A stretch of DNA of 64,000 bases from NCBI GenBank assembly GCA_021502835.1, contig JAKFGP010000008.1:248001-312000 (forward strand), given 5' to 3'. Below the pieces are notes generated by a model. It was not told the origin of the DNA. It searched no databases and saw only the letters and a list, made by a program, of their open reading frames with translations. This document shows positions 1 through 64,000 of this stretch, piece by piece. The position numbers and the translations under genes were made by a program. The stretch comes from Streptomyces thinghirensis (GTDB lineage: Bacteria; Actinomycetota; Actinomycetia; Streptomycetales; Streptomycetaceae). How positions within the stretch are numbered: the first letter of the stretch is position 1; every line of letters starts with the position of its first letter.

Positions 1-419
1 TCTCCCGGAGGGTCTGGCGCTTGTCGTACTCCTTCTTGCCGCGCGCCAGCGCCGATCTCGACCTTGGCCCGGCCGTCCTTGAAGTACAGCGCCAGGGGAA
101 CGATCGTGTGACCGGTCTCCTGGGACTTCGCCTCCAGCTTGTCGATCTCCACGCGGTGCAGCAGCAGCTTCCGCTTGCGGCGGGCGCTGTGGTTGGTCCA
201 GGTGCCCTGGCTGTACTCGGGCACGTGCACGTTGTGCAGCCACGCCTCGTGTCCGTCCAGCTGCACGAAGCCGTCGGCCAGCGAGGCCCGTCCCTGGCGC
301 AGCGACTTCACCTCGGTCCCGGACAGGACCAGGCCGGCCTCGTAAGTGTCGAGGATCTGGTAGTCGTGCCGCGCCTTCTTGTTCTGCGCGATCAGCTTGC
401 GCCCTTTTTCCTTAGCCAT
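1..419 (-). CDS. smpB: SsrA-binding protein SmpB (3' end outside window)
   Basis: SmpB binds tmRNA and delivers it to stalled ribosomes for trans-translation. The reading from the ATG at 419 begins [20 protein letters not shown] and continues through a beta-barrel core that includes the stretches [14 protein letters not shown] and [13 protein letters not shown], all typical of the family. A single extra base near 50-55 breaks the frame. Beyond it, the expected basic tail ([15 protein letters not shown]) is readable in the next frame up to the window edge. About 140 of the usual roughly 160 residues are present, and the stop codon lies outside. It sits 46 bp downstream of the S41 protease on the same strand. 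Family assignment is certain; the truncation is only the window edge. Confidence 0.95.
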
Positions 420-465
420 AGTGCCGCCCATTTTCGCACTACGGAGGGGGTCCGCGGAAAGCCGA

Positions 466-1654
466 TTACGCGGCCGGTCCCAGCCCGCTCAGCACCGTCC
501 GGGCCCGTTCCAGGGCGGCCGGGTCGGTCGGGTCGGTCTCCAGGTCGGGCGTGATGCCCGTGCCGTCGACGCCGCGGCCCGAGGGAGTGCGGTAGTGCCC
601 GACGGTCAGCTCGGCCACCGAGCCGCCGGGCAGCCGGCTCGGCATCTGCACCGAGCCCTTGCCGAAGGTGCGCGAGCCCAGGACGACCGCCCGTCCGCGG
701 TCCTGGAGGGCTCCGGTGAGGAGTTCGGCAGCGCTCATGGTGCCGCCGTCGACGAGCGCCACCAGGGGTCTGGTGGTGTCGCCGCCGGGTTCGGCGTGCA
801 GGGCCCGCTGGTCGCCGTCGACGTCGTACGTGGCGACCAGGCCGCCGTCGAGGAAGGCGGAGGCGGCGGTGACGGCCTCGGCGACCAGGCCGCCGGAGTT
901 GCCGCGCAGGTCGAGGACGACCCCGGCGCCGGACGGCAGCCGCTCCACGGCGCCGCGCACCTGTTCGCCGACGCCTTTGGTGAAGGAGAGGACCTTGACG
1001 ACCGTGACGCCCCCCGGCGAGCGTGCGCACGGTCACGGGGTCCGTGGAGAGCCTGGCCCGGCGTACGGTCTCGGTACACGCGTGCGTGCCGCGTTCCAGG
1101 CCGAGCCGGACGGCGGTCCCGGCGGGCGCCTGCTCGGCGTCGCCGCGCAGTATCGAGACGACCTCCGTGACGGGGCGCCCGTCGACCCGCTCACCGTCGA
1201 CGCTGCGCAGCCGGTCGCCCTCGCGGATCCCGGCGCCGGCGGCGGGCGAGCCGGAGCGCACCTTGGTGACCTCGATGCGGCCGTCGCGCTCGCGGCGGGC
1301 GGAGAGTCCGACGCCGGTGTACCGGCCGTCGAGGGCGTCCTCCAACTCCTCGTACTCGCCCCGGGAGTAGACGGCGCCCCACGCGGTCCCCGCTGCGGCT
1401 GACGGCGCGCTCGGCGGCCTCCTCAGGGGACTTGCCGTCGGCCATCGCCTCGGCGGCCGCCCGCGCGACGTCGGCGTGTTGGGGGGCCGACCCTGCTGAC
1501 CGGCCACCGGCGTCGTGTCGGGCGCCGGCTTCCGGTCGGCCTCGGGGAACGAGCCGGTGGCCGCGCCGGCGATGAGCACGCTCGCGAACACCAAGGTCAG
1601 GGCGGCCCCGTGGCGTGCGCGACGGGGCTGACAGAACAGGTCACGACCTGACAT
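466..1654 (-). CDS. S41-family carboxy-terminal processing protease (PDZ)
   Basis: This is a secreted or membrane-anchored serine protease that cleaves C-terminal tails of envelope proteins. The start at 1654 gives a basic N-terminus ([12 protein letters not shown]) followed by one hydrophobic segment ([13 protein letters not shown]), a signal peptide or anchor. A PDZ domain follows ([12 protein letters not shown], then [19 protein letters not shown]). The peptidase core contains [12 protein letters not shown], the catalytic serine in [10 protein letters not shown] and the lysine in [10 protein letters not shown], so the Ser-Lys dyad is intact. The frame changes near 1485, 1395 and 1020; the product is about 390 aa once repaired. 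A strong hairpin separates it from ftsX upstream. The association of a Ctp-type protease with FtsEX suggests, but does not prove, a role in wall remodelling. Confidence 0.9.
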
Positions 1655-1676
1655 GCCGGTGAGTCTAGGACGACGC

Positions 1677-1714
1677 AAGAGGGCCGCACGGTCGCTTGAC
1701 CGTTCGGCCCTCTT
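1677..1714. terminator. hairpin terminator between ftsX and the S41 protease
   Basis: Two 17-base arms (1677-1693 and 1698-1714) pair with a single mismatch around a 4-base loop. The hairpin lies 9 bases past the ftsX stop and about 20 bases before the protease start. It probably ends the ftsEX transcript and lets the protease-smpB pair be controlled separately. Confidence 0.75.
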
Positions 1715-1722
1715 GGTATGTG

Positions 1723-2641
1723 TCACACCTTCAGGTACGTGCGCAGCGCGAAGAACGCGGCCAGCGCTGGCATCAGCAGGCTGGTGGCCAGGATGAGCGG
1801 AAGCTTCGTCAGCGGGGCGTCCCAACCGATGAAGTCGATCAGGGCCAGCTTGTCGGCCAGGGCGAGTCCGTGGTCGATGATGAAGTACCGCGCGGTCACC
1901 AGGAAGCCGCAGGCGACCGCGCCGCCGATGAGACCGGCGACCGCCGCCTCCATGATGAACGGCGCCTGGATGTAGAAGCCCGAGGCGCCGACCAGCCCGC
2001 ATGATGCCGGTCTCGCGCCGTCGGCTGAACGCCGAGACGCGCACCGTGTTGACGATCAGCATGAGCGCGACGACCAGCATGAGCGCCATCACCGCGCGTG
2101 CCGCCCAGTTCATGCCGTTGAGGAGCTCGAAGAGATTGTCCAGGGTCGCGCGCTGGTCCGCGACGGACTGCACGCCGTCCCGGCCGTCGAAGGCGGTCGC
2201 GATGACCTGGTACTTCTCCGGGTCCTTCAGCTTGATCCAGTGCGACTCCTGCATCTGGTCCGGCGTGAGCGAACTGGCCAGCGGCGAGTCGCCGAACTGG
2301 TCCTTGTAGTGCTTGTACGCCTCGTCCTGCGACTCGTACGTCACCTTCTCCACGACCGACAGCTCTTCGAGGTCGGCGAGGATCTGCTTCTTCTGGTCCT
2401 CGGTCACCGCGCCCTTGGCACAGGCGGGATCGGACTTCGCGTCCGCTCTTGTTGCAGAGGTAGACGGTGACGTTGACCTTGTCGTACCAGTAGCCCTTCA
2501 TGGTGTTGACCTGGTCGCTCATCAGCAGCGAACCACCGAACAGGGCCAGGGACAGGGCGACGGAGACGATGACGGCGAAGGTCATCGTCAGATTGCGGCG
2601 AAGACCGACACCGATCTCCGGAGCACGAACTGGGCGCGCAT
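1723..2641 (-). CDS. ftsX: cell division ABC transporter permease FtsX
   Basis: FtsX is the membrane half of the FtsEX complex, which couples ATP hydrolysis by FtsE to activation of peptidoglycan hydrolases at the division site. The start at 2641 reads MRAQFVL. The first membrane helix (VIVSVALSLALFGGSLLM) follows, then a large extracellular domain (about residues 50-170, with NTMKGYWYDKVNVTVYLC near its start) and three further helices near the C-terminus, ending in FALRTYLKV. The length of about 305 aa after repair is normal. Frame breaks occur near 2620, 2440 and 2000. The gene follows ftsE by 32 bp in the conserved ftsE-ftsX order and is closed by a hairpin terminator. Confidence 0.95.
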
Positions 2642-2673
2642 GGCGTCTCGTTAAGCCTTTCCGTTCCTCGTCG

Positions 2674-3364
2674 TCAGTGCTGGTAGCCGTAGACGCCGCG
2701 CGCCTGGTCGCGGACGAGGCGGCCCTTCTCCAGCTCGATGACGCGCTTGCGCATCTGGTCCACGATGTTCTGGTCGTGGGTGGCCATGATCACGGTGGTG
2801 CCCGTCCGGTTGATGCGGTCGAGCAGCTTCATGATGCCGACGGAGGTCTGCGGGTCGAGGTTGCCGGTGGGCTCGTCCGCGATCGGCAGCTTGGGCCGGT
2901 TGACGAACGCGCGCGCGATGGCGACGCGCTGCTGCTCACCGCCGGACAGCTCACCGGGCCTGCGGTCCTCCTTGCCCGCCGAGCCCGACGAGGTCGAGCA
3001 CCTGCGGCGCGGACTTGCGGATCTCGCCGCGGGACTTGCCGATGACCTCCTGGGCGAAGGCGACGTTCTCGCCGACCGTCTTGTTCGGCAGCAGGCGGAA
3101 GTCCTGGAACACCGTCCCCAGCTGGCGCCGCATCTGCGGCACCTTCCAGTTGGACAGGCGGGCGAGGTCCTTGCCCAGAACGTGCACCTGTCCGTGGCTG
3201 CACCGCTCCTCGCGGAGGACCAGCCGCAGGAAGGTGGACTTTCCGGAGCCGGAGGACCCCACGAGGAAGACGAACTCACCCTTCTCGACCTCCAGGGAGA
3301 CATCCCTGAGAGCTGGGTGGTTCTGTTTGGGGTAGACCTTGGAGACGTTGTCGAATCGGATCAC
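2674..3364 (-). CDS. ftsE: cell division ATP-binding protein FtsE
   Basis: FtsE is the cytoplasmic ATPase partner of FtsX. The GTG at 3364 is chosen because it gives the conserved start [14 protein letters not shown]; an in-frame ATG at 3406 would add 14 residues that do not look conserved. Walker A is GSSGSGKST (about residues 36-44), the Q-loop region is [14 protein letters not shown], the signature is LSGGEQQ and Walker B is [12 protein letters not shown], followed by the H-loop MATHD. One frame break near 2980 falls between the Q-loop helix and the signature. Length is about 230 aa, as expected. It is the first gene of the ftsEX unit. Confidence 0.95.
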
Positions 3365-3581
3365 GGATGCACCACGGGTCGCCGGGGAGTAGATGTGCGT
3401 GACCATACGCGAACCGGGGAGCCGACCGCAGTCACCGGTCGGGGTTGCGTATCAGTTGCGCGTTTTGTCCCTGGAGCGAGGGCGCGCGGGGTCCCCCGGA
3501 ACCTGGCACAGTGGAAGGGGGAACGTTCGCGTCGGTGCGGGCGTTGTCCTGACGGGAGCCGGCGGCAAGGAGGGTGAGCGC

Positions 3582-3775
3582 ATGACGTACGACCGGTTGG
3601 TGTGCGCTAACTGCGCGGCGCCCGTGAGCGAGGGCAGGGTGCCCGGTGTGCCGGGCGAACCGCGAGCGGCTGCAGCAGGGGAACTTCTTCGCGGGGCTGA
3701 ACCCGATGACGCCTGATCGCGCTGCTGGCGGTGCTGGTCGCGGCGGTGGCCCTACTGGCCCACCAGACCGCCTGA
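3582..3775 (+). CDS. small zinc-ribbon single-pass membrane protein
   Basis: The ATG at 3582 has a strong ribosome-binding site AAGGAGG at 3567-3573. Corrected for one extra base near 3640 and one near 3712, it encodes about 63 residues. The N-terminus MTYDRLVCANC starts a four-cysteine knuckle (CANC, then CPVC after repair), followed by ANRERLQQGNFFAGLNP and a single hydrophobic helix (LIALLAVLVAAVALLAH) ending in QTA. A metal-binding cytoplasmic head with one membrane anchor is therefore likely. I do not recognise a named family. It lies between ftsE and the sortase substrate on the opposite strand to both and is closed by a hairpin at 3818-3855. Confidence 0.65.
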
Positions 3776-3817
3776 CACCCGCGGAGGGCCCTGCGGGCCC
3801 CCGGGACACGGCCACGG

Positions 3818-3855
3818 AAGGGGCCCGGAGCGCGATGTGCGCTCCGGGGCCCCCT
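3818..3855. terminator. bidirectional hairpin terminator
   Basis: A GC-rich inverted repeat (left arm from 3818, right arm ending 3855, core GGGCCCGGAGCGC pairing with GCGCTCCGGGGCCC) lies between the convergent zinc-ribbon gene and the surface-protein gene. Confidence 0.7.
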
Positions 3856-3903
3856 TCGTCGCGATGCGGGCCGCGTACGCGGTGCGTACGCGTACGGCTA
3901 CCG

Positions 3904-4603
3904 TCAGGCAGCCGCGCATGATTGTTCATCAGTCGCGGCAGGAAGCGGAAGCCGATACCGCCGGCGATCATCGTGGCGGCGCCGACCAGCAGGAACGTGG
4001 TCTCCGCGGCGCCGGTCTCCGGCCAGCTCGTCACCGCTGCCCTGGGCGGCGGTGTCGGAAGGCCTGGGCCTCTTCGCCGGTGTCGGTCAGGGCCGAGGAA
4101 CCCTCTTCCTGGGCGACGTTGTCGTTGCTGCCGCCGTCGGGGTCGGTGTTGTTGCCACCGTTGCCGCCGTTGTCCCCGCCGTTACCCGGGTCCGTCGGGT
4201 CGGACGGGGTCCGTCCGGGTCGCTCGGGTCCGTGGTGCCGGGGTCCGTGGGCTCCGGGTCCGTCGTGCCCGGGTCCGTGAGCTCCGGGTCCGTCGTACCG
4301 GGGTCCGTGGGCTCCGGGTCCGTCGTGCCCGGGTCCGTGGGCTCGGGTCCGTCGTACCCGGATCCGTGGGCTCCAGGGTCCGTCGGGTTCCGGGTCCATC
4401 GGGATGTCGGTGGGCGGGTCCGTCGACTCACTCGTCGTCGCCGCCGACGCTCACGCCGAGGTCGACGTTGGTGTCGCCGACACCCGCGCTCACGCCGATG
4501 TCGAGCGCCGAAGCGGCGCCCGCGGCAGTCGGGAGGCGCCGGCCGCGATCACTGCGCCGGCCGCTATGCGCTTGTCGACACGGATGCGCGTCTTCTTCGT
4601 CAT
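3904..4603 (-). CDS. sortase-anchored surface protein with Thr/Pro/Asp repeats
   Basis: The ATG at 4603 gives MTKKTRIRVDKRIAAGAVIA, a typical signal peptide start. After it come a short mature region (DIGVSAGVGDTNVDLGVSV), then tandem 10-residue repeats of the type EPTDPGTTDP, then an Asn/Gly/Asp-rich stretch. The C-terminus carries LTDTG and, after repair of an extra base near 4020, ELAETGA, followed by a hydrophobic helix (TTFLLVGAATMIAGGIGF) and a short tail. LAxTG is the class E sortase motif used by Streptomyces, so covalent attachment to peptidoglycan is likely. Frame breaks fall near 4530, 4385, 4345, 4065 and 4020. The stop at 3904-3906 assumes one more lost base; uncorrected, the frame runs on. 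Function beyond wall display is unknown. Confidence 0.75.
4230..4395 (-). repeat. 30-bp tandem repeats in the surface-protein gene
   Basis: About five copies of a 30-bp unit lie head to tail; each encodes a variant of EPTDPGTTDP on the minus strand. Copy number should be considered unreliable because such repeats collapse easily in assembly. Such rigid Pro/Thr-rich spacers commonly hold a wall-anchored domain away from the surface. Confidence 0.85.
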
Positions 4604-4871
4604 GTAGTTGCTACCCCCAGTAGCCGATTAGTCAGTGAGGCCGCACTCGGGGGCCGTGATCAACGGGAGGGTAGCTGCGTACTGAGAGATCCCCCGGTTC
4701 ACATGCGCCCCCAGAAATACGCATGCCGCGCCTCACCCTTACGAATGTTCAAAGCAACGTCAAGGCCGTTGCGTACGCGATGTCCAGGTAAGGGACGTAT
4801 GCCGGACACAAAGGGTGTGAGTGTGATGTAAAACCCAGACATCACCGGCGAACAAGGGGCCAGACAAAAGA

Positions 4872-4900
4872 GCAACCGCCGCCCGAAGGACGGCAGTTGC
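4872..4900 (-). terminator. rho-independent terminator of prfB
   Basis: Arms at 4872-4881 and 4891-4900 pair, with one mismatch, around a 9-base loop. On the minus strand they are followed by a T-rich run. The hairpin begins 33 bases after the prfB stop. Confidence 0.7.
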
Positions 4901-4932
4901 CTTGTCGACAAAGCGGCGTTCCCGCTTTCGCG

Positions 4933-5448
4933 CTACTTCTCCTGCTGCTTGCGCCAGCGAATGCCGGCCTCCAGGAAACCGTCGATCTCGCCGTTGAACA
5001 CGGCCTCGGGGTTTCCCACTTCGTGCTCGGTGCGCAGGTCCTTGACCATCTGGTGCGGGTGCAGCACGTACGAACGCATCCTGGTTGCCCCAGGAGTTGC
5101 CACCGTCGCCCTCGAGGGCGTCCATCTTGGCCTGCTCCTCCTGGCGGCGCCGCTCCAGGAGCTTGGCCTGGAGGACGTTCATGGCGGTGGCCTTGTTCTG
5201 GATCTGGGAGCGCTCGTTCTGGCGGGGGCCACGATGCCGGTGGGGAGGTGGGTGAGCCGCACCGCGGGTCGGTGGTGTTCACGCCCTGGCCGCCGGGACC
5301 GGACGAGCGGTACACGTCCACCCGCAGCTCGGACTCGTCGATCTCGATGTGGTCGGTCTGCTCGACCACGGGGAGGATCTCGACACCCGCGAAGGAGGTC
5401 TGGCGGCGCCCCTGGTTGTCGAACGGCGAGATGCGCACCAGGCGGTGC
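4933..5448 (-). CDS. prfB: peptide chain release factor 2, C-terminal part only (prfB)
   Basis: Release factor 2 hydrolyses peptidyl-tRNA at UGA and UAA stop codons. What is present begins at [20 protein letters not shown] and includes the catalytic GGQ loop ([12 protein letters not shown]) and the C-terminal end IRWRKQQEK. Frame breaks fall near 5265, 5230 and 5085. Roughly the first 200 residues of a protein normally about 368 aa long are missing: upstream of 5448 the sequence abruptly stops resembling prfB or any Streptomyces DNA. Loss of prfB would be lethal, so a true truncation is unlikely, and I infer that the 5' part was lost to a chimeric join. Confidence 0.9.
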
Positions 5449-6200
5449 TGTCGACAGGTTCGTGGGCCTTTGTTGTTTGTGTTCTGGCGGGAGGCGGTGT
5501 CGACTTCGGACCTGCCGGCACCTCATCGGTGGGCGTCTCTGGGCGTCTCGTCTTGCGGCCGCTGCTGCTCCATTCGTACCGGTGTGGTGTGCTTTAGCTT
5601 TCTAAACGATCGGCATGCACCGTACCAACCTCGTACGAATGTTGACGTGGCACTAAGAAGAAGGGGAAAAGGGGGGGGGGGGGAAAAAAGAAGGAAAAGA
5701 AAAAAAAAAAAAGCCACCTGCCTTCCTGCACATATACCACAAAGAAAGTTTTTTGTTTTAAAGAAAAAAACCTGCTGTAGGCAAACTGTATGCCTTTGCA
5801 GCAGCATGGCCTCTGTTCCTTTCTTTATTATAAAAGTAAATATTTTCTTCTCAGCTGTACTTCTCTCAGAAAAAACTTTAGCATTAATAGTGCTGCAGGA
5901 CCTGTGCCACGCTGTTTTAAAGTAGAGAAGAAACGTGTGCTGGCTGCTGCATGGCTTCTGGACTGTTCCAAGACAACACAGCGCCTTCTGTTTGCGCTGA
6001 CTTCTCCCCTCGCTGCCAGGAACCGCGGGCGACATCATCGCTCCCATATTAAAGAACTGCTTCTTCCGTCTCCGGCTGTTTCCCGCACATCCGCGCGCTT
6101 TCCATCGCTGCAGCCGGCCTTCCGCACCGAGCCGCCTTTATTGACAGCGACCCCGCTTCCCACCCGGCACCTCACAGAAAGCAACACCGAGATTCCACGT
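5449..6200. other. foreign AT-rich, eukaryote-like DNA (probable chimera)
   Basis: The segment contrasts sharply with everything else in the window. It contains a run of 13 or so G, long A-rich purine tracts (about 5690-5715), and T-rich stretches such as TTCCTTTCTTTATTATAAAA. Stop codons are frequent in all frames, and there is no codon bias or ribosome-binding site. From about 6000 to 6180 it becomes more CpG-rich while still not resembling coding DNA. The left join is sharp at about 5448, beside the palindrome CTGTCGACAG (5448-5457). The right join is somewhere between 6180 and 6240. The composition recalls vertebrate genomic DNA, but I cannot identify the source. The short open frames in it are not credible genes. 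Confidence 0.8.
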
Positions 6201-6224
6201 ATCGCAAAGTACCACCCTCGTCAC

Positions 6225-7414
6225 CGCCCGTGTAGCCACGACCGGCGCCGATCGCCTGCCACCAGAACGTCGCGCCCGCCCCAGCGCCAGCGGCGGCGCC
6301 GCGCGGCTGCGCGGTGCGGGCCCAACCGGGCGCCCAGGGGCGCCGGACGCCCGCGGGGCCGGGCGGGTGCGCGGGCGCCGCCGGCCAGCTCGTCGGGGGC
6401 CGGCGCACGCGCATGGAGGTGTGCGTGTCGCGGTTGGAGTCGGCCGGCTTGGCCCCCGGCACGAGGGGCACCGCTCCCCGGCGTCGTACCGGCTCCCGCG
6501 GGCGCGGCCGAGCGACGGCGGCTCCTCAGGCGCGTCCTCCTCCTGCTCCGCGTCGGGCTCGTCCACGTCCGGGCCCATCCCGGCCAGCATCGGCAGCAGC
6601 TCGCGCAGCCGGGCGCTCTAGCTCGGAGGCGCGCAGCCGGGAGGCCGGCGCCTTGGCCAGGCACTGCACGAGCAGCTGCCACAGCTCGTCGGGGATGCCG
6701 GGGGAGGGGGACGACGCGTTCGGTCACATGGCGGCGCAGCACCGCGCCGGGATGGCCGCCGCCGAACGGCGTGAAGCCCGCCAGCAGCTCGTACAGGACC
6801 GTGGCCAGCGCGTAGATGTCCACCGCCGCGCGCGGGGCAGGCCCTCGACGATCTCCGGCGCCAGCTAGTCCGGCGTGCCGATGATCTTCGTGGCGCGGGT
6901 GTCGCCGCGGGGTGTCGATGAGCTTGGCCACCCCGGGGGTCCGTCAGGAGGGCCCGGGTGCGAGCCGCCGGGGCCGAGCAGGCCCTCATGTCGAGCAGCA
7001 CGTTCTCCGGAGCTTGACGTCGCGGTGCACGATCCCGGCGGCGTGCGCGGCGGCCAGGCCGTCGGCGACGTCGGCGACGACCGCCACGCGCGGCCGCGGG
7101 AGCCAGCCGCCGCTCCCGGTCGAGGGCGGGGTGCGCAGATCCGTGCCGCGGACCGGGTCCATGACCAGGGCGAGATTGTTGCCGTCGACCACCGGGTCGC
7201 GCACGGAGACGACGTGGGGGTGCTCCAGGCCGAGCCGGGCGGTGCGCTTTCTCCACAAGCGCGAGGTTCAGGGCCTGGTCGGACGCCGGGTCCTCCCGCC
7301 GCAGCTTGATCGCGACGGGTCCCTCGGGACCCTCGCCCAGCTCACACCGATGCCGGCACTGCCCCGACCGAGGATCTGGTGGGCGGTGTACCGGCTGCCG
7401 ATCTTCCGTGCCAA
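6225..7414 (-). CDS. serine/threonine protein kinase (first of two)
   Basis: This is a Hanks-type kinase. A TTG at 7414 gives LARKIGSRYTAHQILGRGS, the canonical start of this group, with GGAG a few bases upstream. Recognisable pieces follow in shifting frames: the ATP-lysine region (PVAIKLRRED), the hinge (NNLALVMDPVRGTDL), the catalytic loop HAAGIVHRDVK, then VAKLIDTPRR, and AAVDIYALATVLYELLAGFTPFGGG from lobe two. After about 300 residues come a Pro/acidic linker (DVDEPDAEQEEDAPEEP) and a possible membrane segment. At least eight indels are needed, and the 3' end runs into the foreign segment, so the true stop is unknown; 6225 is approximate. It lies 143 bp downstream of the second kinase on the same strand. 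Confidence 0.8.
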
Positions 7415-7557
7415 AGGCTGCTCCTACCGACGCGTGTTGCGCTAAAGGGTACGCGTCGGGGAGCCAACCTTCACAGCGGAGGCGGAAATCACCCGCCGGA
7501 TGTCGACAAATCTACAGACTCGTCGTCGGATTCGGCGAGAACGCGCTCCACCGGCGA

Positions 7558-9298
7558 CTAGTTGCCGGTCGAGGTCCCGCCGCCCGAGCCGCTGCCGCCG
7601 CCCAGGTCGCCGATCAGTCCGTCACGGTGGTGAACCAGTCGCTTGAGCTGCTCCCAGTAGCCCTTGCCGTGGCGATCCAGTCCACTGCGGGGGCTCAGCT
7701 CCCAGATGAGCCAGCCGGCCACGAACATGATGACGAGCGTGAACAGGCATCCCCCGGGGCAGCCGAGCCCAGGGATCCGCATCGGGTTGGCGCCGCGCTG
7801 CGCGCGGCGGCCTGGGCTCCGCACCGAGGGCGGCTGGGGCTCCGGGCGTGGGCGGCGGGGCGTACCGCTGCGGCTGGGGCCGGGGCGGCTGCTGAGGCTG
7901 CGGGGTGGCGTACCGCTGCGGCTGTTGCTGCTGCGGATAGCCGTAAGCCGGGCTGCTGGGGCGGCGGGCCCTGGGGAGCCTGGCGGGGCTGCTGCTGCGG
8001 GTGGGAGACCTGCCGCTGGGGGCGGCGGCGCGAGCGGGTCCTGGTTCGGGTCGAGGTGACTGGACCTGCGTCTGCTCGTTGCGGTCGCGGGCGGCGCGCG
8101 GCTGGTTCTGCCAGGGGTGCGGGTCGTCGGGCCCGCCGGGCTGCCCGCCCTGGCCCTGCCCCGGTCCGCCCGGCTGTCCCGGCGGCACCGGCGGCATCAC
8201 GGCGGTCGGGTCGGCCGCGCCGCGGTTCGGGAGTACGGCGGTGGGGTCGGCGGCGCCCGAGGCGTTGCCGGTGTGCGGCAGGACGCTGGTCGCGCCGTTC
8301 GGGTCGTAGGCGCCGTTCGGGTTCTGCGGCAGGACCTGCGTCGGGTCCGCGCCGCCGGGGGCGCCCGGTGCCTGCGCGGGCGCGGGGTCGGGCGCGAGGA
8401 GCACGCCGACGTTCTCGGCGGCGCCGATCTGCGCGCTGCTCGAATGCACGCCGATGCCCTCGGCGACGACGCGCAGGCCGCGGGCGAGGTTCTCGGCACT
8501 GGGGCGCTCGTCGGGGTTCTTGCGCAGGCAGCGCTCGATGACCGTCCACAGCGGGTCGGGGACGGTGGGAGGGCGGCGCGGTTCGGCGCTCAGGTGCTGG
8601 TGCAGGACCTCCAGCGCGGAACCCCGCCGAACGGGGGCCGGCCGGTGACCAGCTCGTACAGCAGGATGCCGGCGCCGTACACGTCGACGGCGGAGGTCTG
8701 CGGGCGGCCCTCGGCGGACTCCGGCGCCAGCGTACGCGGGCGTGCCGACGAACTCGTGGGTGCGGGTGAGGCCGGGCGAGTCGGCGAGGCGGGCGATGCC
8801 GAAGTCGGTGAGCATCGGGGTGCATCTCGCCGCCGGTCTGCTTCACAAGGACGTTGGCCGGCTTCAGGTCGCGGTGGACGACGCCGTCGGCGTGGCTGGC
8901 GGCGAGCGCGTCGGCTACCTGCGCGGTGAGCAGAGCGGCGGCAACCGGGGTGAGCGGCCCGTTCTCGCGCAGGTAGCGGTGCAGGTCCGGACCGTCGATG
9001 AGATCCGCGACGAGCGCCAGCAGCTCGCCCTCGACGACCAGGTCGCGGACCCGGACGATGTTGGGGTGGGTCAAGCCGGAGCAGGGACGGAGCGCTCCGA
9101 AGGAAGCGCATCACGATGTCGGGATCGCTCGCGAGCTCCTCCCTGAGGACCTTGATCGCGACGGTCTCGCCGGGCTGTCCGGCCACGGCCGCCCTCGGCG
9201 CCCGCGGTCTCCCTACTTGACGGGCCCGCCAGACGGTGCCCGTGGCGCCGCCGGCCGAGGGGCTCCTCGAGGAGGTACTCGCTGCCTACCGGCCGCAC
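7558..9298 (-). CDS. membrane-anchored serine/threonine protein kinase (second of two)
   Basis: The GTG at 9298 opens with VRPVGSEYLLEEPLGR. The glycine loop is disrupted by indels, then the reading recovers: ETVAIKVLREELASDPDIVM (ATP lysine), LALVADLIDGPDLHRYLREN, DGVVHRDLKPANVLVK (catalytic Asp), MLTDFGIARL (metal-binding Asp), AVDVYGAGILLYELVTGRPP. After the kinase domain (about 270 aa) there is a roughly 200-residue linker rich in Pro, Gly and Gln. One membrane helix follows (CLFTLVIMFVAGWLIWEL), then a short tail ending GGGTSTGN. Frame breaks lie near 9260, 9200, 9090, 8820, 8730, 8620, 8060 and 7950. No PASTA repeats are visible, unlike PknB. Together with the adjacent FHA protein it may form a phospho-signalling pair. 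Confidence 0.88.
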
Positions 9299-9740
9299 GT
9301 CATGCGCTCCCTGTTGCTTGCTGGCTGTTCCGGCCCACTTAGTGCCGCGGTCCCGGCACCGGGTTGTCGTCGTTCTGTGGGGTTCCCATTGGTCCGCAGG
9401 TCCGTCTTACGTTCCGTGTCCGGTACCCGTTCAGGTGCATGTTCGGGGAAAGACGCTCGACCCGGTCCCTTGGTTGCCGGGCCCGGACGTGACCGATCTC
9501 AAGCGGACGCCATTCGATCATCGGGACGCCACCTGTCAGGCACGCTTCGCGGGCAGAGGCGACCAATCAAGATCATTTGATGGCGGGCGGCGGGCGTGTT
9601 GTCAGTGGCAGGTGCGAGGATGCGTGCAGTACTGGCCGACGTGCTCGTGTGGCGGTGCGGAAGTCCGCGGTGGGGGACCGCGGTAGACGGCTTCTGTCCC
9701 CGGCGCGCGCGGCGCCCGCGCGAAGGGACCGCTGACGGCG
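9299..9740. other. divergent intergenic region between kinase and FHA-ATPase gene
   Basis: This 442-bp gap separates the minus-strand kinase from the plus-strand FHA/FtsK gene, so both promoters should lie here. I see no conserved coding stretch. AAGGG at 9723-9727 is a weak, rather distant ribosome-binding site for the ATG at 9741. No clear operator or riboswitch was found. Confidence 0.5.
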
Positions 9741-12700
9741 ATGCAGATCCGGCTGACCGTCGCCAAACCCGCTGGGCCCGCATGCTTCGGTGGGGGGCCG
9801 CGCCGCCGCTGCGACGTGCTGGTCACCGCACCGGCCGGCACGGCACTGGCCGCGGTCGCCTCCGCGCTGGCCGCGGCGCTCCCCGGTGGTGAGGGCACGG
9901 GCTCGGCCAGGTGGTGCTCTACGCCGGCGCGCAGCGGCTCGACGCCCAGCGCAGCACCCTGGGCGAGCCCCGCTGACCGACGGTGCCGTGCTCTGCCTGG
10001 GCGCCCCCGGCGAGCCCGACCCGCACACCGAGCCGGCCGACGTCCCGGCCCAGCTCCACGTGGTCGCCGGCCCCGACGCCGGCGGCGTCCACCCTGCTAC
10101 GGCGGCCAGATCCAGCTCGGCCGCTCCGCCGGCCTCGACGTCTGCTCGACGACCCGGACGTCTCCCGGATGCACTGCGCCGTGACCGTCGCCTCCGACGG
10201 CCACGTCTCGGTCGCCGCGACCTCGGCTCCACCAACGGCGCCAGTCTGGACGGCGCCCGCGTGGGCAGCCGCCCGGTCCGCCTCGTGCCGGGCGCGCTGC
10301 TGCGGATCGGTGAAATCGGCCCTGCGGCTCGTGCCGGCCCCCGAGGGGCGCAGGCGCGGGTGGCGACGACCCCGGACGGCGAGGGCACGTACGGCTGTCC
10401 GGTGCACGGGCACTCCCGTCCGCCGCCGGGACGGGTGCCGGCGATGTGAGGTGGCCCACGCGCCGTGGCGGACGGGGAGCAGGGACACGCGCCCTTGGGG
10501 GCGCGAGCAAAACGGCGGTTCCGCGCGTACGGCGGGCGGCACGGACGATCCCCGCACCCGACCGGTGCGACGGATGGCCTCGCACGCAAGACCGGGAGGA
10601 AGGACACTTTGCGACGACGGGCGGGACGGACGGGCCCCCGCACACGGCGGGCACGCCGGACGCTTCGCGAGCGGGTCCGGCGAGGCCGGCGGACGGCCCG
10701 GCACGCGGAACCGGGACTGATGGGTGGGACGGCCCCGCCGCGCGCGGACCACCACGCCTACGGCACGGCGGACCGCGGCACCGGCGCGGCGCCGGCCGAG
10801 CCGCGCCAGGTGCCCGGCCAGGGCGGCGCGCTCCCCGCATTGAAGCGCGGCGCCGGGGCCCCGTTGCGGGGCACGCCCCGACCGGCCCCGCCGGAGGCGG
10901 CACGCACGGCGGCGCGTACGGAGCGGGCAGCACGGCGGGGCGTATGGAGCGGGCACTAGCGGCGGCGTTGACGGAAGCGACGACGCCCCCGGCGCGGACG
11001 TCCTCGGCGCGGACCGCTGGGACTGCCTCGACGGGGGCCCCCGGACCCGCGCGGGCGCCCCTGGCCCGCACACCGGTGCCGGCACCGGCACCGGCACCGG
11101 GCGGCGGGAACGCCCTGTGGGGTACCGACGTACCCCAGGGCGTGCGCAGGCGCGGCGGGCTCGGCGCGTGGGCGACGGCTGGCTGGCGGGCGCGGCTCCA
11201 CCCAGGGACACTACCGGGTCCGGCACGTACACCGCGTACTGACGCCAGCAGCCCGCCGGACCGGCACGCGACGGTCCCCGCGGGCACCTCCCGCGGCGCG
11301 AGACCTGGCCGGACCCCGCCCGTTCGTTGCTGCTGACGGCGCTCGGGCCGGGGCCGCACAGCTGTGGGAAAACGCGGCCCGCCACCCGGAGGCGCTCTCC
11401 GCGTGGCCTCGGCACGGCTCGACCGGGTGCTTTCCGGCGGCAGCCGCGCCGCTGCCCGCGTCCCGGTGACCGCCGGGCTGCGCAGGTCGGGGCGCTCGGG
11501 CTGGGCGGACTGCGCGCGCGCGGCTCTTCTTGGGCCGCGCGTGCGTCTGGCCAGCTCGCCGCGCTCACTCCCCTGACGTCCTGGAGATCAGTCCTGATCA
11601 GCCTGGACCGTTCCGTCCGCTCGACGAGCGGGCCGCCGAATGGTCCTGGCTGGGTTGGTTGCCCAGCTGTGCCTGGGACACGGCCAGGACTGCCGCCTCC
11701 TGCGTCGCCTACGACCGCAGAGCAGGCGCACGGCCCGCGCCCACGAGACTCCTCCGCCGCCTGGAGGACCACCTGACGGACACTTGGGCCGGGAACCCGG
11801 CCGACGGCTCCCACGATCCCGGCCCAGCTGGCCGCTCCTCCGCAGGGGCGCCACACGGGGCTTATTTAACGCCGGGCATTGCAGGGTGGACAGGCTGTTC
11901 TTACAGGCACCACCCCGACGGCGGCTCTCTACACAGCGCTTGCACACCGGGCTGATTCCATGGCGGCCGACCCCCGCAACCGGCCTCGCCGCTCGGACGG
12001 GCAGCCGGGCGCCCAGCAGCCACAGGCGCCCCCGACGACTGGATCCACGAAAGCCGTCACTCGGCCGATCCCGCCAAACCGGCCTCGCTGCCGGACGTGG
12101 TAGCCGGGCGGACATGCAGCCGCTGGCACCACCCCCGACGGGCGGATCCCACACCAACCGCTCACCGGGCCGACCGCCCCGCAGCCCACCCCGCAACCGG
12201 GCGCCCAGGAGCCACAGGCGCCCTGACGGCGGATCCCACGCAAGCCGCCCACTGGGCCGGCCCCGCAGTAGGTCCCGCGGCCGCCCTGGCAGCAGCAAAG
12301 GGCGCCGCCGCCCGGCAGCCCCTCCTGGGCGCGGCCCGACGACGGGACGGCCCGGCCGGCGGCTTCGCCGGCCGTACACCGTGGTCGTCGTGGACGGGGA
12401 CCCCGGCGGTGCCGACGTGCGCGAGGCGATGGCGCGGCTGGCCCTGGAGGGTCCGCGCGGCCGGCATCCACGTCGTGTGCCTCCGCCGAGACCGCCGCGG
12501 CCTCGCCGACCTCCCCGGTGACGGAGACCTACGAGGCGGCCTGCGCGGTGTCGCCGGTGTTCCGGCAGTGCGGTGCCGTGGCGCTGCTCAGCGGCGACGT
12601 GGCGACGGCACTGCGGCTGCTGCGCATCGGCGCGCACGGGCGCCTTCCCGGGCGGCCTGAGTGCCAGGGCGCCCAGGGCACCCAGGCCGCTCCAACCGCC

Positions 12701-14085
12701 CCCCGCCGGCCCGGTTGGGCACGGCACCCCTCGGCACGGTCGACGCCGTCTCCTCGCCTGGGCCGAGCGGTTCGCGCGCGCACTGGCGCCGCTGCGCGCC
12801 GACGGCGCGACCGGCGAGCGCCACGCGCGCGTGTCCGCGCCGCTGCCCCAGGCGGCCCGGCTCCTCGACGAGCTGGGCCTCGCCCGGGCCACCCCCGCCT
12901 CCCTGATGGCCAGGTGGGCGGCCGCGGCCGACGACTCGAGGCCCTCGGCGGACGAGCACAGGCCGTGCTGGGCGCCGGGCCGCGCGGCCCGGTCACCGTC
13001 GACCTCGCGGCCGAGGGACCGCACCTGCTGATCGAGGGCCCGCCCGGCAGTGGACGCACCGAGCTGCTGCGGGCGCTGGTCGCCTCGCTCGCCTCCGCCG
13101 AACGCCCCGACCGCCTCGGGATCGTCCTGATCGACGGCCGGGATGGCGTCAGCTCGGGCGGCGGGCAGGGCGAAGGGCTCCGTGTCTGCACGGACGTACC
13201 GCACGTCACCACCCACCTCACCGCCAACGACCCCGTCCGCATGCGGGAGTTCGCGCTGTCCCTGAGTGCCGAGCTGGAAGCGGCGCGCCGAGCTGCTCGG
13301 ACGGTCGGACTTCACCGAGTGGCACACCGGGCGGGAGGTGTCGGGCCGGATGGTCACCCAGCGCACGGCAGCGGGCGCGGCCGGCCCCGGGGTGATATCG
13401 GACACCGGGGACGTCGACTCTCGCCCAGCTCCACCCTGCGGTTGCGTCCCGGTGCCGCCCGGCGCCGGGCCAGGCCGTGCCGCCACTGCCGCGCCTTGTC
13501 GTGGTCGTGGACGACCTCGACGCGCTCGTCACCCCCCGCTCGGCTCGCCCGCGGCCCGCTGTGGGGTCGGTGATGCGGGCGCTGGAGGCCGTCGCGCGGG
13601 AGGGCGAGCGGCTCGGCGTGCACCTGGTGGCCGCCACCGGTCCCGGGGGCCGTACGGAACAGACGGAACCGGCCCGCCGGGCGGCGCTGCGGGTCACCCT
13701 GGAGGCGCCGGTGCCGGGACCGGACGAACCGGCGCCGGGGCGCGGGCGGCTGGCTCCGCCGAGGGGCGTCCCTGGTGTTCCAGGGCGGGCTGCCGGGTTT
13801 CCGGGAGCAGCATCCCGGCGGACGGCGCACCCTGCGGCTCCACCGTCGTCCCCTGGCGGTGGCACCGCATGCAGCGACCCGCCCACCCGGCGCCCGGTAC
13901 GCGAGCTGGGCAACGGTCCGACGGATCCGGCGCTGCTCGCCAGCGCGTTGGAGCGGGACCGCGCGCGAGGTGTCGGCGGCGGAGGTGCCGTCGCTGTTGC
14001 ACGCCGCCGGGCGGACACCGCCCCTTCGACCGCCCCGCCCGGCGTGCCCACCTGGTCACGATGCGGTCGACGATCCCCCGCTTGA
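9741..14085 (+). CDS. FHA-domain FtsK/SpoIIIE-type ATPase
   Basis: This is a large (about 1,450 aa after repair) protein. The N-terminus (MQIRLTVAKPAGP, then CDVLVTAPAGTALAAVASAL) leads into an FHA phosphothreonine-binding domain at about residues 110-200, seen as GQIQLGRSA, DVCLDDPDVSRMHCAV and GSTNGASLDGARVG. A long low-complexity region with repeats follows. The C-terminal third holds FtsK-like ATPase modules: VVVVDGDPGGADVREAMARL, then a second module with Walker A IEGPPGSGRTELLRAL (near 13035) and Walker B RLVVVVDDLDALV (near 13490). Many frame breaks occur throughout, and the stop position is approximate. Such ATPases move DNA or proteins (EccC of type VII secretion is a relative), but no WXG100 partner is nearby, so the substrate is unknown. 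The neighbouring kinases are plausible partners for the FHA domain. Confidence 0.75.
11905..12262 (+). repeat. degenerate repeats inside the FHA-ATPase gene
   Basis: Four related units begin near 11915, 12032, 12135 and 12224, spaced about 90-120 bp apart. Each contains a GGATCC- or GGCGG-type core encoding Pro-x-Gly-Gly-Ser-like stretches and a following CGGGCC/GGCCGGCCC motif. In protein they form a flexible Pro/Gly/Ser/Arg linker between the FHA and ATPase parts. Indels make the exact unit unclear. Confidence 0.5.
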
Positions 14086-14191
14086 CAGGCGCGGACGCAG
14101 CGCCTTGCTTCGCCCTCACCCTCCTGGCGTACACCAGAGCGCGCACGGGACAGTGCCGAACGTTCGACGAGGAACGAAGAACGGGCAGGTG

Positions 14192-15585
14192 ATGCGTAAC
14201 GAGCAGCACCATCCGATCAGGCAGGACCGTCAAGAGGACCACCGCCGCCGCCGCCTTCGCCAGCGGAGCACTTCGCGCCTTCGCTCACCGCGTGCGGTGG
14301 CGACGACGACAACGGCGGCGGCGACAACGGCAGTGGGGGCGGCGACAAGGAGCCGGCCGCCACCGCTCACCCTCTCCTAGCCTGGACGGCGAGAGCTTGG
14401 AGGTCGCCGCCGCTCTAACCGGCGCCGAGCAGGAGAACTTCAAGAAGGTCTCGCCGAGTTCGAGAAGCGCACCGGCGCCAGGTGACCTCTCTCGCGCCCG
14501 CCCAGGATCCGATCATCAACTTCCTCGGCTCGAAGATCGCGGGCGGCGCCCCGCCGGACGTGGCGATGCTCCCCCAGCCCGGCGCCATCAAGCAGGCCGT
14601 CGAGAAGGGCTGGGGCTGGCGCATGCTGGGCGCGGAGGCCACCAAGGAGCTGACGGAGAACTACTCGCAGGGCTGGCAGACATCGGCAAGGTCGCCGACA
14701 AGCGTACGGCGTCTCACTACAAGGCCGCCAACAAGTCCCTGATCTGGCACAACGCCCAGGTCTTCGAGAACGCGGGCGCGGCCGAGCCCAAGACCTGGGA
14801 CGAACTCCTCACCACCGCACAGACGATCTACGACTCCGGCGTCACGCCGTTCTCCGTCGGCGGCGCGGACGGCTGGACCACCGACTGGTTCGAGAACGTC
14901 TACCTCTCGCAGGCGGGCCCGGAGAAGTACGACCAGCTGGCCGCGCACCGATCAAGTGGACGACCCGTCCGTCAAGGAGGCGCTGACCACCCTCGCCGAG
15001 ATCTGGGCAAGAAGGACTACGTCGCGGGCGGCGCGTCCGGCGCGCTGCAGACCGAGTTCCCGGCCTCGGTGACGCAGACCTTCACCGGCGGCGACCAGCC
15101 CAAGGCGGGCATGGTCTACGAGGGCGACTTCGTGCAGGTCAACATCGCCGAGACGGACGCCGAGGTCGGCACGGACGCGAAGGTGTACTCCGTTCCCGGC
15201 CGTCGGTGACACCGCCCCGGTGGTCTCCGGCGGCGACGCGGCCGTGATCCTGGAGGACCCCGAAGGCGGCGCAGGCACTGGCCACCTGGCTGGCCTCGCC
15301 GGACGCGGCGACGATCCAGGCGAAGCTCGGCGGCTACCTCTCGCCGAACAAGAACGTGGACGCGTCGGCGTACCCGAACGACGTGCAGAAGAAGATCGCC
15401 GAGGTGCTGGTCGCGGCCGGCGACGACTTCCGCTTCGACATGCGGACCAGGCCCCGCAGGCCTTCGGCGGCACGCCCGGCAAGGGCGAGTGGAAGGCGCT
15501 CCAGGACTTCCTGAAGAACCCGAAGGACGTCGCCGGCGCCCAGGCGAAGCTGGAGGCGGACGCGGCCGCTGCACGGGGAGGCTGA
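14192..15585 (+). CDS. sugar ABC transporter substrate-binding lipoprotein
   Basis: This is an extracytoplasmic solute-binding protein of family 1, delivering a carbohydrate to the permeases that follow. The ATG at 14192 and a basic, hydrophobic leader end in a lipobox: once one or two indels are repaired the sequence reads LTACGGDDD. A Gly/Asp/Asn linker follows, and then the binding fold with DPIINFLGSKIAGGAPPDVA, KSLIWHNAQVFENAGAAEPK, TWDELLTTAQTIYDSGVTPF and FTGGDQPKAGMVYEGDF. It ends EADAAAARGG. Frame breaks lie near 14197, 14265, 14385, 14450, 14690, 14955, 15195 and 15440. About 455 aa. Ligand cannot be told from sequence. The next gene starts 4 bp later. Confidence 0.88.
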
Positions 15586-15589
15586 CGCG

Positions 15590-16939
15590 ATGACGTCGGC
15601 CACGGCGGCAGGGAGCCTCACGGGCCCTGCCGCCCCCAAGTCGCGCAAGAGCGTGACCGGCACCCGCAGAACCGTGGCGGCCCTAGCCCCGCCTGCCCTG
15701 GTGCTGCTCGGCGCGCTCGTGGTCTACCCGATCGGGTACTCGCCGATCCGCAGCTTGACGACCAGTCCGGTGACGGCTTCGCCGGATTCGACAACTACCA
15801 GGCGCTGCTCACCGACGACGGCATCCGCACCGCGCTGAAGAGCAACATCATCTGGGTGGTGTTCGCGCCCACGGTCGCCACCGCGCTCGGACTGGATCTT
15901 CGCGGTGCTGACCGAACGGGTGCGCTGGGGCACGGCGTTCAAGCTGGTCGTCTTCATGCCGATGGCGACTCTCCATGCTGGCGGCCGGGATCATCTTCTC
16001 GCCTGGTGTACGACCAGGACCCGGACAAGGGCGTCGCAAACGCGGTGTGGGTCGGGGTGCACGACACGTTCGCCGAGTCGTCCGCGTTCCCGAAGGCGCA
16101 CCCGGGCCGCGAGAGTCGCTGCTGGAGCCGGCCGGCGGCGGCGCGTTCCTCACCAAGCAGCCCGTGAGCGTGGGCGGACGGTCGCCCTCCCCTCGTCGGC
16201 GTCGCCCCCGACCTGATGCCGGACGGCGCGGAGAAGGCCGTACCCGCGAAGCCCGAGGACGGGAAGATCACCGGCACCACCTGGCAGGACTTCACCCGCG
16301 GCAAAGGGCGTCGGGAAGCTCAACGGCGTCGACGCGGCCGAGCTGGGCTACGCCGGGATGAGAGGATCGAGGCCGTCAAGGACGGCGAGGTCAGTCGCGG
16401 AGACCACGGCGTCCGGCGACGGCACGTTCACGCTACCCGCCGCGGCGGACGGGGCGCGGCTCAGACTCCCCGCCGACAACTTCAAGGAGCCCTACAACGG
16501 CCTGAACTGGCTCGGCCCCTCGCCCGTCACGCCGGCCATCATCGGGCCGTACGTGTGGATGTGGGCGGGCCGCGCGATGGTGCTGATCGCGGCGGGCTGG
16601 CCGGGTCCCGCGCGAGCTGCTCGAAGCGGCCTGGTCGACGGCGCCAACGAGTGGCAGGTCTTCAGGACGGGTCACGGTGCTTCTCCTGGCGCCGGTCCTG
16701 GCGGTCGTGGCCGTCACCCTGATGATCAACGTCCTGAAGGTCCTCGACTCCGGGTCTACATCGCCCCCGGTCCCTCCCAGGACGACGCGAACGTGCTCGC
16801 GCTGGAGCTGTACCGCAAGGGCTTCGCCTCCGACCGAAGCCGGGTATCGCCAGTGCCATCGCGGTGTTCCTGCTGCTCCTGGGTCATCCCGGTGATGTGG
16901 TTCAACGTACGGTGGCTGCGGCGGGAGGTGTGGCGATGA
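15590..16939 (+). CDS. sugar ABC transporter permease (MalF-like) with large inserted loop
   Basis: This is the first membrane permease of the operon; GGGGAGG at 15574-15580 precedes the ATG. The first helix is ALAPPALVLLGALVVYPIG. After the second and third helices comes an insertion of roughly 130-150 residues (about 16020-16500). It carries WVGVHDTFAESSAFPKAHPG, GTTWQDFTRGKG and TASGDGTFTLPAAADGARL and looks like an external beta-sandwich domain. The transport core resumes with GPYVWMWAG, the EAA loop (LLEAAW, DGANEWQVF), and the last helices near SAIAVFLLLLVIPVMWFNVR. Numerous indels; about 450 aa. No ATPase gene is present, and Streptomyces sugar transporters commonly share MsiK encoded elsewhere. 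Confidence 0.83.
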
Positions 16940-17875
16940 CCACGGACGCGGGCTCTCACGAAGGTTGGCACCAACGCCACCTCGGGACGGCCTGCAAGGC
17001 GAAGAGTCGCTGGGTCGCAGCTCGCCGAGGGCGTCAGCGGGGGCTTCGGTCCGGGGTGTTCCTGATCGTCGTGGGCCTGCCCTGGCTGGTCCCGACGATC
17101 GGCCTGTTGCTGGTCCTCGCTGCGCACACCCCGGACATGGCGGCGAGCGGCTGGTGGGAGGTCTTCACCTAAACCGTCCCAGCCTCACCTTCCAGAGCTA
17201 CGAGGAGCTGCTGAAGAACGGCGACATCACCCTCCTCCCTCCTCAACACCGTGATGATCACCGTCCCGGCGACGGTCCTGGTCGTGGTGACCGGGCTCGG
17301 CTGGCGGGCTGACGCCGTTCGCGATGGACTCTCCCGGGCCGCGACTGGTGGTTCCCGGCTGTGGTCGGACTGCTCGTCGTCCCCGTCCAGGTCGCCCTGA
17401 TCCCGATCGCCGAACTCTTCTCGGCAAGGTTGGCCTGTTCGGGCCGGTGGGTCGGCGTGGATCCTGTTCCACGTCGGCTTCGGCCTGCCCTTCGCCGTCT
17501 TCCTGCTGCGCGGAACTTCTCTCGCGGAGATCCCGAGGGAGCTGCTGGAGGCGGCCTGTGGCTGGACGGCGCGGTGGTGAACCGCGCCTGTTCCTCCGGG
17601 TCGTGATGCCGGGCTGGGCGGGCCCGCGATGCGAGCCTCGGCATCTTCCAGTTCCTGGTGGGTGTGGGAACGACATGCTGGTCGCGCTGATCTTCTCGGA
17701 CTCCGGGAGAGCCGCCGATCACGGTCGCCCTGCAGACACAGGTACGGCAGTCTCGGCAACAACATCGACGTACTGGCGCCGGGAGCGTTCATCTCCATGG
17801 TGATCCCGCTGGCCGTGGCTTCGCGTTCCAGCGGCGCAGTTCGTCTCCGGCGTGATGGCGGGCGCCGTCAAGTAA
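16936..17875 (+). CDS. sugar ABC transporter permease (MalG-like)
   Basis: This is the second permease; its ATG overlaps the stop of the first (ATGA), showing translational coupling. Helices are visible as GVFLIVVGLPWLVPTIGLLL, VGLLVVPVQVALIPIAELFS and FHVGFGLPFAVFLLR. The EAA loop reads EIPRELLEAA with the following ARRW-type segment and FLRVVMPG. The C-terminus has NNIDVLAPGAFISMVIPLAV and ends SGVMAGAVK, typical of MalG-type proteins. Around 310 aa after repair; frame breaks are frequent between 16960 and 17850. The operon is closed by a hairpin at 17896-17927. Confidence 0.83.
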
Positions 17876-17895
17876 GCGCCGCAGCAGCACCCTTT

Positions 17896-17927
17896 GAGGG
17901 GCGGGCCGAACACGGGCCCGCCCCCTC
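17896..17927 (+). terminator. hairpin terminator of the sugar transporter operon
   Basis: GAGGGGCGGGCC pairs with GGGCCCGCCCC(CTC) across a short loop, 20 bases after the permease stop. Confidence 0.7.
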
Positions 17928-18054
17928 CTTCGTACGGGGGCTTCCGCGTGGGCACCGGGTCCCCCGAATGCCGTAGGGGCCGTAACCAAGTCACTCCATT
18001 GGCCGTTCCCGGGCCGAACGCCCGCGCCGACCCCGCCGACCCATGGATGTTCCC

Positions 18055-20349
18055 GTGCCCAGGTTCAAAGTGTCATCGTCCCCGCGTACCAGGTTCAGGC
18101 GTATCTGCACGAGTGCCTGAGTCGGTGCTTCCCAGTCGTATCCCGGATCTCGAACTGATCGCGGTCGACGACTGTTCACCGGACGCCTGCGCGCGATCGT
18201 CGACGAGTTCGCGGCTCGCGACCCGCGCGTACGCGCGCCGTGCACCTGCCTGGAGAACCAGGGTTCGGCCCCGCCCGCAACGCCGGGATGGAGAGCGGGC
18301 GAGCGGCGACTACCTGGTCTTCCTCGACGGCGACGACACCCTCGTCCCGGACGCGCTGCGGGCCATCGCCGACCGGGTGAAGGAGGACCGGGAGCCGGAC
18401 GTCCTGGTTCATACGACTACGCGCGCATCGCCTGGTCGGGGCGACGCGGTCCGCAACCAGGCGGCCCGGCTCCTCACCGAACAGGGCCCGGCGCCGTTCC
18501 GGCTCACCATCGGCCGGGGGCTGCTGGAAACTGCTGATGGTGGCCTGGAACAAGACGGTGTGGCGGAGTTCCGCCGAGCGCGAGGGGCTTCACCTTCCCG
18601 CCCGGCTACTACGAGGACACGCCGTGGACCTACCCGGTCCTGCTGACGGCGGACTCCATCGCCACCCTGGACCGGGTCTGAGTCCCATACCGGCAGCGCC
18701 GGCGGGGCAGCATCCTGGCCGCCGAGCGAGCGCCACCTGGACGTCTTCGAGCAGTACGACCGCGTCTTCGCGTTCCTGGAGACCGCACCCGAGTCGGCCC
18801 GCTGGCGGCCGGTGCTCTACCGCCGCAGCGCTGGCCGACCACCTGACGACGGTGTTCACCCGCCCCGATCGCCTCCCGCGCTCCCTGCGCGGCGAGTTCC
18901 TGCGCCGGGCCCGCGTCCACTGCCGCCGCTACCGGGTCCCCGGCGCCCCCGCCCCGCTGCCGGTGCGCCTGCGCCACGCCCCGCTTCGGCTGGGCCTGCG
19001 CCGCACCTACGAGGCCTGCGGCTGGCGTCGGCCCTGCGCCGCCGGACGGTGAAGGGCGCTGCCAGGCTGCTGCGCACTGCGCGGACTGCCGCCCTGCGCC
19101 TGCACTACCGCGGCTCCAGCGCCGCCTCCTGCTGCGCGTCGACCGTGCCGTCTTCGCCGCCGACGGGGACCGGGGACACGGCTGCAACCCGGGGGGCGCT
19201 GGAGGAGGCGTTCCGGCGACCTCGCGCCGCACATCCGCACGGCGTGGGTGGCCGCCGACCCCGGCGCACCATCGGGACCCCGTCTCGACCGGTACTCCGG
19301 CGCCCGACGCCCGGCACGGCCGCCTACTGGACGGCGCTGGCCCGCTCCCGCTACCTGGTGCACAACGCCTCCTTCGACGCCGGCCTGGTCAAGCGGAAGG
19401 GCCAGGTGCTGATCCAGACGCAGGCCGGGACACCCTCAAGCACATGGGCCTGGACCTCCAGGAACGCCTGGCCGCTCGCCGGCGCAACGACTTCGTCCGC
19501 CGCGCTGTGCGACGTCGACTCCTGGGACTACGTCGTCTCCGCCAACCGCCACTCCACCCTGACCCGGGAACGCGTCCACCCCGGCGGCTACACCACGCTG
19601 GAGTACGGCCAGCCCCGCACCGACGTCCTCCAGCGCGGGCGACGCCCAGCGGACGTGACCCGGCTGCGCGAGACGCTGGGCATCCCCCGAAGGCACGGTC
19701 GCGATCCTCTACGCGCCCACCACGCGACTACCCGCACCCAGCGCCGCCCTGGACCTGGGCGTCTCACCCGCCTGGGCCCCGCTTCATGGGTGCTGGCCCG
19801 CGCCCACCCCCGCCACGGCGGTCCGCTCGCCGAGCCCCCGGGGCCCGGATCCTCGACGTCAGCGGCCACCCGAGCGTGGAGTCACGCTCTGCCTGACCTC
19901 GAGACGCCCTCGTCACCGACTACTCGGCACTGATGTTCGACTACCGGGTCTGGACCCTTCGATCGTGATCCACGCCGACGAGCCCGAGCCCTACGAGGCG
20001 GCCCGCGGCACCATCACTTCGACACCTGCACGCCTGCCTTCCCCTCCAGGCGTTCGATCGCGTGGGACGAGGACGAGCTGATCGGCGTCTTCGCCGGCGG
20101 CCACTGGCGCGGCTCCCGGTCCGGCACCGGCTCCAGGGCCCTTTCCGGGAGCGGCTCTGCCCGCACGACGACGGCCGCGCTCCAGAACGCGTCAGTACGC
20201 CGCGTGGTGCTGGGCGAGACGGACCTCTCCACTTGGTCGTGCCGCTCGCCGAACGGCACCTTGCGCCCCTCGGCCGCCGCGGCCTGGCTTTTACCCGCTG
20301 GCCACGATGCCTGTACCGCCGGCCCCCGCACCGTCACCGACAACTCTGA
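18055..20349 (+). CDS. bifunctional glycosyltransferase 2 / TagF-like glycerophosphotransferase (copy 1)
   Basis: The N-terminal half is a GT-A family-2 transferase: the GTG at 18055 opens VPRF, then LELIAVDDCSPDAC, a GPARNAGM-like patch, and the DxD-type motif YLVFLDGDDTLVPDALRAIA. The C-terminal half is CDP-glycerol:polyol glycerophosphotransferase-like: RSRYLVHNASFDAGLVKRKG, QAGTPLKHMG, WDYVVSANRHSTLTRERVHP, GQPRTDVLQR, RAHPRHGG and VTDYSALMFDY. The motif normally HGTPLK has Ala in place of His (codon 19424-19426), and GYPRND is GQPRTD, so the transferase half may be altered. Indels are dense (more than ten) and the 3' end is approximate. It is the first of three tandem homologues; GTG-CCC-(A/C)G(G/C)-TTC starts match copy 3. 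Confidence 0.75.
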
Positions 20350-20552
20350 TCGCCGTTTGCCCACTGGGAGTTCCGCATGCCCCCAGTTCGTCGCGGCCCA
20401 CTCCGACCCGGCCGCCCACCCTGGCGGCCGACGGGACGGACGAAGCCGCGCCGGACGGCGCTGAGCGGCCGGGGTGGTTTCCGTCGGGCGGGGGCTCCCG
20501 TCCGACGGGCGACTTTCCCGCGTAGACCAGTGGAAATGAAGGAAAGGCATGT

Positions 20553-22790
20553 ATGCCCCGCTTCCAGCATCATCGTCCGTCCCATGGGAGTCGCGGGGCG
20601 GCTGTCCCAGTCGCTGGACTCGGTCTCGCCCAGTCCTTCGGCGACTTCGAGCCGATCCCGGTCCCGACGCCCCGGACCGCGTCGCGCCGGACGTCGCCGT
20701 GGGCGCGCCGAGCGGGATCTAGCCGGGTGGCGCCCGTGCGCCGCCGCCGTCGGCCGGGCTTCGCCGGGGCGCGCACAGCACGCCGGGATGCGGGCGGCGA
20801 CCGGCGCGTACCTGCTGTTCCTCGACGGCGACGACGTCCACGCACGGGCGCGCTGGCCGCGCTGGACGCGGCGGCTAGCGGATACCGGCGGCGTGGACGT
20901 GCTGCACTTCGAGCACGAACGGGTGCCCTGGTGGGAGGGCGAGCCGACCAACCCGGCCGCCCCGCTGCTAGCGCGAAGGGCCCGGACGGCGCCTTCGCCC
21001 CCCGACCGCGCCCCGCACCTCACGGGCGTGCGGCTGCCCGCCTGGAGCGCGGGTGTACCGCCGTACCTTCCTCACCGAGCGGCGGCTGGACTTCCCCCGA
21101 CGGGCACTTCTACCGACGATCGGCTTCGGCGCCCTGGTCGCGGCGCGCGCCGAGCGCGTGGCCGTGCTGGGCGCTCCATCGTCGTACGGCATCTGGTGCG
21201 GCGGCAGGGCAGACCGGCTGAGCCTGCCCCGGTGAGCACCACGCGGACCTCTCGACCAGGCCGAACTGGCGCTTCGCGCACGCCGCCGAGCGGGGCTGCC
21301 GGACGAGCGGCGCGGACCGCTACCCGAGCAGCTCTTCGCCGCGATCCTGAAGACGGCTTACCCATCCGCGGCGCCTGACCCGCCGGGAGCGCCGCACCTT
21401 CTTCCGCCGGGCGAGCCGCCTCTACCGGCGCCACCGCCCCGCCGGTTTCCGCGCCCCGGGCGGCCGGCTCGGCGTGCAGCACCGCCTGCTGGCGTCGGCT
21501 CGTACGCGGGCTTCCGCGCCCTGCGCGCCGCCAACGGGCGGCGACCCGGCGTCCCCTGCGGCGCCTGCCGCGCCCCACGGACTGCGCACCCGCCTTAAGC
21601 TACCGGCGCGCGCTGCGCCGCCCGCTGGACCCGGGCCTCGTCGTGTACTGCGCGTACTGGGGCCGCGGCTACGCCTGCAACCCGGCCGCGATCCACGCCG
21701 CGCCCGCGAACTCGCCCGCACCTGCGCTCGGTGTTTCCTGGTCGAGCCCCGACCAGGCGACACGGTCTCGACGACGTCGACCACGCCGTCATCGCAGCTC
21801 GCGCGCTACTGGGGAGGTGCTGGCCCGCGCCAAGTACCTGGTCCCAACAACGCCAATTTCGCCGAGGGCGTCGTCAAGCGCCCCGGCAGCGTGCTTTGTC
21901 TGAACGCAGCACGGCACCCCGCTGAAGACCATGGGCGTCGACCAGTCGACGTACCCGGTGGTGGCCGCCGCGAGCGGCGCCAGCTTCGCCAAGCTGCTGG
22001 GCCGCGTGGACCGCTGGGACCACAACATCTCGATCCAACCGCCACTCCCACCCAGATGTGGGAGCGCGCCTTCCCGGGTTCCTACGGAAGCACCTGGAGT
22101 ACGGCTATCCGCGCAACGACGTCTACTGCACGGCGACCGCCGACGACGTCGCCCGCGTCCGGCGCGAGCTGGGCGTCCCGGAGGGGAAGACGGCCGTCCC
22201 TGTACCGCGCCCACGCACCGGGACTACTGAGCGGCTTCGGTGCGGGCGGCCTGGACCTGGAGGCCTTCTGCGAGGCGGCGGGCGAGGACGTGGTGGTGCT
22301 GCTGCGCGCCCTACTTCTACGACCGGGGCGGCAGGCGGGGCAGCGGCCGGATCATCGACCTGACCTCGCACCGCTCCTCCGAGGACGGTAGTGCCTGGCC
22401 GCCGACGCGCTGGTCACCGACTACTCGTCGATCATGTTCGACTACGCCAACCTGGACCGGCCGATCGTCGTGTACGCCGACGACTGGGACGTCTACCGGG
22501 AGACCCGCAGGCGTCTACTTCGACCTGATGGCGGCGCCGCCCGGACCGGTGGCGCGGACGCCGGAGGAACTGGCCCACGTCTTTCGCGACGGCTCCTACG
22601 CGGGTCCGGAGTCGGCGGCGCTGCGGGCGGCCTTCCGGGAGCGCTTCTGCGAGTTCGACGACGGCCCGGGCCGCCGAGCGCGTCGTGCGCCGGGTGCTGC
22701 TCGGCGAGGCCGCCCGAGGCGCTGCCGCCCGTGATCCCGCTCGTGGAGCGCGGTCCCGGCCCCGCCGCCGCCACCCTCGTAGGGAGCTGA
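20553..22790 (+). CDS. bifunctional glycosyltransferase 2 / TagF-like glycerophosphotransferase (copy 2)
   Basis: The ATG at 20553 follows AAGGAAAGG at 20538-20546. The N-terminal GT-A half reads MPRFQH (MPRFSIIVPS after repair), then TGAYLLFLDGDDVHA (DxD-type). The C-terminal half carries PGLVVYCAYWGRGYACNPAA, RAKYLV, the intact motif QHGTPLKTMGVD (His codon 21910-21912), GRVDRWDHNIS, EYGYPRNDVYCTATADDVAR, YAPTHRDY after repair, and DALVTDYSSIMFDYANLDRP, VYADDWDVYRETR. The final segment FRERFCEFDD and ERVVRRVLLGEAPEALPPVI ends VGS. About 740 aa. Predicted to add glycerol-phosphate or a similar polyol-phosphate units to a lipid-linked wall polymer. Ends 6 bp before copy 3. Confidence 0.82.
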
Positions 22791-22796
22791 CCCGCC

Positions 22797-25031
22797 GTGC
22801 CCCGCTTCAGCGTCATCATTCCCTGCTTCAAGGTGCGAGGGCTTCCTGCGCGAGTGCCTCGACTCCGTCCTGGACCAGTCCTACCGGGACATCGAGGTCA
22901 TCGCCGTGAACGACTGCTCGCCGGACGGCTGCGGCGCGATCCTCGACGAGTACGCCGCCCGCGACGAGCGGGTGCGGGTGCTGCACCTGGAGGAGAACGT
23001 GGGCCTCGGCCGGGCCCGCAACGCCGGGCTCCCGCACGCCACCGGCGACTACCTCTTCTTCCTCGACAGCGACGACACCCTCACCCCGGGCGCTCTGCGC
23101 GCGATGGCCGACCGGCTCGCGGAGACGGACGACCCGGACGTCCTGGTCTTCGACTACGCGCGCACCTACTGGTGGGGCGGCACGCGGCGCAACGTCCTGG
23201 CCGAGGTGCTGGCGGAGGCGGGCGACGGCACCTTCACGGCCGCCGAGCACCCCGGGATCCTCGACCTGCTGATGGTGGTCTGGAACAAGGTCTACCGGCG
23301 CGACTTCGTGGAGCGGGAGGGCTTCACCTTCCCGCCGGGCTACTACGAGGACACGCCCTGGACCTTCCCGGTCATGTTCGGTGCCGGGCGGATCGCCACG
23401 CTGGACCGCATCTGCCTGAACTACCGGCAGCGCCGCCAGGGCAACATCCTGTCCACCACCAGCCGCAAGCACTTCGACGTCCACGCGCAGTACGAGCGGG
23501 TCTTCGCCTTCCTCGACGCCCGCCCGGAGCTGGCCCGCTGGCGGCCGTTCCTGCACGCCAAGATGGGTGAGCACTGCCTGGACATCCTGTCCAAGCCGGA
23601 CCGGCTGCCGCCGTCCGACAAGGCCGAGTTCTTCCGCCGCACCGCCGAAATGTTCCGCGCGTACCGGCCGGAGGGCGCCGAGATCCCGGCCGAGCTGCGG
23701 GTGCTGAACGGCGGGTACGCCACGTATCTGGTGCGGCGCCAGTCCGGGCGGGGCCGGCCGGGAGCTGGAGCGGCGGGCACGGCAGGCACGCGGGGTGGTC
23801 GCCGGACGTGCGGGGCGGGTGCGGACCGCGGTGAACCGCCGCCGCCCGCTGGACGCCGGCCTCGCCGTGTACTCGGCGTTCTCCCACCGGGGCGTGCTGG
23901 GCGATCCCGCGGCGGTCTACCGCAAGGCCCGCGAGATCGCCCCGCACCTGCGCGGGGTATGGGTCGTGCGCGACGAGGAGTGCGCGGCGGACACGGCCGC
24001 GCTGCCGCCGGACACGGAGCACGTGGTCCTGGGCAGCGCCGCCTACCGCCGGGTGACCGAGCGGGCCACGTTCTTCGTCAACAACGTCAACTGGCCCCGG
24101 TGCCGTGGCCAAGCGCCCCGGCAGCGTCACATCCACACCCACCAGGGCACCCCGCTCAAGTACATGGGCGCCGACCTGCTGGGGCGGCCGGCGCCCGGCA
24201 CGGCGTCGACGTGCCGCAGATGCTGCGCCGGGCCGACCGCTGGGACTACAGCCTGGTCGCGGGCCGGTACGCGGAGCGGGTGTGGGAACGGGCGTACCCC
24301 GTGCCACTTCACGTCCGTGCACACCGGCAGCCCGCGCAACGACGTGCTGGTGGGCGCCGCCCCGGAGGACGGCCGCCGGGTCCGCGAGCGGCTCGGCGTC
24401 CCCGACGGGCACACCGTCGTGCTGTACGCGCCGACCCGCCGCGAGTACCGGCGGGGCGGGCACGTGGAACGGATCGACCTGGCCCGGCTCGCCGCCGACC
24501 TCGGCGACGGCCACACCCTGGTGGTCCGGCTGCACCCGTCCCTCGCCACCGGCCCGGCGCGCGGCATGGGCCTGACCGAACTGCACCGGCGGGGCGTCCT
24601 GATCGACGCGACGGACGAGCCGCACGTCGAGGACCTGATGCTCGCCTCCGACCTGCTGATCACCGACTACTCCGCCCTGATGTTCGACTACGCCCTCCTG
24701 GACCGGCCGATCGTGATCCACGCCGACGACTGGGGCGCCTACACGGCGAGCCGCGGGGCCTACTTCGACATCACCGCCGAGGCACCGGGCCATGTGTCGC
24801 GCTCCCTACCGGGAGCTGGCGTGGCTGCTGGCGTCGGGCGCGTGGCGGGACGAGGAGGCGGCGCGGCTGCGGTCCGCCTTCCGGGCCCGGTTCTGCGAGT
24901 ACGACGACGGGCTGGCCGCCGAGCGGGTCGTCCGGACCCTGATGCTGGGCGAGCCGATGCCGGAGCCCGTCGGCGTGCCCGGTGCCCGAGCCGTCCCGTC
25001 CGCCGGCCGCGACCTGCTGACCTCGTCGTGA
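22797..25031 (+). CDS. bifunctional glycosyltransferase 2 / TagF-like glycerophosphotransferase (copy 3)
   Basis: The best-preserved copy. The GTG at 22797 gives MPRFSVIIPCFKV. The GT-A half contains DIEVIAVNDCSPDGCGAIL, VGLGRARNAGLPHATGDYL and FFLDSDDTLTPGALRAMADR, then EGFTFPPGYYEDTPWTFPVM. The TagF-like half contains GLAVYSAFSHRGVLGDPAAV, FFVNNVNWP, HTHQGTPLKYMGADL, RRADRWDYSLVAGRYAERVW, GSPRNDVLVG, YAPTRREY, VVRLHPSLATG and DLLITDYSALMFDYALLDRP. The usual His of HGTPLK is Gln (codon 24143-24145), and THRDY is TRREY. Frame breaks lie near 22835, 23757, 24100, 24200, 24305 and 24805. The stop overlaps the start of the next gene (GTGA). Confidence 0.85.
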
Positions 25032-26328
25032 GGCCGCGCACCTGGGTGCTGCTCCTCGCCGCGCAGTGTTCGCCCTGCTCCAGCTCGCGAACGTCACCGG
25101 CCGGGACACCCCCGACACCAAGAACTACCTGTCGTACGCCCTGAGCCTCGGCGGCGGGAGCAAAGCGCGGGTGGCGGCGGCCACCATCGACTACGTGTGC
25201 ACGAGCCAGGCGTCGACGGCCCGGCGGAACCAGAGCGTGCACGTGGTCCACTTCCACCGCCCCGACCCCACCGACCGGGTCATGGACGAGTGCCGGGAGC
25301 GGAGTGGCGGCACGTGGAGCCGCGGCTGGAGGCGGGCGAGACCGGTGGGCACACCGTGCCGTACATGGAGGAACGCTTCATGCGGATCTTCGAGGCGCGG
25401 CCCGGCTACCCGGTGTTCCTGGTGCCGTTCGTCCTGGCCTTCGGGGCGACGTGGGGGTTGTGGGCGGCGAGCGTCGTCATCGCGTGCGCGGGCGGCGTCC
25501 TCGCCTTCCTGATCCTGCGCACCCTGTCCGTGTCGGTGCCGCTCGCCCTGGCCGGGCAGGGGCTGTACTACGTGCTGCCGTGCGGGACGACCGCCATGCG
25601 CCCGATGACCGAGGGGCTGCTGATGGCGCTGACCCTCGCGGCGGTGTGGGGCTGTGCGCTGGTGCTGCGGGCGGGGCGCGCGCGGGCCGGGTACGCGCTG
25701 GTCGCCGGGTCGCTGCTCGCGCTCTTCACGGTCAAGCACTCCCCAGGCGCTGTTCCTCGGGGCGTGCCTGGCGGCGGCGGGCGCGCTGATCGCCCTGCGG
25801 CGGCACCGGCGGGGCCGGCCGCCCGGCCGGGACGTGCCGGCGCTCGCGGCGGTGGGTCTGGCAGGCGCCGTCGTCACGATGGTCCTGGCCCGGCTGCTGC
25901 ACTACCCGTCGGTGTCCGACAGCCTCCAGGACCTGCTGACCGGCCACTTCGCCCGGCCCGACCGGACGGATCCATGGCCGGAGTTCTGGCAGTTGCAGGG
26001 CAACTTCTGGGTGGAGTGGCTGCGCCGGCGAGGCGTGGGAGCCGCTGTTCGTCGCGGCCCTGGCCGCCGGGGCGTGGGGTGCGCGCTGCGGCGCGGCGGC
26101 GCGGTCGGCGGTTTCGTGGTCGCGGCGGCGTTCACCGGGATCCTCACCCAGGCCGGGCACCCGGACATCGACATCTGGGGCGGGCGGCTGATCGTGCTGG
26201 CGTGGCTGCTGCCGGTGGTGGGGGTGCCGCTGCTGCTGGAGCCGGTGGTGCGGGGGCGGGTGGCGCTGCCGTCGCAGGGGCACGCGGACCGGGCGCGCGC
26301 GACCAGCGACCCACACTCGATGGGGTGA
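25028..26328 (+). CDS. polytopic membrane protein of the glycopolymer cluster
   Basis: The GTG at 25028 overlaps the previous stop by 4 bases. The N-terminus MRPRTWVLLLAAQ is a membrane helix followed by an exported loop (NVTGRDTPDTKNYLSYALSL, then a Cys- and His-containing stretch). At least eight further helices follow, e.g. YPVFLVPFVLAFGATWGLWA, LILRTLSVSVPLALAGQGLY, EGLLMALTLAAVWGCALVLR, LAAVGLAGAVVTMVLARLL and LIVLAWLLPVVGVPLLLEPV. The layout, an Asp in the first loop and many helices, resembles GT-C-fold glycosyltransferases or flippase-like proteins, but I see no decisive motif. Frame breaks near 25070, 25165, 25300, 25742 and 26032. About 430 aa. Confidence 0.65.
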
Positions 26329-26410
26329 TGTGAGGTCATCTCGTTGACCCCGGCGAGATCATCGGGAACATACGCCAAATGTCCCGAATGCCCCACCCTT
26401 CGACCGTCCC

Positions 26411-27965
26411 GTGAGCGCCGGCGTTCTCGTCCGGCGTTCCGTGCGCGGAGCGACGGCGCTGCGCGGCGGCCGCGTCTGGCGTCCCACCCCGTACCAGAGT
26501 GCGGGTTTCCTCTTCTTCCTCCTGATGACGCTGGCGTACTGGGCGGTGCCACTGTGCTGTGACGCCGGCCAGCACGCGGCCGTCGTCGAGCGCCTGAAGG
26601 CCGACCTCCTCCACCCCCGCCACCCGATGGCCGACCTGCCGGGTGCGGGAAGCGCGTACTACTCGCCGTACGCCCTGGCACAGGGCCTGTTCGCCCGGCT
26701 GACCGGGCTGGGCGGCTGGGAGGTGGTGCGGCTCGCCGGGCCGGTGAACCTGCTGGTGCTGCTCACGGGCCTCGGCCGCTTCGTGCGGGTGCTGTCCCCG
26801 CGCCCGTGGGCACCCGGTGCTGGCGCTGGGCGCGATGACGCTGCTGTGGGGGACCGAGCGCGCGTGGTGGAGCGGCTATCTCCGGGCTGATGTCGATGAC
26901 GGGCAACCTGGGCTACCCGTCGGCTTTCGCGATCGGGCTCACCTTCTGGGCCTGGGCGCTGACCGGGGCGCGGGCACGGGATCCGCGCCGGGTGCGGTAC
27001 GTGGGCCCGAGCGGTCTGCGCGGCCTGCCCGGATACGCGGGACTCGGCCTCCTCTACGGCCTGATCCTCCTCGTCCACCCGATCACGGCGGTGGCGGCGG
27101 CGCTCGGCGCGGTGGCGCTGGTGGCCGGATGGCAGCGCGGGTGGCGCGGGGCGGTCGCCGGGCGGTGGGCGCTGACGGGCGGCGTCGCGGTGGCGTCGGC
27201 GGCGGTGTGGCCGTACTTCGACGTGTTCGCGCTGGCCGGCGACGACAGCGTGGACGGGATGCACCGGATCCTGTACCTGGACCTGCCCGGGGAGTTCTGG
27301 CTGGCCCTGCTCGGACTCCCGGCGCTCTGGCTGCGCGGACGCCGGTCGGCGCGGGATCCGCTGGTGCTGATGTTCGCGCTGGACTGCGCGGTGGTGGCAT
27401 ACGGCTGGTTCAGCGGCCACTACACCTACGGCCGGATCCTCGGGCTCACGCTGGTGCCGTTGCAGTTCGCCCTCGCGGTGGAGCTGGCGGCGCCCCCGGC
27501 CGTGGGGGAGGTGGCGCAGGGCACTGGGGTGGGCCGCCACGGCGGGGGCCCTGCTGGGGTTCCTCACGGTCCACGCCGGGGCGGTGGTGCCGCGCCCGCT
27601 CGACCCGGTCGGCTTCGAGCAGCCGCCGAACTGGCCGACGTACGAGTGGGCGGCCCGGCCATCGCCCCCGGCGAGGTCGTGATCACCGACGGCTACTACG
27701 CCGGTCACGCCATCGCCGGGTACGGGCCGAACCTCGCGGCGCCCGCCTGGCCGGACCCGTCGCTGGACGAGCGGGAGCGCGGGCGGCGGGTGGCCGACGT
27801 CGAGGCGTATCTCTGCGCCCGGCTCGACCCGCGCCGAGCGCGCCACCGTCGTCCGCCGCTACCACGTCCGCTGGCTGCTGCTGACCCGCTGGCGGCCGGT
27901 GCCCGGAGGCGGTGGTGGTGGCGTGGAGCGAGCGGACCGGGGAGGTGCTGGCGCGGGTCGGGTGA
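26411..27965 (+). CDS. polytopic membrane protein, GT-C-like (paralogue of the 36999 gene)
   Basis: The GTG at 26411 starts MSAGVLVRRSVRGAT; the first helix is AGFLFFLLMTLAYWAVPLCC. An external loop with LHPRHPMADLPG and YYSPYALAQGLFARLTGL follows, then about nine more helices including YPSAFAIGLTFWAWALTG, GLGLLYGLILLVHPITAVAA and GILGLTLVP-type segments after FSGHYTYGR. A soluble C-terminal domain follows, with APGEVVITDGYYAGHAI and a closing WSERTGEVLARVG. It aligns by eye, helix by helix, with the minus-strand gene at 36999-38449. Frame breaks near 26815, 26885, 27515, 27660, 27830 and 27910. About 515 aa. Probably a lipid-linked-sugar glycosyltransferase, inferred only from topology. Confidence 0.65.
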
Positions 27966-27983
27966 GCGCCGGCTCGGCCGTGA

Positions 27984-28393
27984 CTACTCGATGACGAGGT
28001 CGACCGGGATGTTGCCGGGTCGCGTTGGGTAGGGGCAGACCTGGTGGGCCTGCTCGACCAGCTTGCGGCCGGTCTCCGCGTCCAGACCCTCGGGCAGTTC
28101 GACCCGGAGGGTGACGGCGAGCGCGAAGCCCTCGCCCTCCTTGCCGATGCCGACCTCCGCGTCACCGCGGCGTCGCTGACGTCGACCTTCGCCTGCCGGC
28201 CGACGAGGCCGAGGGCGCTGCCGAAGCAGGCGGCGTACCCGGCGGCGAACAGCTGCTCGGGGTTGGTGCCCTGGCCGTTCCCGCCCATCTCGACGGGGAC
28301 GCCGAGCGCGAGGTCGAGCGTGCCGTCGGAGCTGACGGTGCGGCCGTCGCGGCCGTGGGTGGCGGTGGCGGCGGCGGTGTAGAGCGCGTCCAT
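27984..28393 (-). CDS. ohr: organic hydroperoxide resistance protein (Ohr/OsmC family)
   Basis: Ohr is a thiol peroxidase that reduces organic hydroperoxides in the cytoplasm. The ATG at 28393 gives MDALYTAAATATHGRDGRTV, followed by LDLALGVPVEMGGNGQGTNP and the first redox cysteine in AAGYAACFGSALGLV. After one frame break near 28160 the reading resumes with EVGIGKEGEGFALAVTLRVE, and the second cysteine lies in VEQAHQVCPYPTRPGNIPV. The length, 136 aa, is standard. It is transcribed divergently from a MarR-type regulator with a 17-bp palindrome between them, the classic ohr-ohrR arrangement. Confidence 0.93.
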
Positions 28394-28463
28394 GGGAGAA
28401 CCGTCCCTCTCTGGGGGTCTGCGGAGGAGTGTCGTGGTGACTTCCGACGCCACCCAGTAGAGC

Positions 28464-28480
28464 ACGCAATTCAATTGCGT
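28464..28480. promoter_or_regulatory. OhrR operator palindrome
   Basis: ACGCAATTCAATTGCGT is a perfect 8+1+8 inverted repeat located in the 130-bp gap between the divergent ohr and ohrR genes. A second, weaker AT-rich match (TACAACTAAATTGC) follows directly at about 28479-28492. OhrR-family operators are AATT-centred palindromes of this type; the AT-rich core stands out in the GC-rich context. Confidence 0.8.
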
Positions 28481-28523
28481 ACAACTAAATTGCCCGCAAA
28501 GGCCGTCGGCTACCCTGGGAACC

Positions 28524-28994
28524 ATGACCACGCCCGCAACGGACTGGCTCCGCCTGGACCAGCAGATCTGCTTCTCCCTGAACGCCGCCTCGCGCGCCTT
28601 CAACGGCGTCTACCGCGTGGTCCTCAAGGACCTCGGCCTCACCTACCCGCAGTACCTCGTGATGCTGGTGCTGTGGGAGCACGGCGAGCTGCCGGTCAAG
28701 AGGCTCGGCGAACACCTGCGCCTCGACTCCGGCACGCTGTCGCCCCTGCTCAAGCGGCTGGAGGCGGCCGGTCTGGTCCACCGGGAGCGCAGCGCGCGCG
28801 ACGAGCGGTCGGTGGAGGTGCGGCTGACCGGGGAGGGCGTGGCGCTGCGCGAGCGGGCCCTGGAGGTGCTGCGCCGGATCGCCGCGGCGACCGGCCTGGA
28901 CCTGGCGGAGGTCCAGGACCTGCGTGCCCGTCTCGACCGGCTCACGGCGGCCGTCGACGCGTACGGCACCGAACCGGCCTCCGCCTCGTCCTGA
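28524..28994 (+). CDS. ohrR: MarR-family organic peroxide sensor OhrR
   Basis: The ATG at 28524 encodes 156 aa in one unbroken frame. The N-terminal segment [20 protein letters not shown] contains Cys16, equivalent to the reactive peroxide-sensing cysteine of OhrR. The winged helix-turn-helix follows ([40 protein letters not shown], wing [20 protein letters not shown]). When oxidised, OhrR releases the ohr promoter and its own. Position and operator support this role strongly. Confidence 0.93.
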
Positions 28995-29076
28995 AGGGTG
29001 CGGTGCCCGCCCGGCACCGGAATGACGGATCATGACTACCCAGCACCGAGGACCACTGACGAGGGGACGGCCGCAC

Positions 29077-30054
29077 ATGACCTGGCTGATCACCGGCGGC
29101 GCCGGCTACATCGGGGCGCACGTCGTACGGGCGATGACCGAGGCGGGCGAGAAGGCGGTCGTGTACGACGACCTGTCCACCGGAATCGCCGAGCGCGTGC
29201 CCGACGGCGTCCCCTGGTCGTGGGCTCGGTCCTGGACGGCGAACGCGTCGCGCGCGCCCTGGCCGACCACTCGGTCACCGGCGTCGTGCACCTGGCCGCC
29301 AAGAAGCAGGTCGGCGAGTCGGTGGACCTGCCGCTGCACTACTACCGGGGAGAACGTCGAGGGCCTGCGCGTCCTGCTGGAGGCGGTCACGGCGGCCGGC
29401 GTCCCGTCCTTCGTCTTCTCCTCCTCCGCGGCCGTGTACGGCATGCCCGACGTCGACCTGGTGACGGAGGAGACGCCGTGCCTGCCCATGTCGCCGTACG
29501 GCGAGACCAAGCTGGCCGGCGAGTGGCTGGTCCGCGCCACCGGCCGGGCGTCCGGCCTGTCCACCGCCTCCCTCCGCTACTTCAACGTGGCGGGCGCGGC
29601 GAGCCCGGAGCTCGCCGACACGGGCGTGTACAACCTCGTCCCGATGGTCTTCGAGAAGCTGACGGAGGGCGCCGCCCCGCGCGTCTTCGGCGACGACTAC
29701 GCGACGCCGGACGGCACCTGCGTCCGCGACTACATCCACGTCGTCGACCTGGCCGAGGCCCACGTCGCCGCGGCCCGCGCCCTCCAGGCATCCCCCGGGA
29801 GCGCCCTCACCCTCAACATCGGCCGGGGCGAGGGCGTCTCCGTCCGCGAGATGATCGACCGCATCAACTCCCTCACCGGCCACGACCACCCCCCGACGGT
29901 CACCCCGCCGCCCCGGCGACCCGGCCCGCGTGGTCGCCTGGCCGACCGCGCCGCCGTGGAACTGGACTGGAAGGCCAAGTACGACGTCGAGGACATGATC
30001 ACCTCCGCCTGGGCGGGCTGGGTACGACTGCATCCGGGAGCGGCACGCGACTAG
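29077..30054 (+). CDS. galE: UDP-glucose 4-epimerase GalE
   Basis: GalE interconverts UDP-glucose and UDP-galactose (or the N-acetyl forms), supplying sugar donors. The ATG at 29077 gives MTWLITGGAGYIGAHVV with the NAD-binding GxxGxxG at residues 7-13. Catalytic residues are visible in FSSSAAVYGMP and in YGETKLAGE (YxxxK). Downstream, LRYFNVAGA, FGDDYATPDGTCVRDYIHVV and LNIGRGEGVSVREM are characteristic of the family. Frame breaks near 29213, 29348 and 29910-29935. Its stop codon lies inside the CTAG at the left end of a MITE-like element. In this neighbourhood it likely feeds the surface-glycopolymer transferases. Confidence 0.92.
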   Translation: MTWLITGGAGYIGAHVVRAMTEAGEKAVVYDDLSTGIAERVPDGVPWSWARSWTANASRAPWPTTRSPASCTWPPRSRSASRWTCRCTTTGENVEGLRVLLEAVTAAGVPSFVFSSSAAVYGMPDVDLVTEETPCLPMSPYGETKLAGEWLVRATGRASGLSTASLRYFNVAGAASPELADTGVYNLVPMVFEKLTEGAAPRVFGDDYATPDGTCVRDYIHVVDLAEAHVAAARALQASPGSALTLNIGRGEGVSVREMIDRINSLTGHDHPPTVTPPPRRPGPRGRLADRAAVELDWKAKYDVEDMITSAWAGWVRLHPGAARD

Positions 30055-30231
30055 GTCCTGTCGTCGAACTCCCGTCGTCCGCCCGGAGGGGCGGGCCTCG
30101 CGAGGTCAGGTGCGTGCTCGGCGCGCGGGGCCCTGATCCTCCTACTGGATGTACTTGGGTCAGGGCCCCGTGCGGCGAGAGTGCGTGCATGGCGTCGCGA
30201 GGCGAGACGGGAGTCTGACGACAGGGCCTAG
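30051..30231. mobile_element. MITE-like inverted-repeat element (about 180 bp)
   Basis: Terminal repeats at 30051-30076 and 30206-30231 match as inverted copies at 23 of 26 positions (outer part CTAGG(T/C)CCTGTCGTC) and both begin with CTAG. An internal hairpin has perfect 11-base arms (30126-30136 and 30160-30170), and the flanks between also pair partly, so the whole element can fold. No coding capacity. CTAG ends fit the target preference of some IS5-family elements, suggesting a non-autonomous derivative; the family is an inference. Confidence 0.65.
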
Positions 30232-30307
30232 GGCGGCCCTCCGTTGAACGATCGCCGAAGGTGTCAGCCGCGTCCTGGCAGGAGCCGCTGACAAGAACCG
30301 GCCGGTA

Positions 30308-30936
30308 TCAGAGCGCCTTGAGCCCCGCCGCCGTCGCCCGCGCCAGCGCCCCCAGGTAGCCCTTCGGCAGCTTCGGGCTGCGGATGACCACCGAGCGCCA
30401 GTACAGCGGGCCCGAGATCAGGTCGAGCGCCAGGTCGGTGTCGACGGCGGGGCCCAGCTCGCCGCGTTCCGTCGCCGCCGCGAGGATCCTGCTGGCGACA
30501 CCGTCCTGGCCCTCCCGCAGGGTCTTCCGCATGGCCTCGGCGATGTCGGGATTGCGGGCCGCCTCCGCCTGGAGGTCGGGGATGACCTGCGAGGCCACCG
30601 GGTGGCGCAGGGCACGGGACGTCACCTCGTACAGCAGCCGCAGGTCGCCCTCCAGCGACCCGGTGTCGGGCGCGGGCAGGCCCTGCACGGCGAGCGCGGG
30701 AGACGATGTCGAGCACCAGGTGCAGCTTGGAGCGCCAGCGCCGGTAGACGGCCGTCTTGCCGACCCCCGCGCGGCGCGCGATCCCCTCGATGGACATCCG
30801 CGCGTAGCCGACCGCCGCGAGCTCCTCGAAGACCGCCGCCCGGATGGCCTCCGTCACGTCCTCGCGGGAGCTCGGCCGCCCCGGCGGGGGCCCGGCGGCG
30901 CGGGCGCGGCTGCGGCTCGTCGGCGTTGGTCGTCAT
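30308..30936 (-). CDS. TetR-family transcriptional regulator
   Basis: The ATG at 30936 gives MTTNADEPQPRPRR, a short basic tail. After frame breaks near 30885 the helix-turn-helix is clear: VTEAIRAAVFEELAAVGYAR, MSIEGIARRAGVGKTAVYRR, WRSKLHLVLDIV. A further break near 30695 leads to a ligand-binding domain of the TetR_C type: GSLEGDLRLLYEVTSRALRH, AEAMRKTLREGQDGVASRIL, DTDLALDLISGPLYWRSVVI, ending ATAAGLKAL. About 208 aa. It faces away from the TagGH-type transporter genes with 164 bp between, so it may control them, itself, or both. Confidence 0.88.
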
Positions 30937-31100
30937 GCGAGCCAAGCATAGGGGCGTTGCGACGAAACGGTTGCGTTCCGACGCGGCCAAGCCCTACGCT
31001 CGCGTCACGACGATACGGTCCCGTCCCGACGTAAGTGAACGCTCCGGGTCACCCCGGTGAACGACGGGCGTCGCCCCCACCCCGAGCGAAAGCAGCGGAT

Positions 31101-32033
31101 GTGAGTCAGGTCCTCCACACACCGCCCCCGACACCGGACGCGGTCGCCCCCGTCCCCGCCGACCACGACCTGGCGGCCCTCGCCGCCCGGCACGGTCTGT
31201 CGGTCAGCGGCGCCCCCCCTCCCTGCCCGAGTACGTCCGTCAGCTGTGGGCGCGCCGGCACTTCATCACCGCCTTCGCCACCGCCAAGCTCACCGCCCAG
31301 TACAGCCAGGCCAAGCTGGGCCAGGTCTGGCAGGTGATGACGCCCCTGCTCAACGCGGCGGTGTACTACTTCATCTTCGGCATGCTGATGGACACCAGCC
31401 GGGGCGTGGAGGACTTCGTCCCGTTCCTGGTCACCGGCGTGTTCGTGTGGACCTTCTACGCAGAGCTCGATCATGGCGGGCACCAAAGCCGTCTCCGGCA
31501 ACCTCGGCCTCGTGCGCGCCCTGCACTTCCCGCGGGCCGCGCTGCCGGTGTCGTTCTGCCTCCAGCAGTTGCAGCAGCTGATGTTCTCGATGGCCGCCTT
31601 GGTCGTCATCCTGCTCGCCTTCGGCGTACCGCCCGCCGCGTCCTGGGTGCTGGCGGTCCCGGCACTGGTGCTGCAGTTCGTGTTCAACGCGGGCCTGGCG
31701 CTGATCATGGCCCGGGTGGGCTCGAAGATCCCCGACATGGCCCAGCTGATGCCGTTCCTGCTGCGGACCTGGATGTACGGCTCGGGCGTCATGTTCAGCA
31801 TCCACCACATGACCGGCCCGGACAGCGGCCTGCCCTCGTGGGTCGGCCCCCTCCTCCAGGTCAACCCGGCCGTCGTCTACATCGACCTGATGCGCTTCGC
31901 GCTGATCGACAGCTTCGGGGGCGGCATGCTGCCGGACCACGTGTGGGCGATGGCCGTGGGCTGGGCCCTGGTCGCCGGGATCGGCGGCTTCATCTACTTC
32001 TGGAAGGCCGAGGAGACGTACGGACGTGGCTGA
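31101..32033 (+). CDS. teichoic-acid/polysaccharide ABC exporter permease (TagG-like)
   Basis: This is the membrane subunit of an ABC-2 exporter that flips a lipid-linked surface polymer. The GTG at 31101 reads VSQVLHTPPPTPDAVAPVPA. After a break near 31217 comes the conserved amphipathic helix region (PEYVRQLWARRHFITAFATA, KLTAQYSQAKLGQVWQVMTP), followed by six helices such as LLNAAVYYFIFGMLMDTSRG, FVPFLVTGVFVWTFYAES, FSMAALVVILLAFGVPPAAS and VWAMAVGWALVAGIGGFIYF. It ends KAEETYGRG. A second break is near 31470. The stop overlaps the start of the ATPase gene by 8 bases, as in tagG-tagH pairs. Confidence 0.9.
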
Positions 32034-32897
32034 CAACAACGGCAACGACATGGGCAAGCAGGCGGACGAGCGCGTCCCCACCGTCGTCGCCGACGGCGTC
32101 GACATCGTCTACCGGGTCAACGGCACCGGCGCCGGCCGCGGCTCCGCGACCGCCGCCCTCAACCGCATCCTGCGCGGCAGGAAGGCCGAGAAGGCGGCGG
32201 GCGTGCGCCGGGTGCACGCCGTCAGGAACGTGTCCTTCGTGGCGTACCGGGGCGAGGCGATCGGGCTGATCGGCACCAACGGCTCCGGCAAGTCGACGCT
32301 GCTCAGGCGGTCGCCGGCCTGCTCCCGGTGGAGAACGGACGCATCTACACGGACGGCCAGCCCTCCCTCCTCGGCGTCAACGCGGCCCTGATGAACGACC
32401 TCACCGGCGAGCGCAACGTCCACCTCGGCGGCCTCGCGATGGGCATGTCCCGGGCGCAGATCAAGGAGCGGTACCAGGAGATCGTCGACTTCTCGGGGAT
32501 CAACGACAAGGGCGACTTCATCACCCTGCCGATGCGCACGTACTCCTCCGGCATGGCGGCCCGGCTGCGCTTCTCCATCGCCGCCGCCAAGGACCACGAC
32601 GTCCTCCTCGTCGACGAGGCCCTGGCCACCGGCGACCGCTCGTTCCAGAAGCGCTCCGAGGAGCGCATCCGGGAGCTGCGCCGGCACGCCGGGACGGTGT
32701 TCCTGGTCAGCCACAGCAACAAGTCCATCCGCGACACCTGCGACCGGGTGCTGTGGCTGGAACGCGGCGAGCTGCGCATGGACGGGCCGACGGACGAGGT
32801 CCTGAAGGAGTACGAGAAGTTCACCGGCGGCCCGGACAGGGCGGCGAAGCCCAAGCCGGCGGCCAAGCCCGCCCCGAAGACGAAGACGGCCGCCTGA
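32026..32897 (+). CDS. teichoic-acid/polysaccharide ABC exporter ATPase (TagH-like)
   Basis: The GTG at 32026 encodes about 290 aa. Walker A is GLIGTNGSGKSTLL (about residues 80-93). After one frame break near 32308 the reading gives GVNAALMNDLTGERNVHLGG, the TagH/Wzt-type signature LPMRTYSSGMAARLRFSIAA, Walker B DVLLVDEALATGDRSF and the H-loop LVSHSNKSI. The C-terminal tail is Lys/Ala/Pro rich (PKPAAKPAPKTKTAA) with no carbohydrate-binding domain. It pairs with the TagG-like permease to energise export of the polymer made by the surrounding transferases. Confidence 0.92.
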
Positions 32898-33029
32898 CCT
32901 CGTCCCGAGCGCGCCCCTCCCCGGGAGGCGTACGCACGGTTAACCCTTTTGCCCGATTAGTGCCACTATGGCCGAACGACCGAACAGGAGAGCGCCGGGA
33001 GCGACGACGACGGCGAAGGAGTCCCCGCG

Positions 33030-35258
33030 ATGCCCGAGACCCCCGACCTCAGCGTCATCGTCCACGGCCCCAACGTCCAGGACCACCTGCCCGCCCTCCT
33101 CAACACCCTCGACGCCCACCCCCTCACCGGCGTCGAGGTGATCGTCGCCGCCGTCGGGGACTGGGCACGGGAGGCGGCCGAGCGGCACACCCCCGGCGTT
33201 CACCGTCCTGCCGCTGCCGGACGGGGCGGGCGACGCCGCGGCCCGCGCGGCAGGGGCGGCGCGGGCGTCGGGCCGGTGGCTGCACTTCGTCCACGCCAAG
33301 GACGGGCTTCCCCCGGCGCCCCGCGCACCATCGCCGAGCACGCCGCGACCCTCCCCGGCACCGGGGACGGCACCGTGGACGTCCTGCTCTTCGATCACGT
33401 CCGCAGCACCTGGCGAGCCTCCGGCCTGCCCTCCCCGGACGGGCCCCGCCTCGCCCGCGCGGGCCGCGCCGACCTCGCCCTCGACGACCGCGCGGCGCTG
33501 CTCGGACTGACCCCGCTGCTCGGCAACCGCGCCGTGCGTGCCGGCTTCTGGCGGGCCCACGAACGCCTCCTCACCACCGACGACGAGCCCTTCGCCGCGT
33601 ACGCCGCCCTGCTGCTCGCCGACCGCGTCGCCTGTCTGCCCCACCCCGCGTACGAGGAGCGCCGACTGCGCCCCGAGAGCCTGCCGCCGGTCACGCCGAA
33701 GCAGCGCTACGCCCTGGTCGAGCGCTACGAGACGCTCCTCGACCTGGCCGCCGGCCGCCCGGCCGTCCACACCGTCCTGTACGACCTGATGGTCCGCGAC
33801 TGCCTGCGCACTTTCACGCGCGCCGGGATGCCGGACGACGTGGCGCGGGAGTTCTTCCACCGGGCGTCCCTGGCAGCCCGGCGCCACCGCCCCGAAGGCC
33901 ACCGGCGCCCGGCCGGCCTCGAAGGCGTACGCCGGTCGCTGCTGGAGCAGGACGCCCGCGCCGAGTACCGCGTCCTCCAGGCCGCCAACCGCACGCGGCG
34001 CGGGGTGCGGTCGGCGGCGCGCACCGGCAGGCACCGGGCCGGGACGCGGCTGCGCGCCCTCCAGTACCGTCGGGCACTCGCCGAGCCGGTCGACCCGCAC
34101 CTCGCCGTCTTCTCGGCGTACTGGGCCCGCGGCGTGGCCTGCAACCCGGCCGCCATCGCCGCCAAGCTCGCCGAACTCGCGCCGAGCGTCCACCCGGTGT
34201 GGGTGGTCACCGCCCCGGGCGCCGCTCTGCTGCCGCCCGGCACCGACCACGTCGTGCCCGGCACCCGCCGCTACTGGGAGGTGCTGGCGCGTGCCAAGTA
34301 CCTCGTCAACAACGTCAACTTCCCGGACGCGGTCGTCAAACGCCCCGGCACCGTGCACGTCCAGACCCACCACGGCACCCCGCTCAAGCGCATGGGCCTG
34401 GACCAGATGCCGTACCCCGCCGCCGCCCGGGGTCTGGACTTCCAGGCGCTGCTGGAACGCGTCGACAAGTGGGACTACAGCGTCTCGGCCAACAGCCACT
34501 CCACCCGCATGTGGCAGCGGGCGTACCCGTCCCGGCACACCTCCCTCGACCACGGCTATCCGCGCAACGACGTCTACTACACCGCCGGCGCCGCCGAGGT
34601 CCGCGCGGTCCGCGAACGCCTGGGCATCGCGCCCCCCCCCCCGGCCACCGGGCGGTCCTCTACGCGCCCACCCACCGCGACTACGAGGCCGGCTGGACCC
34701 CACGCCTGGACCTCGCCGCCCTCGCCGACCGACTCGGCGAGGAAACGATCCTGCTGGTACGCGCCCACTACTTCTACGAGACCGCCACCTCTCCACTGGC
34801 GGGCCTGCGCCGCACCGGCCGGATCATCGACGTCTCCTCCTACGACCCCGTCGAGGAGCTGTGCCTGGCCGCCGACGCGCTGGTCACGGACTACTCGTCG
34901 ATCATGTTCGACTACGCCAACCTCGACCGCCCGATCGTGATCCACGCCGACGACTGGGAGACGTACCGCACCACCCGGGGCGTCTACTTCGACCTGATGG
35001 CCGAGGGCCCCGGGCCCGGTCGCCCGCGACCAGGCGGAGCTGACGGAGATCCTCACCACGGACGCCTGGCGCGACGAACGCGCGGCGAAGGCGCGGGCCG
35101 CCTTCCGGCGCCGGTTCTGCGAGTACGACGACGGCCGCGCCGCCGAACGCGTCGTACGCCGGGTCTTCCTCGGCGAGGACGAACGGACGCTGCCCCCCGT
35201 ACTGCCGGTCGAGGAGCGCACCCCGGCCCCGAGCCCCGAGGAGGCGACCACGTCATGA
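33030..35258 (+). CDS. bifunctional glycosyltransferase-like / TagF-like glycerophosphotransferase (copy 4)
   Basis: The ATG at 33030 follows GAAGGAG. The N-terminal half resembles a GT-2 fold start (PDLSVIVHGPNVQDHLPALL) but lacks an obvious DxD motif, so it may be a degenerate transferase domain. The C-terminal half is a well-conserved TagF-like domain: LAVFSAYWARGVACNPAAIA, RAKYLVNNVNFPDAVVKRPG, HVQTHHGTPLKRMGLDQM (His present, codon 34371-34373), KWDYSVSANSHSTRMWQRAY, HGYPRNDVYYTAGAAEVRAV, LVRAHYFYET and VTDYSSIMFDYANLDRPIVI. Frame breaks near 33196, 33302, 34632 (a C homopolymer) and 35018. About 740 aa. The stop overlaps the next start (ATGA). Confidence 0.87.
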
Positions 35259-36957
35259 GCACGTCCACGGCCACATCCACTTCGGTGGACACCCCCGACG
35301 TCACCGTCACGGTCATCGTCTACAACGACGCCGAACGCCTCCCCCGCGCGGTCGCGTCCGTCCTGCGCCAGACCCACGCCAACACCGAGGTCGTCATCAG
35401 CGACGACCATTCGACGGACGCGACCGAGGAGGTGGCCCGCGAACTCGCCGCCCGCGACCCCCGCGTCGTGTACCTCCGCCTGCCCGAGAACAGCGGCGGC
35501 TGCAGCGCCCCGCGCAACCGCGCCCTGGAGATCGCGCGGGCGCCGTACCTGATGTTCCTGGACAGCGACGACGAACTCCCCGAGCGCGCCGTCGAGGTCC
35601 TGCTCGCCGCCCACCGCGAACGCGAGATCGACTTCGCGATGGGCGCGGTGCACCGCATACGCGTGGACGGCGGACGCCGTACGACGTGGATGCCGCACCT
35701 GGTCGCCGAGCGCCGCACCCTCGACGGCATCGAGGCCGACCCGCGGCTGTTCTTCGAGCACCTGTCGACCAGCAAGATGTACGCCCGCGCGTTCCTCGAC
35801 CGGCACGACCTGCGCTTCCCCGAGGGCATCCACTACGAGGACCAGCTCTTCTCGGCGCAGGCGTACTGCCTGGCCAAGACGTTCACCGTCGTCCCCGAGC
35901 CGGTCTACCGCTGGTACGTCGCCCCGTACGCCGCCTCCGAGACGGCCTCCATATCCAACCAGCGGCACAAGCTGACCAACGTCCGCGACCGCGTCCACGT
36001 GCAGTGTCTGATCGACACGTTCCTGGCCGAGAGCGGGCACGTGTCGTTGCGCGAGGACAAGGACTTCAAGTTCCTCAAGCACGACTTCCGCATGTACGCC
36101 GGCGACCTGCCGTACCGGGACGACGCGTGGCTCGCGTCCTTCGCGGACATCGTGACCCCGTACCTCGACACGCTGGCCCCGGGCGCCTACGCCCGGCTCT
36201 CCCCGCGCCGAACGGATCGTCCTCCAACTGGTCCGCGACCGCCGCCTGTCCGACGTACGCCTCGCCGCCCGGGGCCTCGGCCACGACGTCGCCCCGCGCC
36301 GGACCACACCGGACCCGGCGGACGGCCGCACCTACTGGGGCGAGGAGATCCCGCACTCCGAACAGGCCCGCCACGAACTCGACCTGACCGACCTGGACCT
36401 GGACACCCGCCCGTTCTTCACCGCCCAACTCCGCCACGAGGTGACGGAGATCGAGCGGGGCCCCGGCGCCTCGGTAGACCTGACCGTCCGCACCTACGAC
36501 CCGGCCCTGCGCCTACCGGTCGGCCCCCAGCGCGCCACCCTCCACCTCTCACCCGGCCGTCGCCGCCCTCACGGTCCCCCTTCCGCCTCTGCCCCGTCCG
36601 CCCCGGCGTCTTCGAGGGCCACCTGCGCCTGGACCTGGCGTCGGCCCGCCTCCCCCCTCCAGGGCTTCGAGGGCATCCGCCACCCCGTGCTCCGCCTCCG
36701 CCACCAGGGCCAGACCCACACGGGCATCCTCCTGGCCCCGCTCGCCCCTCACCCCCTTCACCGCCCGGGTCCCCTACCACTCGGGCGCCCTGCCCCACCG
36801 GGTCACGGTGGAACCGGAGGACCACAAGCCGGGCCGGCTCCAGATCCGCTGGCAACCGGTGGGCGCGGCGGCGGCGCTCATCCACCCGGTGGTACGCCGC
36901 CTGGCCACGCCACGTGTGAAGCGGGCGGTCCGCCTGGCGGCGAGCGTCCTGCGCTGA
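35255..36957 (+). CDS. glycosyltransferase family 2 with C-terminal beta-rich domain
   Basis: The ATG at 35255 overlaps copy 4's stop. The GT-A domain (residues about 12-250) reads PDVTVTVIVYNDAERLPRAV, HANTEVVISDDHSTDATEEV, SGGCSAPRNRALEIARAPYL and MFLDSDDELPERAVEVLLAA (DxD-type), then FPEGIHYEDQLFSAQAYCLA, which places an ExD-type acidic pair near the active site. A helical segment follows (HKLTNVRDRVHVQCLIDTFL). From about residue 390 a beta-rich C-terminal domain is seen (TAQLRHEVTEIERGPGASVD, RLQIRWQPVG). Frame breaks near 36208, 36565, 36650 and 36755. About 565 aa. Donor sugar unknown; probably decorates or extends the same polymer. Confidence 0.85.
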
Positions 36958-36998
36958 GCCCGCCCGCGGCGTCCCGTCCCCCCCCCCCCGCCCGGCGC

Positions 36999-38449
36999 TC
37001 ACCCCACCACCTCGTACAGGATCTGCCCGTCCGGCCCCCGCGTCACCGCCCGCAACCCCTCGGACCCCCGAAGCCCGTCCCCCCGGTCCACCACCCACCG
37101 CACCCCCATACTCCCGCACGATCGCGCGCCGCACGCCGCCGGCCGCCCCCTCGGAGAAGTACGTCCGCGCCGCCGCCACCCGCTCCCCCTCGTCCCGCAG
37201 GGAAGAAGTCGGGGTACCCGGGAGCCACGGTGTACGGCCCGTAGGACCGGGATCTGCCGCGACGGGAACTTCCTCGCCATGACCACGTCCCCGTACCCCA
37301 CCCACGGCGTGATCCACTGGTATCCCGTCCAGGGCTCCCGGTACTTCGCCTCGACCACTCCCGGCAGCAGCCCCCGGTCCACCACGTGCCCGAGCGTCCC
37401 CGCCTGCGCCCACGCCCCCACGGCCAGCGCCGCGCCCAGCACGCACGCCCACCCGGCCCGCACCGCCCGCCGCCCGGCCTCCACCACCTCCAGCGCCACC
37501 GCGAGCTGCGCCGGAATCAGCGCGGCGGGCAGCACCCGCCCCCACGACCAGTGACCGCTCAGCCCGCCCGCCGCGAACACCACCGCCCCCAGAACGAAGA
37601 ACAGCACCAGCACGTCCCGCCGGTCCCGCCACCACCGCACGCCCAGCGCCGCCACCCCCACCAGCACCAGCCAGTACCGCCCGGGCAGGTCCCGGTACAG
37701 CGACCGGTGCACCGCGTTCATCCCGTCGCCGGCGCCGAGCAGCGCGAAGAAGTCGTAGTACGGCCAGACCCACAGCACCACCGTCCCCAGCGCCAGGCCC
37801 ACGGCGAGCCGCCCGGGCGCCCGCCACCCGGTCCGCGCCGAGCACACGACGGCGAGCGCGCCCAGCGAGGCCACGACGCCGGAGAACTGGTGGACGAGGA
37901 GGATCACCGCCCACAGCACTCCGCACCCGAGCCGGGCGCCCCACCCCTGGGCCCGCGACAGCCACGCCCACAGGTGGAAGGCGAGACCGAGAGCGAACAC
38001 GCTGGGATACGCCACCGTCAGCACGAGGGAGTGCAGTCCGAGGAAGCCGCTCCAGCTGAACTGCGCCGTGCCCCACAGCAGGACCAGGCTGAGGAGCGCG
38101 AGTGGCGGCGCCGCCGGGCGCGCGCTCAGCACCCGCACGTACCGCCACACCCCCGTCACCAGCACCCCGAGCCCCACCAGCGCCCCGAGCCGCAGCACGA
38201 CGAAGACGGAGAACCCGGTCGCCTTGGCCACGCAGCCGAGCAGCACCGTCCACGGCGAGTAGTACGGACTGGGCGTGTCCGCGTCGACCAGCGGATTGCC
38301 GGGGTCGAGCAGGCTGTGCCGCAGGCGTTCGACGGTGGCCGCGTGGATGCCGAGGTCACCGGCCCAGGGCAGCCGGACGACGGCCAGGAGCAGGAGGAGC
38401 AGGAGGACGAGCGCGGCGACGCGTGCGGTCCAGGGAGACGCCCAGTCAC
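36999..38449 (-). CDS. polytopic membrane protein, GT-C-like (paralogue of the 26411 gene)
   Basis: The GTG at 38449 with AAGGTGA upstream is my best start; one indel near 38430 leads into the first helix (RVAALVLLLLLLLAVVRLP). An external loop with HAATVERLRHSLLDPGNPLV and PSPYYSPWTVLLG follows, then about nine helices such as KATGFSVFVVLRLGALVGLG, SVFALGLAFHLWAWLSRA and VILLVHQFSGVVASLGALAV. It then reads VHRSLYRDLPGRYWLVLVG, LSGHWSWGRVLPAALIPAQL and a soluble C-terminal part ending GQILYEVVG. These segments match the plus-strand gene at 26411-27965 in order. Breaks near 37240, 37195 and 37105. About 480 aa. Predicted lipid-linked-sugar transferase by topology only. Confidence 0.68.
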
Positions 38450-38490
38450 CCCGTCACCTTATGCGGAGTTTCCGGACAGAGCGGACATGA

Positions 38491-38522
38491 AGGCGCCCCG
38501 GGTCGAGTGACCCGGGGCGCCT
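38491..38522. terminator. perfect 14-bp hairpin terminator
   Basis: AGGCGCCCCGGGTC (38491-38504) and GACCCGGGGCGCCT (38509-38522) pair perfectly around GAGT. The hairpin lies 39 bases past the stop of the minus-strand glutamate dehydrogenase gene. Confidence 0.8.
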
Positions 38523-38560
38523 CACACGGCTGTGCGGCTACGGCATCACGCCGTCACGCG

Positions 38561-41500
38561 TCACGCATGCGTACGCAGCAGCGTCCGCATCGTCCGCATC
38601 GCCACCGACAGGTTCGACAGGTCGAAGTCCTCCGAGTTGTGGATCTCCTCCAGCGTGGTGCGGGCCCGGCCGAGGATCGCCGCGTTCTTCTGCTCCCACG
38701 CCTTGAACCGCTGCTCCGGTGTCGACGTGCCGTTGCCCACCGCCAGGACGTCGGCGGTGAGCGACGCGTGCGCCGCGTACAGGTCCTCGCGGATCGCCGC
38801 GCGGGCCATGGACTGCCAGCGGTCGTTGCGGGGCAGATCGCTGATCCGGTCCATCAGCTGGGTGACGCTCAGCCGGTCGGCGAGGTCGTAGTACACCTCG
38901 GCGACGTCCAGCGGCTCCTTGCCCATGCGGTCGGCCACCGACACGATGTCCAGCGTCGGGAAGGCCGAGGAGAACCCGGCCACCCGCGTGGCCGGCTCGT
39001 CCGGGACGCCGGCGGCGGTCAGCTCGTCGTAGATGTGCTGGTACCACTCCGCGTCCGCGCCGCGCAGCAGCTTCGGCAGCTGCGACCAGACCTGCTCGAC
39101 GCGCTCGGCGAAGAACTCCACCGTCTCGGCGAGCTCCAGCGGCTGCGGCCGGTTGTTGAGCAGCCAGCGCGTGCCGCGCTCGACCAGGCGGCGCGAGTGC
39201 AGCCGGATGCGGGTCTGCACGTCGGCCTCGACCTTGGTGTCCAGCGCCTCCACCGCGTCCCACACCGGGGAGGAGCTGAAGATCGCCCGGGCCGCGGTCT
39301 GTGCCCGCACGATCTCCTCGAGCGAGGCGCCGGTCTCCTCGCGCATCCGGTGCAGGTACGTCGTGCCGCCCGTGTTGACCGTGTCGTTGACCAGGACGGT
39401 CGTCGTGATCTCCCGGCGCAGCGGGTGGCCGTCGATCCGGTCGAGGAACTGCTCGCGCAGCGCTCGTCGGGAAGTACGCGTGCAGCAGGCCCTTGAGGTA
39501 CGGGTCGTCGGGCAGCGAGTGTGCAGCAGCTCCTCGGCGACCGTGATCTTCGTGTACGCCAGCAGCACGGCGGTCTCCGGGCCGGTCAGGCCCTGACCGG
39601 TGCCGAGGCGCTCGCGGATCTGGCGGTCGGTGGGCAGGAACTCCAGGGCCCGGTTGAGGTGGCCCTCCCTGACCAGGTGGCGCATGAAGCGCTGCTGGGC
39701 GTGGAGCATGTCCTTGGACTGGGCCAGCGCGTTGGCGATCGCCGTGTTCTGCGCGTAGTTGTTGCGCAGGACCAGCGCGCCGACCTCGTCGGTCATCTGG
39801 GCGAGCAGCTTGTTGCGCTGCTTGACGGTCATGTCGCCGTCCTTGACGAGACCGTTGAGCAGGATCTTGATGTTCACCTCGTGGTCGGAGGTGTCCACGC
39901 CCGCGCTGTTGTCGATGGCGTCGGTGTTGATCCGGCCGCCGTGCAGCGCGAACTCGATCCGGCCCAGCTGGGTCAGGCCGAGGTTGCCGCCCTCGCCGAC
40001 GACCTGGACCCGCAGGTCCTTGCCGTCGACGCGGATGGCGTCGTTGCCCTTGTCGCCGACGTCGCCGTTGGACTCGGTGGAGGCCTTGACGTAGGTACCG
40101 ATGCCGCCGTTCCACAGCAGGTCCACCGGCGCCGACAGGATCGCCTTCATCAGGTCGGCCGGGGTCATCTTGGTGACGCCGGCCTCGATACCGAGGGCCT
40201 CGCGGATGTGCGCGTTGACCGGGATCGACTTGGCCGTGCGCGGGAAGATCCGCCGCCCGCCGAGAGCAGCTCGGTGTTGTAGTCCTCCCAGGAGGAGCGC
40301 GGCAGCTCGAACAGGCGGCGCCGCTCGGCGTACGAGGTGGCCGCGTCCGAGGTTCGGGTCGATGACGATGTGCCGGTGGTCGAAGGCGGCGACCAGGCGG
40401 ATGTGCTCGCTGAGCACGCATGCCGTTGCCGAACACGTCGCCGGACATGTCACCGATGCCGACGACGGTGAAGTCCTGGTCTGGGTGTCGACGCCCAGCT
40501 CCCGGAAGTGCCGCTTGACGATCCCCAGGCGCGCGGGCGGTGATGCCCATGCCCCTTGTGGTCGTAGCCCGCGCTTCCGCCGGAGGCGAAGGCGTCGCCG
40601 AGCCAGAAGTTGTAGGACTCGGCGACCTCGTTGGCGATGTCCGAGAACTTCGCGGTGCCCTTGTCGGCGGCGACGACGGGTAGGTGTCGTCCTCGTCGTG
40701 GCGGACGACGTCGGCGGGGTGCACGACCTCGCCGGCCACCATGTTGTCGGTGATGTCGAGCAGCGCCGAGATGAACGTCTTGTAGCTGGCGATGCCCTCG
40801 GCCATCCAGGCGTCGCGGTCGACGTTCGGGTCGGGCAGCTGCTTGGCGACGAAGCCGCCGCCGCCGACCGGCACGATGACGGTGTTCTTCACCATCTGCG
40901 CCTTGACCAGGCCGAGGATCTCGGTACGGAAGTCCTCCTCCGGTCCGACCAGCGCAGACCACCGCGCGCGACCTTGCCGAAGCGCAGGTGCACGCCCTCG
41001 ACGCGCGGCGAGTACACCCAGATCTCGAACGCCGGGCGCGGCGCGGGCAGGTCCGGGATGGCCTGCGGGTCGAACTTCGCGGAGACGTAGTCGTGGGGCT
41101 TGCCGCCCGCCGCCTCCTGGAAGAAGTTCGTCCGCAGCGTCGCCTTGATGACGGTGAGGAAGGACCGCAGGATCCGGTCCTCGTCGAGACTCGCGACCTG
41201 GTCGAGGGCCGCGTCGACCTCTTCGAGCAGGGCGTCGACGATCTCGCGCCCGGCCCCGCTGGCGCTCGGGGGCCATCCGCGCCTCGAACAGGGAGACGAG
41301 CAGCCGCGTGGTGTGGACGTTGTTGCGGAGGGTGTCCTCCATGTAGTCCTGGCTGAACGTCGACCCGGCCTGCCGCAGGTGCTTCGGCGTACGCGCAGCA
41401 GCACCATCGCCTGCCGCCAGGTCAAGCCCGGCGCTGAGCACGAGGGCGTTGAAGCCGTCGTTCTCCGCCTGGCCGGTCCAGGTGGCGGCGAAGGCGTCCT

Positions 41501-43503
41501 GGACGCGCTCGCGCGCGTCGTCGCCGAGGTAGTCGGCGCCGCCCGCCACCGACTTGGGCATGCGCAGCCCGAAGTCGTAGATCCAGGCGGTCGTGCGGTC
41601 CGAGCAGCGCGCAACTGCAGCCGCTCGTCGGTGACCTCGACGCCGAGCCGGCTGAGCACCGGCAGGACGGCCGACAGGGAGATCTGGCCGCCCTTCTGGT
41701 AGATCTTGAAACGCCGCTCCTCGGGCGCGGCGCCGACCGGCTCGTACAGGCTCAGCGCAAACGTCCTGTTCTCGTCGAGCCGCTCCAGGTGACCGAGGTC
41801 GGCGACCGCGGGCGCGGCCGTGGTCGGCCTTGTAGCCCTCGGGGAAGGCGCTCCCGTAGTAGCGCATCAGCTCGCGCGAGCGCTCCTCGCCGACCTCGGC
41901 GGTCAGCGCCTCGGCGAACCCGTCGGCCCAGGAACGGGCGGCCTCGACGAGACGGGCCTCGATGCGCTCCTTGTCCGCGTCGGACAGGTGCGGCAGCTCG
42001 GTGCCCTGCGGCACACGGACCACGAAGTGCAGCCGGGACAGGATCGACTCGGTGTTCCAGGCCGTGAAGTCGACGCTGGTGCCGCCGAGCTCCTCCTTGA
42101 GGATCTCGATGATCCGCAGCCGGACACCGGTGGTGTAGCGGTCGCGGGGGAGGTAGACGAGGGCCGAGTAGTAGCGCCCGTACTCGTCCTGCCGCAGGTA
42201 GAGCCGGAGACGGCGCCGCTCCTGGAGGTAGAGCACGGAGGTGACGATCGGCTCCAGCTCCTCGACCGGCATCTGGAACATCTCGTCGCGCGGGTACGTC
42301 TCCAGGATCTGCAGCAGATCCCGCCCGTCGTGGCTGTTGGGCGAGAAGCCGGCCCGCTCCAGCACCTCCTCCATCCTTGCGCCGGACGACCGGCACCCGG
42401 CGGACGGACTCGGTGTAGGCGGCGGAGGAGAACGAGGCCGAGGAAGCGGCGCTCCCCGACGACGTTGCCCTGCTCGTCGAACTTCTGACGCCGACGTAGT
42501 CCAGGTACGACGGCCGGTGCACGGTGGCCCGGCTGTTGGCCTTGGTCAGCACCAGCAGCCGGTGCTCGCGGGCCTTGGCCGGGCGTCGGCGGGCAGCCGC
42601 TCGAAGGACGGGCTGACCGGGTGGCTCTCGTCGGCCGCGTGGTGCGGGTCGGAACGCAGGATGCCGAGGCCGGTGCCGGCGACGGCGGCGAGCGAGTCGT
42701 CGCCGCGCAGCTGATACTCGCGGTAGCCGAGGAAGGTGAAGTGGTCGTCGGCCAGCCAGCGCAGCAGCTCGCGGGCCTCCTCCAGCTCCCGCGGGGAGGT
42801 CGTCGGGGGCAGGCTCCGTCGGCAGCTGCTCCGCGATGCGGACGGCCGCGTCCCGCATCTTGCCCCAGTCCTCGACCGTCTCGCGGACGTCGTTCAGGAC
42901 GCGCAGCAGGTCGGCGGTGATCTGCTTCAGGTCGCCGCGGTCGGTCTCGCGGTCGAACTCGACGTGGATCCAGGACTCGACGTGCGCGTCGTGCGGGAGG
43001 TCGTCGGAGGGCCCGGCGGGTGAGCACCTCGACGAGCTTGCCGGTCACGTCGCGCCGCACCACGATCAGCGGGTGGACGACGACGTGGATGCCGCGCCCC
43101 TGCCGGGTCAGCTCGTTGGTGACGGAGTCGACGAGGAAGGGCATGTCGTCCGTGACCACCTCGACGACGGAGTGGCTGCACGTCCAGCCGTTCTCCTCGA
43201 CCGTCGGGGTGTGCACCCGCACGTTCGCCGTGCCCTGCGGGTGGTTCTCGGCCAGCCGGTAGTGCGAGACGGCGGCTCCGAAGACGTCGACCGGGTCGCG
43301 GTCGGCAAGGTCCTCCGGGGCGGTGTGCCGGTAGTAGCGCCGGAGGAACGCGAACACGGATGCGTGGTCCGGGGTGCCCGGGGCGTCCGACGTGCCCTCG
43401 TCCGTCGTCCCAGTCGGTAGGTGCCCCCGACCGGGCTGTTCTCAGCTACCCGCGCAGCCCTTTCGAGCAGCTCGGCCTTGGCTTCGTCCAGCTTGGTCTG
43501 CAT
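38561..43503 (-). CDS. NAD-specific glutamate dehydrogenase, large (GDH180) type
   Basis: It oxidises glutamate to 2-oxoglutarate and ammonia with NAD. About 1,640 aa, the size of the giant GDH class first characterised in Streptomyces. The start at 43503 reads [20 protein letters not shown]; the N-terminal regulatory region includes [20 protein letters not shown] and [20 protein letters not shown]. The catalytic core shows [76 protein letters not shown] and [20 protein letters not shown]. The C-terminal helical part ends [10 protein letters not shown]. Frame breaks number at least a dozen, clustered at 40260-42800; the 3' third is nearly clean. Transcribed alone and closed by a perfect hairpin. 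Confidence 0.95.
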
Positions 43504-44113
43504 TGTCCTCTGGCTCCTGTCGCGCGCCGTTGCGTGACGTAGAAGGAAGTACGGTCTCCTGCCTTCCGGCATGACGTCGAGACGCGGGGTGTCCGGTCTG
43601 TTCCGACGCTATGCCGCAAGGTGAGAGGAGCGCGGGCATATCAGCCAATGTCGCCGCGCTCGCCGGGTGTGACGTCGCTCTCGCCGTCAGCGTCCGGGGG
43701 GTGCGCGGCGCCGTACCGGGGCCTTCGATGCCCCGTCCCGCCCGCGAAGACCAGCGACCGCCGCCCGGACACGGATGTCGTCCGTGCGTACCGGGCGCAG
43801 AGCGGAGGCGCCGGTGCCCCCGCGAGCTATCGCGCTGATCACGCCACAAGGCTATCGCTCCTTGCGGGGCCCCCGTCATGAGCCGTATGTGTACAAACCG
43901 GGACCGGAACTTTGACGTTTTGCACAGAACCCCGCCACCCGCCGCCGCCCCCGCCCAGCTGCGGGCAGTCGTGCCGCTGGGCGGCACGGGTGGGCGCAGC
44001 GGCACCCCGCAACGCCGGGGCCGCGACACCCACCCCCGGCCCCCACCAGCACGGGTCACCGCCCCAGCCCAGGTCACCGTCACCGCACGGCCGACCTCAC
44101 CGCACAGCCACCC
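43504..44113. other. intergenic region upstream of glutamate dehydrogenase
   Basis: About 610 bp lie between the 3' end of the HAD gene and the 5' end of the dehydrogenase, both on the minus strand. Open frames here lack Streptomyces-like conserved content. The region holds a 70-bp dispersed repeat (43961-44030). Its less GC-rich patch around 43880-43930 is the likeliest place for the dehydrogenase promoter or one of unknown direction. Confidence 0.5.
43961..44030 (+). repeat. 70-bp dispersed hairpin repeat, copy A
   Basis: Begins GCGGGCAGTCGTGCCGC and ends CCGCGACACC. It matches copy B at 50341-50410 over the whole 70 bases except for two substitutions and two compensating one-base gaps. 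An 8-bp stem (CGTGCCGC/GCGGCACG) with a 3-base loop lies near the left end. Noncoding; downstream of the HAD gene. Confidence 0.8.
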
Positions 44114-44780
44114 TCACGCCGCCAACCGCGCCGCCTCTGCCACGGCCTCCCCAACGCGTCCACCACCGGCACCCCGACCCCTCCAGACTGGCCCGACTGT
44201 GCGACCCCCCGGTGTGCAGCACCGCCCCCGCCCCCACATGCCGCGCGGCCACCGCGTCATCCGCGGCGTCCCCGATCACCACCGTACGAACGGGATCCAC
44301 CCCGGCCAGCGCCAGCTCCGCGAGATGCCGCACCATGTGCTCGGCCTTGCTGCCCCCGGACGGCCCGATCCGCCCGTCGACGCGTATGAAGTGCGTCTCG
44401 ATCCCGAACCCCTTGACCAGCGGCACCAGCTCGTCGTGGCCTTACATGCTGAGGATCGACTGACTGCGCCCCGCCGACCGCCAGCCGTCGAGCAGCTCCG
44501 CCACGCCCTCGGTGAGCTCGCACCGCACCCGGTGCTCCGTGTAGTGGCGCTGAAGGTCGCGTCCACGACCTCCCACTCGGCGTCGGTGGGCAGCCGCCCC
44601 ATCAGCCGCTCGTAGAACTTCGGCACCGGACGCAATACAGCGCCCGGTACTGCTCCAGCGTGATCGACGCCAGTCCCAGCTCGGCGAACGCGGCGTTCGT
44701 CGCCCCGATGATCGCGTCATTGTCGTGGAACAGCGTCCCGTTCCAGTCCCAGATGATGTGCGCCCTGTCTGCATCCCCAT
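44114..44780 (-). CDS. HAD-superfamily hydrolase (phosphatase)
   Basis: This is a phosphoglycolate-phosphatase-like HAD enzyme. The start at 44780 (MGMQTG; an ATG at 44774 is the alternative) leads, after one base change near 44765, into HIIWDWNGTLFHDNDAIIG, the nucleophile motif DWNGT. Then come NAAFAELGLASITLEQYRAL, the cap region, SILSMYGHDELVPL-like motif II, KAEHMVRHLAELALAGVDPV (motif III Lys) and TVVIGDAADDAVAARHVGAG (motif IV acidic pair). It ends EAARLAA after breaks near 44180 and 44150; others are near 44625, 44560 and 44450. About 222 aa. Substrate cannot be predicted. It is 80 bp downstream of the small conserved gene, so they may be co-transcribed. Confidence 0.85.
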
Positions 44781-44860
44781 GCCCGAAAACGTACCCGCCG
44801 CCACTGACAATCAAGACGGGGGCCGCGACGACCGACCGGGGACGGCCGGCCGGCGGGACG

Positions 44861-45369
44861 TCACTGACCGAGCTCGACCAGGTTCGGGGATCTCCTGCGT
44901 CGCGTACCACAGCAGCTCGTGGTCCTGCCCTGTCCACGACGAACCGGGCGTCGTCGTCCCCGCCGTCCGCCGCCGCGAGGGCCGCGGCCGCGCGGTCACA
45001 TCCGCCTCCGCGTCGGCGGAGTCGACGTGCACCGAGGCCGCCTTGGCGAGCCGCAGGGCCTGGCGAGCCGGACCTCGCCCAGCGCCGCCGGATCGGCCCC
45101 GGTCCGGGGCGGCCGAGGCCGCGCCGTCGGACACGTCGGCGGCGACCACGACCCGGCGCCGCGGCGCGCCGGCGTCGGCCGCCAGCAGCCGCAGCGAGGC
45201 CAGCGCGGCCCGGTTCAGGGCGGCGTACTCCAACTCCTCGATGTCGTCCGAGAGGTACCACTCGCGCAGCGCCGGTGTGACGGCGTAGGCGACGAGCGGT
45301 CCCGTCCCCAGCTCTCCCGTCCTGTGCGCCTGGGAGGCCGGAGAGGGTCACGGGGACGTAGACGCGCAT
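44861..45369 (-). CDS. small conserved actinobacterial protein (DUF6912-like)
   Basis: The ATG at 45369 gives MRVYVPVTLSGL, a start I associate with the DUF6912 family of actinobacteria. After breaks near 45325 the reading continues LVAYAVTPALREWYLSDDIE, YAALNRAALASLRLLAADAG and RRVVVAADVSDGAAS. After breaks near 45115 and 45000 it reads LAKAASVHVDSADAEADV, then DDDARFVVDRA and HELLWYATQEIPDLVELG. About 170 aa, soluble, no signal peptide, no catalytic motif seen. Function unknown. Confidence 0.7.
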
Positions 45370-45690
45370 GAGACTTTTGCTTCCTGGTCGGGAGCGCCAC
45401 CGAGGCCCGGGACGGCCGGGATGGCCTGGGAGAGCCTTCAGGATACGTGCGGTGTCCCCTTCGGGTTGCCACCCGTGACGCCCGACGCGTCCACCCACGG
45501 CCCCGGAACTCACCCGGTACAACCGCTCCACCCCGGGCTTTCCGACCGTCCCGACCACTCTGATAAGTGAACCCTCCGACCCCTCGGCCCGGCCACCGCC
45601 CTCCTTGCCGTCCCGCCCAGCCGCCCCGTACAAGATCCCCAACCGCTAAGTTACGCCCGGTATCACCCGGGCCGCCGAACGGGAGCCCCC
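45370..45690. other. divergent intergenic region
   Basis: This 321-bp region separates the minus-strand small protein from the plus-strand Rv3235-family gene and should hold both promoters. I see no conserved coding, repeat or structured element in it. Confidence 0.45.
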
Positions 45691-46526
45691 ATGCGCAAGG
45701 TCAGTGACCAGGTCCCAGCTCAGCCCGACTAGCACACTGCCCCACACACCGGACCGCCCCCTCACACCCACCCCGCCCCGCGGCCCCAACGGCGACCCCA
45801 CGCCCCAGCCGCCCGGCACCGCACCGCTGTACAGCCCGGCCGCCGCCCCCTCCCGCGTAACAGGGACCTCCTCTGCCCGCGTACCCGGGACCTCCCCGTC
45901 CCGCGCACCCGGCGGCGTGCCGCCCCGCAGGCCCGGCGGACGTGTCGTGCGGGCCGGGGCGCCCGGTGGCCGCCCGCCGGGCTCCCCGGGCAGGTCTCCG
46001 CGGCCCGTACGAGGCCGGTGACAGCCGGCCGCCTGACCGGCCCGGGGCGGGGCCACCTGGACGGTCCCGCGCGCGGCGGCGGGTGCCCCTCGTGACGGCC
46101 CCCGCCGTCCCGGCCGTACGCCCGGCCGCCCAGGCCCCCGGCAGCGCCTCTCGTCCCCGCTCCAGACCCTCGCCGTCCGTCCCGCAGCTCCGCCCCACCG
46201 ACCGCTTCGCTGATCTCCTCCTCAACGTGCTCAGCGGCCGGCGCCCCGTCCATTCGATGCTCCGTCACACCGCCGGCCGCGCCTACGACGATCTGGCCCA
46301 CCTCGCCGAACGCGGCCCTCTGCGCACGCGCGGCACCCTCGCCCGTCGTCCGCGACATCGGCTACTTCGAGCCCCGGCCGGGAGCACTGGAGGTCTTCGC
46401 CAGGATCGGCGCGGGCGACCAGCTGCGCGCCATGGCCTTCGGCTGGAGCAGGGCCGCGACCTGCGCTGGCGCTGCACGGCGGTGGAACTGGGCGGCCCCC
46501 GCCGACCGCACACCGACGACGACTGA
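45691..46526 (+). CDS. Rv3235-family protein
   Basis: The ATG at 45691 is preceded by GGGAG; a GTG at 45704 is possible. The first about 170 residues are Pro/Ala/Arg/Gly-rich and low in complexity. The conserved C-terminal domain (about 46200-46526) reads RFADLLLNVLSGRRPVHSML, RHTAGRAYDDLAHLAERGPL, IGYFEPRPGALEVFARIGAG, DQLRAMAF and RWRCTAVELGGPRRP. This domain is the family named after Mycobacterium tuberculosis Rv3235, whose gene likewise lies close to secA. Biochemical role unknown. Frame breaks near 45700, 45850-46020, 46345 and 46445. Convergent with secA and separated by a shared hairpin. Confidence 0.8.
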
Positions 46527-46564
46527 GAGCGACGGCGACCGGCGCCGCACGCCGGGACAGGCCG

Positions 46565-46596
46565 AAGGGCCGGGCACCCAGAGGTGCCCGGCCCTT
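46565..46596. terminator. bidirectional hairpin terminator (Rv3235-family gene / secA)
   Basis: AAGGGCCGGGCAC (46565-46577) and GTGCCCGGCCCTT (46584-46596) pair perfectly over 13 bp with a 6-base loop. It lies between the two convergent genes, with A-rich and T-rich arms fitting both directions. Confidence 0.85.
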
Positions 46597-46634
46597 CCAC
46601 CACTACGGCGCCGGTGCCTGAAGGCACCGCGCCG

Positions 46635-49479
<2,845 letters not shown>

Positions 49480-49756
49480 GGGGGTTGGTCTCCTTGCCGG
49501 TCGGGCCTGGGACGGTCGTTTTCCCGTGACGGACTGAGCAACGGCCATCGTATGCGAGGACCCCGCCGCCCCGGGAGCCTGCTGTAACGGGGACCGTGTG
49601 CTCCTTCATCCAGCTTCCGGTCTGCTGTCATCGAGTTCAACGTCCGGGCACCGCGGATGGTGCCGTGCCCGCCGACGAATCACGCGAAAAGTGACCGTCT
49701 GTTCACGCACGGCAAAAAGATGGCGTCCGCCGCGGACCGCCGCGCAGAATCGGCCG

Positions 49757-50324
49757 ATGGAACCCCTCACGCTCACCACCGACCGCCTAGTTTTGCGCGC
49801 GGTCGGCCCCCGGACACCGATTCCGTGTACGCCGCCTGCCAGGATCCCGACATCCAGCGCTGGACCACGATCCCCTCGCCCTACCTCCAGGAGCACGCGC
49901 GGGGGCTTCACCGAGCAGATGGTCCCGACGGCTGGGCGAACGCCTCGATGTTCACCTTCGGCCTGTTCCTCCCCACCGGGGACCTGGTGGGGATGCTCGG
50001 CATCACGATGATCTCCCTGGGCGTCGGCGAGATCGGTTTCTGGGGGCGCCAAGGAGCACCGCGGCCACGGCTACGTCACCGAGGCCGCCGTCGCCGTCTC
50101 CCGCTGGGCCTTCACCGACCGGGCGATCGACCGCCTGGAGTGGCGCGCCGAGGTCGGCAACACGGCCTCCCGCGCGGTGGCCCAGCGCGCGGGCTTCACC
50201 ATGGAGGGCACGTTAGCGCTCCGCGATCAACAACAACGGCGTCCGCCGCGACGCCTGGATCGGCTCCCTCCTCCCCTCAGACCTCTCCCTCCCCTCGACG
50301 TCCCCGTACTTGCCGGCCCCATAG
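49757..50324 (+). CDS. GNAT-family N-acetyltransferase (RimJ/RimL type)
   Basis: The ATG at 49757 gives MEPLTLTTDRLVLRAVGP, the usual opening of ribosomal-protein-alanine acetyltransferase-like GNATs. After a break near 49812 comes DTDSVYAACQDPDIQRWTTI, then SMFTFGLFLPTGDLVGMLGI. After a break near 50045 the acetyl-CoA loop region GHGYVTEAAVAVSRWAFTDR and EWRAEVGNTASRAVAQRAGF (conserved Asn-x-x-Ser) are clear. It ends near SLLPSDLSLPSTSPYLPAP. About 187 aa. The true substrate is not predictable. It starts 278 bp from the divergent secA. Confidence 0.85.
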
Positions 50325-50340
50325 CCACCCCCACGCAGCC

Positions 50341-50410
50341 GCGGGCAGTCGTGCCGCTGGGGCGGCACGGGTGGGCGCGGCGGCACCCCGCACCGCCGGG
50401 CCGCGACACC
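50341..50410 (+). repeat. 70-bp dispersed hairpin repeat, copy B
   Basis: Near-identical to copy A at 43961-44030 and in the same orientation. Here the 8-bp stem CGTGCCGC/GCGGCACG has a 4-base loop (TGGG). It starts 17 bases after the acetyltransferase stop and lies 115 bases before the next gene. Confidence 0.8.
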
Positions 50411-50525
50411 TCCCCGGCCGGCACCGACGCAGAGCGCCCTGCAAACCGGCCCACGCAACCACACCCCCGCCCACACTCCCCGCAAGCCACGCCCCACTGT
50501 CAGACCCACCCCTTATCGTGCGGAC

Positions 50526-51706
50526 GTGCGCGACGACCCTCCCGCCCCCCACCACGGAACTGTCCGCGCAAGAGGCCCGCCGCCTCACCCCTCCGCGCAC
50601 AGGGCTTCCTCGGCGCCCCCGACCGCCGCGCAGGCGTCCGCGGCGTCCCTCCGTCACCTGGGCGCGGTGCAGCTCGACACCATCTCGGTCCTCGCCCGCT
50701 CCCACGAACTCGTCCCGTACGCCCGCCTCGGCGCACTGGGCCGCAAAGCGGTCGAAGACGCCTACTGGCAGGACACGCACGCCTTCGAGTACTGGTCCCA
50801 CGCCGCCTGCATCCTCCCCATCGAGGAGTGGCCGCACTTCGCGTTCCGCCGCCGCGCCTACCGCAACCGCCCGCACTGGAACCACTCCCTCCCCGACGGC
50901 ACCTACGACCAGGTCGTCAAGCAGCTCCGCACCGAGGGCCCGCTCACCGCGACGGACCTGGGCGGCGCGAAGAGGACCAGCGAGTGGTGGGACTGGTCGG
51001 GCACGAAGGTCGCCGTCGAGCGCGCGCTCATGTACGGCGAGGTGGTGTGCGTCGAGCGCCGCGGCTGGAAGCGGGTGTACGACCTGGCCGAGCGCGCGGT
51101 CCCGGCCGCACTGCTGCACGACGAGCTGGACGACGCCGAGTGCCTGCGCCGCCTGGTCCGTCTGGCCGGCCAGTCCCTGGGCGTCGGCACGCGCGCGGAC
51201 ATCGCGGACTACCACCGTCTCAAGGGCGAGCAGGTCGACGCCGTGATCGCCGACTCGGGCCTGGTCCCGGTCACCGTGGAGGGCTGGTCCAAGCCGGCCT
51301 GGGCGGACCCGCGCGCCCTGGAGACGCCCCGCGCGGCCGCCACCCCACGACGCTGCTCTCGCCCTTCGACTCCCTGATCTGGGACCGTGCGCGCACGGAA
51401 CGGATCTTCGGCTTCACCCACCGCCTGGAGGCCTACGTGCCCAAGCAGAAGCGGGTGCACGGCTACTTCGCGATGCCCGTCCTGGCAGGCGGCCGGCTCG
51501 TCGGCCGGGTGGACCCGGCGCGCGAGGGGCGCACTCTGGTCGCCAAGCAGGTCACGCTGGACGGCCCCAAGGCGGCCCCGGCGGTCGCTCAGGCCCTGGT
51601 CGAGGCGGCGGGCTGGGTGGACTGCACGGACGTACGCGTGGAACGGGTCGACGCACCGGACCTGCGCGAGCCCCTCACGAGGGAACTGACCCGCCTGCTC
51701 GCCTGA
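50526..51706 (+). CDS. AlkX/YcaQ-like DNA glycosylase (winged-helix family)
   Basis: The GTG at 50526 reads MRDDPPAP; indels near 50550, 50600 and 50640 scramble the first helix. From there the frame is clean to about 51345: HLGAVQLDTISVLARSHELV, YWQDTHAFEYWSHAACILPI, EEWPHFAFRRRAYRNRP, KVAVERALMYGEVVCVERRG and DIADYHRLKGEQVDAVIADS. It then reads SPFDSLIWDRARTERIFGFT and YVPKQKRVHGYFAMPVLAGG, ending TRELTRLLA. The motif Q-L-D in VQLDTISV is the Q-x-D pair used as the catalytic motif in YcaQ/AlkX enzymes, which remove bulky N-alkyl and crosslinked bases; AlkZ proteins have Q-x-Q. About 395 aa. Family confident, substrate inferred. Confidence 0.85.
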
Positions 51707-51733
51707 CCCGCGCGAGGCCGTCGGCGTCGGCCG

Positions 51734-52492
51734 TCAGCGGATCTCGAGGATCTTCTCCCGCATCGCGTACACCACGGCCTCCATCCTGGAGTGCAGCTGC
51801 AGTTTCTCCAGGATGTTGCGCACGTGGTTCTTCACGGTGTTCTCGGAAATGAACAGTTCCTTGGCGATGTCCCGGTTGTTCATTCCCGTGGCGACCAGCT
51901 TGAGGACTTCCAGTTCACGGTCCGTGAGCCGCGGCGCGGGGAACGAGCCGGCGTTCGTCGGTCCGCTGGATCATCGACTTGAACTCGGTGAGCAGTTTCG
52001 ACGCCATGGACGGACTGATCTGCGACTGTCCGTCGGCCACGGCGCGAATCGCGGTGGCCACCTCGTCCGTCGAGATCTCCTTGAGGAGATAACCGGTCGC
52101 GCCCGCCTTGATCGCGTCGTAGAGGTCGGCCTCCTCGTCGCTGATCGTCAGCATGATGATCTTCGCGCTGGGGGCCACCTCCTTGATGGAGGTGCAGGCC
52201 TCGATCCCGCCCCGCCCGGGCATCCGCACGTCCATCAGGACGATGTCCGGCAGCAGGTCGGCGGCCTTCTCCACGGCCTCGGCGCCGTCACCGGCCTCCC
52301 CGACGACCTGGATGTCCTCCTCGGCCGCGAGCACGATCTCCAGTCCGCGGCGGAACAGGGCGTGGTCGTCCACGACCAGAACCCTGATCGGCTCCTTGCG
52401 CGCGGAGCCCGCGTCCGAGCCCATGCCGGCGACTCCGTCGTCGATCCCCCGTCGACGCCCGCGCCCCGCATCGGTCCGAAACTGTCCGCCAT
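51734..52492 (-). CDS. orphan NarL/FixJ-type response regulator
   Basis: The ATG at 52492 follows GAGGAACG and starts MADSFGPMRGAG. After a break near 52447 the receiver domain reads KEPIRVLVVDDHALFRRGLE, DIVLMDVRMPGRGGIEACTS (phospho-accepting Asp), IIMLTISDEEADLYDAIKAG and TGYLLKEISTDEVATAI. A break near 51955 precedes the LuxR helix-turn-helix (LTDRELEVLKLVATGMNNRD, IAKELFISENTVKNHVRNIL), ending YAMREKILEIR. About 250 aa. No sensor kinase lies nearby, so its activator is encoded elsewhere or it acts without phosphorylation. From memory, Streptomyces coelicolor has an orphan regulator (OrrA) in the same secA-hpf setting. Confidence 0.92.
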
Positions 52493-52659
52493 CGTTCCTC
52501 CCCCTGAAGGCCGTGGCCCGTCGTCCTGAGCCATCGCCAACCCAGAGCAACGACCCACCGGTTGGGCCGTTGCCGCCGATGATTCCATGCCCGGCCGACG
52601 CGGGGGTGGCCGAGCGGGCCAACGAAGGGGTCGCACACCCTCGCGCACCGTCGCACGAC

Positions 52660-52696
52660 GGTGCCCCTGGGGGCGCACTCGCGCTCCAGGGGCACC
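52660..52696 (-). terminator. hairpin terminator downstream of hpf
   Basis: GGTGCCCCTGGGGGCGC (52660-52676) pairs with GCGCTCCAGGGGCACC (52681-52696) with one bulge and a 4-base loop. It lies 24 bases beyond the hpf stop codon. Confidence 0.7.
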
Positions 52697-52719
52697 GGTT
52701 CCGCTGTCACCCGGCGTGG

Positions 52720-53412
52720 TCAGCCGCCGAGCGCGTCACCCGCCTCGTTGGCGTGCACCTGGGTGACCATCGTATCCGTCGTAGGTGGATCACGCCGTAG
52801 TCGTAGGCGTGCCGCCGGTAGACGACGCTGGGCCCTTGGTCTCCGGAGTCGACGAACAGGTAGAAGTCGTGCCCGACCAGTTCCATCTCGTAGAGCGCCT
52901 GGTCGAGGGTCATCGGCGCGGCCACGTGGGTCTTCTCGCGGACGACGAGCGGACCGTCGCCCTGGACCTCCAGCGAGCCGATCTTCTTGGTGGGTACGCC
53001 GTCCTGCTTCTCCTGCGGGACGACGTCGCCGTTCCCGTTGAGCGTCGCCGCGCCGGGGACGTGGTCGGCGACCTCGGCCGCCGAGATCCGGCGGGCACCG
53101 CGGCGCGAGAAGCGCTTGTCGTGCTGCTTGCGCAGCCGGGGCACCGAGCTTCTCCGCCGCCAGGTCGAGCGCCGCGTACGGGTCGCTCGCCGCTGCCTCC
53201 GCCCGGATCACCGGACCGCGGGAGCGGAGCGTGATCTCCACTCGGTCACAGCGGTCGGCCTGCCGGGGGTTCGGCTCCTTGGACACCTCGACGTCGAGGC
53301 TGATCACCTTGCCATCGAGCTTCTGGATCTTCTCCAGCTTCAGCTTCTCGGCCACGTGCTTCCGGAACCGCTCGGGCACCTCGGTCTTGCGGCCCTTGAC
53401 GACGATGTCCAC
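52720..53412 (-). CDS. hpf: ribosome hibernation promoting factor, long form
   Basis: Long HPF binds the 30S subunit and dimerises ribosomes into inactive 100S particles in stationary phase or stress. The GTG at 53412 (GGAG upstream) gives VDIVVKGRKTEVPERFRKHV, then EKIQKLDGKVISLDVEVSKE and DRVEITLRSRGPVIRAEAAA of the N-terminal domain. After one break near 53145 a linker (HDKRFSRRGARRISAAEVAD) leads to the C-terminal dimerisation domain: PLVVREKTHVAAPMTLDQAL, GHDFYLFVDSGDQGPSVVYR and RHAYDYGVIHL. It ends HANEAGDALGG; a second break lies near 52775. About 230 aa, the normal long-form size. Confidence 0.94.
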   Translation of the reverse strand: MDIVVKGRKTEVPERFRKHVAEKLKLEKIQKLDGKVISLDVEVSKEPNPRQADRCDRVEITLRSRGPVIRAEAAASDPYAALDLAAEKLGAPAAQAARQALLAPRCPPDLGGRGRRPRPRRGDAQRERRRRPAGEAGRRTHQEDRLAGGPGRRSARRPREDPRGRADDPRPGALRDGTGRARLLPVRRLRRPRAQRRLPAARLRLRRDPPTTDTMVTQVHANEAGDALGG

Positions 53413-53726
53413 GCAGAACTCCGTTCCCGGATCGCTCCGCTTCGATGGCGGAGCATCTCCCTTTTGCACCAGGTTCCGGTCTATCCCGGAACCTCGGACT
53501 CGGTGACTTCCACCTCCTCCCCGCGGGCGAGATCTCCACTCCACCGGTGCGGGGTGATGACGGTGAAACCCGCAGTACGGCATTCGGATCTGGGAGGTGT
53601 GGCCTGCGGCTTTGCCCTCACAACCGAACATATCTCGCCCGGACGGATGTCGTCACCCTCTACCGCGACGTACCTCCGTTCCGGTGAATTGAGACTCTCA
53701 TTACCTGCAATGAAGCAAGTTTCTAG
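53413..53726. other. hpf promoter region
   Basis: This 314-bp gap follows comF and precedes hpf on the minus strand. It is less GC-rich than its surroundings near 53690-53730, as expected for a promoter. I see no definite -10/-35 pair, and no structured element. Confidence 0.4.
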
Positions 53727-54581
53727 TCAGTTCCGGTTTATTTCGAAAGAATCTGGTGAAGCCGCGACCACTGCCGCGCAGATCGCTTCACGGATCACGC
53801 CACCGCCTTCGTTCGGACCCGCCATTCGGGGCCCGGCCTTCCGTTCCTCTCTGCCTTCCCCTGCCGACGACGGATACACAGCGGATTTCGCCCCGGCCCG
53901 CGCCGCGCGCAGGGCACGCGCCGCCTCCGTCAGGGACGCCCCGTCGTCATGAGGTCGTCGACGAGGACGACCGGCCCGCCCCCGCACAGCAGCCGGTCAC
54001 CGCCGGGGAGCCACCGCCAGCGCGCCGGCGAGATTGCGCAGCCGCTGCCGGGCGCCGAGCCTCGGACTGGTCGGCCACGGCGTGCCGTTGCCGCAGCACG
54101 GCCAGCACCCGGGCGGACGTCCCGGTCCGCCGCAGCTCCCCGCGGCCGCGAGGGCGATCCGCCGCGCCGGGTCGTGCCCGCGTGTGCGCACCGCCCGGGG
54201 CGCGGACGGCACGGGCACGAGCAGCACCGGCCCCCGCGCGCGTACGGCCCCCCAGCGTCACCGGGCCCCCACCGGGTCTCCCGGAGCCCGGCCCGTACCG
54301 CCCCTGCCAGCGCCACGCCGAGCGGTGCCGTGAGGGCGAGCACGCCGCGCTCCTTGTGTGCCAGCAGGGCTGCCCCGTACCTCGTCCGCGTACCGGGCGG
54401 CCGCGTGCACCACCGGCAGCCCCGGCGGTTCCGGCACCGGCCGCGCCCGGCACGGTGCGGCGCCGCCCAGCGCCGTACGGCACCGGGGGCACAACACCGT
54501 GCGGCCCCTGCCGCAGCCTCCGCACTCGGCCGGCAGCACCAGGTCGGTGAGGTCCCGCCACCATTCCCGCAAACCCCGCAT
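53727..54581 (-). CDS. ComF-family phosphoribosyltransferase-like protein
   Basis: The ATG at 54581 gives MRGLREWWRDLTDLVLPAEC, followed by a zinc-binding knuckle (CGGCGRGRTVLCPRC). Breaks near 54395, 54280, 54210 and 54060 interrupt the middle, where AARYADEVR, AHKERGVLALTAPLGVALAG and VLLVPVPSAPRAVRTRGHDP can be read. The PRPP-type motif VVLVDDLMTTGASLTEAARA is clear after a break near 53945, and the protein ends VVAASPDSFEINRN. About 280 aa including a C-terminal tail after the fold. ComF proteins are linked to DNA uptake in naturally competent bacteria, but in actinobacteria their role is unknown. Located between hpf and lpqB as in mycobacteria. Confidence 0.87.
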
Positions 54582-54718
54582 GGCCACCACTGTGCCAGGG
54601 CCCGCGGGCCCGACCAGGCCTGTGGAAAACGCTGGAGAGCTCCTTGTGGAAAACTCCGAGCCCTGCTCGCCACCCGTTCCCCACACGAGTGAACGCCCAC
54701 GGCGGCGAGCCGGATGCC

Positions 54719-56565
54719 TCACCCTGGGTAGACCGGCGCCGTCCCCTCCGTCACCTTCTGCCACTGCAGCCCCGACGGCAGCCGCACGATCACGTCCTCC
54801 GAATACGCCACCAGCGGCAACCGCTCGTCCTCGGTCGCGGCGGATCTCCCTTCACGCCGGTCAGCGCGGCGGGCACCGAGGGCCTCCGGCGTGGAGCCGT
54901 CGACCTGCACGTATCCGATCTGCTGGACGCCTCCGCGCTCGCGCCCGACCACCACGAGCCGGCTGTCACCGGCCCACGACATGGCCGTGACCTCCTCCAG
55001 CTCCGGCGTCGCGGAGCGCAGTTCGAGGACGGTGACCGAGGACGGTTCGCCGGCCTTCACGTCCCGTTCGATCCGTCCGATGAGCAGGGACCGCTTGCCG
55101 TCCCTTCTCCACGATGAGCGCGATCCGCACGCCGTCGGCCGCCACCCGCACGGCCTGGATGCGCCCGTCCAGCCCCGGGGTCCGCACCTCCACGGGCCGG
55201 CCCTTGCCCTCCTTGAGCAGCAGCAGGCGGGGGTCGGCCGGGTCACGGTCGGCGATCCACAGGTCGCCCTGCGCGTCCCAGCTGGGCGGCGTCAGCCGGT
55301 TCTCCTCCGTCTTGCCCTCGCTGACCAGCACGGGGTCACCGAGCGAACCGCCCGACACCAGCGAGCCGACGTACAGCGACTTGTTGTCGAGACGGATGCC
55401 GGCCGCGCTGTGCTCGTCCCGCGACACCGCCACCGACCGCAGGGCCGCCACGCCCTCGCCCAGCGCACCGGGGACCGGTTCCGGCCGGGTCCCGCTGCTG
55501 CCGGCGGCGATACGCACCAGGCGTTCCTCGTCGTCGATGAAGTAGCAGGTAGTCGGGCCGCTGTGCCGAACCGCGCGTCGCGACCGTCTCGGCCCGGTCC
55601 TCGGTGAGGGAGCACAGTCGCTCATCGCCCGACCGCAGCTCGACCTCGTCCACCACCGGAGTGAGGTTCTGCAGCGTGAAGAGGAGCTGGGCCGCCATCT
55701 CGTCGCACTTGTCGTCGCCGACGCCGGCCGCCCGCTCGTTCAGCCGCACCGTCAGCTTGTTGCGGTCGTCGGGCGTCAGCGAGTCGACGGTCTTCGCCAG
55801 CGCCGTACCGGTCGGGAAGCTCGACCTGACCACGGGCCCGAGCAGGCTCGTCGGCCCGCTGATCAGGGAACGCACCACCTGGGTCATGGGATCCACGAGC
55901 CGGCGCACGTACACCGGATCGGCGACGGCCGCCGGCTGCGAGCTCGTACCGGCCTGCGTGGCGGGAGCGGTGTTCGAGGCGAAGTAGTACTTGTTGACGG
56001 ACATATAGGTGCGCTGGAAGTCCGACTTGCCCATGATGACGCCCTGCGGCAGCGCGTCGATGCGCCACTGCCCGCTCTTGCCGTCCCGGCTGAGATGGAC
56101 CGGTTCGCGGTACTGGCCTTCCGACGGCGAGTACGACTGCTGCCCGTCCACCGTGGCGACCCTGGTGCCGGTCAGCGTGACCGAGTAGTCGTCGGCGTCC
56201 TCGCGGCTGCCCGAGTGGTCGGACTCGGTTCCCGGTCCGCCCGTGAGCACCGTGGTGGACCGCTCCGGCCGCCAGGTCTTCGCGGCCTCGCCCGTCAGGT
56301 ACTTGCGCGCGGTCTCGTACTCCGGCTCGTTGCTGGTCAGCGCCTCCAGGAAGCCCTGCACGATCTCCGTGGGCGAGTCGTCCTCGCGCGGCGGCATCGC
56401 GAACACCCGCACCTGCGGGTCCTGCCGCGGCGTGGAATCCACGCCCCGCAGGTCCCCGCTGTCGGGCATCGACGCACACCCCGCCAGCAGTACGACGCCA
56501 CAGACGGCGTACGCCACCACGCGTGCCGGCCCCCGCCGACCGCTCCCCTCGCGGTCAGCGCCCAC
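54719..56565 (-). CDS. lpqB: lipoprotein LpqB (MtrAB-associated)
   Basis: LpqB is an exported lipoprotein that modulates the MtrB sensor. The GTG at 56565 gives [20 protein letters not shown] and a lipobox VVLLAGCASMPDSG. The GerMN-type domain follows: PREDDSPTEIVQGFLEALTS, NEPEYETARKYLTGEAAKTW, then VDPMTQVVRSLISGPTSLLG and TVDSLTPDDRNKLTVRLNER. After a break near 55555 the C-terminal beta-propeller-like part appears (SLYVGSLVSGGSLGDPVLVS, WDAQGDLWIADRDPADPRLL), then, past breaks near 55105 and 54845, the end LPSGLQWQKVTEGTAPVYPG. About 615 aa. Its start overlaps the mtrB stop by 11 bp, showing co-translation. Confidence 0.94.
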
Positions 56566-58647
56566 GAGATGCCTCCCCTTGCCTGCTCGAGTCCTCCGGC
56601 TGCTCCGGTCCGGCGTCCGGGCGGCTCGCCGCCTCCGGCGCGGGCCCGCCGTCCCTGTCTCCGGGCGCCCGACACGGGCCGCGGCACCAGCGCGCGCGCC
56701 GTTGCCGGGCAGTGCCGTCGGATCGGCCGTGGGGGTCACCGTGGCCGACCGCGACGGGATCGGGCCCCGGGCGGACCCCGGGGGCACCTGCCCGAGCGGC
56801 GCCTGCGCCGGAACGGTGGCCTTCCTTCCGTTGCCGTGCGGCGCACCGGCGTCATTGAGGCCGGCCTCGCCCAGCCCGCTGTTGCGCCGCGAGTCCGTCG
56901 GCTCCAGCGGTATCGGTGAGCCCCCGCAGCGGCTCGTCCGCCGTCCTGGGCAGCGTCAGCCGGAACTGCGATCCACCGCCCGGCTCGCCCCAGGCCTGCA
57001 GCCAGCCTCCGTGCAGCCGCGCGTCCTCCAGGGCGATGGAAAGCCCCAGCCCCGTGCCTCCGGTGGTACGCGCGCGTGCCGGGTCGGCCCGCCAGAAGCG
57101 GCTGAAGACCCGGGTCGCCTCGCCCGGCTTGAGGCCCACGCCGTAGTCGCGCACCGCGACGGCGACCGCGCCGCCGGCCGCGGCGGGAGCTTGACGACGA
57201 CGTCGTTGCCCTCGCCGTGCTCGACGGCGTTGACGACGAGGTTGCGCAGCACCTGCTCCACGCGCCGCGCGTCCGCCTCGGCGACGACGGGCTGCTGATC
57301 GCCGGCGACGCGTATCCGCGTGCCCTTGCGCTCGGCAGAGCGGTTCGGCCCTCGCCCACGACCCGCCGTACGACCTCCCTGAGATCTATCGGCTCCGCCT
57401 CCAGCGCCGCCGCGCCGGCGTCGAAACGGCTGATCTCCAGCAGGTCAGCGAGCAGCGTCTCGAACCGGTCCAGCTGGTCGGCGAGCAACTCGGCCGACCG
57501 CGCGGTCACCGGATCGAAGTCCACGCGCGCGTCGTGGATGACGTCGGCGGCCATGCGCACGGTCGTCAGCGGCGTCCGCAGCTCGTGCGACACGTCGGAG
57601 ACGAACCGCCGCTGCATCCGCGACAGGGTCCTCCAGCTGGCTGATCTTCAACTGCAGGTTCTGCGCCATCTTGTTGAAGGCCTCGCCGAGCCGCGCGATG
57701 TCGTCCTCGCCGGTGACCTTCATCCGTTCCTGCAACCGCCCGGCGGACAGCCGCTCGGCGATGCTCGCCGCCATCCGTACCGGCGTGACGACCTGGCGCA
57801 CCACGAGCCAGGCGATGGCCCCGAGGAGTACGACGACGAACAGTCCGGCCGTCGCCAGCGTGCCTCGGACCAGGCTGAGCGACTCCTCCTCCTCGTGAGC
57901 GGGAAGATAGTACAGCTGGTACGGCTCACCGTTCGGGTCGTTGACCTGCTTGCCGATGACCAGACCGGGCTGCGAGGCCTGGCCGGAGTCGTAGACGACC
58001 CGGGTGTAGCTCTGGGCCGCCGCCGTACTGCCGTCGATCCGCTCCCGCAGGTCCTCGAGCACGCTGGCCGACCAGTTGACGAAGCCCGAGGGCGCGCGGG
58101 CCGCGCCCGCGCTGCCGCTGTCCCCGCCCATGGGGAGCGTGACCACGTCGAGAGCGCCCTGGCCGCCGCTGGAGAGCGACGACCAGTTCACTCATCCACT
58201 GGATGACGTTCTGCGGGGACGGCCGTCCACGGGAACGCCCTCGTCACCGGTCACGCTGGCCGACTCCTCGGCCTTCTGCTTGGCCACCGCGAACCCGCCG
58301 GTGGCCTGGCTCTGGGAGGCCTTCACCTTGGCGTCCAGCAGCCCGTTGCGGACCTGCCCGCGATCACCACGAAGCCGAGCAGCAGCACCACGCCCAGCGA
58401 CATCAGCAGCGTGGTGACGACGACCTTGAGCTGGATGTTGCGCCGCCACAGCCGCATGACGGGCAGCAGCGGACGGCGCACCCAGCGCATGAACAGACGG
58501 AGCACCGGGCTGCCCTGCACCCCCGCCGTGCAGCAGCCCGCCCCTCCAGCAGACGGCTCCAGCGGGAGCCGGCGGGCGGGGGCCGACAGGCCGTCCGGCG
58601 CGGGCCCCGGACCGGCCGGGCGCCGAAGCGGCACTGTCCCTGCTCAT
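56555..58647 (-). CDS. mtrB: two-component sensor histidine kinase MtrB
   Basis: MtrB senses envelope state and phosphorylates MtrA. The ATG at 58647 gives [14 protein letters not shown]. After a break near 58595 comes the first helix ([20 protein letters not shown]), an extracellular sensor region ([34 protein letters not shown]) and the second helix ([20 protein letters not shown]). HAMP follows ([20 protein letters not shown]), then the H-box [20 protein letters not shown]. The ATPase lobe has [20 protein letters not shown] (N-box), [11 protein letters not shown] (G1) and [10 protein letters not shown] (G2). A Pro/Ala-rich tail ends [11 protein letters not shown]. Breaks near 58360, 58225, 58190, 57630, 57335, 57185, 56925 and 56650. 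About 695 aa. Confidence 0.94.
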
Positions 58648-59338
58648 GTCAAGCTCGGTCCGCGCCTTGTAACCGACGCCACGCACGGTCACCACGATCT
58701 CCGGCTTCTCCCTGGGTCCTTCTCAACCTTGAGCGCAGCCGCTGCACATGCACGTTGACCAACCGGGTGTCGGCCGCGTGCCGGTAACCCCAGACCTGCT
58801 CGAGGAGCACCTCACGCGTGAACACCTGCCACGGCTTGCGGGCCAGCGCCACCAGCAGGTCGAACTCCAGCGGCGTCAGCGCGATCGACTGGCCCTCCCG
58901 CTTCACGGAGTGACCGGCCACGTCGATGACCAGGTCGCCTATGGCGAGCTGCTCGGGCGCCGGTTCCTCGGACCTCCTCAGACGCGCCCTGATGCGGGCC
59001 ACCAGCTCCTTCGGCTTGAACGGCTTCACGATGTAGTCGTCGGCGCCCGACTCCAGACCCACCACGACGTCGACGGTGTCACTCTTCGCCGTCAGCATCA
59101 CGATCGGCACACCCGACTCCGCCCTGATCAGGCGGCACACCTCGATGCCGTCCCGACCGGGCAGCATGAGGTCGAGCAGCACCAGGTCCGGCGGTCTCCC
59201 GGAAGGCGGCCAGCGCCTTGTCGCCGTCGGCTACGAAGATGGCTCAAAACCCTCACCACGCAGCACTATGCCGAGCATCTCGGCCAGTGCGGTGTCGTCG
59301 TCGACGACAAGGACTCGTCCCTTCATAAACGACATCAT
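58644..59338 (-). CDS. mtrA: two-component response regulator MtrA
   Basis: OmpR/PhoB-type regulator controlling development and wall metabolism genes. The ATG at 59338 (MMSFMKGRVLVVDDDTALAE) contains the acidic pocket (residues 13-15). After breaks near 59240 and 59195 the phospho-Asp57 lies in LLDLMLPGRDGIEVCRLIRA, and the conserved Thr/Lys lie in IVMLTAKSDTVD and DDYIVKPFKPKELVARIRAR. The winged helix reads SIALTPLEFDLLVALARKPW, FTREVLLEQVWGYRHAADTR and LVNVHVQRLRS. Breaks near 58725 and 58655 precede the end VTVRGVGYKA. Start and stop overlap: mtrA's TGA and mtrB's ATG share ATGA. In-frame ATGs at 59335 and 59326 are alternatives. Confidence 0.95.
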
Positions 59339-59342
59339 CCCA

Positions 59343-60493
59343 TTAGCTAATCGTTACCTGGCGTGACCTGGCACACAGCTCAGCGAGAGCCTCCGCCGTC
59401 ACGGGCGAAACCACGCCCTCCTCGGTGACGATCGCCGTCACCAGCTCGGGCGGAGTCACGTCGAACGCCGGGTTGTACGCCTGAGTCCCCCAGGGGGTGC
59501 CACCGGAATCCCGCCTCCCGCTCCGGTCACCGGCACCTGTGGTGCTGTGACCTCGGTCACTTCGTATCCGGGACGCTGTTCCACCTCGATGGACGCCCCG
59601 TCCGGCGTGTCCGGATCCACCGTCGTGACCGGTGCCACCACGATGAACGGCACATGGTGGTACCTCGCGAGCACGGCGAGCGGATGGCTCCCCACCTTGT
59701 TCGCCACCGAACCGTCGGTCGCGATGCGGTCCGCGCCGACTAGTACCGCGTCCACCTCACCCGCCGCGAACAGCGAACCGGCCGCGTTGTCGGTGAGCAA
59801 GGTGTACCTGCCATGTCGTTGCGGGCCGCCTCGTATGCCGTCAGGCGAGCACCTTGCAGCAACGGACGCGTTTCGTCCACCCAGAGGCGCCGCAGCCGAC
59901 CCGACCGGTGCGCCGCGAGCGCCACCGCGAAGGCCGTCCCCTCACCGCCTGACACCAGCGCCCCGCTGTTGCAGTGCGTCAGGACCCGGTGCCCGCCGGC
60001 GGGCAGCAAGCTCGTCCAGCAGCGCCAGCCCTGCAACGGCCATCCGGGCGCTGGCCTCGGCGTCCTGCCGGTGCAGCGTCCGCGCCGCGGCTGGCGCGCG
60101 GCCGCGGCGGCCTGGCGCGGTGTCGCCGGTCCTGGCGAGCGCCTCCTGGTGAGCCGCCTGGGCCCGGCGCACACCGACGGCGAGGTTTACCGGTGGGGCG
60201 GGCACCCGCCAGTGGCCGCGGCCTCCCTCCACCTCACAGGCAGCGGACGGCGGCGAGCGCGACGCCGTAGGCGCCCGCGATGCCCAGCAGCAGCGCCCGC
60301 GCACGGCGAGCGAGCGGATCGCCTCCACGAGCGCGGACGCGTCCGTGCAGACCAGTTCGACCTCCTCGGCCGGCAGCCTGGTCTGGTCCAGCAGGACCAG
60401 CACCGGGCCCCTCGGGTGGTTCCTCCCAGCGCAGTGCCAGGATCTCGGTCGGCCGCTTGTCCCTGCGCCGCCTCGCGCGTCCTGATCAGCCAT
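59343..60493 (-). CDS. mtnA: methylthioribose-1-phosphate isomerase MtnA
   Basis: MtnA isomerises 5-methylthioribose-1-phosphate to the ribulose form in methionine salvage. The ATG at 60493 gives MADQDAR; early indels lead to [38 protein letters not shown] and [14 protein letters not shown] sequence. The catalytic cysteine lies in [20 protein letters not shown], then [40 protein letters not shown] and [20 protein letters not shown], where the catalytic Asp and substrate-binding Asn/Lys are present. The C-terminus reads [20 protein letters not shown], ending [10 protein letters not shown]. Breaks near 60465, 60410, 60295, 60245, 60105, 60003, 59805 and 59500. About 380 aa. Its end is 5 bp from the mtrA start. 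Confidence 0.92.
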
Positions 60494-60636
60494 GCGGGTC
60501 AGTCTGCCCCCCTACCGGGCGGACAAATTGAAGGTGCGCAGGCCATACCGCGCCCGGTCCGCACCCCGACCACGCCGTGGCACGATGGCTGCCAACCTGC
60601 CGCCGCGATCGCGGACGGGCACCGTGAAGGAGCGAC

Positions 60637-62047
60637 AGATGAACGACACTCCGGGCTGGGCCTCGCCCCGGATCCGCCCCGTCCGACGGGCGGGAGCCGG
60701 CGCGTCCGGCCCCGCCGAGCCCGCCGACCGCCCCAACGGCCCCGACCAGCCCGCGCCCCCACGCCCGGACCGGCCGGGCGCGGACCAGCCGGGCGCGGAA
60801 CCGACGAGCCCCGGCACGAAGTGGTCCGCGAGCAGCCGCCACCCGGCCAGTGGCCCGCGCCCACCGGCCCCGGCCGGGCACCACCGCCTCCCCCGCCGCC
60901 GCAGCAGGGCTGGGGCGCCCCGCCGCCCCCGGCCACCCCGGCGGCGGCTACGGCGGCCCGGGCCCTTACCGCGAGGCCCCCGGCGGCTCGGGCGGAGGGC
61001 TACGGCGGCCTCTGACCCGCCTGGCGGGCACGGCGGCTGGGGAGGCGGCTGGGGCGGCCCCCGCCCGCAGCCAAGCCCGGCGTGATCCCGCTCCGCCCGC
61101 TCGGCGTCGGCGAGATCCTCGACGGCGCGGTCTCCACCATGCGCACCTACTGGCGCACGGTCCTCGGCATCTCGCTGACCGTCGCGGTCTTCGCGGAGAT
61201 CATCGTCGTACAGCTCCAGGGCCTCGTCCTGGACAACACCAACACCGAGGCCCTCAACGACCCCGACGCCACCCTGAGCGAACTCGGCGACGCCCTGACC
61301 GACACCACGATCAACTCAGGTGTCATCTTCCTGATCTCCCTGATCGGCACCGTCCTGGCCACCGCCCTGCTGACCACCGTCACCAGCCGCGCCGTACTCG
61401 GCAGGCCGGTGACCACCGGTGAGGCCTGGCGGGACGCCCGCCCAGGTGTTGAAGCTGTTCGGCCTGATCGTGCTGCTGCTGCTCATCGTCTTCGGCATCG
61501 TCATGGTCGGCATGGCACCCGGTCTCCTCGTCACAGCCGCGGGGAGGTGGCGACGCGGGCGTGGCCCCTACCGTCCTGGGCTTCCTGGCGGCCGGCGTCG
61601 TCGCGGTGTGGCTCATGGTCCGCTTCTCGCTGGCGTCCCCCGCGCTGATGCTGGAGAAGCAGGGCATCAAGAAGGCGATGGGCCGCTCCGTGAAGCTGGT
61701 GCGCGGCTCCTGGTGGCGGGTCTTCGGCATCCAGCTGCTCGCCACGATCATCGCGAACGTCGTCGCGTCGATCATCGTCATCCCCTTCGCCTTTCTCGCC
61801 GCGACCCTCGGCGGCGACGGCGTCGGCAGCTTCCTGGAGGGCACCGGGGACCTCGGCTGGACGTTCCTCGTCGTCAGCGGGATCGGCTCGGTGATCGGCT
61901 CGATGATCACCTTCCCGATCACAGGCCGGCGTCGCCGTCCTGCTCTACATCGACCAGCGCATCCGCCGCGAGGCCCTCGACCTCGAACTGGCCCGTGCCG
62001 CCGGCCTTCCGGGCACCGGCGCTCCCGGCACCACCCCGGGGAGCTGA
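60637..62047 (+). CDS. polytopic membrane protein (GPDPase-membrane-like domain)
   Basis: The ATG at 60637 follows GAAGGAG at 60624-60630 and gives MNDTPGWASPR. About 150 residues of Pro/Gly-rich, low-complexity cytoplasmic sequence (PPPPPPPQQGWGAPPP) follow, broken by several indels. The membrane part then starts GVIPLRPLGVGEILDGAVST, MRTYWRTVLGISLTVAVFAE, with later helices VIFLISLIGTVLATALLTTV, GLIVLLLLIVFGIVMVGMAP and FLAAGVVAVWLMVRFSLASP. An amphipathic conserved patch follows (MLEKQGIKKAMGRSVKLVRG). The fold resembles the membrane domain of glycerophosphodiester phosphodiesterases, without the enzyme. Breaks near 61442, 61550 and 61925. About 465 aa. Leads the DUF4129-DUF4350 run. Confidence 0.75.
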
Positions 62048-62054
62048 CGCGGCG

Positions 62055-62841
62055 GTGAGCCCGGCGGGGGAGTTCTCACAGACGCGCTGTCACGCACCGC
62101 CGTACGGACGCTGTCGCGCACCGGCGACACCTCCCGGTGCTGTCGCTGCGGCGCTCGGGCGACGAACCGCCGGTGACGATCCCGCGCGACCCCGCGCGGG
62201 GAAGCCGCCCCGGCGCGAGCTGTCCAAGCGGATGTACCACGAGAACGACCCCGGCTGGTTCCAGCGGGCCTGAACGCCTTCTGGGACTGGATCGACGAGC
62301 TGTTCAGCAGCGCGTCCACCGCGACTTCCGGAGGGACGTTCGGCCTGATCGTCATCATCGTGGCCGTAGTGGCCGCGCTGGGCGCCCTCTGGTGGCGCCT
62401 GGGCACCCGCGCCGCCAACCGGCCTCGGCCCCCGCCCTGTTCGACGACCGCCCCCGCAGCGCCGCCGACCACCGCGCCGCCGCCGGGGCACACGCCGCCC
62501 AGGGCCACTGGAACCAGGCCGTCCAGGAACGCATGCGGGCCGTCGTCCGTGCCCCTGGAGGAACGCGCCCTCCTCGACATCCGCCCCGGCCGCACCGCCG
62601 ACGAGGCGGCGACCGGCGCGGGCCGTGCCATGCCCGCCCACGGCGCCCCGCTGCGCGCCGCGGCCCGCGACTTCGACGACGTCACATACGGCGGCCGACC
62701 CGGCACCGAGCAGGCGTACCGGCGCCTCACCGAACTCGACCACGGCCTGGAACGGCAGCAAACCGCGACTGGCAAGCAGCACGACCGCCGGTCACCACCG
62801 CCAGCGCGGACCCGAACACCCGCCCCGGAGCCGCCGAATGA
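62055..62841 (+). CDS. DUF4129 membrane protein
   Basis: The GTG at 62055 lies 7 bp after the previous stop. Indels near 62065 and 62085 affect the start; VLSLRRSGDEPPVTIPRDPA follows, then a conserved segment (RRELSKRMYHENDPGWFQRA). One membrane helix (FGLIVIIVAVVAALGALWWR) comes next. The C-terminal DUF4129 domain shows NQAVQERMRAVVRA, ERALLDIRPGRTADEAA and RPGTEQAYRRLTELDHGLER. About 260 aa. In actinobacteria these genes sit with DUF4350, a MoxR ATPase and DUF58 proteins, which would be expected just beyond the window. No enzymatic role known. Confidence 0.85.
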
Positions 62842-64000
62842 CCACCGAGGCCACGCTCCCCACCACCTCGGCCTCGCCCACCGCACGCCAGGTGTGGACA
62901 CGCGCGCGGGGCATCACGCTCGCACTCGTCGCGCTGCTCGTCGCCGCCGTCGCGATCGCCGCCATCCGCTCCGACGCCCGGCACGCGAACTCGACCCGCG
63001 CTCCGCCGACCCCTACGGCAGCCGGGCCGTCGCCGAACTCCTCGCCGACCGGGGCGTGTCCACGCGCGTGGTCGACACCTGGACGACGCACGCGCGCGGC
63101 CGGCCCCGGACACCACCCTGCTGGTCGCCGTCCCCGACCTCCTGACCGAACGCCAGCAGACGCAGCTGCGCTCCGCGACCGAGGGCTCCGGCGGCCGTAC
63201 CGTCCTCGTCGCCCCGGGCGGCCCCGCCGTCGAACGGCTCGCCCCAGGCGTCACCGCCGACCCCGCGCTCAGCATCGACTCGACGCTGGCCCCCGACTGC
63301 GACCTGCCCGCCGCCCGCCGCGCGGGCAGCGCCGACACCGGCGGCATCCGCTACAGCAGCGCCCACCTCGAAGCCGACGCCTGCTACCCCAGCCGTCGCC
63401 TGGCCACCCTGCTCCGCATCCCCGAGACACCCGGAGAGGCGGCCCAGGAAGGAACCACCCCGGGCGACACAGTCGTCCTCGGCGCCCCCGACATCTTCTA
63501 CAACGACCACCTCGACGAGCACGGCAACGCCTCGCTCGCCCTCCAACTCCTCGGCTCCCGCGACCACCTGGTCTGGTACCTCCCCTCGCTCACCGACGCC
63601 ACCACCCCGGACGACGAGCGCAGCTTCTTCGACCTGCTCCCCTCCGGCTGGCTCTGGGGCACGCTGCAGCTCTTCGTCGCCGCCGCCCTCGCGGCCTGTG
63701 GCGGGCACGCCGACTCGGCCCCCTGGTGCCCGAGAAACTCCCCGTCGCGATCCGTGCCTCCGAAACCGCCGAGGGCCGTGCCCGCCTCTACCGCAAGGTC
63801 AACGCCCGCGACCGCGCGGCCGCCGCTCTTCGCTCCGCCACCCGCACCCGTCTCGCCCCCCTCGTAGGCGTCCCCGTCACCCAGGCGCACACGCCCGAGG
63901 CCCTGCTCCCCGCCCTGTCCGCCCACCTCCACGGCGAACACGGCGACGGACAATCCCTGCACACGCTCCTCTTCGGCCCGCCGCCCGGCGCTGACGCGGC
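62838..64000 (+). CDS. DUF4350 protein (3' end outside window)
   Basis: The ATG at 62838 overlaps the preceding stop (ATGA). MTTEATLPTTSASPTARQVW precedes a membrane helix (GITLALVALLVAAVAIAAIR). The exported part carries the DUF4350 core: YGSRAVAELLADRGVSTRVV, DTTLLVAVPDLLTERQQTQL, GRTVLVAPGGPAVERLAPGV and a cysteine pair (APDCDLPAARR, EADACYPSRR). A second helix lies near GWLWGTLQLFVAAALAA. After a break near 63710 a cytoplasmic tail follows (LPVAIRASETAEGRARLYRK, RLAPLVGVPVTQAHTPEALL) up to the edge. Breaks near 62990 and 63100. Function unknown; predicted partner of a MoxR-type chaperone system. Confidence 0.85.
   Translation, partial: MTTEATLPTTSASPTARQVWTRARGITLALVALLVAAVAIAAIRSDARHANSTRAPPTPTAAGPSPNSSPTGACPRAWSTPGRRTRAAGPGHHPAGRRPRPPDRTPADAAALRDRGLRRPYRPRRPGRPRRRTARPRRHRRPRAQHRLDAGPRLRPARRPPRGQRRHRRHPLQQRPPRSRRLLPQPSPGHPAPHPRDTRRGGPGRNHPGRHSRPRRPRHLLQRPPRRARQRLARPPTPRLPRPPGLVPPLAHRRHHPGRRAQLLRPAPLRLALGHAAALRRRRPRGLWRARRLGPLVPEKLPVAIRASETAEGRARLYRKVNARDRAAAALRSATRTRLAPLVGVPVTQAHTPEALLPALSAHLHGEHGDGQSLHTLLFGPPPGADA

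Follow-up and report, generated by a model that had tools for sequence, protein, structure and literature searches.

A foreign tract replacing half of prfB in a Streptomyces contig is probably an assembly artefact

Foreign DNA in bacterial genome records has been described previously, as exemplified by a putatively complete genome of Neisseria gonorrhoeae in which cow and sheep sequences were reported (Merchant et al. 2014, PMC4243333). Contaminants are sometimes wrongly taken into contigs or scaffolds, and contamination has been reported to occur mostly as short contigs, at the edges of longer ones or in regions bordered by N (Steinegger and Salzberg 2020, PMC7218494). The locus described here concerns a tract of ~770 bases (~0.77 kb), spanning 5449 to about 6205–6225 of a 64-kb stretch of Streptomyces DNA that was analysed as a whole (hereafter, the window). 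It resembles the above-mentioned cases in that foreign DNA stands in a bacterial record, where it can share a contig or scaffold with host DNA, yet it differs from the usual cases of the 2020 report in being joined mid-contig, and from the vertebrate cases in that its attribution to a vertebrate is a putative one based on composition. A literature search for Streptomyces assemblies with chicken contamination returned nothing on point among the matches listed. We consider it very probable that the tract, whatever its source, is an artefact, i.e. foreign sequence joined into a chimeric contig and not part of the Streptomyces chromosome. It is almost certainly not a real feature of the genome, with no biology in it, and an artefact of this kind is without importance as biology.

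To define the extent of the tract, the window was compared with eight relatives drawn from the best-matching of 61 genomes searched (Table 1). Homology to prfB, the gene for RF2, ends at 5447/5448 in all eight alignments, so that the left join is exact and the sharp border placed within prfB at about 5448 by the first-pass annotation is borne out. At 5449 the window departs into unrelated sequence while prfB continues in the four of the eight relatives that matched the motif used, and window sequence remains without alignment in all eight until 6242–6337, where alignment resumes within the kinase gene at 81–84% DNA identity. The tract has no counterpart at the locus in any of these relatives, nor was a second copy detected within the 64-kb window at E up to 1. 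In the window as in the relatives, prfB is located downstream of the kinase gene on the minus strand. In seven of the eight, the kinase frame ends in a hydrophobic segment followed by a short tail (the eighth did not match the motif used), and the broken kinase frames of the window resemble this ending, by eye, until about 6205–6225. Against these C-termini, the right join is estimated to lie at ~6205–6225, within the final codons of the kinase gene; a right border before the kinase gene, as first annotated, thus exists, but it is situated slightly beyond 6200 and inside that gene's last codons. In seven of the eight relatives, the left break and the kinase stop are separated by about 0.65–1.2 kb of DNA (alignment coordinates), and since the tract occupies the place of this similarly sized DNA it represents a replacement, which contradicts the earlier description of DNA spliced into prfB as an insertion. 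The material lost at the tract comprises ~197 codons of prfB and the spacer, and probably also the final codons of the kinase gene.

Table 1. Positions in the window of the foreign tract, in three parts, and of the genes on either side of it.
Feature	Position	Strand	Basis or character
prfB C-terminal part, RF2 residues ~198–368 of 368	4933..5448	minus	Pfam RF-1 match in one broken frame; stop from sequence
Left part of foreign tract	5449..5650	none	59% GC, CpG o/e 1.19; no homologue found
AT-rich, CpG-depleted core of foreign tract	5651..6000	none	42% GC, CpG o/e 0.26; G13 and A13 runs near left end
Right part of foreign tract	6001..6220, end uncertain (~6205–6225)	none	61% GC, CpG o/e 1.29; no homologue found
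Serine/threonine protein kinase gene	6221..7430, both ends approximate	minus	Pkinase match in one broken frame

The GC content of the tract is 51.9%, as against 72.2% for the whole window. Its description as AT-rich applies to 5651–6000 (GC 0.42) and does not extend to 5449–5650 (0.59) or 6001–6220 (0.61); similarly, it is stop-rich in two of the six frames, with 10 stops each, and not in the other four (2–4 stops). The claim that it is rich in homopolymers was confirmed, three of the five long runs (A/T of at least 7, G/C of at least 8) in the 64 kb being located inside the tract, including G13 and A13. The remaining long homopolymers are C runs of 11 and 12 at 34632 and 36978. The core contains four CpG, and its CpG o/e compares with a minimum of 0.83 outside the tract (350-base bins, 1273 in all); TpG/CpA o/e is 1.11 for 5651–6000 and 1.27 for 5700–6000. 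The ends of the tract display no CpG depletion, and because both are of ~60% GC with CpG o/e of 1.19 and 1.29, the value over the full tract (0.93) is unremarkable.

The label eukaryote-like rests on the CpG depletion of the core and on its simple runs, and not on a database match. In vertebrate genomes, a CpG-poor stretch next to CpG-island-like DNA is ordinary, and the composition of the tract fits vertebrate sequence of this kind, while its ends could have another origin. Indeed, GC-rich ends with ordinary CpG need not share the source of the core, and it is possible, though unlikely, that the same kind of chimeric contig arose from a non-vertebrate contaminant (alga, protozoan, plant, insect or fungus) or from two joined contaminants; this would be the same artefact with another source, and its chance is a share of that accorded to the artefact and not additional to it. 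The differences in GC and CpG o/e between the three parts favour such an origin, but the ordinary occurrence of CpG-poor DNA adjoining CpG-island-like DNA in vertebrates weighs against it.

In a nucleotide search of the genus (E up to 0.001), 389 of 392 genomes contained no match to the tract and the other three matched it over 26, 40 and 48 nt only; a search that included other families gave matches of 26–40 nt in two of 61 genomes, both among those three. In phage and plasmid records the sole match at E up to 0.01 was to 48 nt of prfB included at the query edge, and a laxer plasmid search with 5449–5700 produced 13 marginal matches (best E 0.06). Searched at E up to 10, E. coli genomes contained nothing similar to the tract, and exact tract patterns were absent from prokaryote contigs (one pattern) and viral contigs (three patterns). 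The source search covered prokaryote, phage, plasmid, viral and E. coli sequences, and the collections searched may omit records of the window's own genome. At the protein level, the longest reading frame of the tract (5523–6047, minus strand) gave no hit among 46 candidates with an E limit of 10, no Pfam domain was identified in the tract frames tested (the 5523–6047 frame being empty at E up to 1), and a PDB search with the 5790–6812 plus-strand frame gave no match at E up to 1.

Three further candidates were rejected. A weak PDB match of the 5523–6047 minus-strand frame to triosephosphate isomerase (E 0.0023, residues 39–111), which might have indicated coding sequence, was put down to chance because Pfam was empty in the same frame. 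A sub-threshold Rfam match to a trypanosomatid snoRNA in 4600–6600 (E 0.25, 20.3 bits versus a gathering score of 40) was also taken as chance. A restriction linker at the left join, based on GTCGAC at 5450 and 5499 and GCGGCCGC at 5555, was given no weight, since the two motifs occur 72 and 13 times, respectively, in the window.

The prfB remnant begins at residue 198 of the 368-residue RF2, such that 197 N-terminal residues are missing, in agreement with the ~200 absent codons noted before. A complete ~368-codon prfB frame is absent at the locus and the remnant is itself frame-broken, with three 1-nt indels in 504 bases (4945–5448, aligned to the loci L024 and L025 of two relatives), while the region of the SPF and GGQ motifs is kept (at 204 and 249 in the protein of the relative). 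The prfB gene is essential. Its essentiality is supported indirectly by the report that Actinomycetota use the RF2-specific stop codon especially often (PMC12421855). A single RF2 gene free of internal stops is present in 39 of 41 genomes, comprising the nearest genome compared (G001) and 40 relatives, and two are present in none. No RF2 gene is seen in G001, where its place reads 1,900 N, or in G018, whose assembly is split into about 1,140 contigs. The other release-factor matches, one per genome in 40 genomes, are RF1-like (36–42% identity).

Most of the window is collinear with G001, the main blocks being 92–97% identical. Across 1,567 bases of the NAD-glutamate dehydrogenase region, G001 shares 98% identity with the window; among the best 24 of 80 loci, the named ones nearest to it are those of Streptomyces sp. 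CB02414 (95%), S. fumigatiscleroticus and S. swartbergensis (both 92%). The genus assignment is based on named loci. Across 68.6 kb, G001 contains 13 runs of 10 to 1,900 N, which could be masked stretches but look like scaffold gaps instead. The tract falls inside the 1,900-N run, a gap that pertains to G001, and the locus is consequently lacking even in the draft genome closest to the window. In the gene adjoining prfB, GTCCGTGGG-type repeats are present at 4187–4420, and these may explain the gap, since the N run of G001 starts inside the repeat. The longest breaks in collinearity, and most of the others, coincide with N runs of G001; three smaller ones (window 30056–30234, 43976–44000 and 50349–50378) do not. 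The first of these corresponds to 179 bases missing from G001 and, unlike the tract, is of 71.5% GC. When 15 non-collinear stretches were tabulated (three of 20 bases or fewer being left out), all but the tract were of 67–85% GC, the tract alone being out of line.

Indel openings relative to G001 amount to 10–42 per kb in the aligned 1-kb bins of 3000–22999, and to 11–42 per kb in those from 4 to 22 kb, in each case except for 4 per kb at 8 kb, as compared to 1–10 per kb in bins 23–43 kb and 2–20 per kb in bins 44–63 kb (alignments under 88% identity, i.e. paralogues, were dropped, and bins 5 and 11 are without alignment); part of these indels may represent strain differences or errors in G001. 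The zone 3000–22999 additionally contains many broken frames. The kinase frame is repeatedly broken in the window, whereas it is open in G001. The indels in prfB are of the kind produced by sequencing error; a decaying broken gene in a cell could show the same, but the adjoining kinase frames are broken as well.

The proposal of a chimeric contig or contamination in the first-pass annotation is thereby upheld. No homologue of the tract was found in the prokaryote and viral collections searched, its left junction is exact and it replaces half of a single-copy gene, and it furthermore falls where the nearest genome compared has an N run and where the local indel rate is high, all of which argue for an artefact. 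A plausible course of events would be that a hard-to-sequence stretch, comprising the end of the kinase gene, the spacer and the N-terminal half of prfB, had left no data, and that a contaminating read or small contig of ~0.77 kb was joined into the hole to give a chimeric contig. Its source would most likely be a vertebrate that had been sequenced or handled at the same site; the vertebrate source, the hole in the data and a join made during library making or assembly are all points that we infer. As a counter-point to this scenario, there is no N at the joins in the window.

Conversely, in a real horizontal transfer the first half of prfB would have been exchanged in the chromosome for eukaryotic DNA, the cell being kept alive by a second, complete prfB elsewhere. 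The continuity of the tract with Streptomyces sequence on both sides, in a window that contains no N, is in keeping with such an event, as the frameshifts in the prfB remnant would be with a decaying gene. However, two RF2 genes occur in none of the 41 genomes, nothing beyond 26–48 nt of the tract was matched in the 392 Streptomyces genomes, the tract coincides with an N run of G001, and the neighbouring kinase frames are broken too, in indel-rich sequence; horizontal transfer is thus considered highly improbable. Still less credence is given to a living Streptomyces in which specifically vertebrate-like DNA replaces the first half of prfB and RF2 is supplied from elsewhere in the genome; if real, a vertebrate-to-Streptomyces transfer disrupting an essential gene would be very surprising. 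A bacterial mobile element or other low-GC prokaryotic DNA, inserted with a deletion, is about as improbable as horizontal transfer, since, although mobile DNA is often below its host in GC, the phage and plasmid matches consist of prfB itself and the 13 marginal plasmid matches, the tract frames tested hold no Pfam domain, the core is strongly CpG-depleted (o/e 0.26), and the event would cost the cell a gene of which 39 of 41 genomes carry a single copy.

Viewed as a chimeric contig, the locus is of relevance to data hygiene, as the record would falsely suggest a broken prfB for this strain and gene calls within the tract would represent spurious 'bacterial' proteins. Elsewhere in the window, the order of two blocks is swapped relative to G001, 60253–60747 matching 63954–64441 and 61118–62505 matching 62557–63943 of the joined G001 pieces. 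The two blocks are separated by a 10-N run in G001, and at 60253–62505 the order is probably wrong in one assembly or the other.
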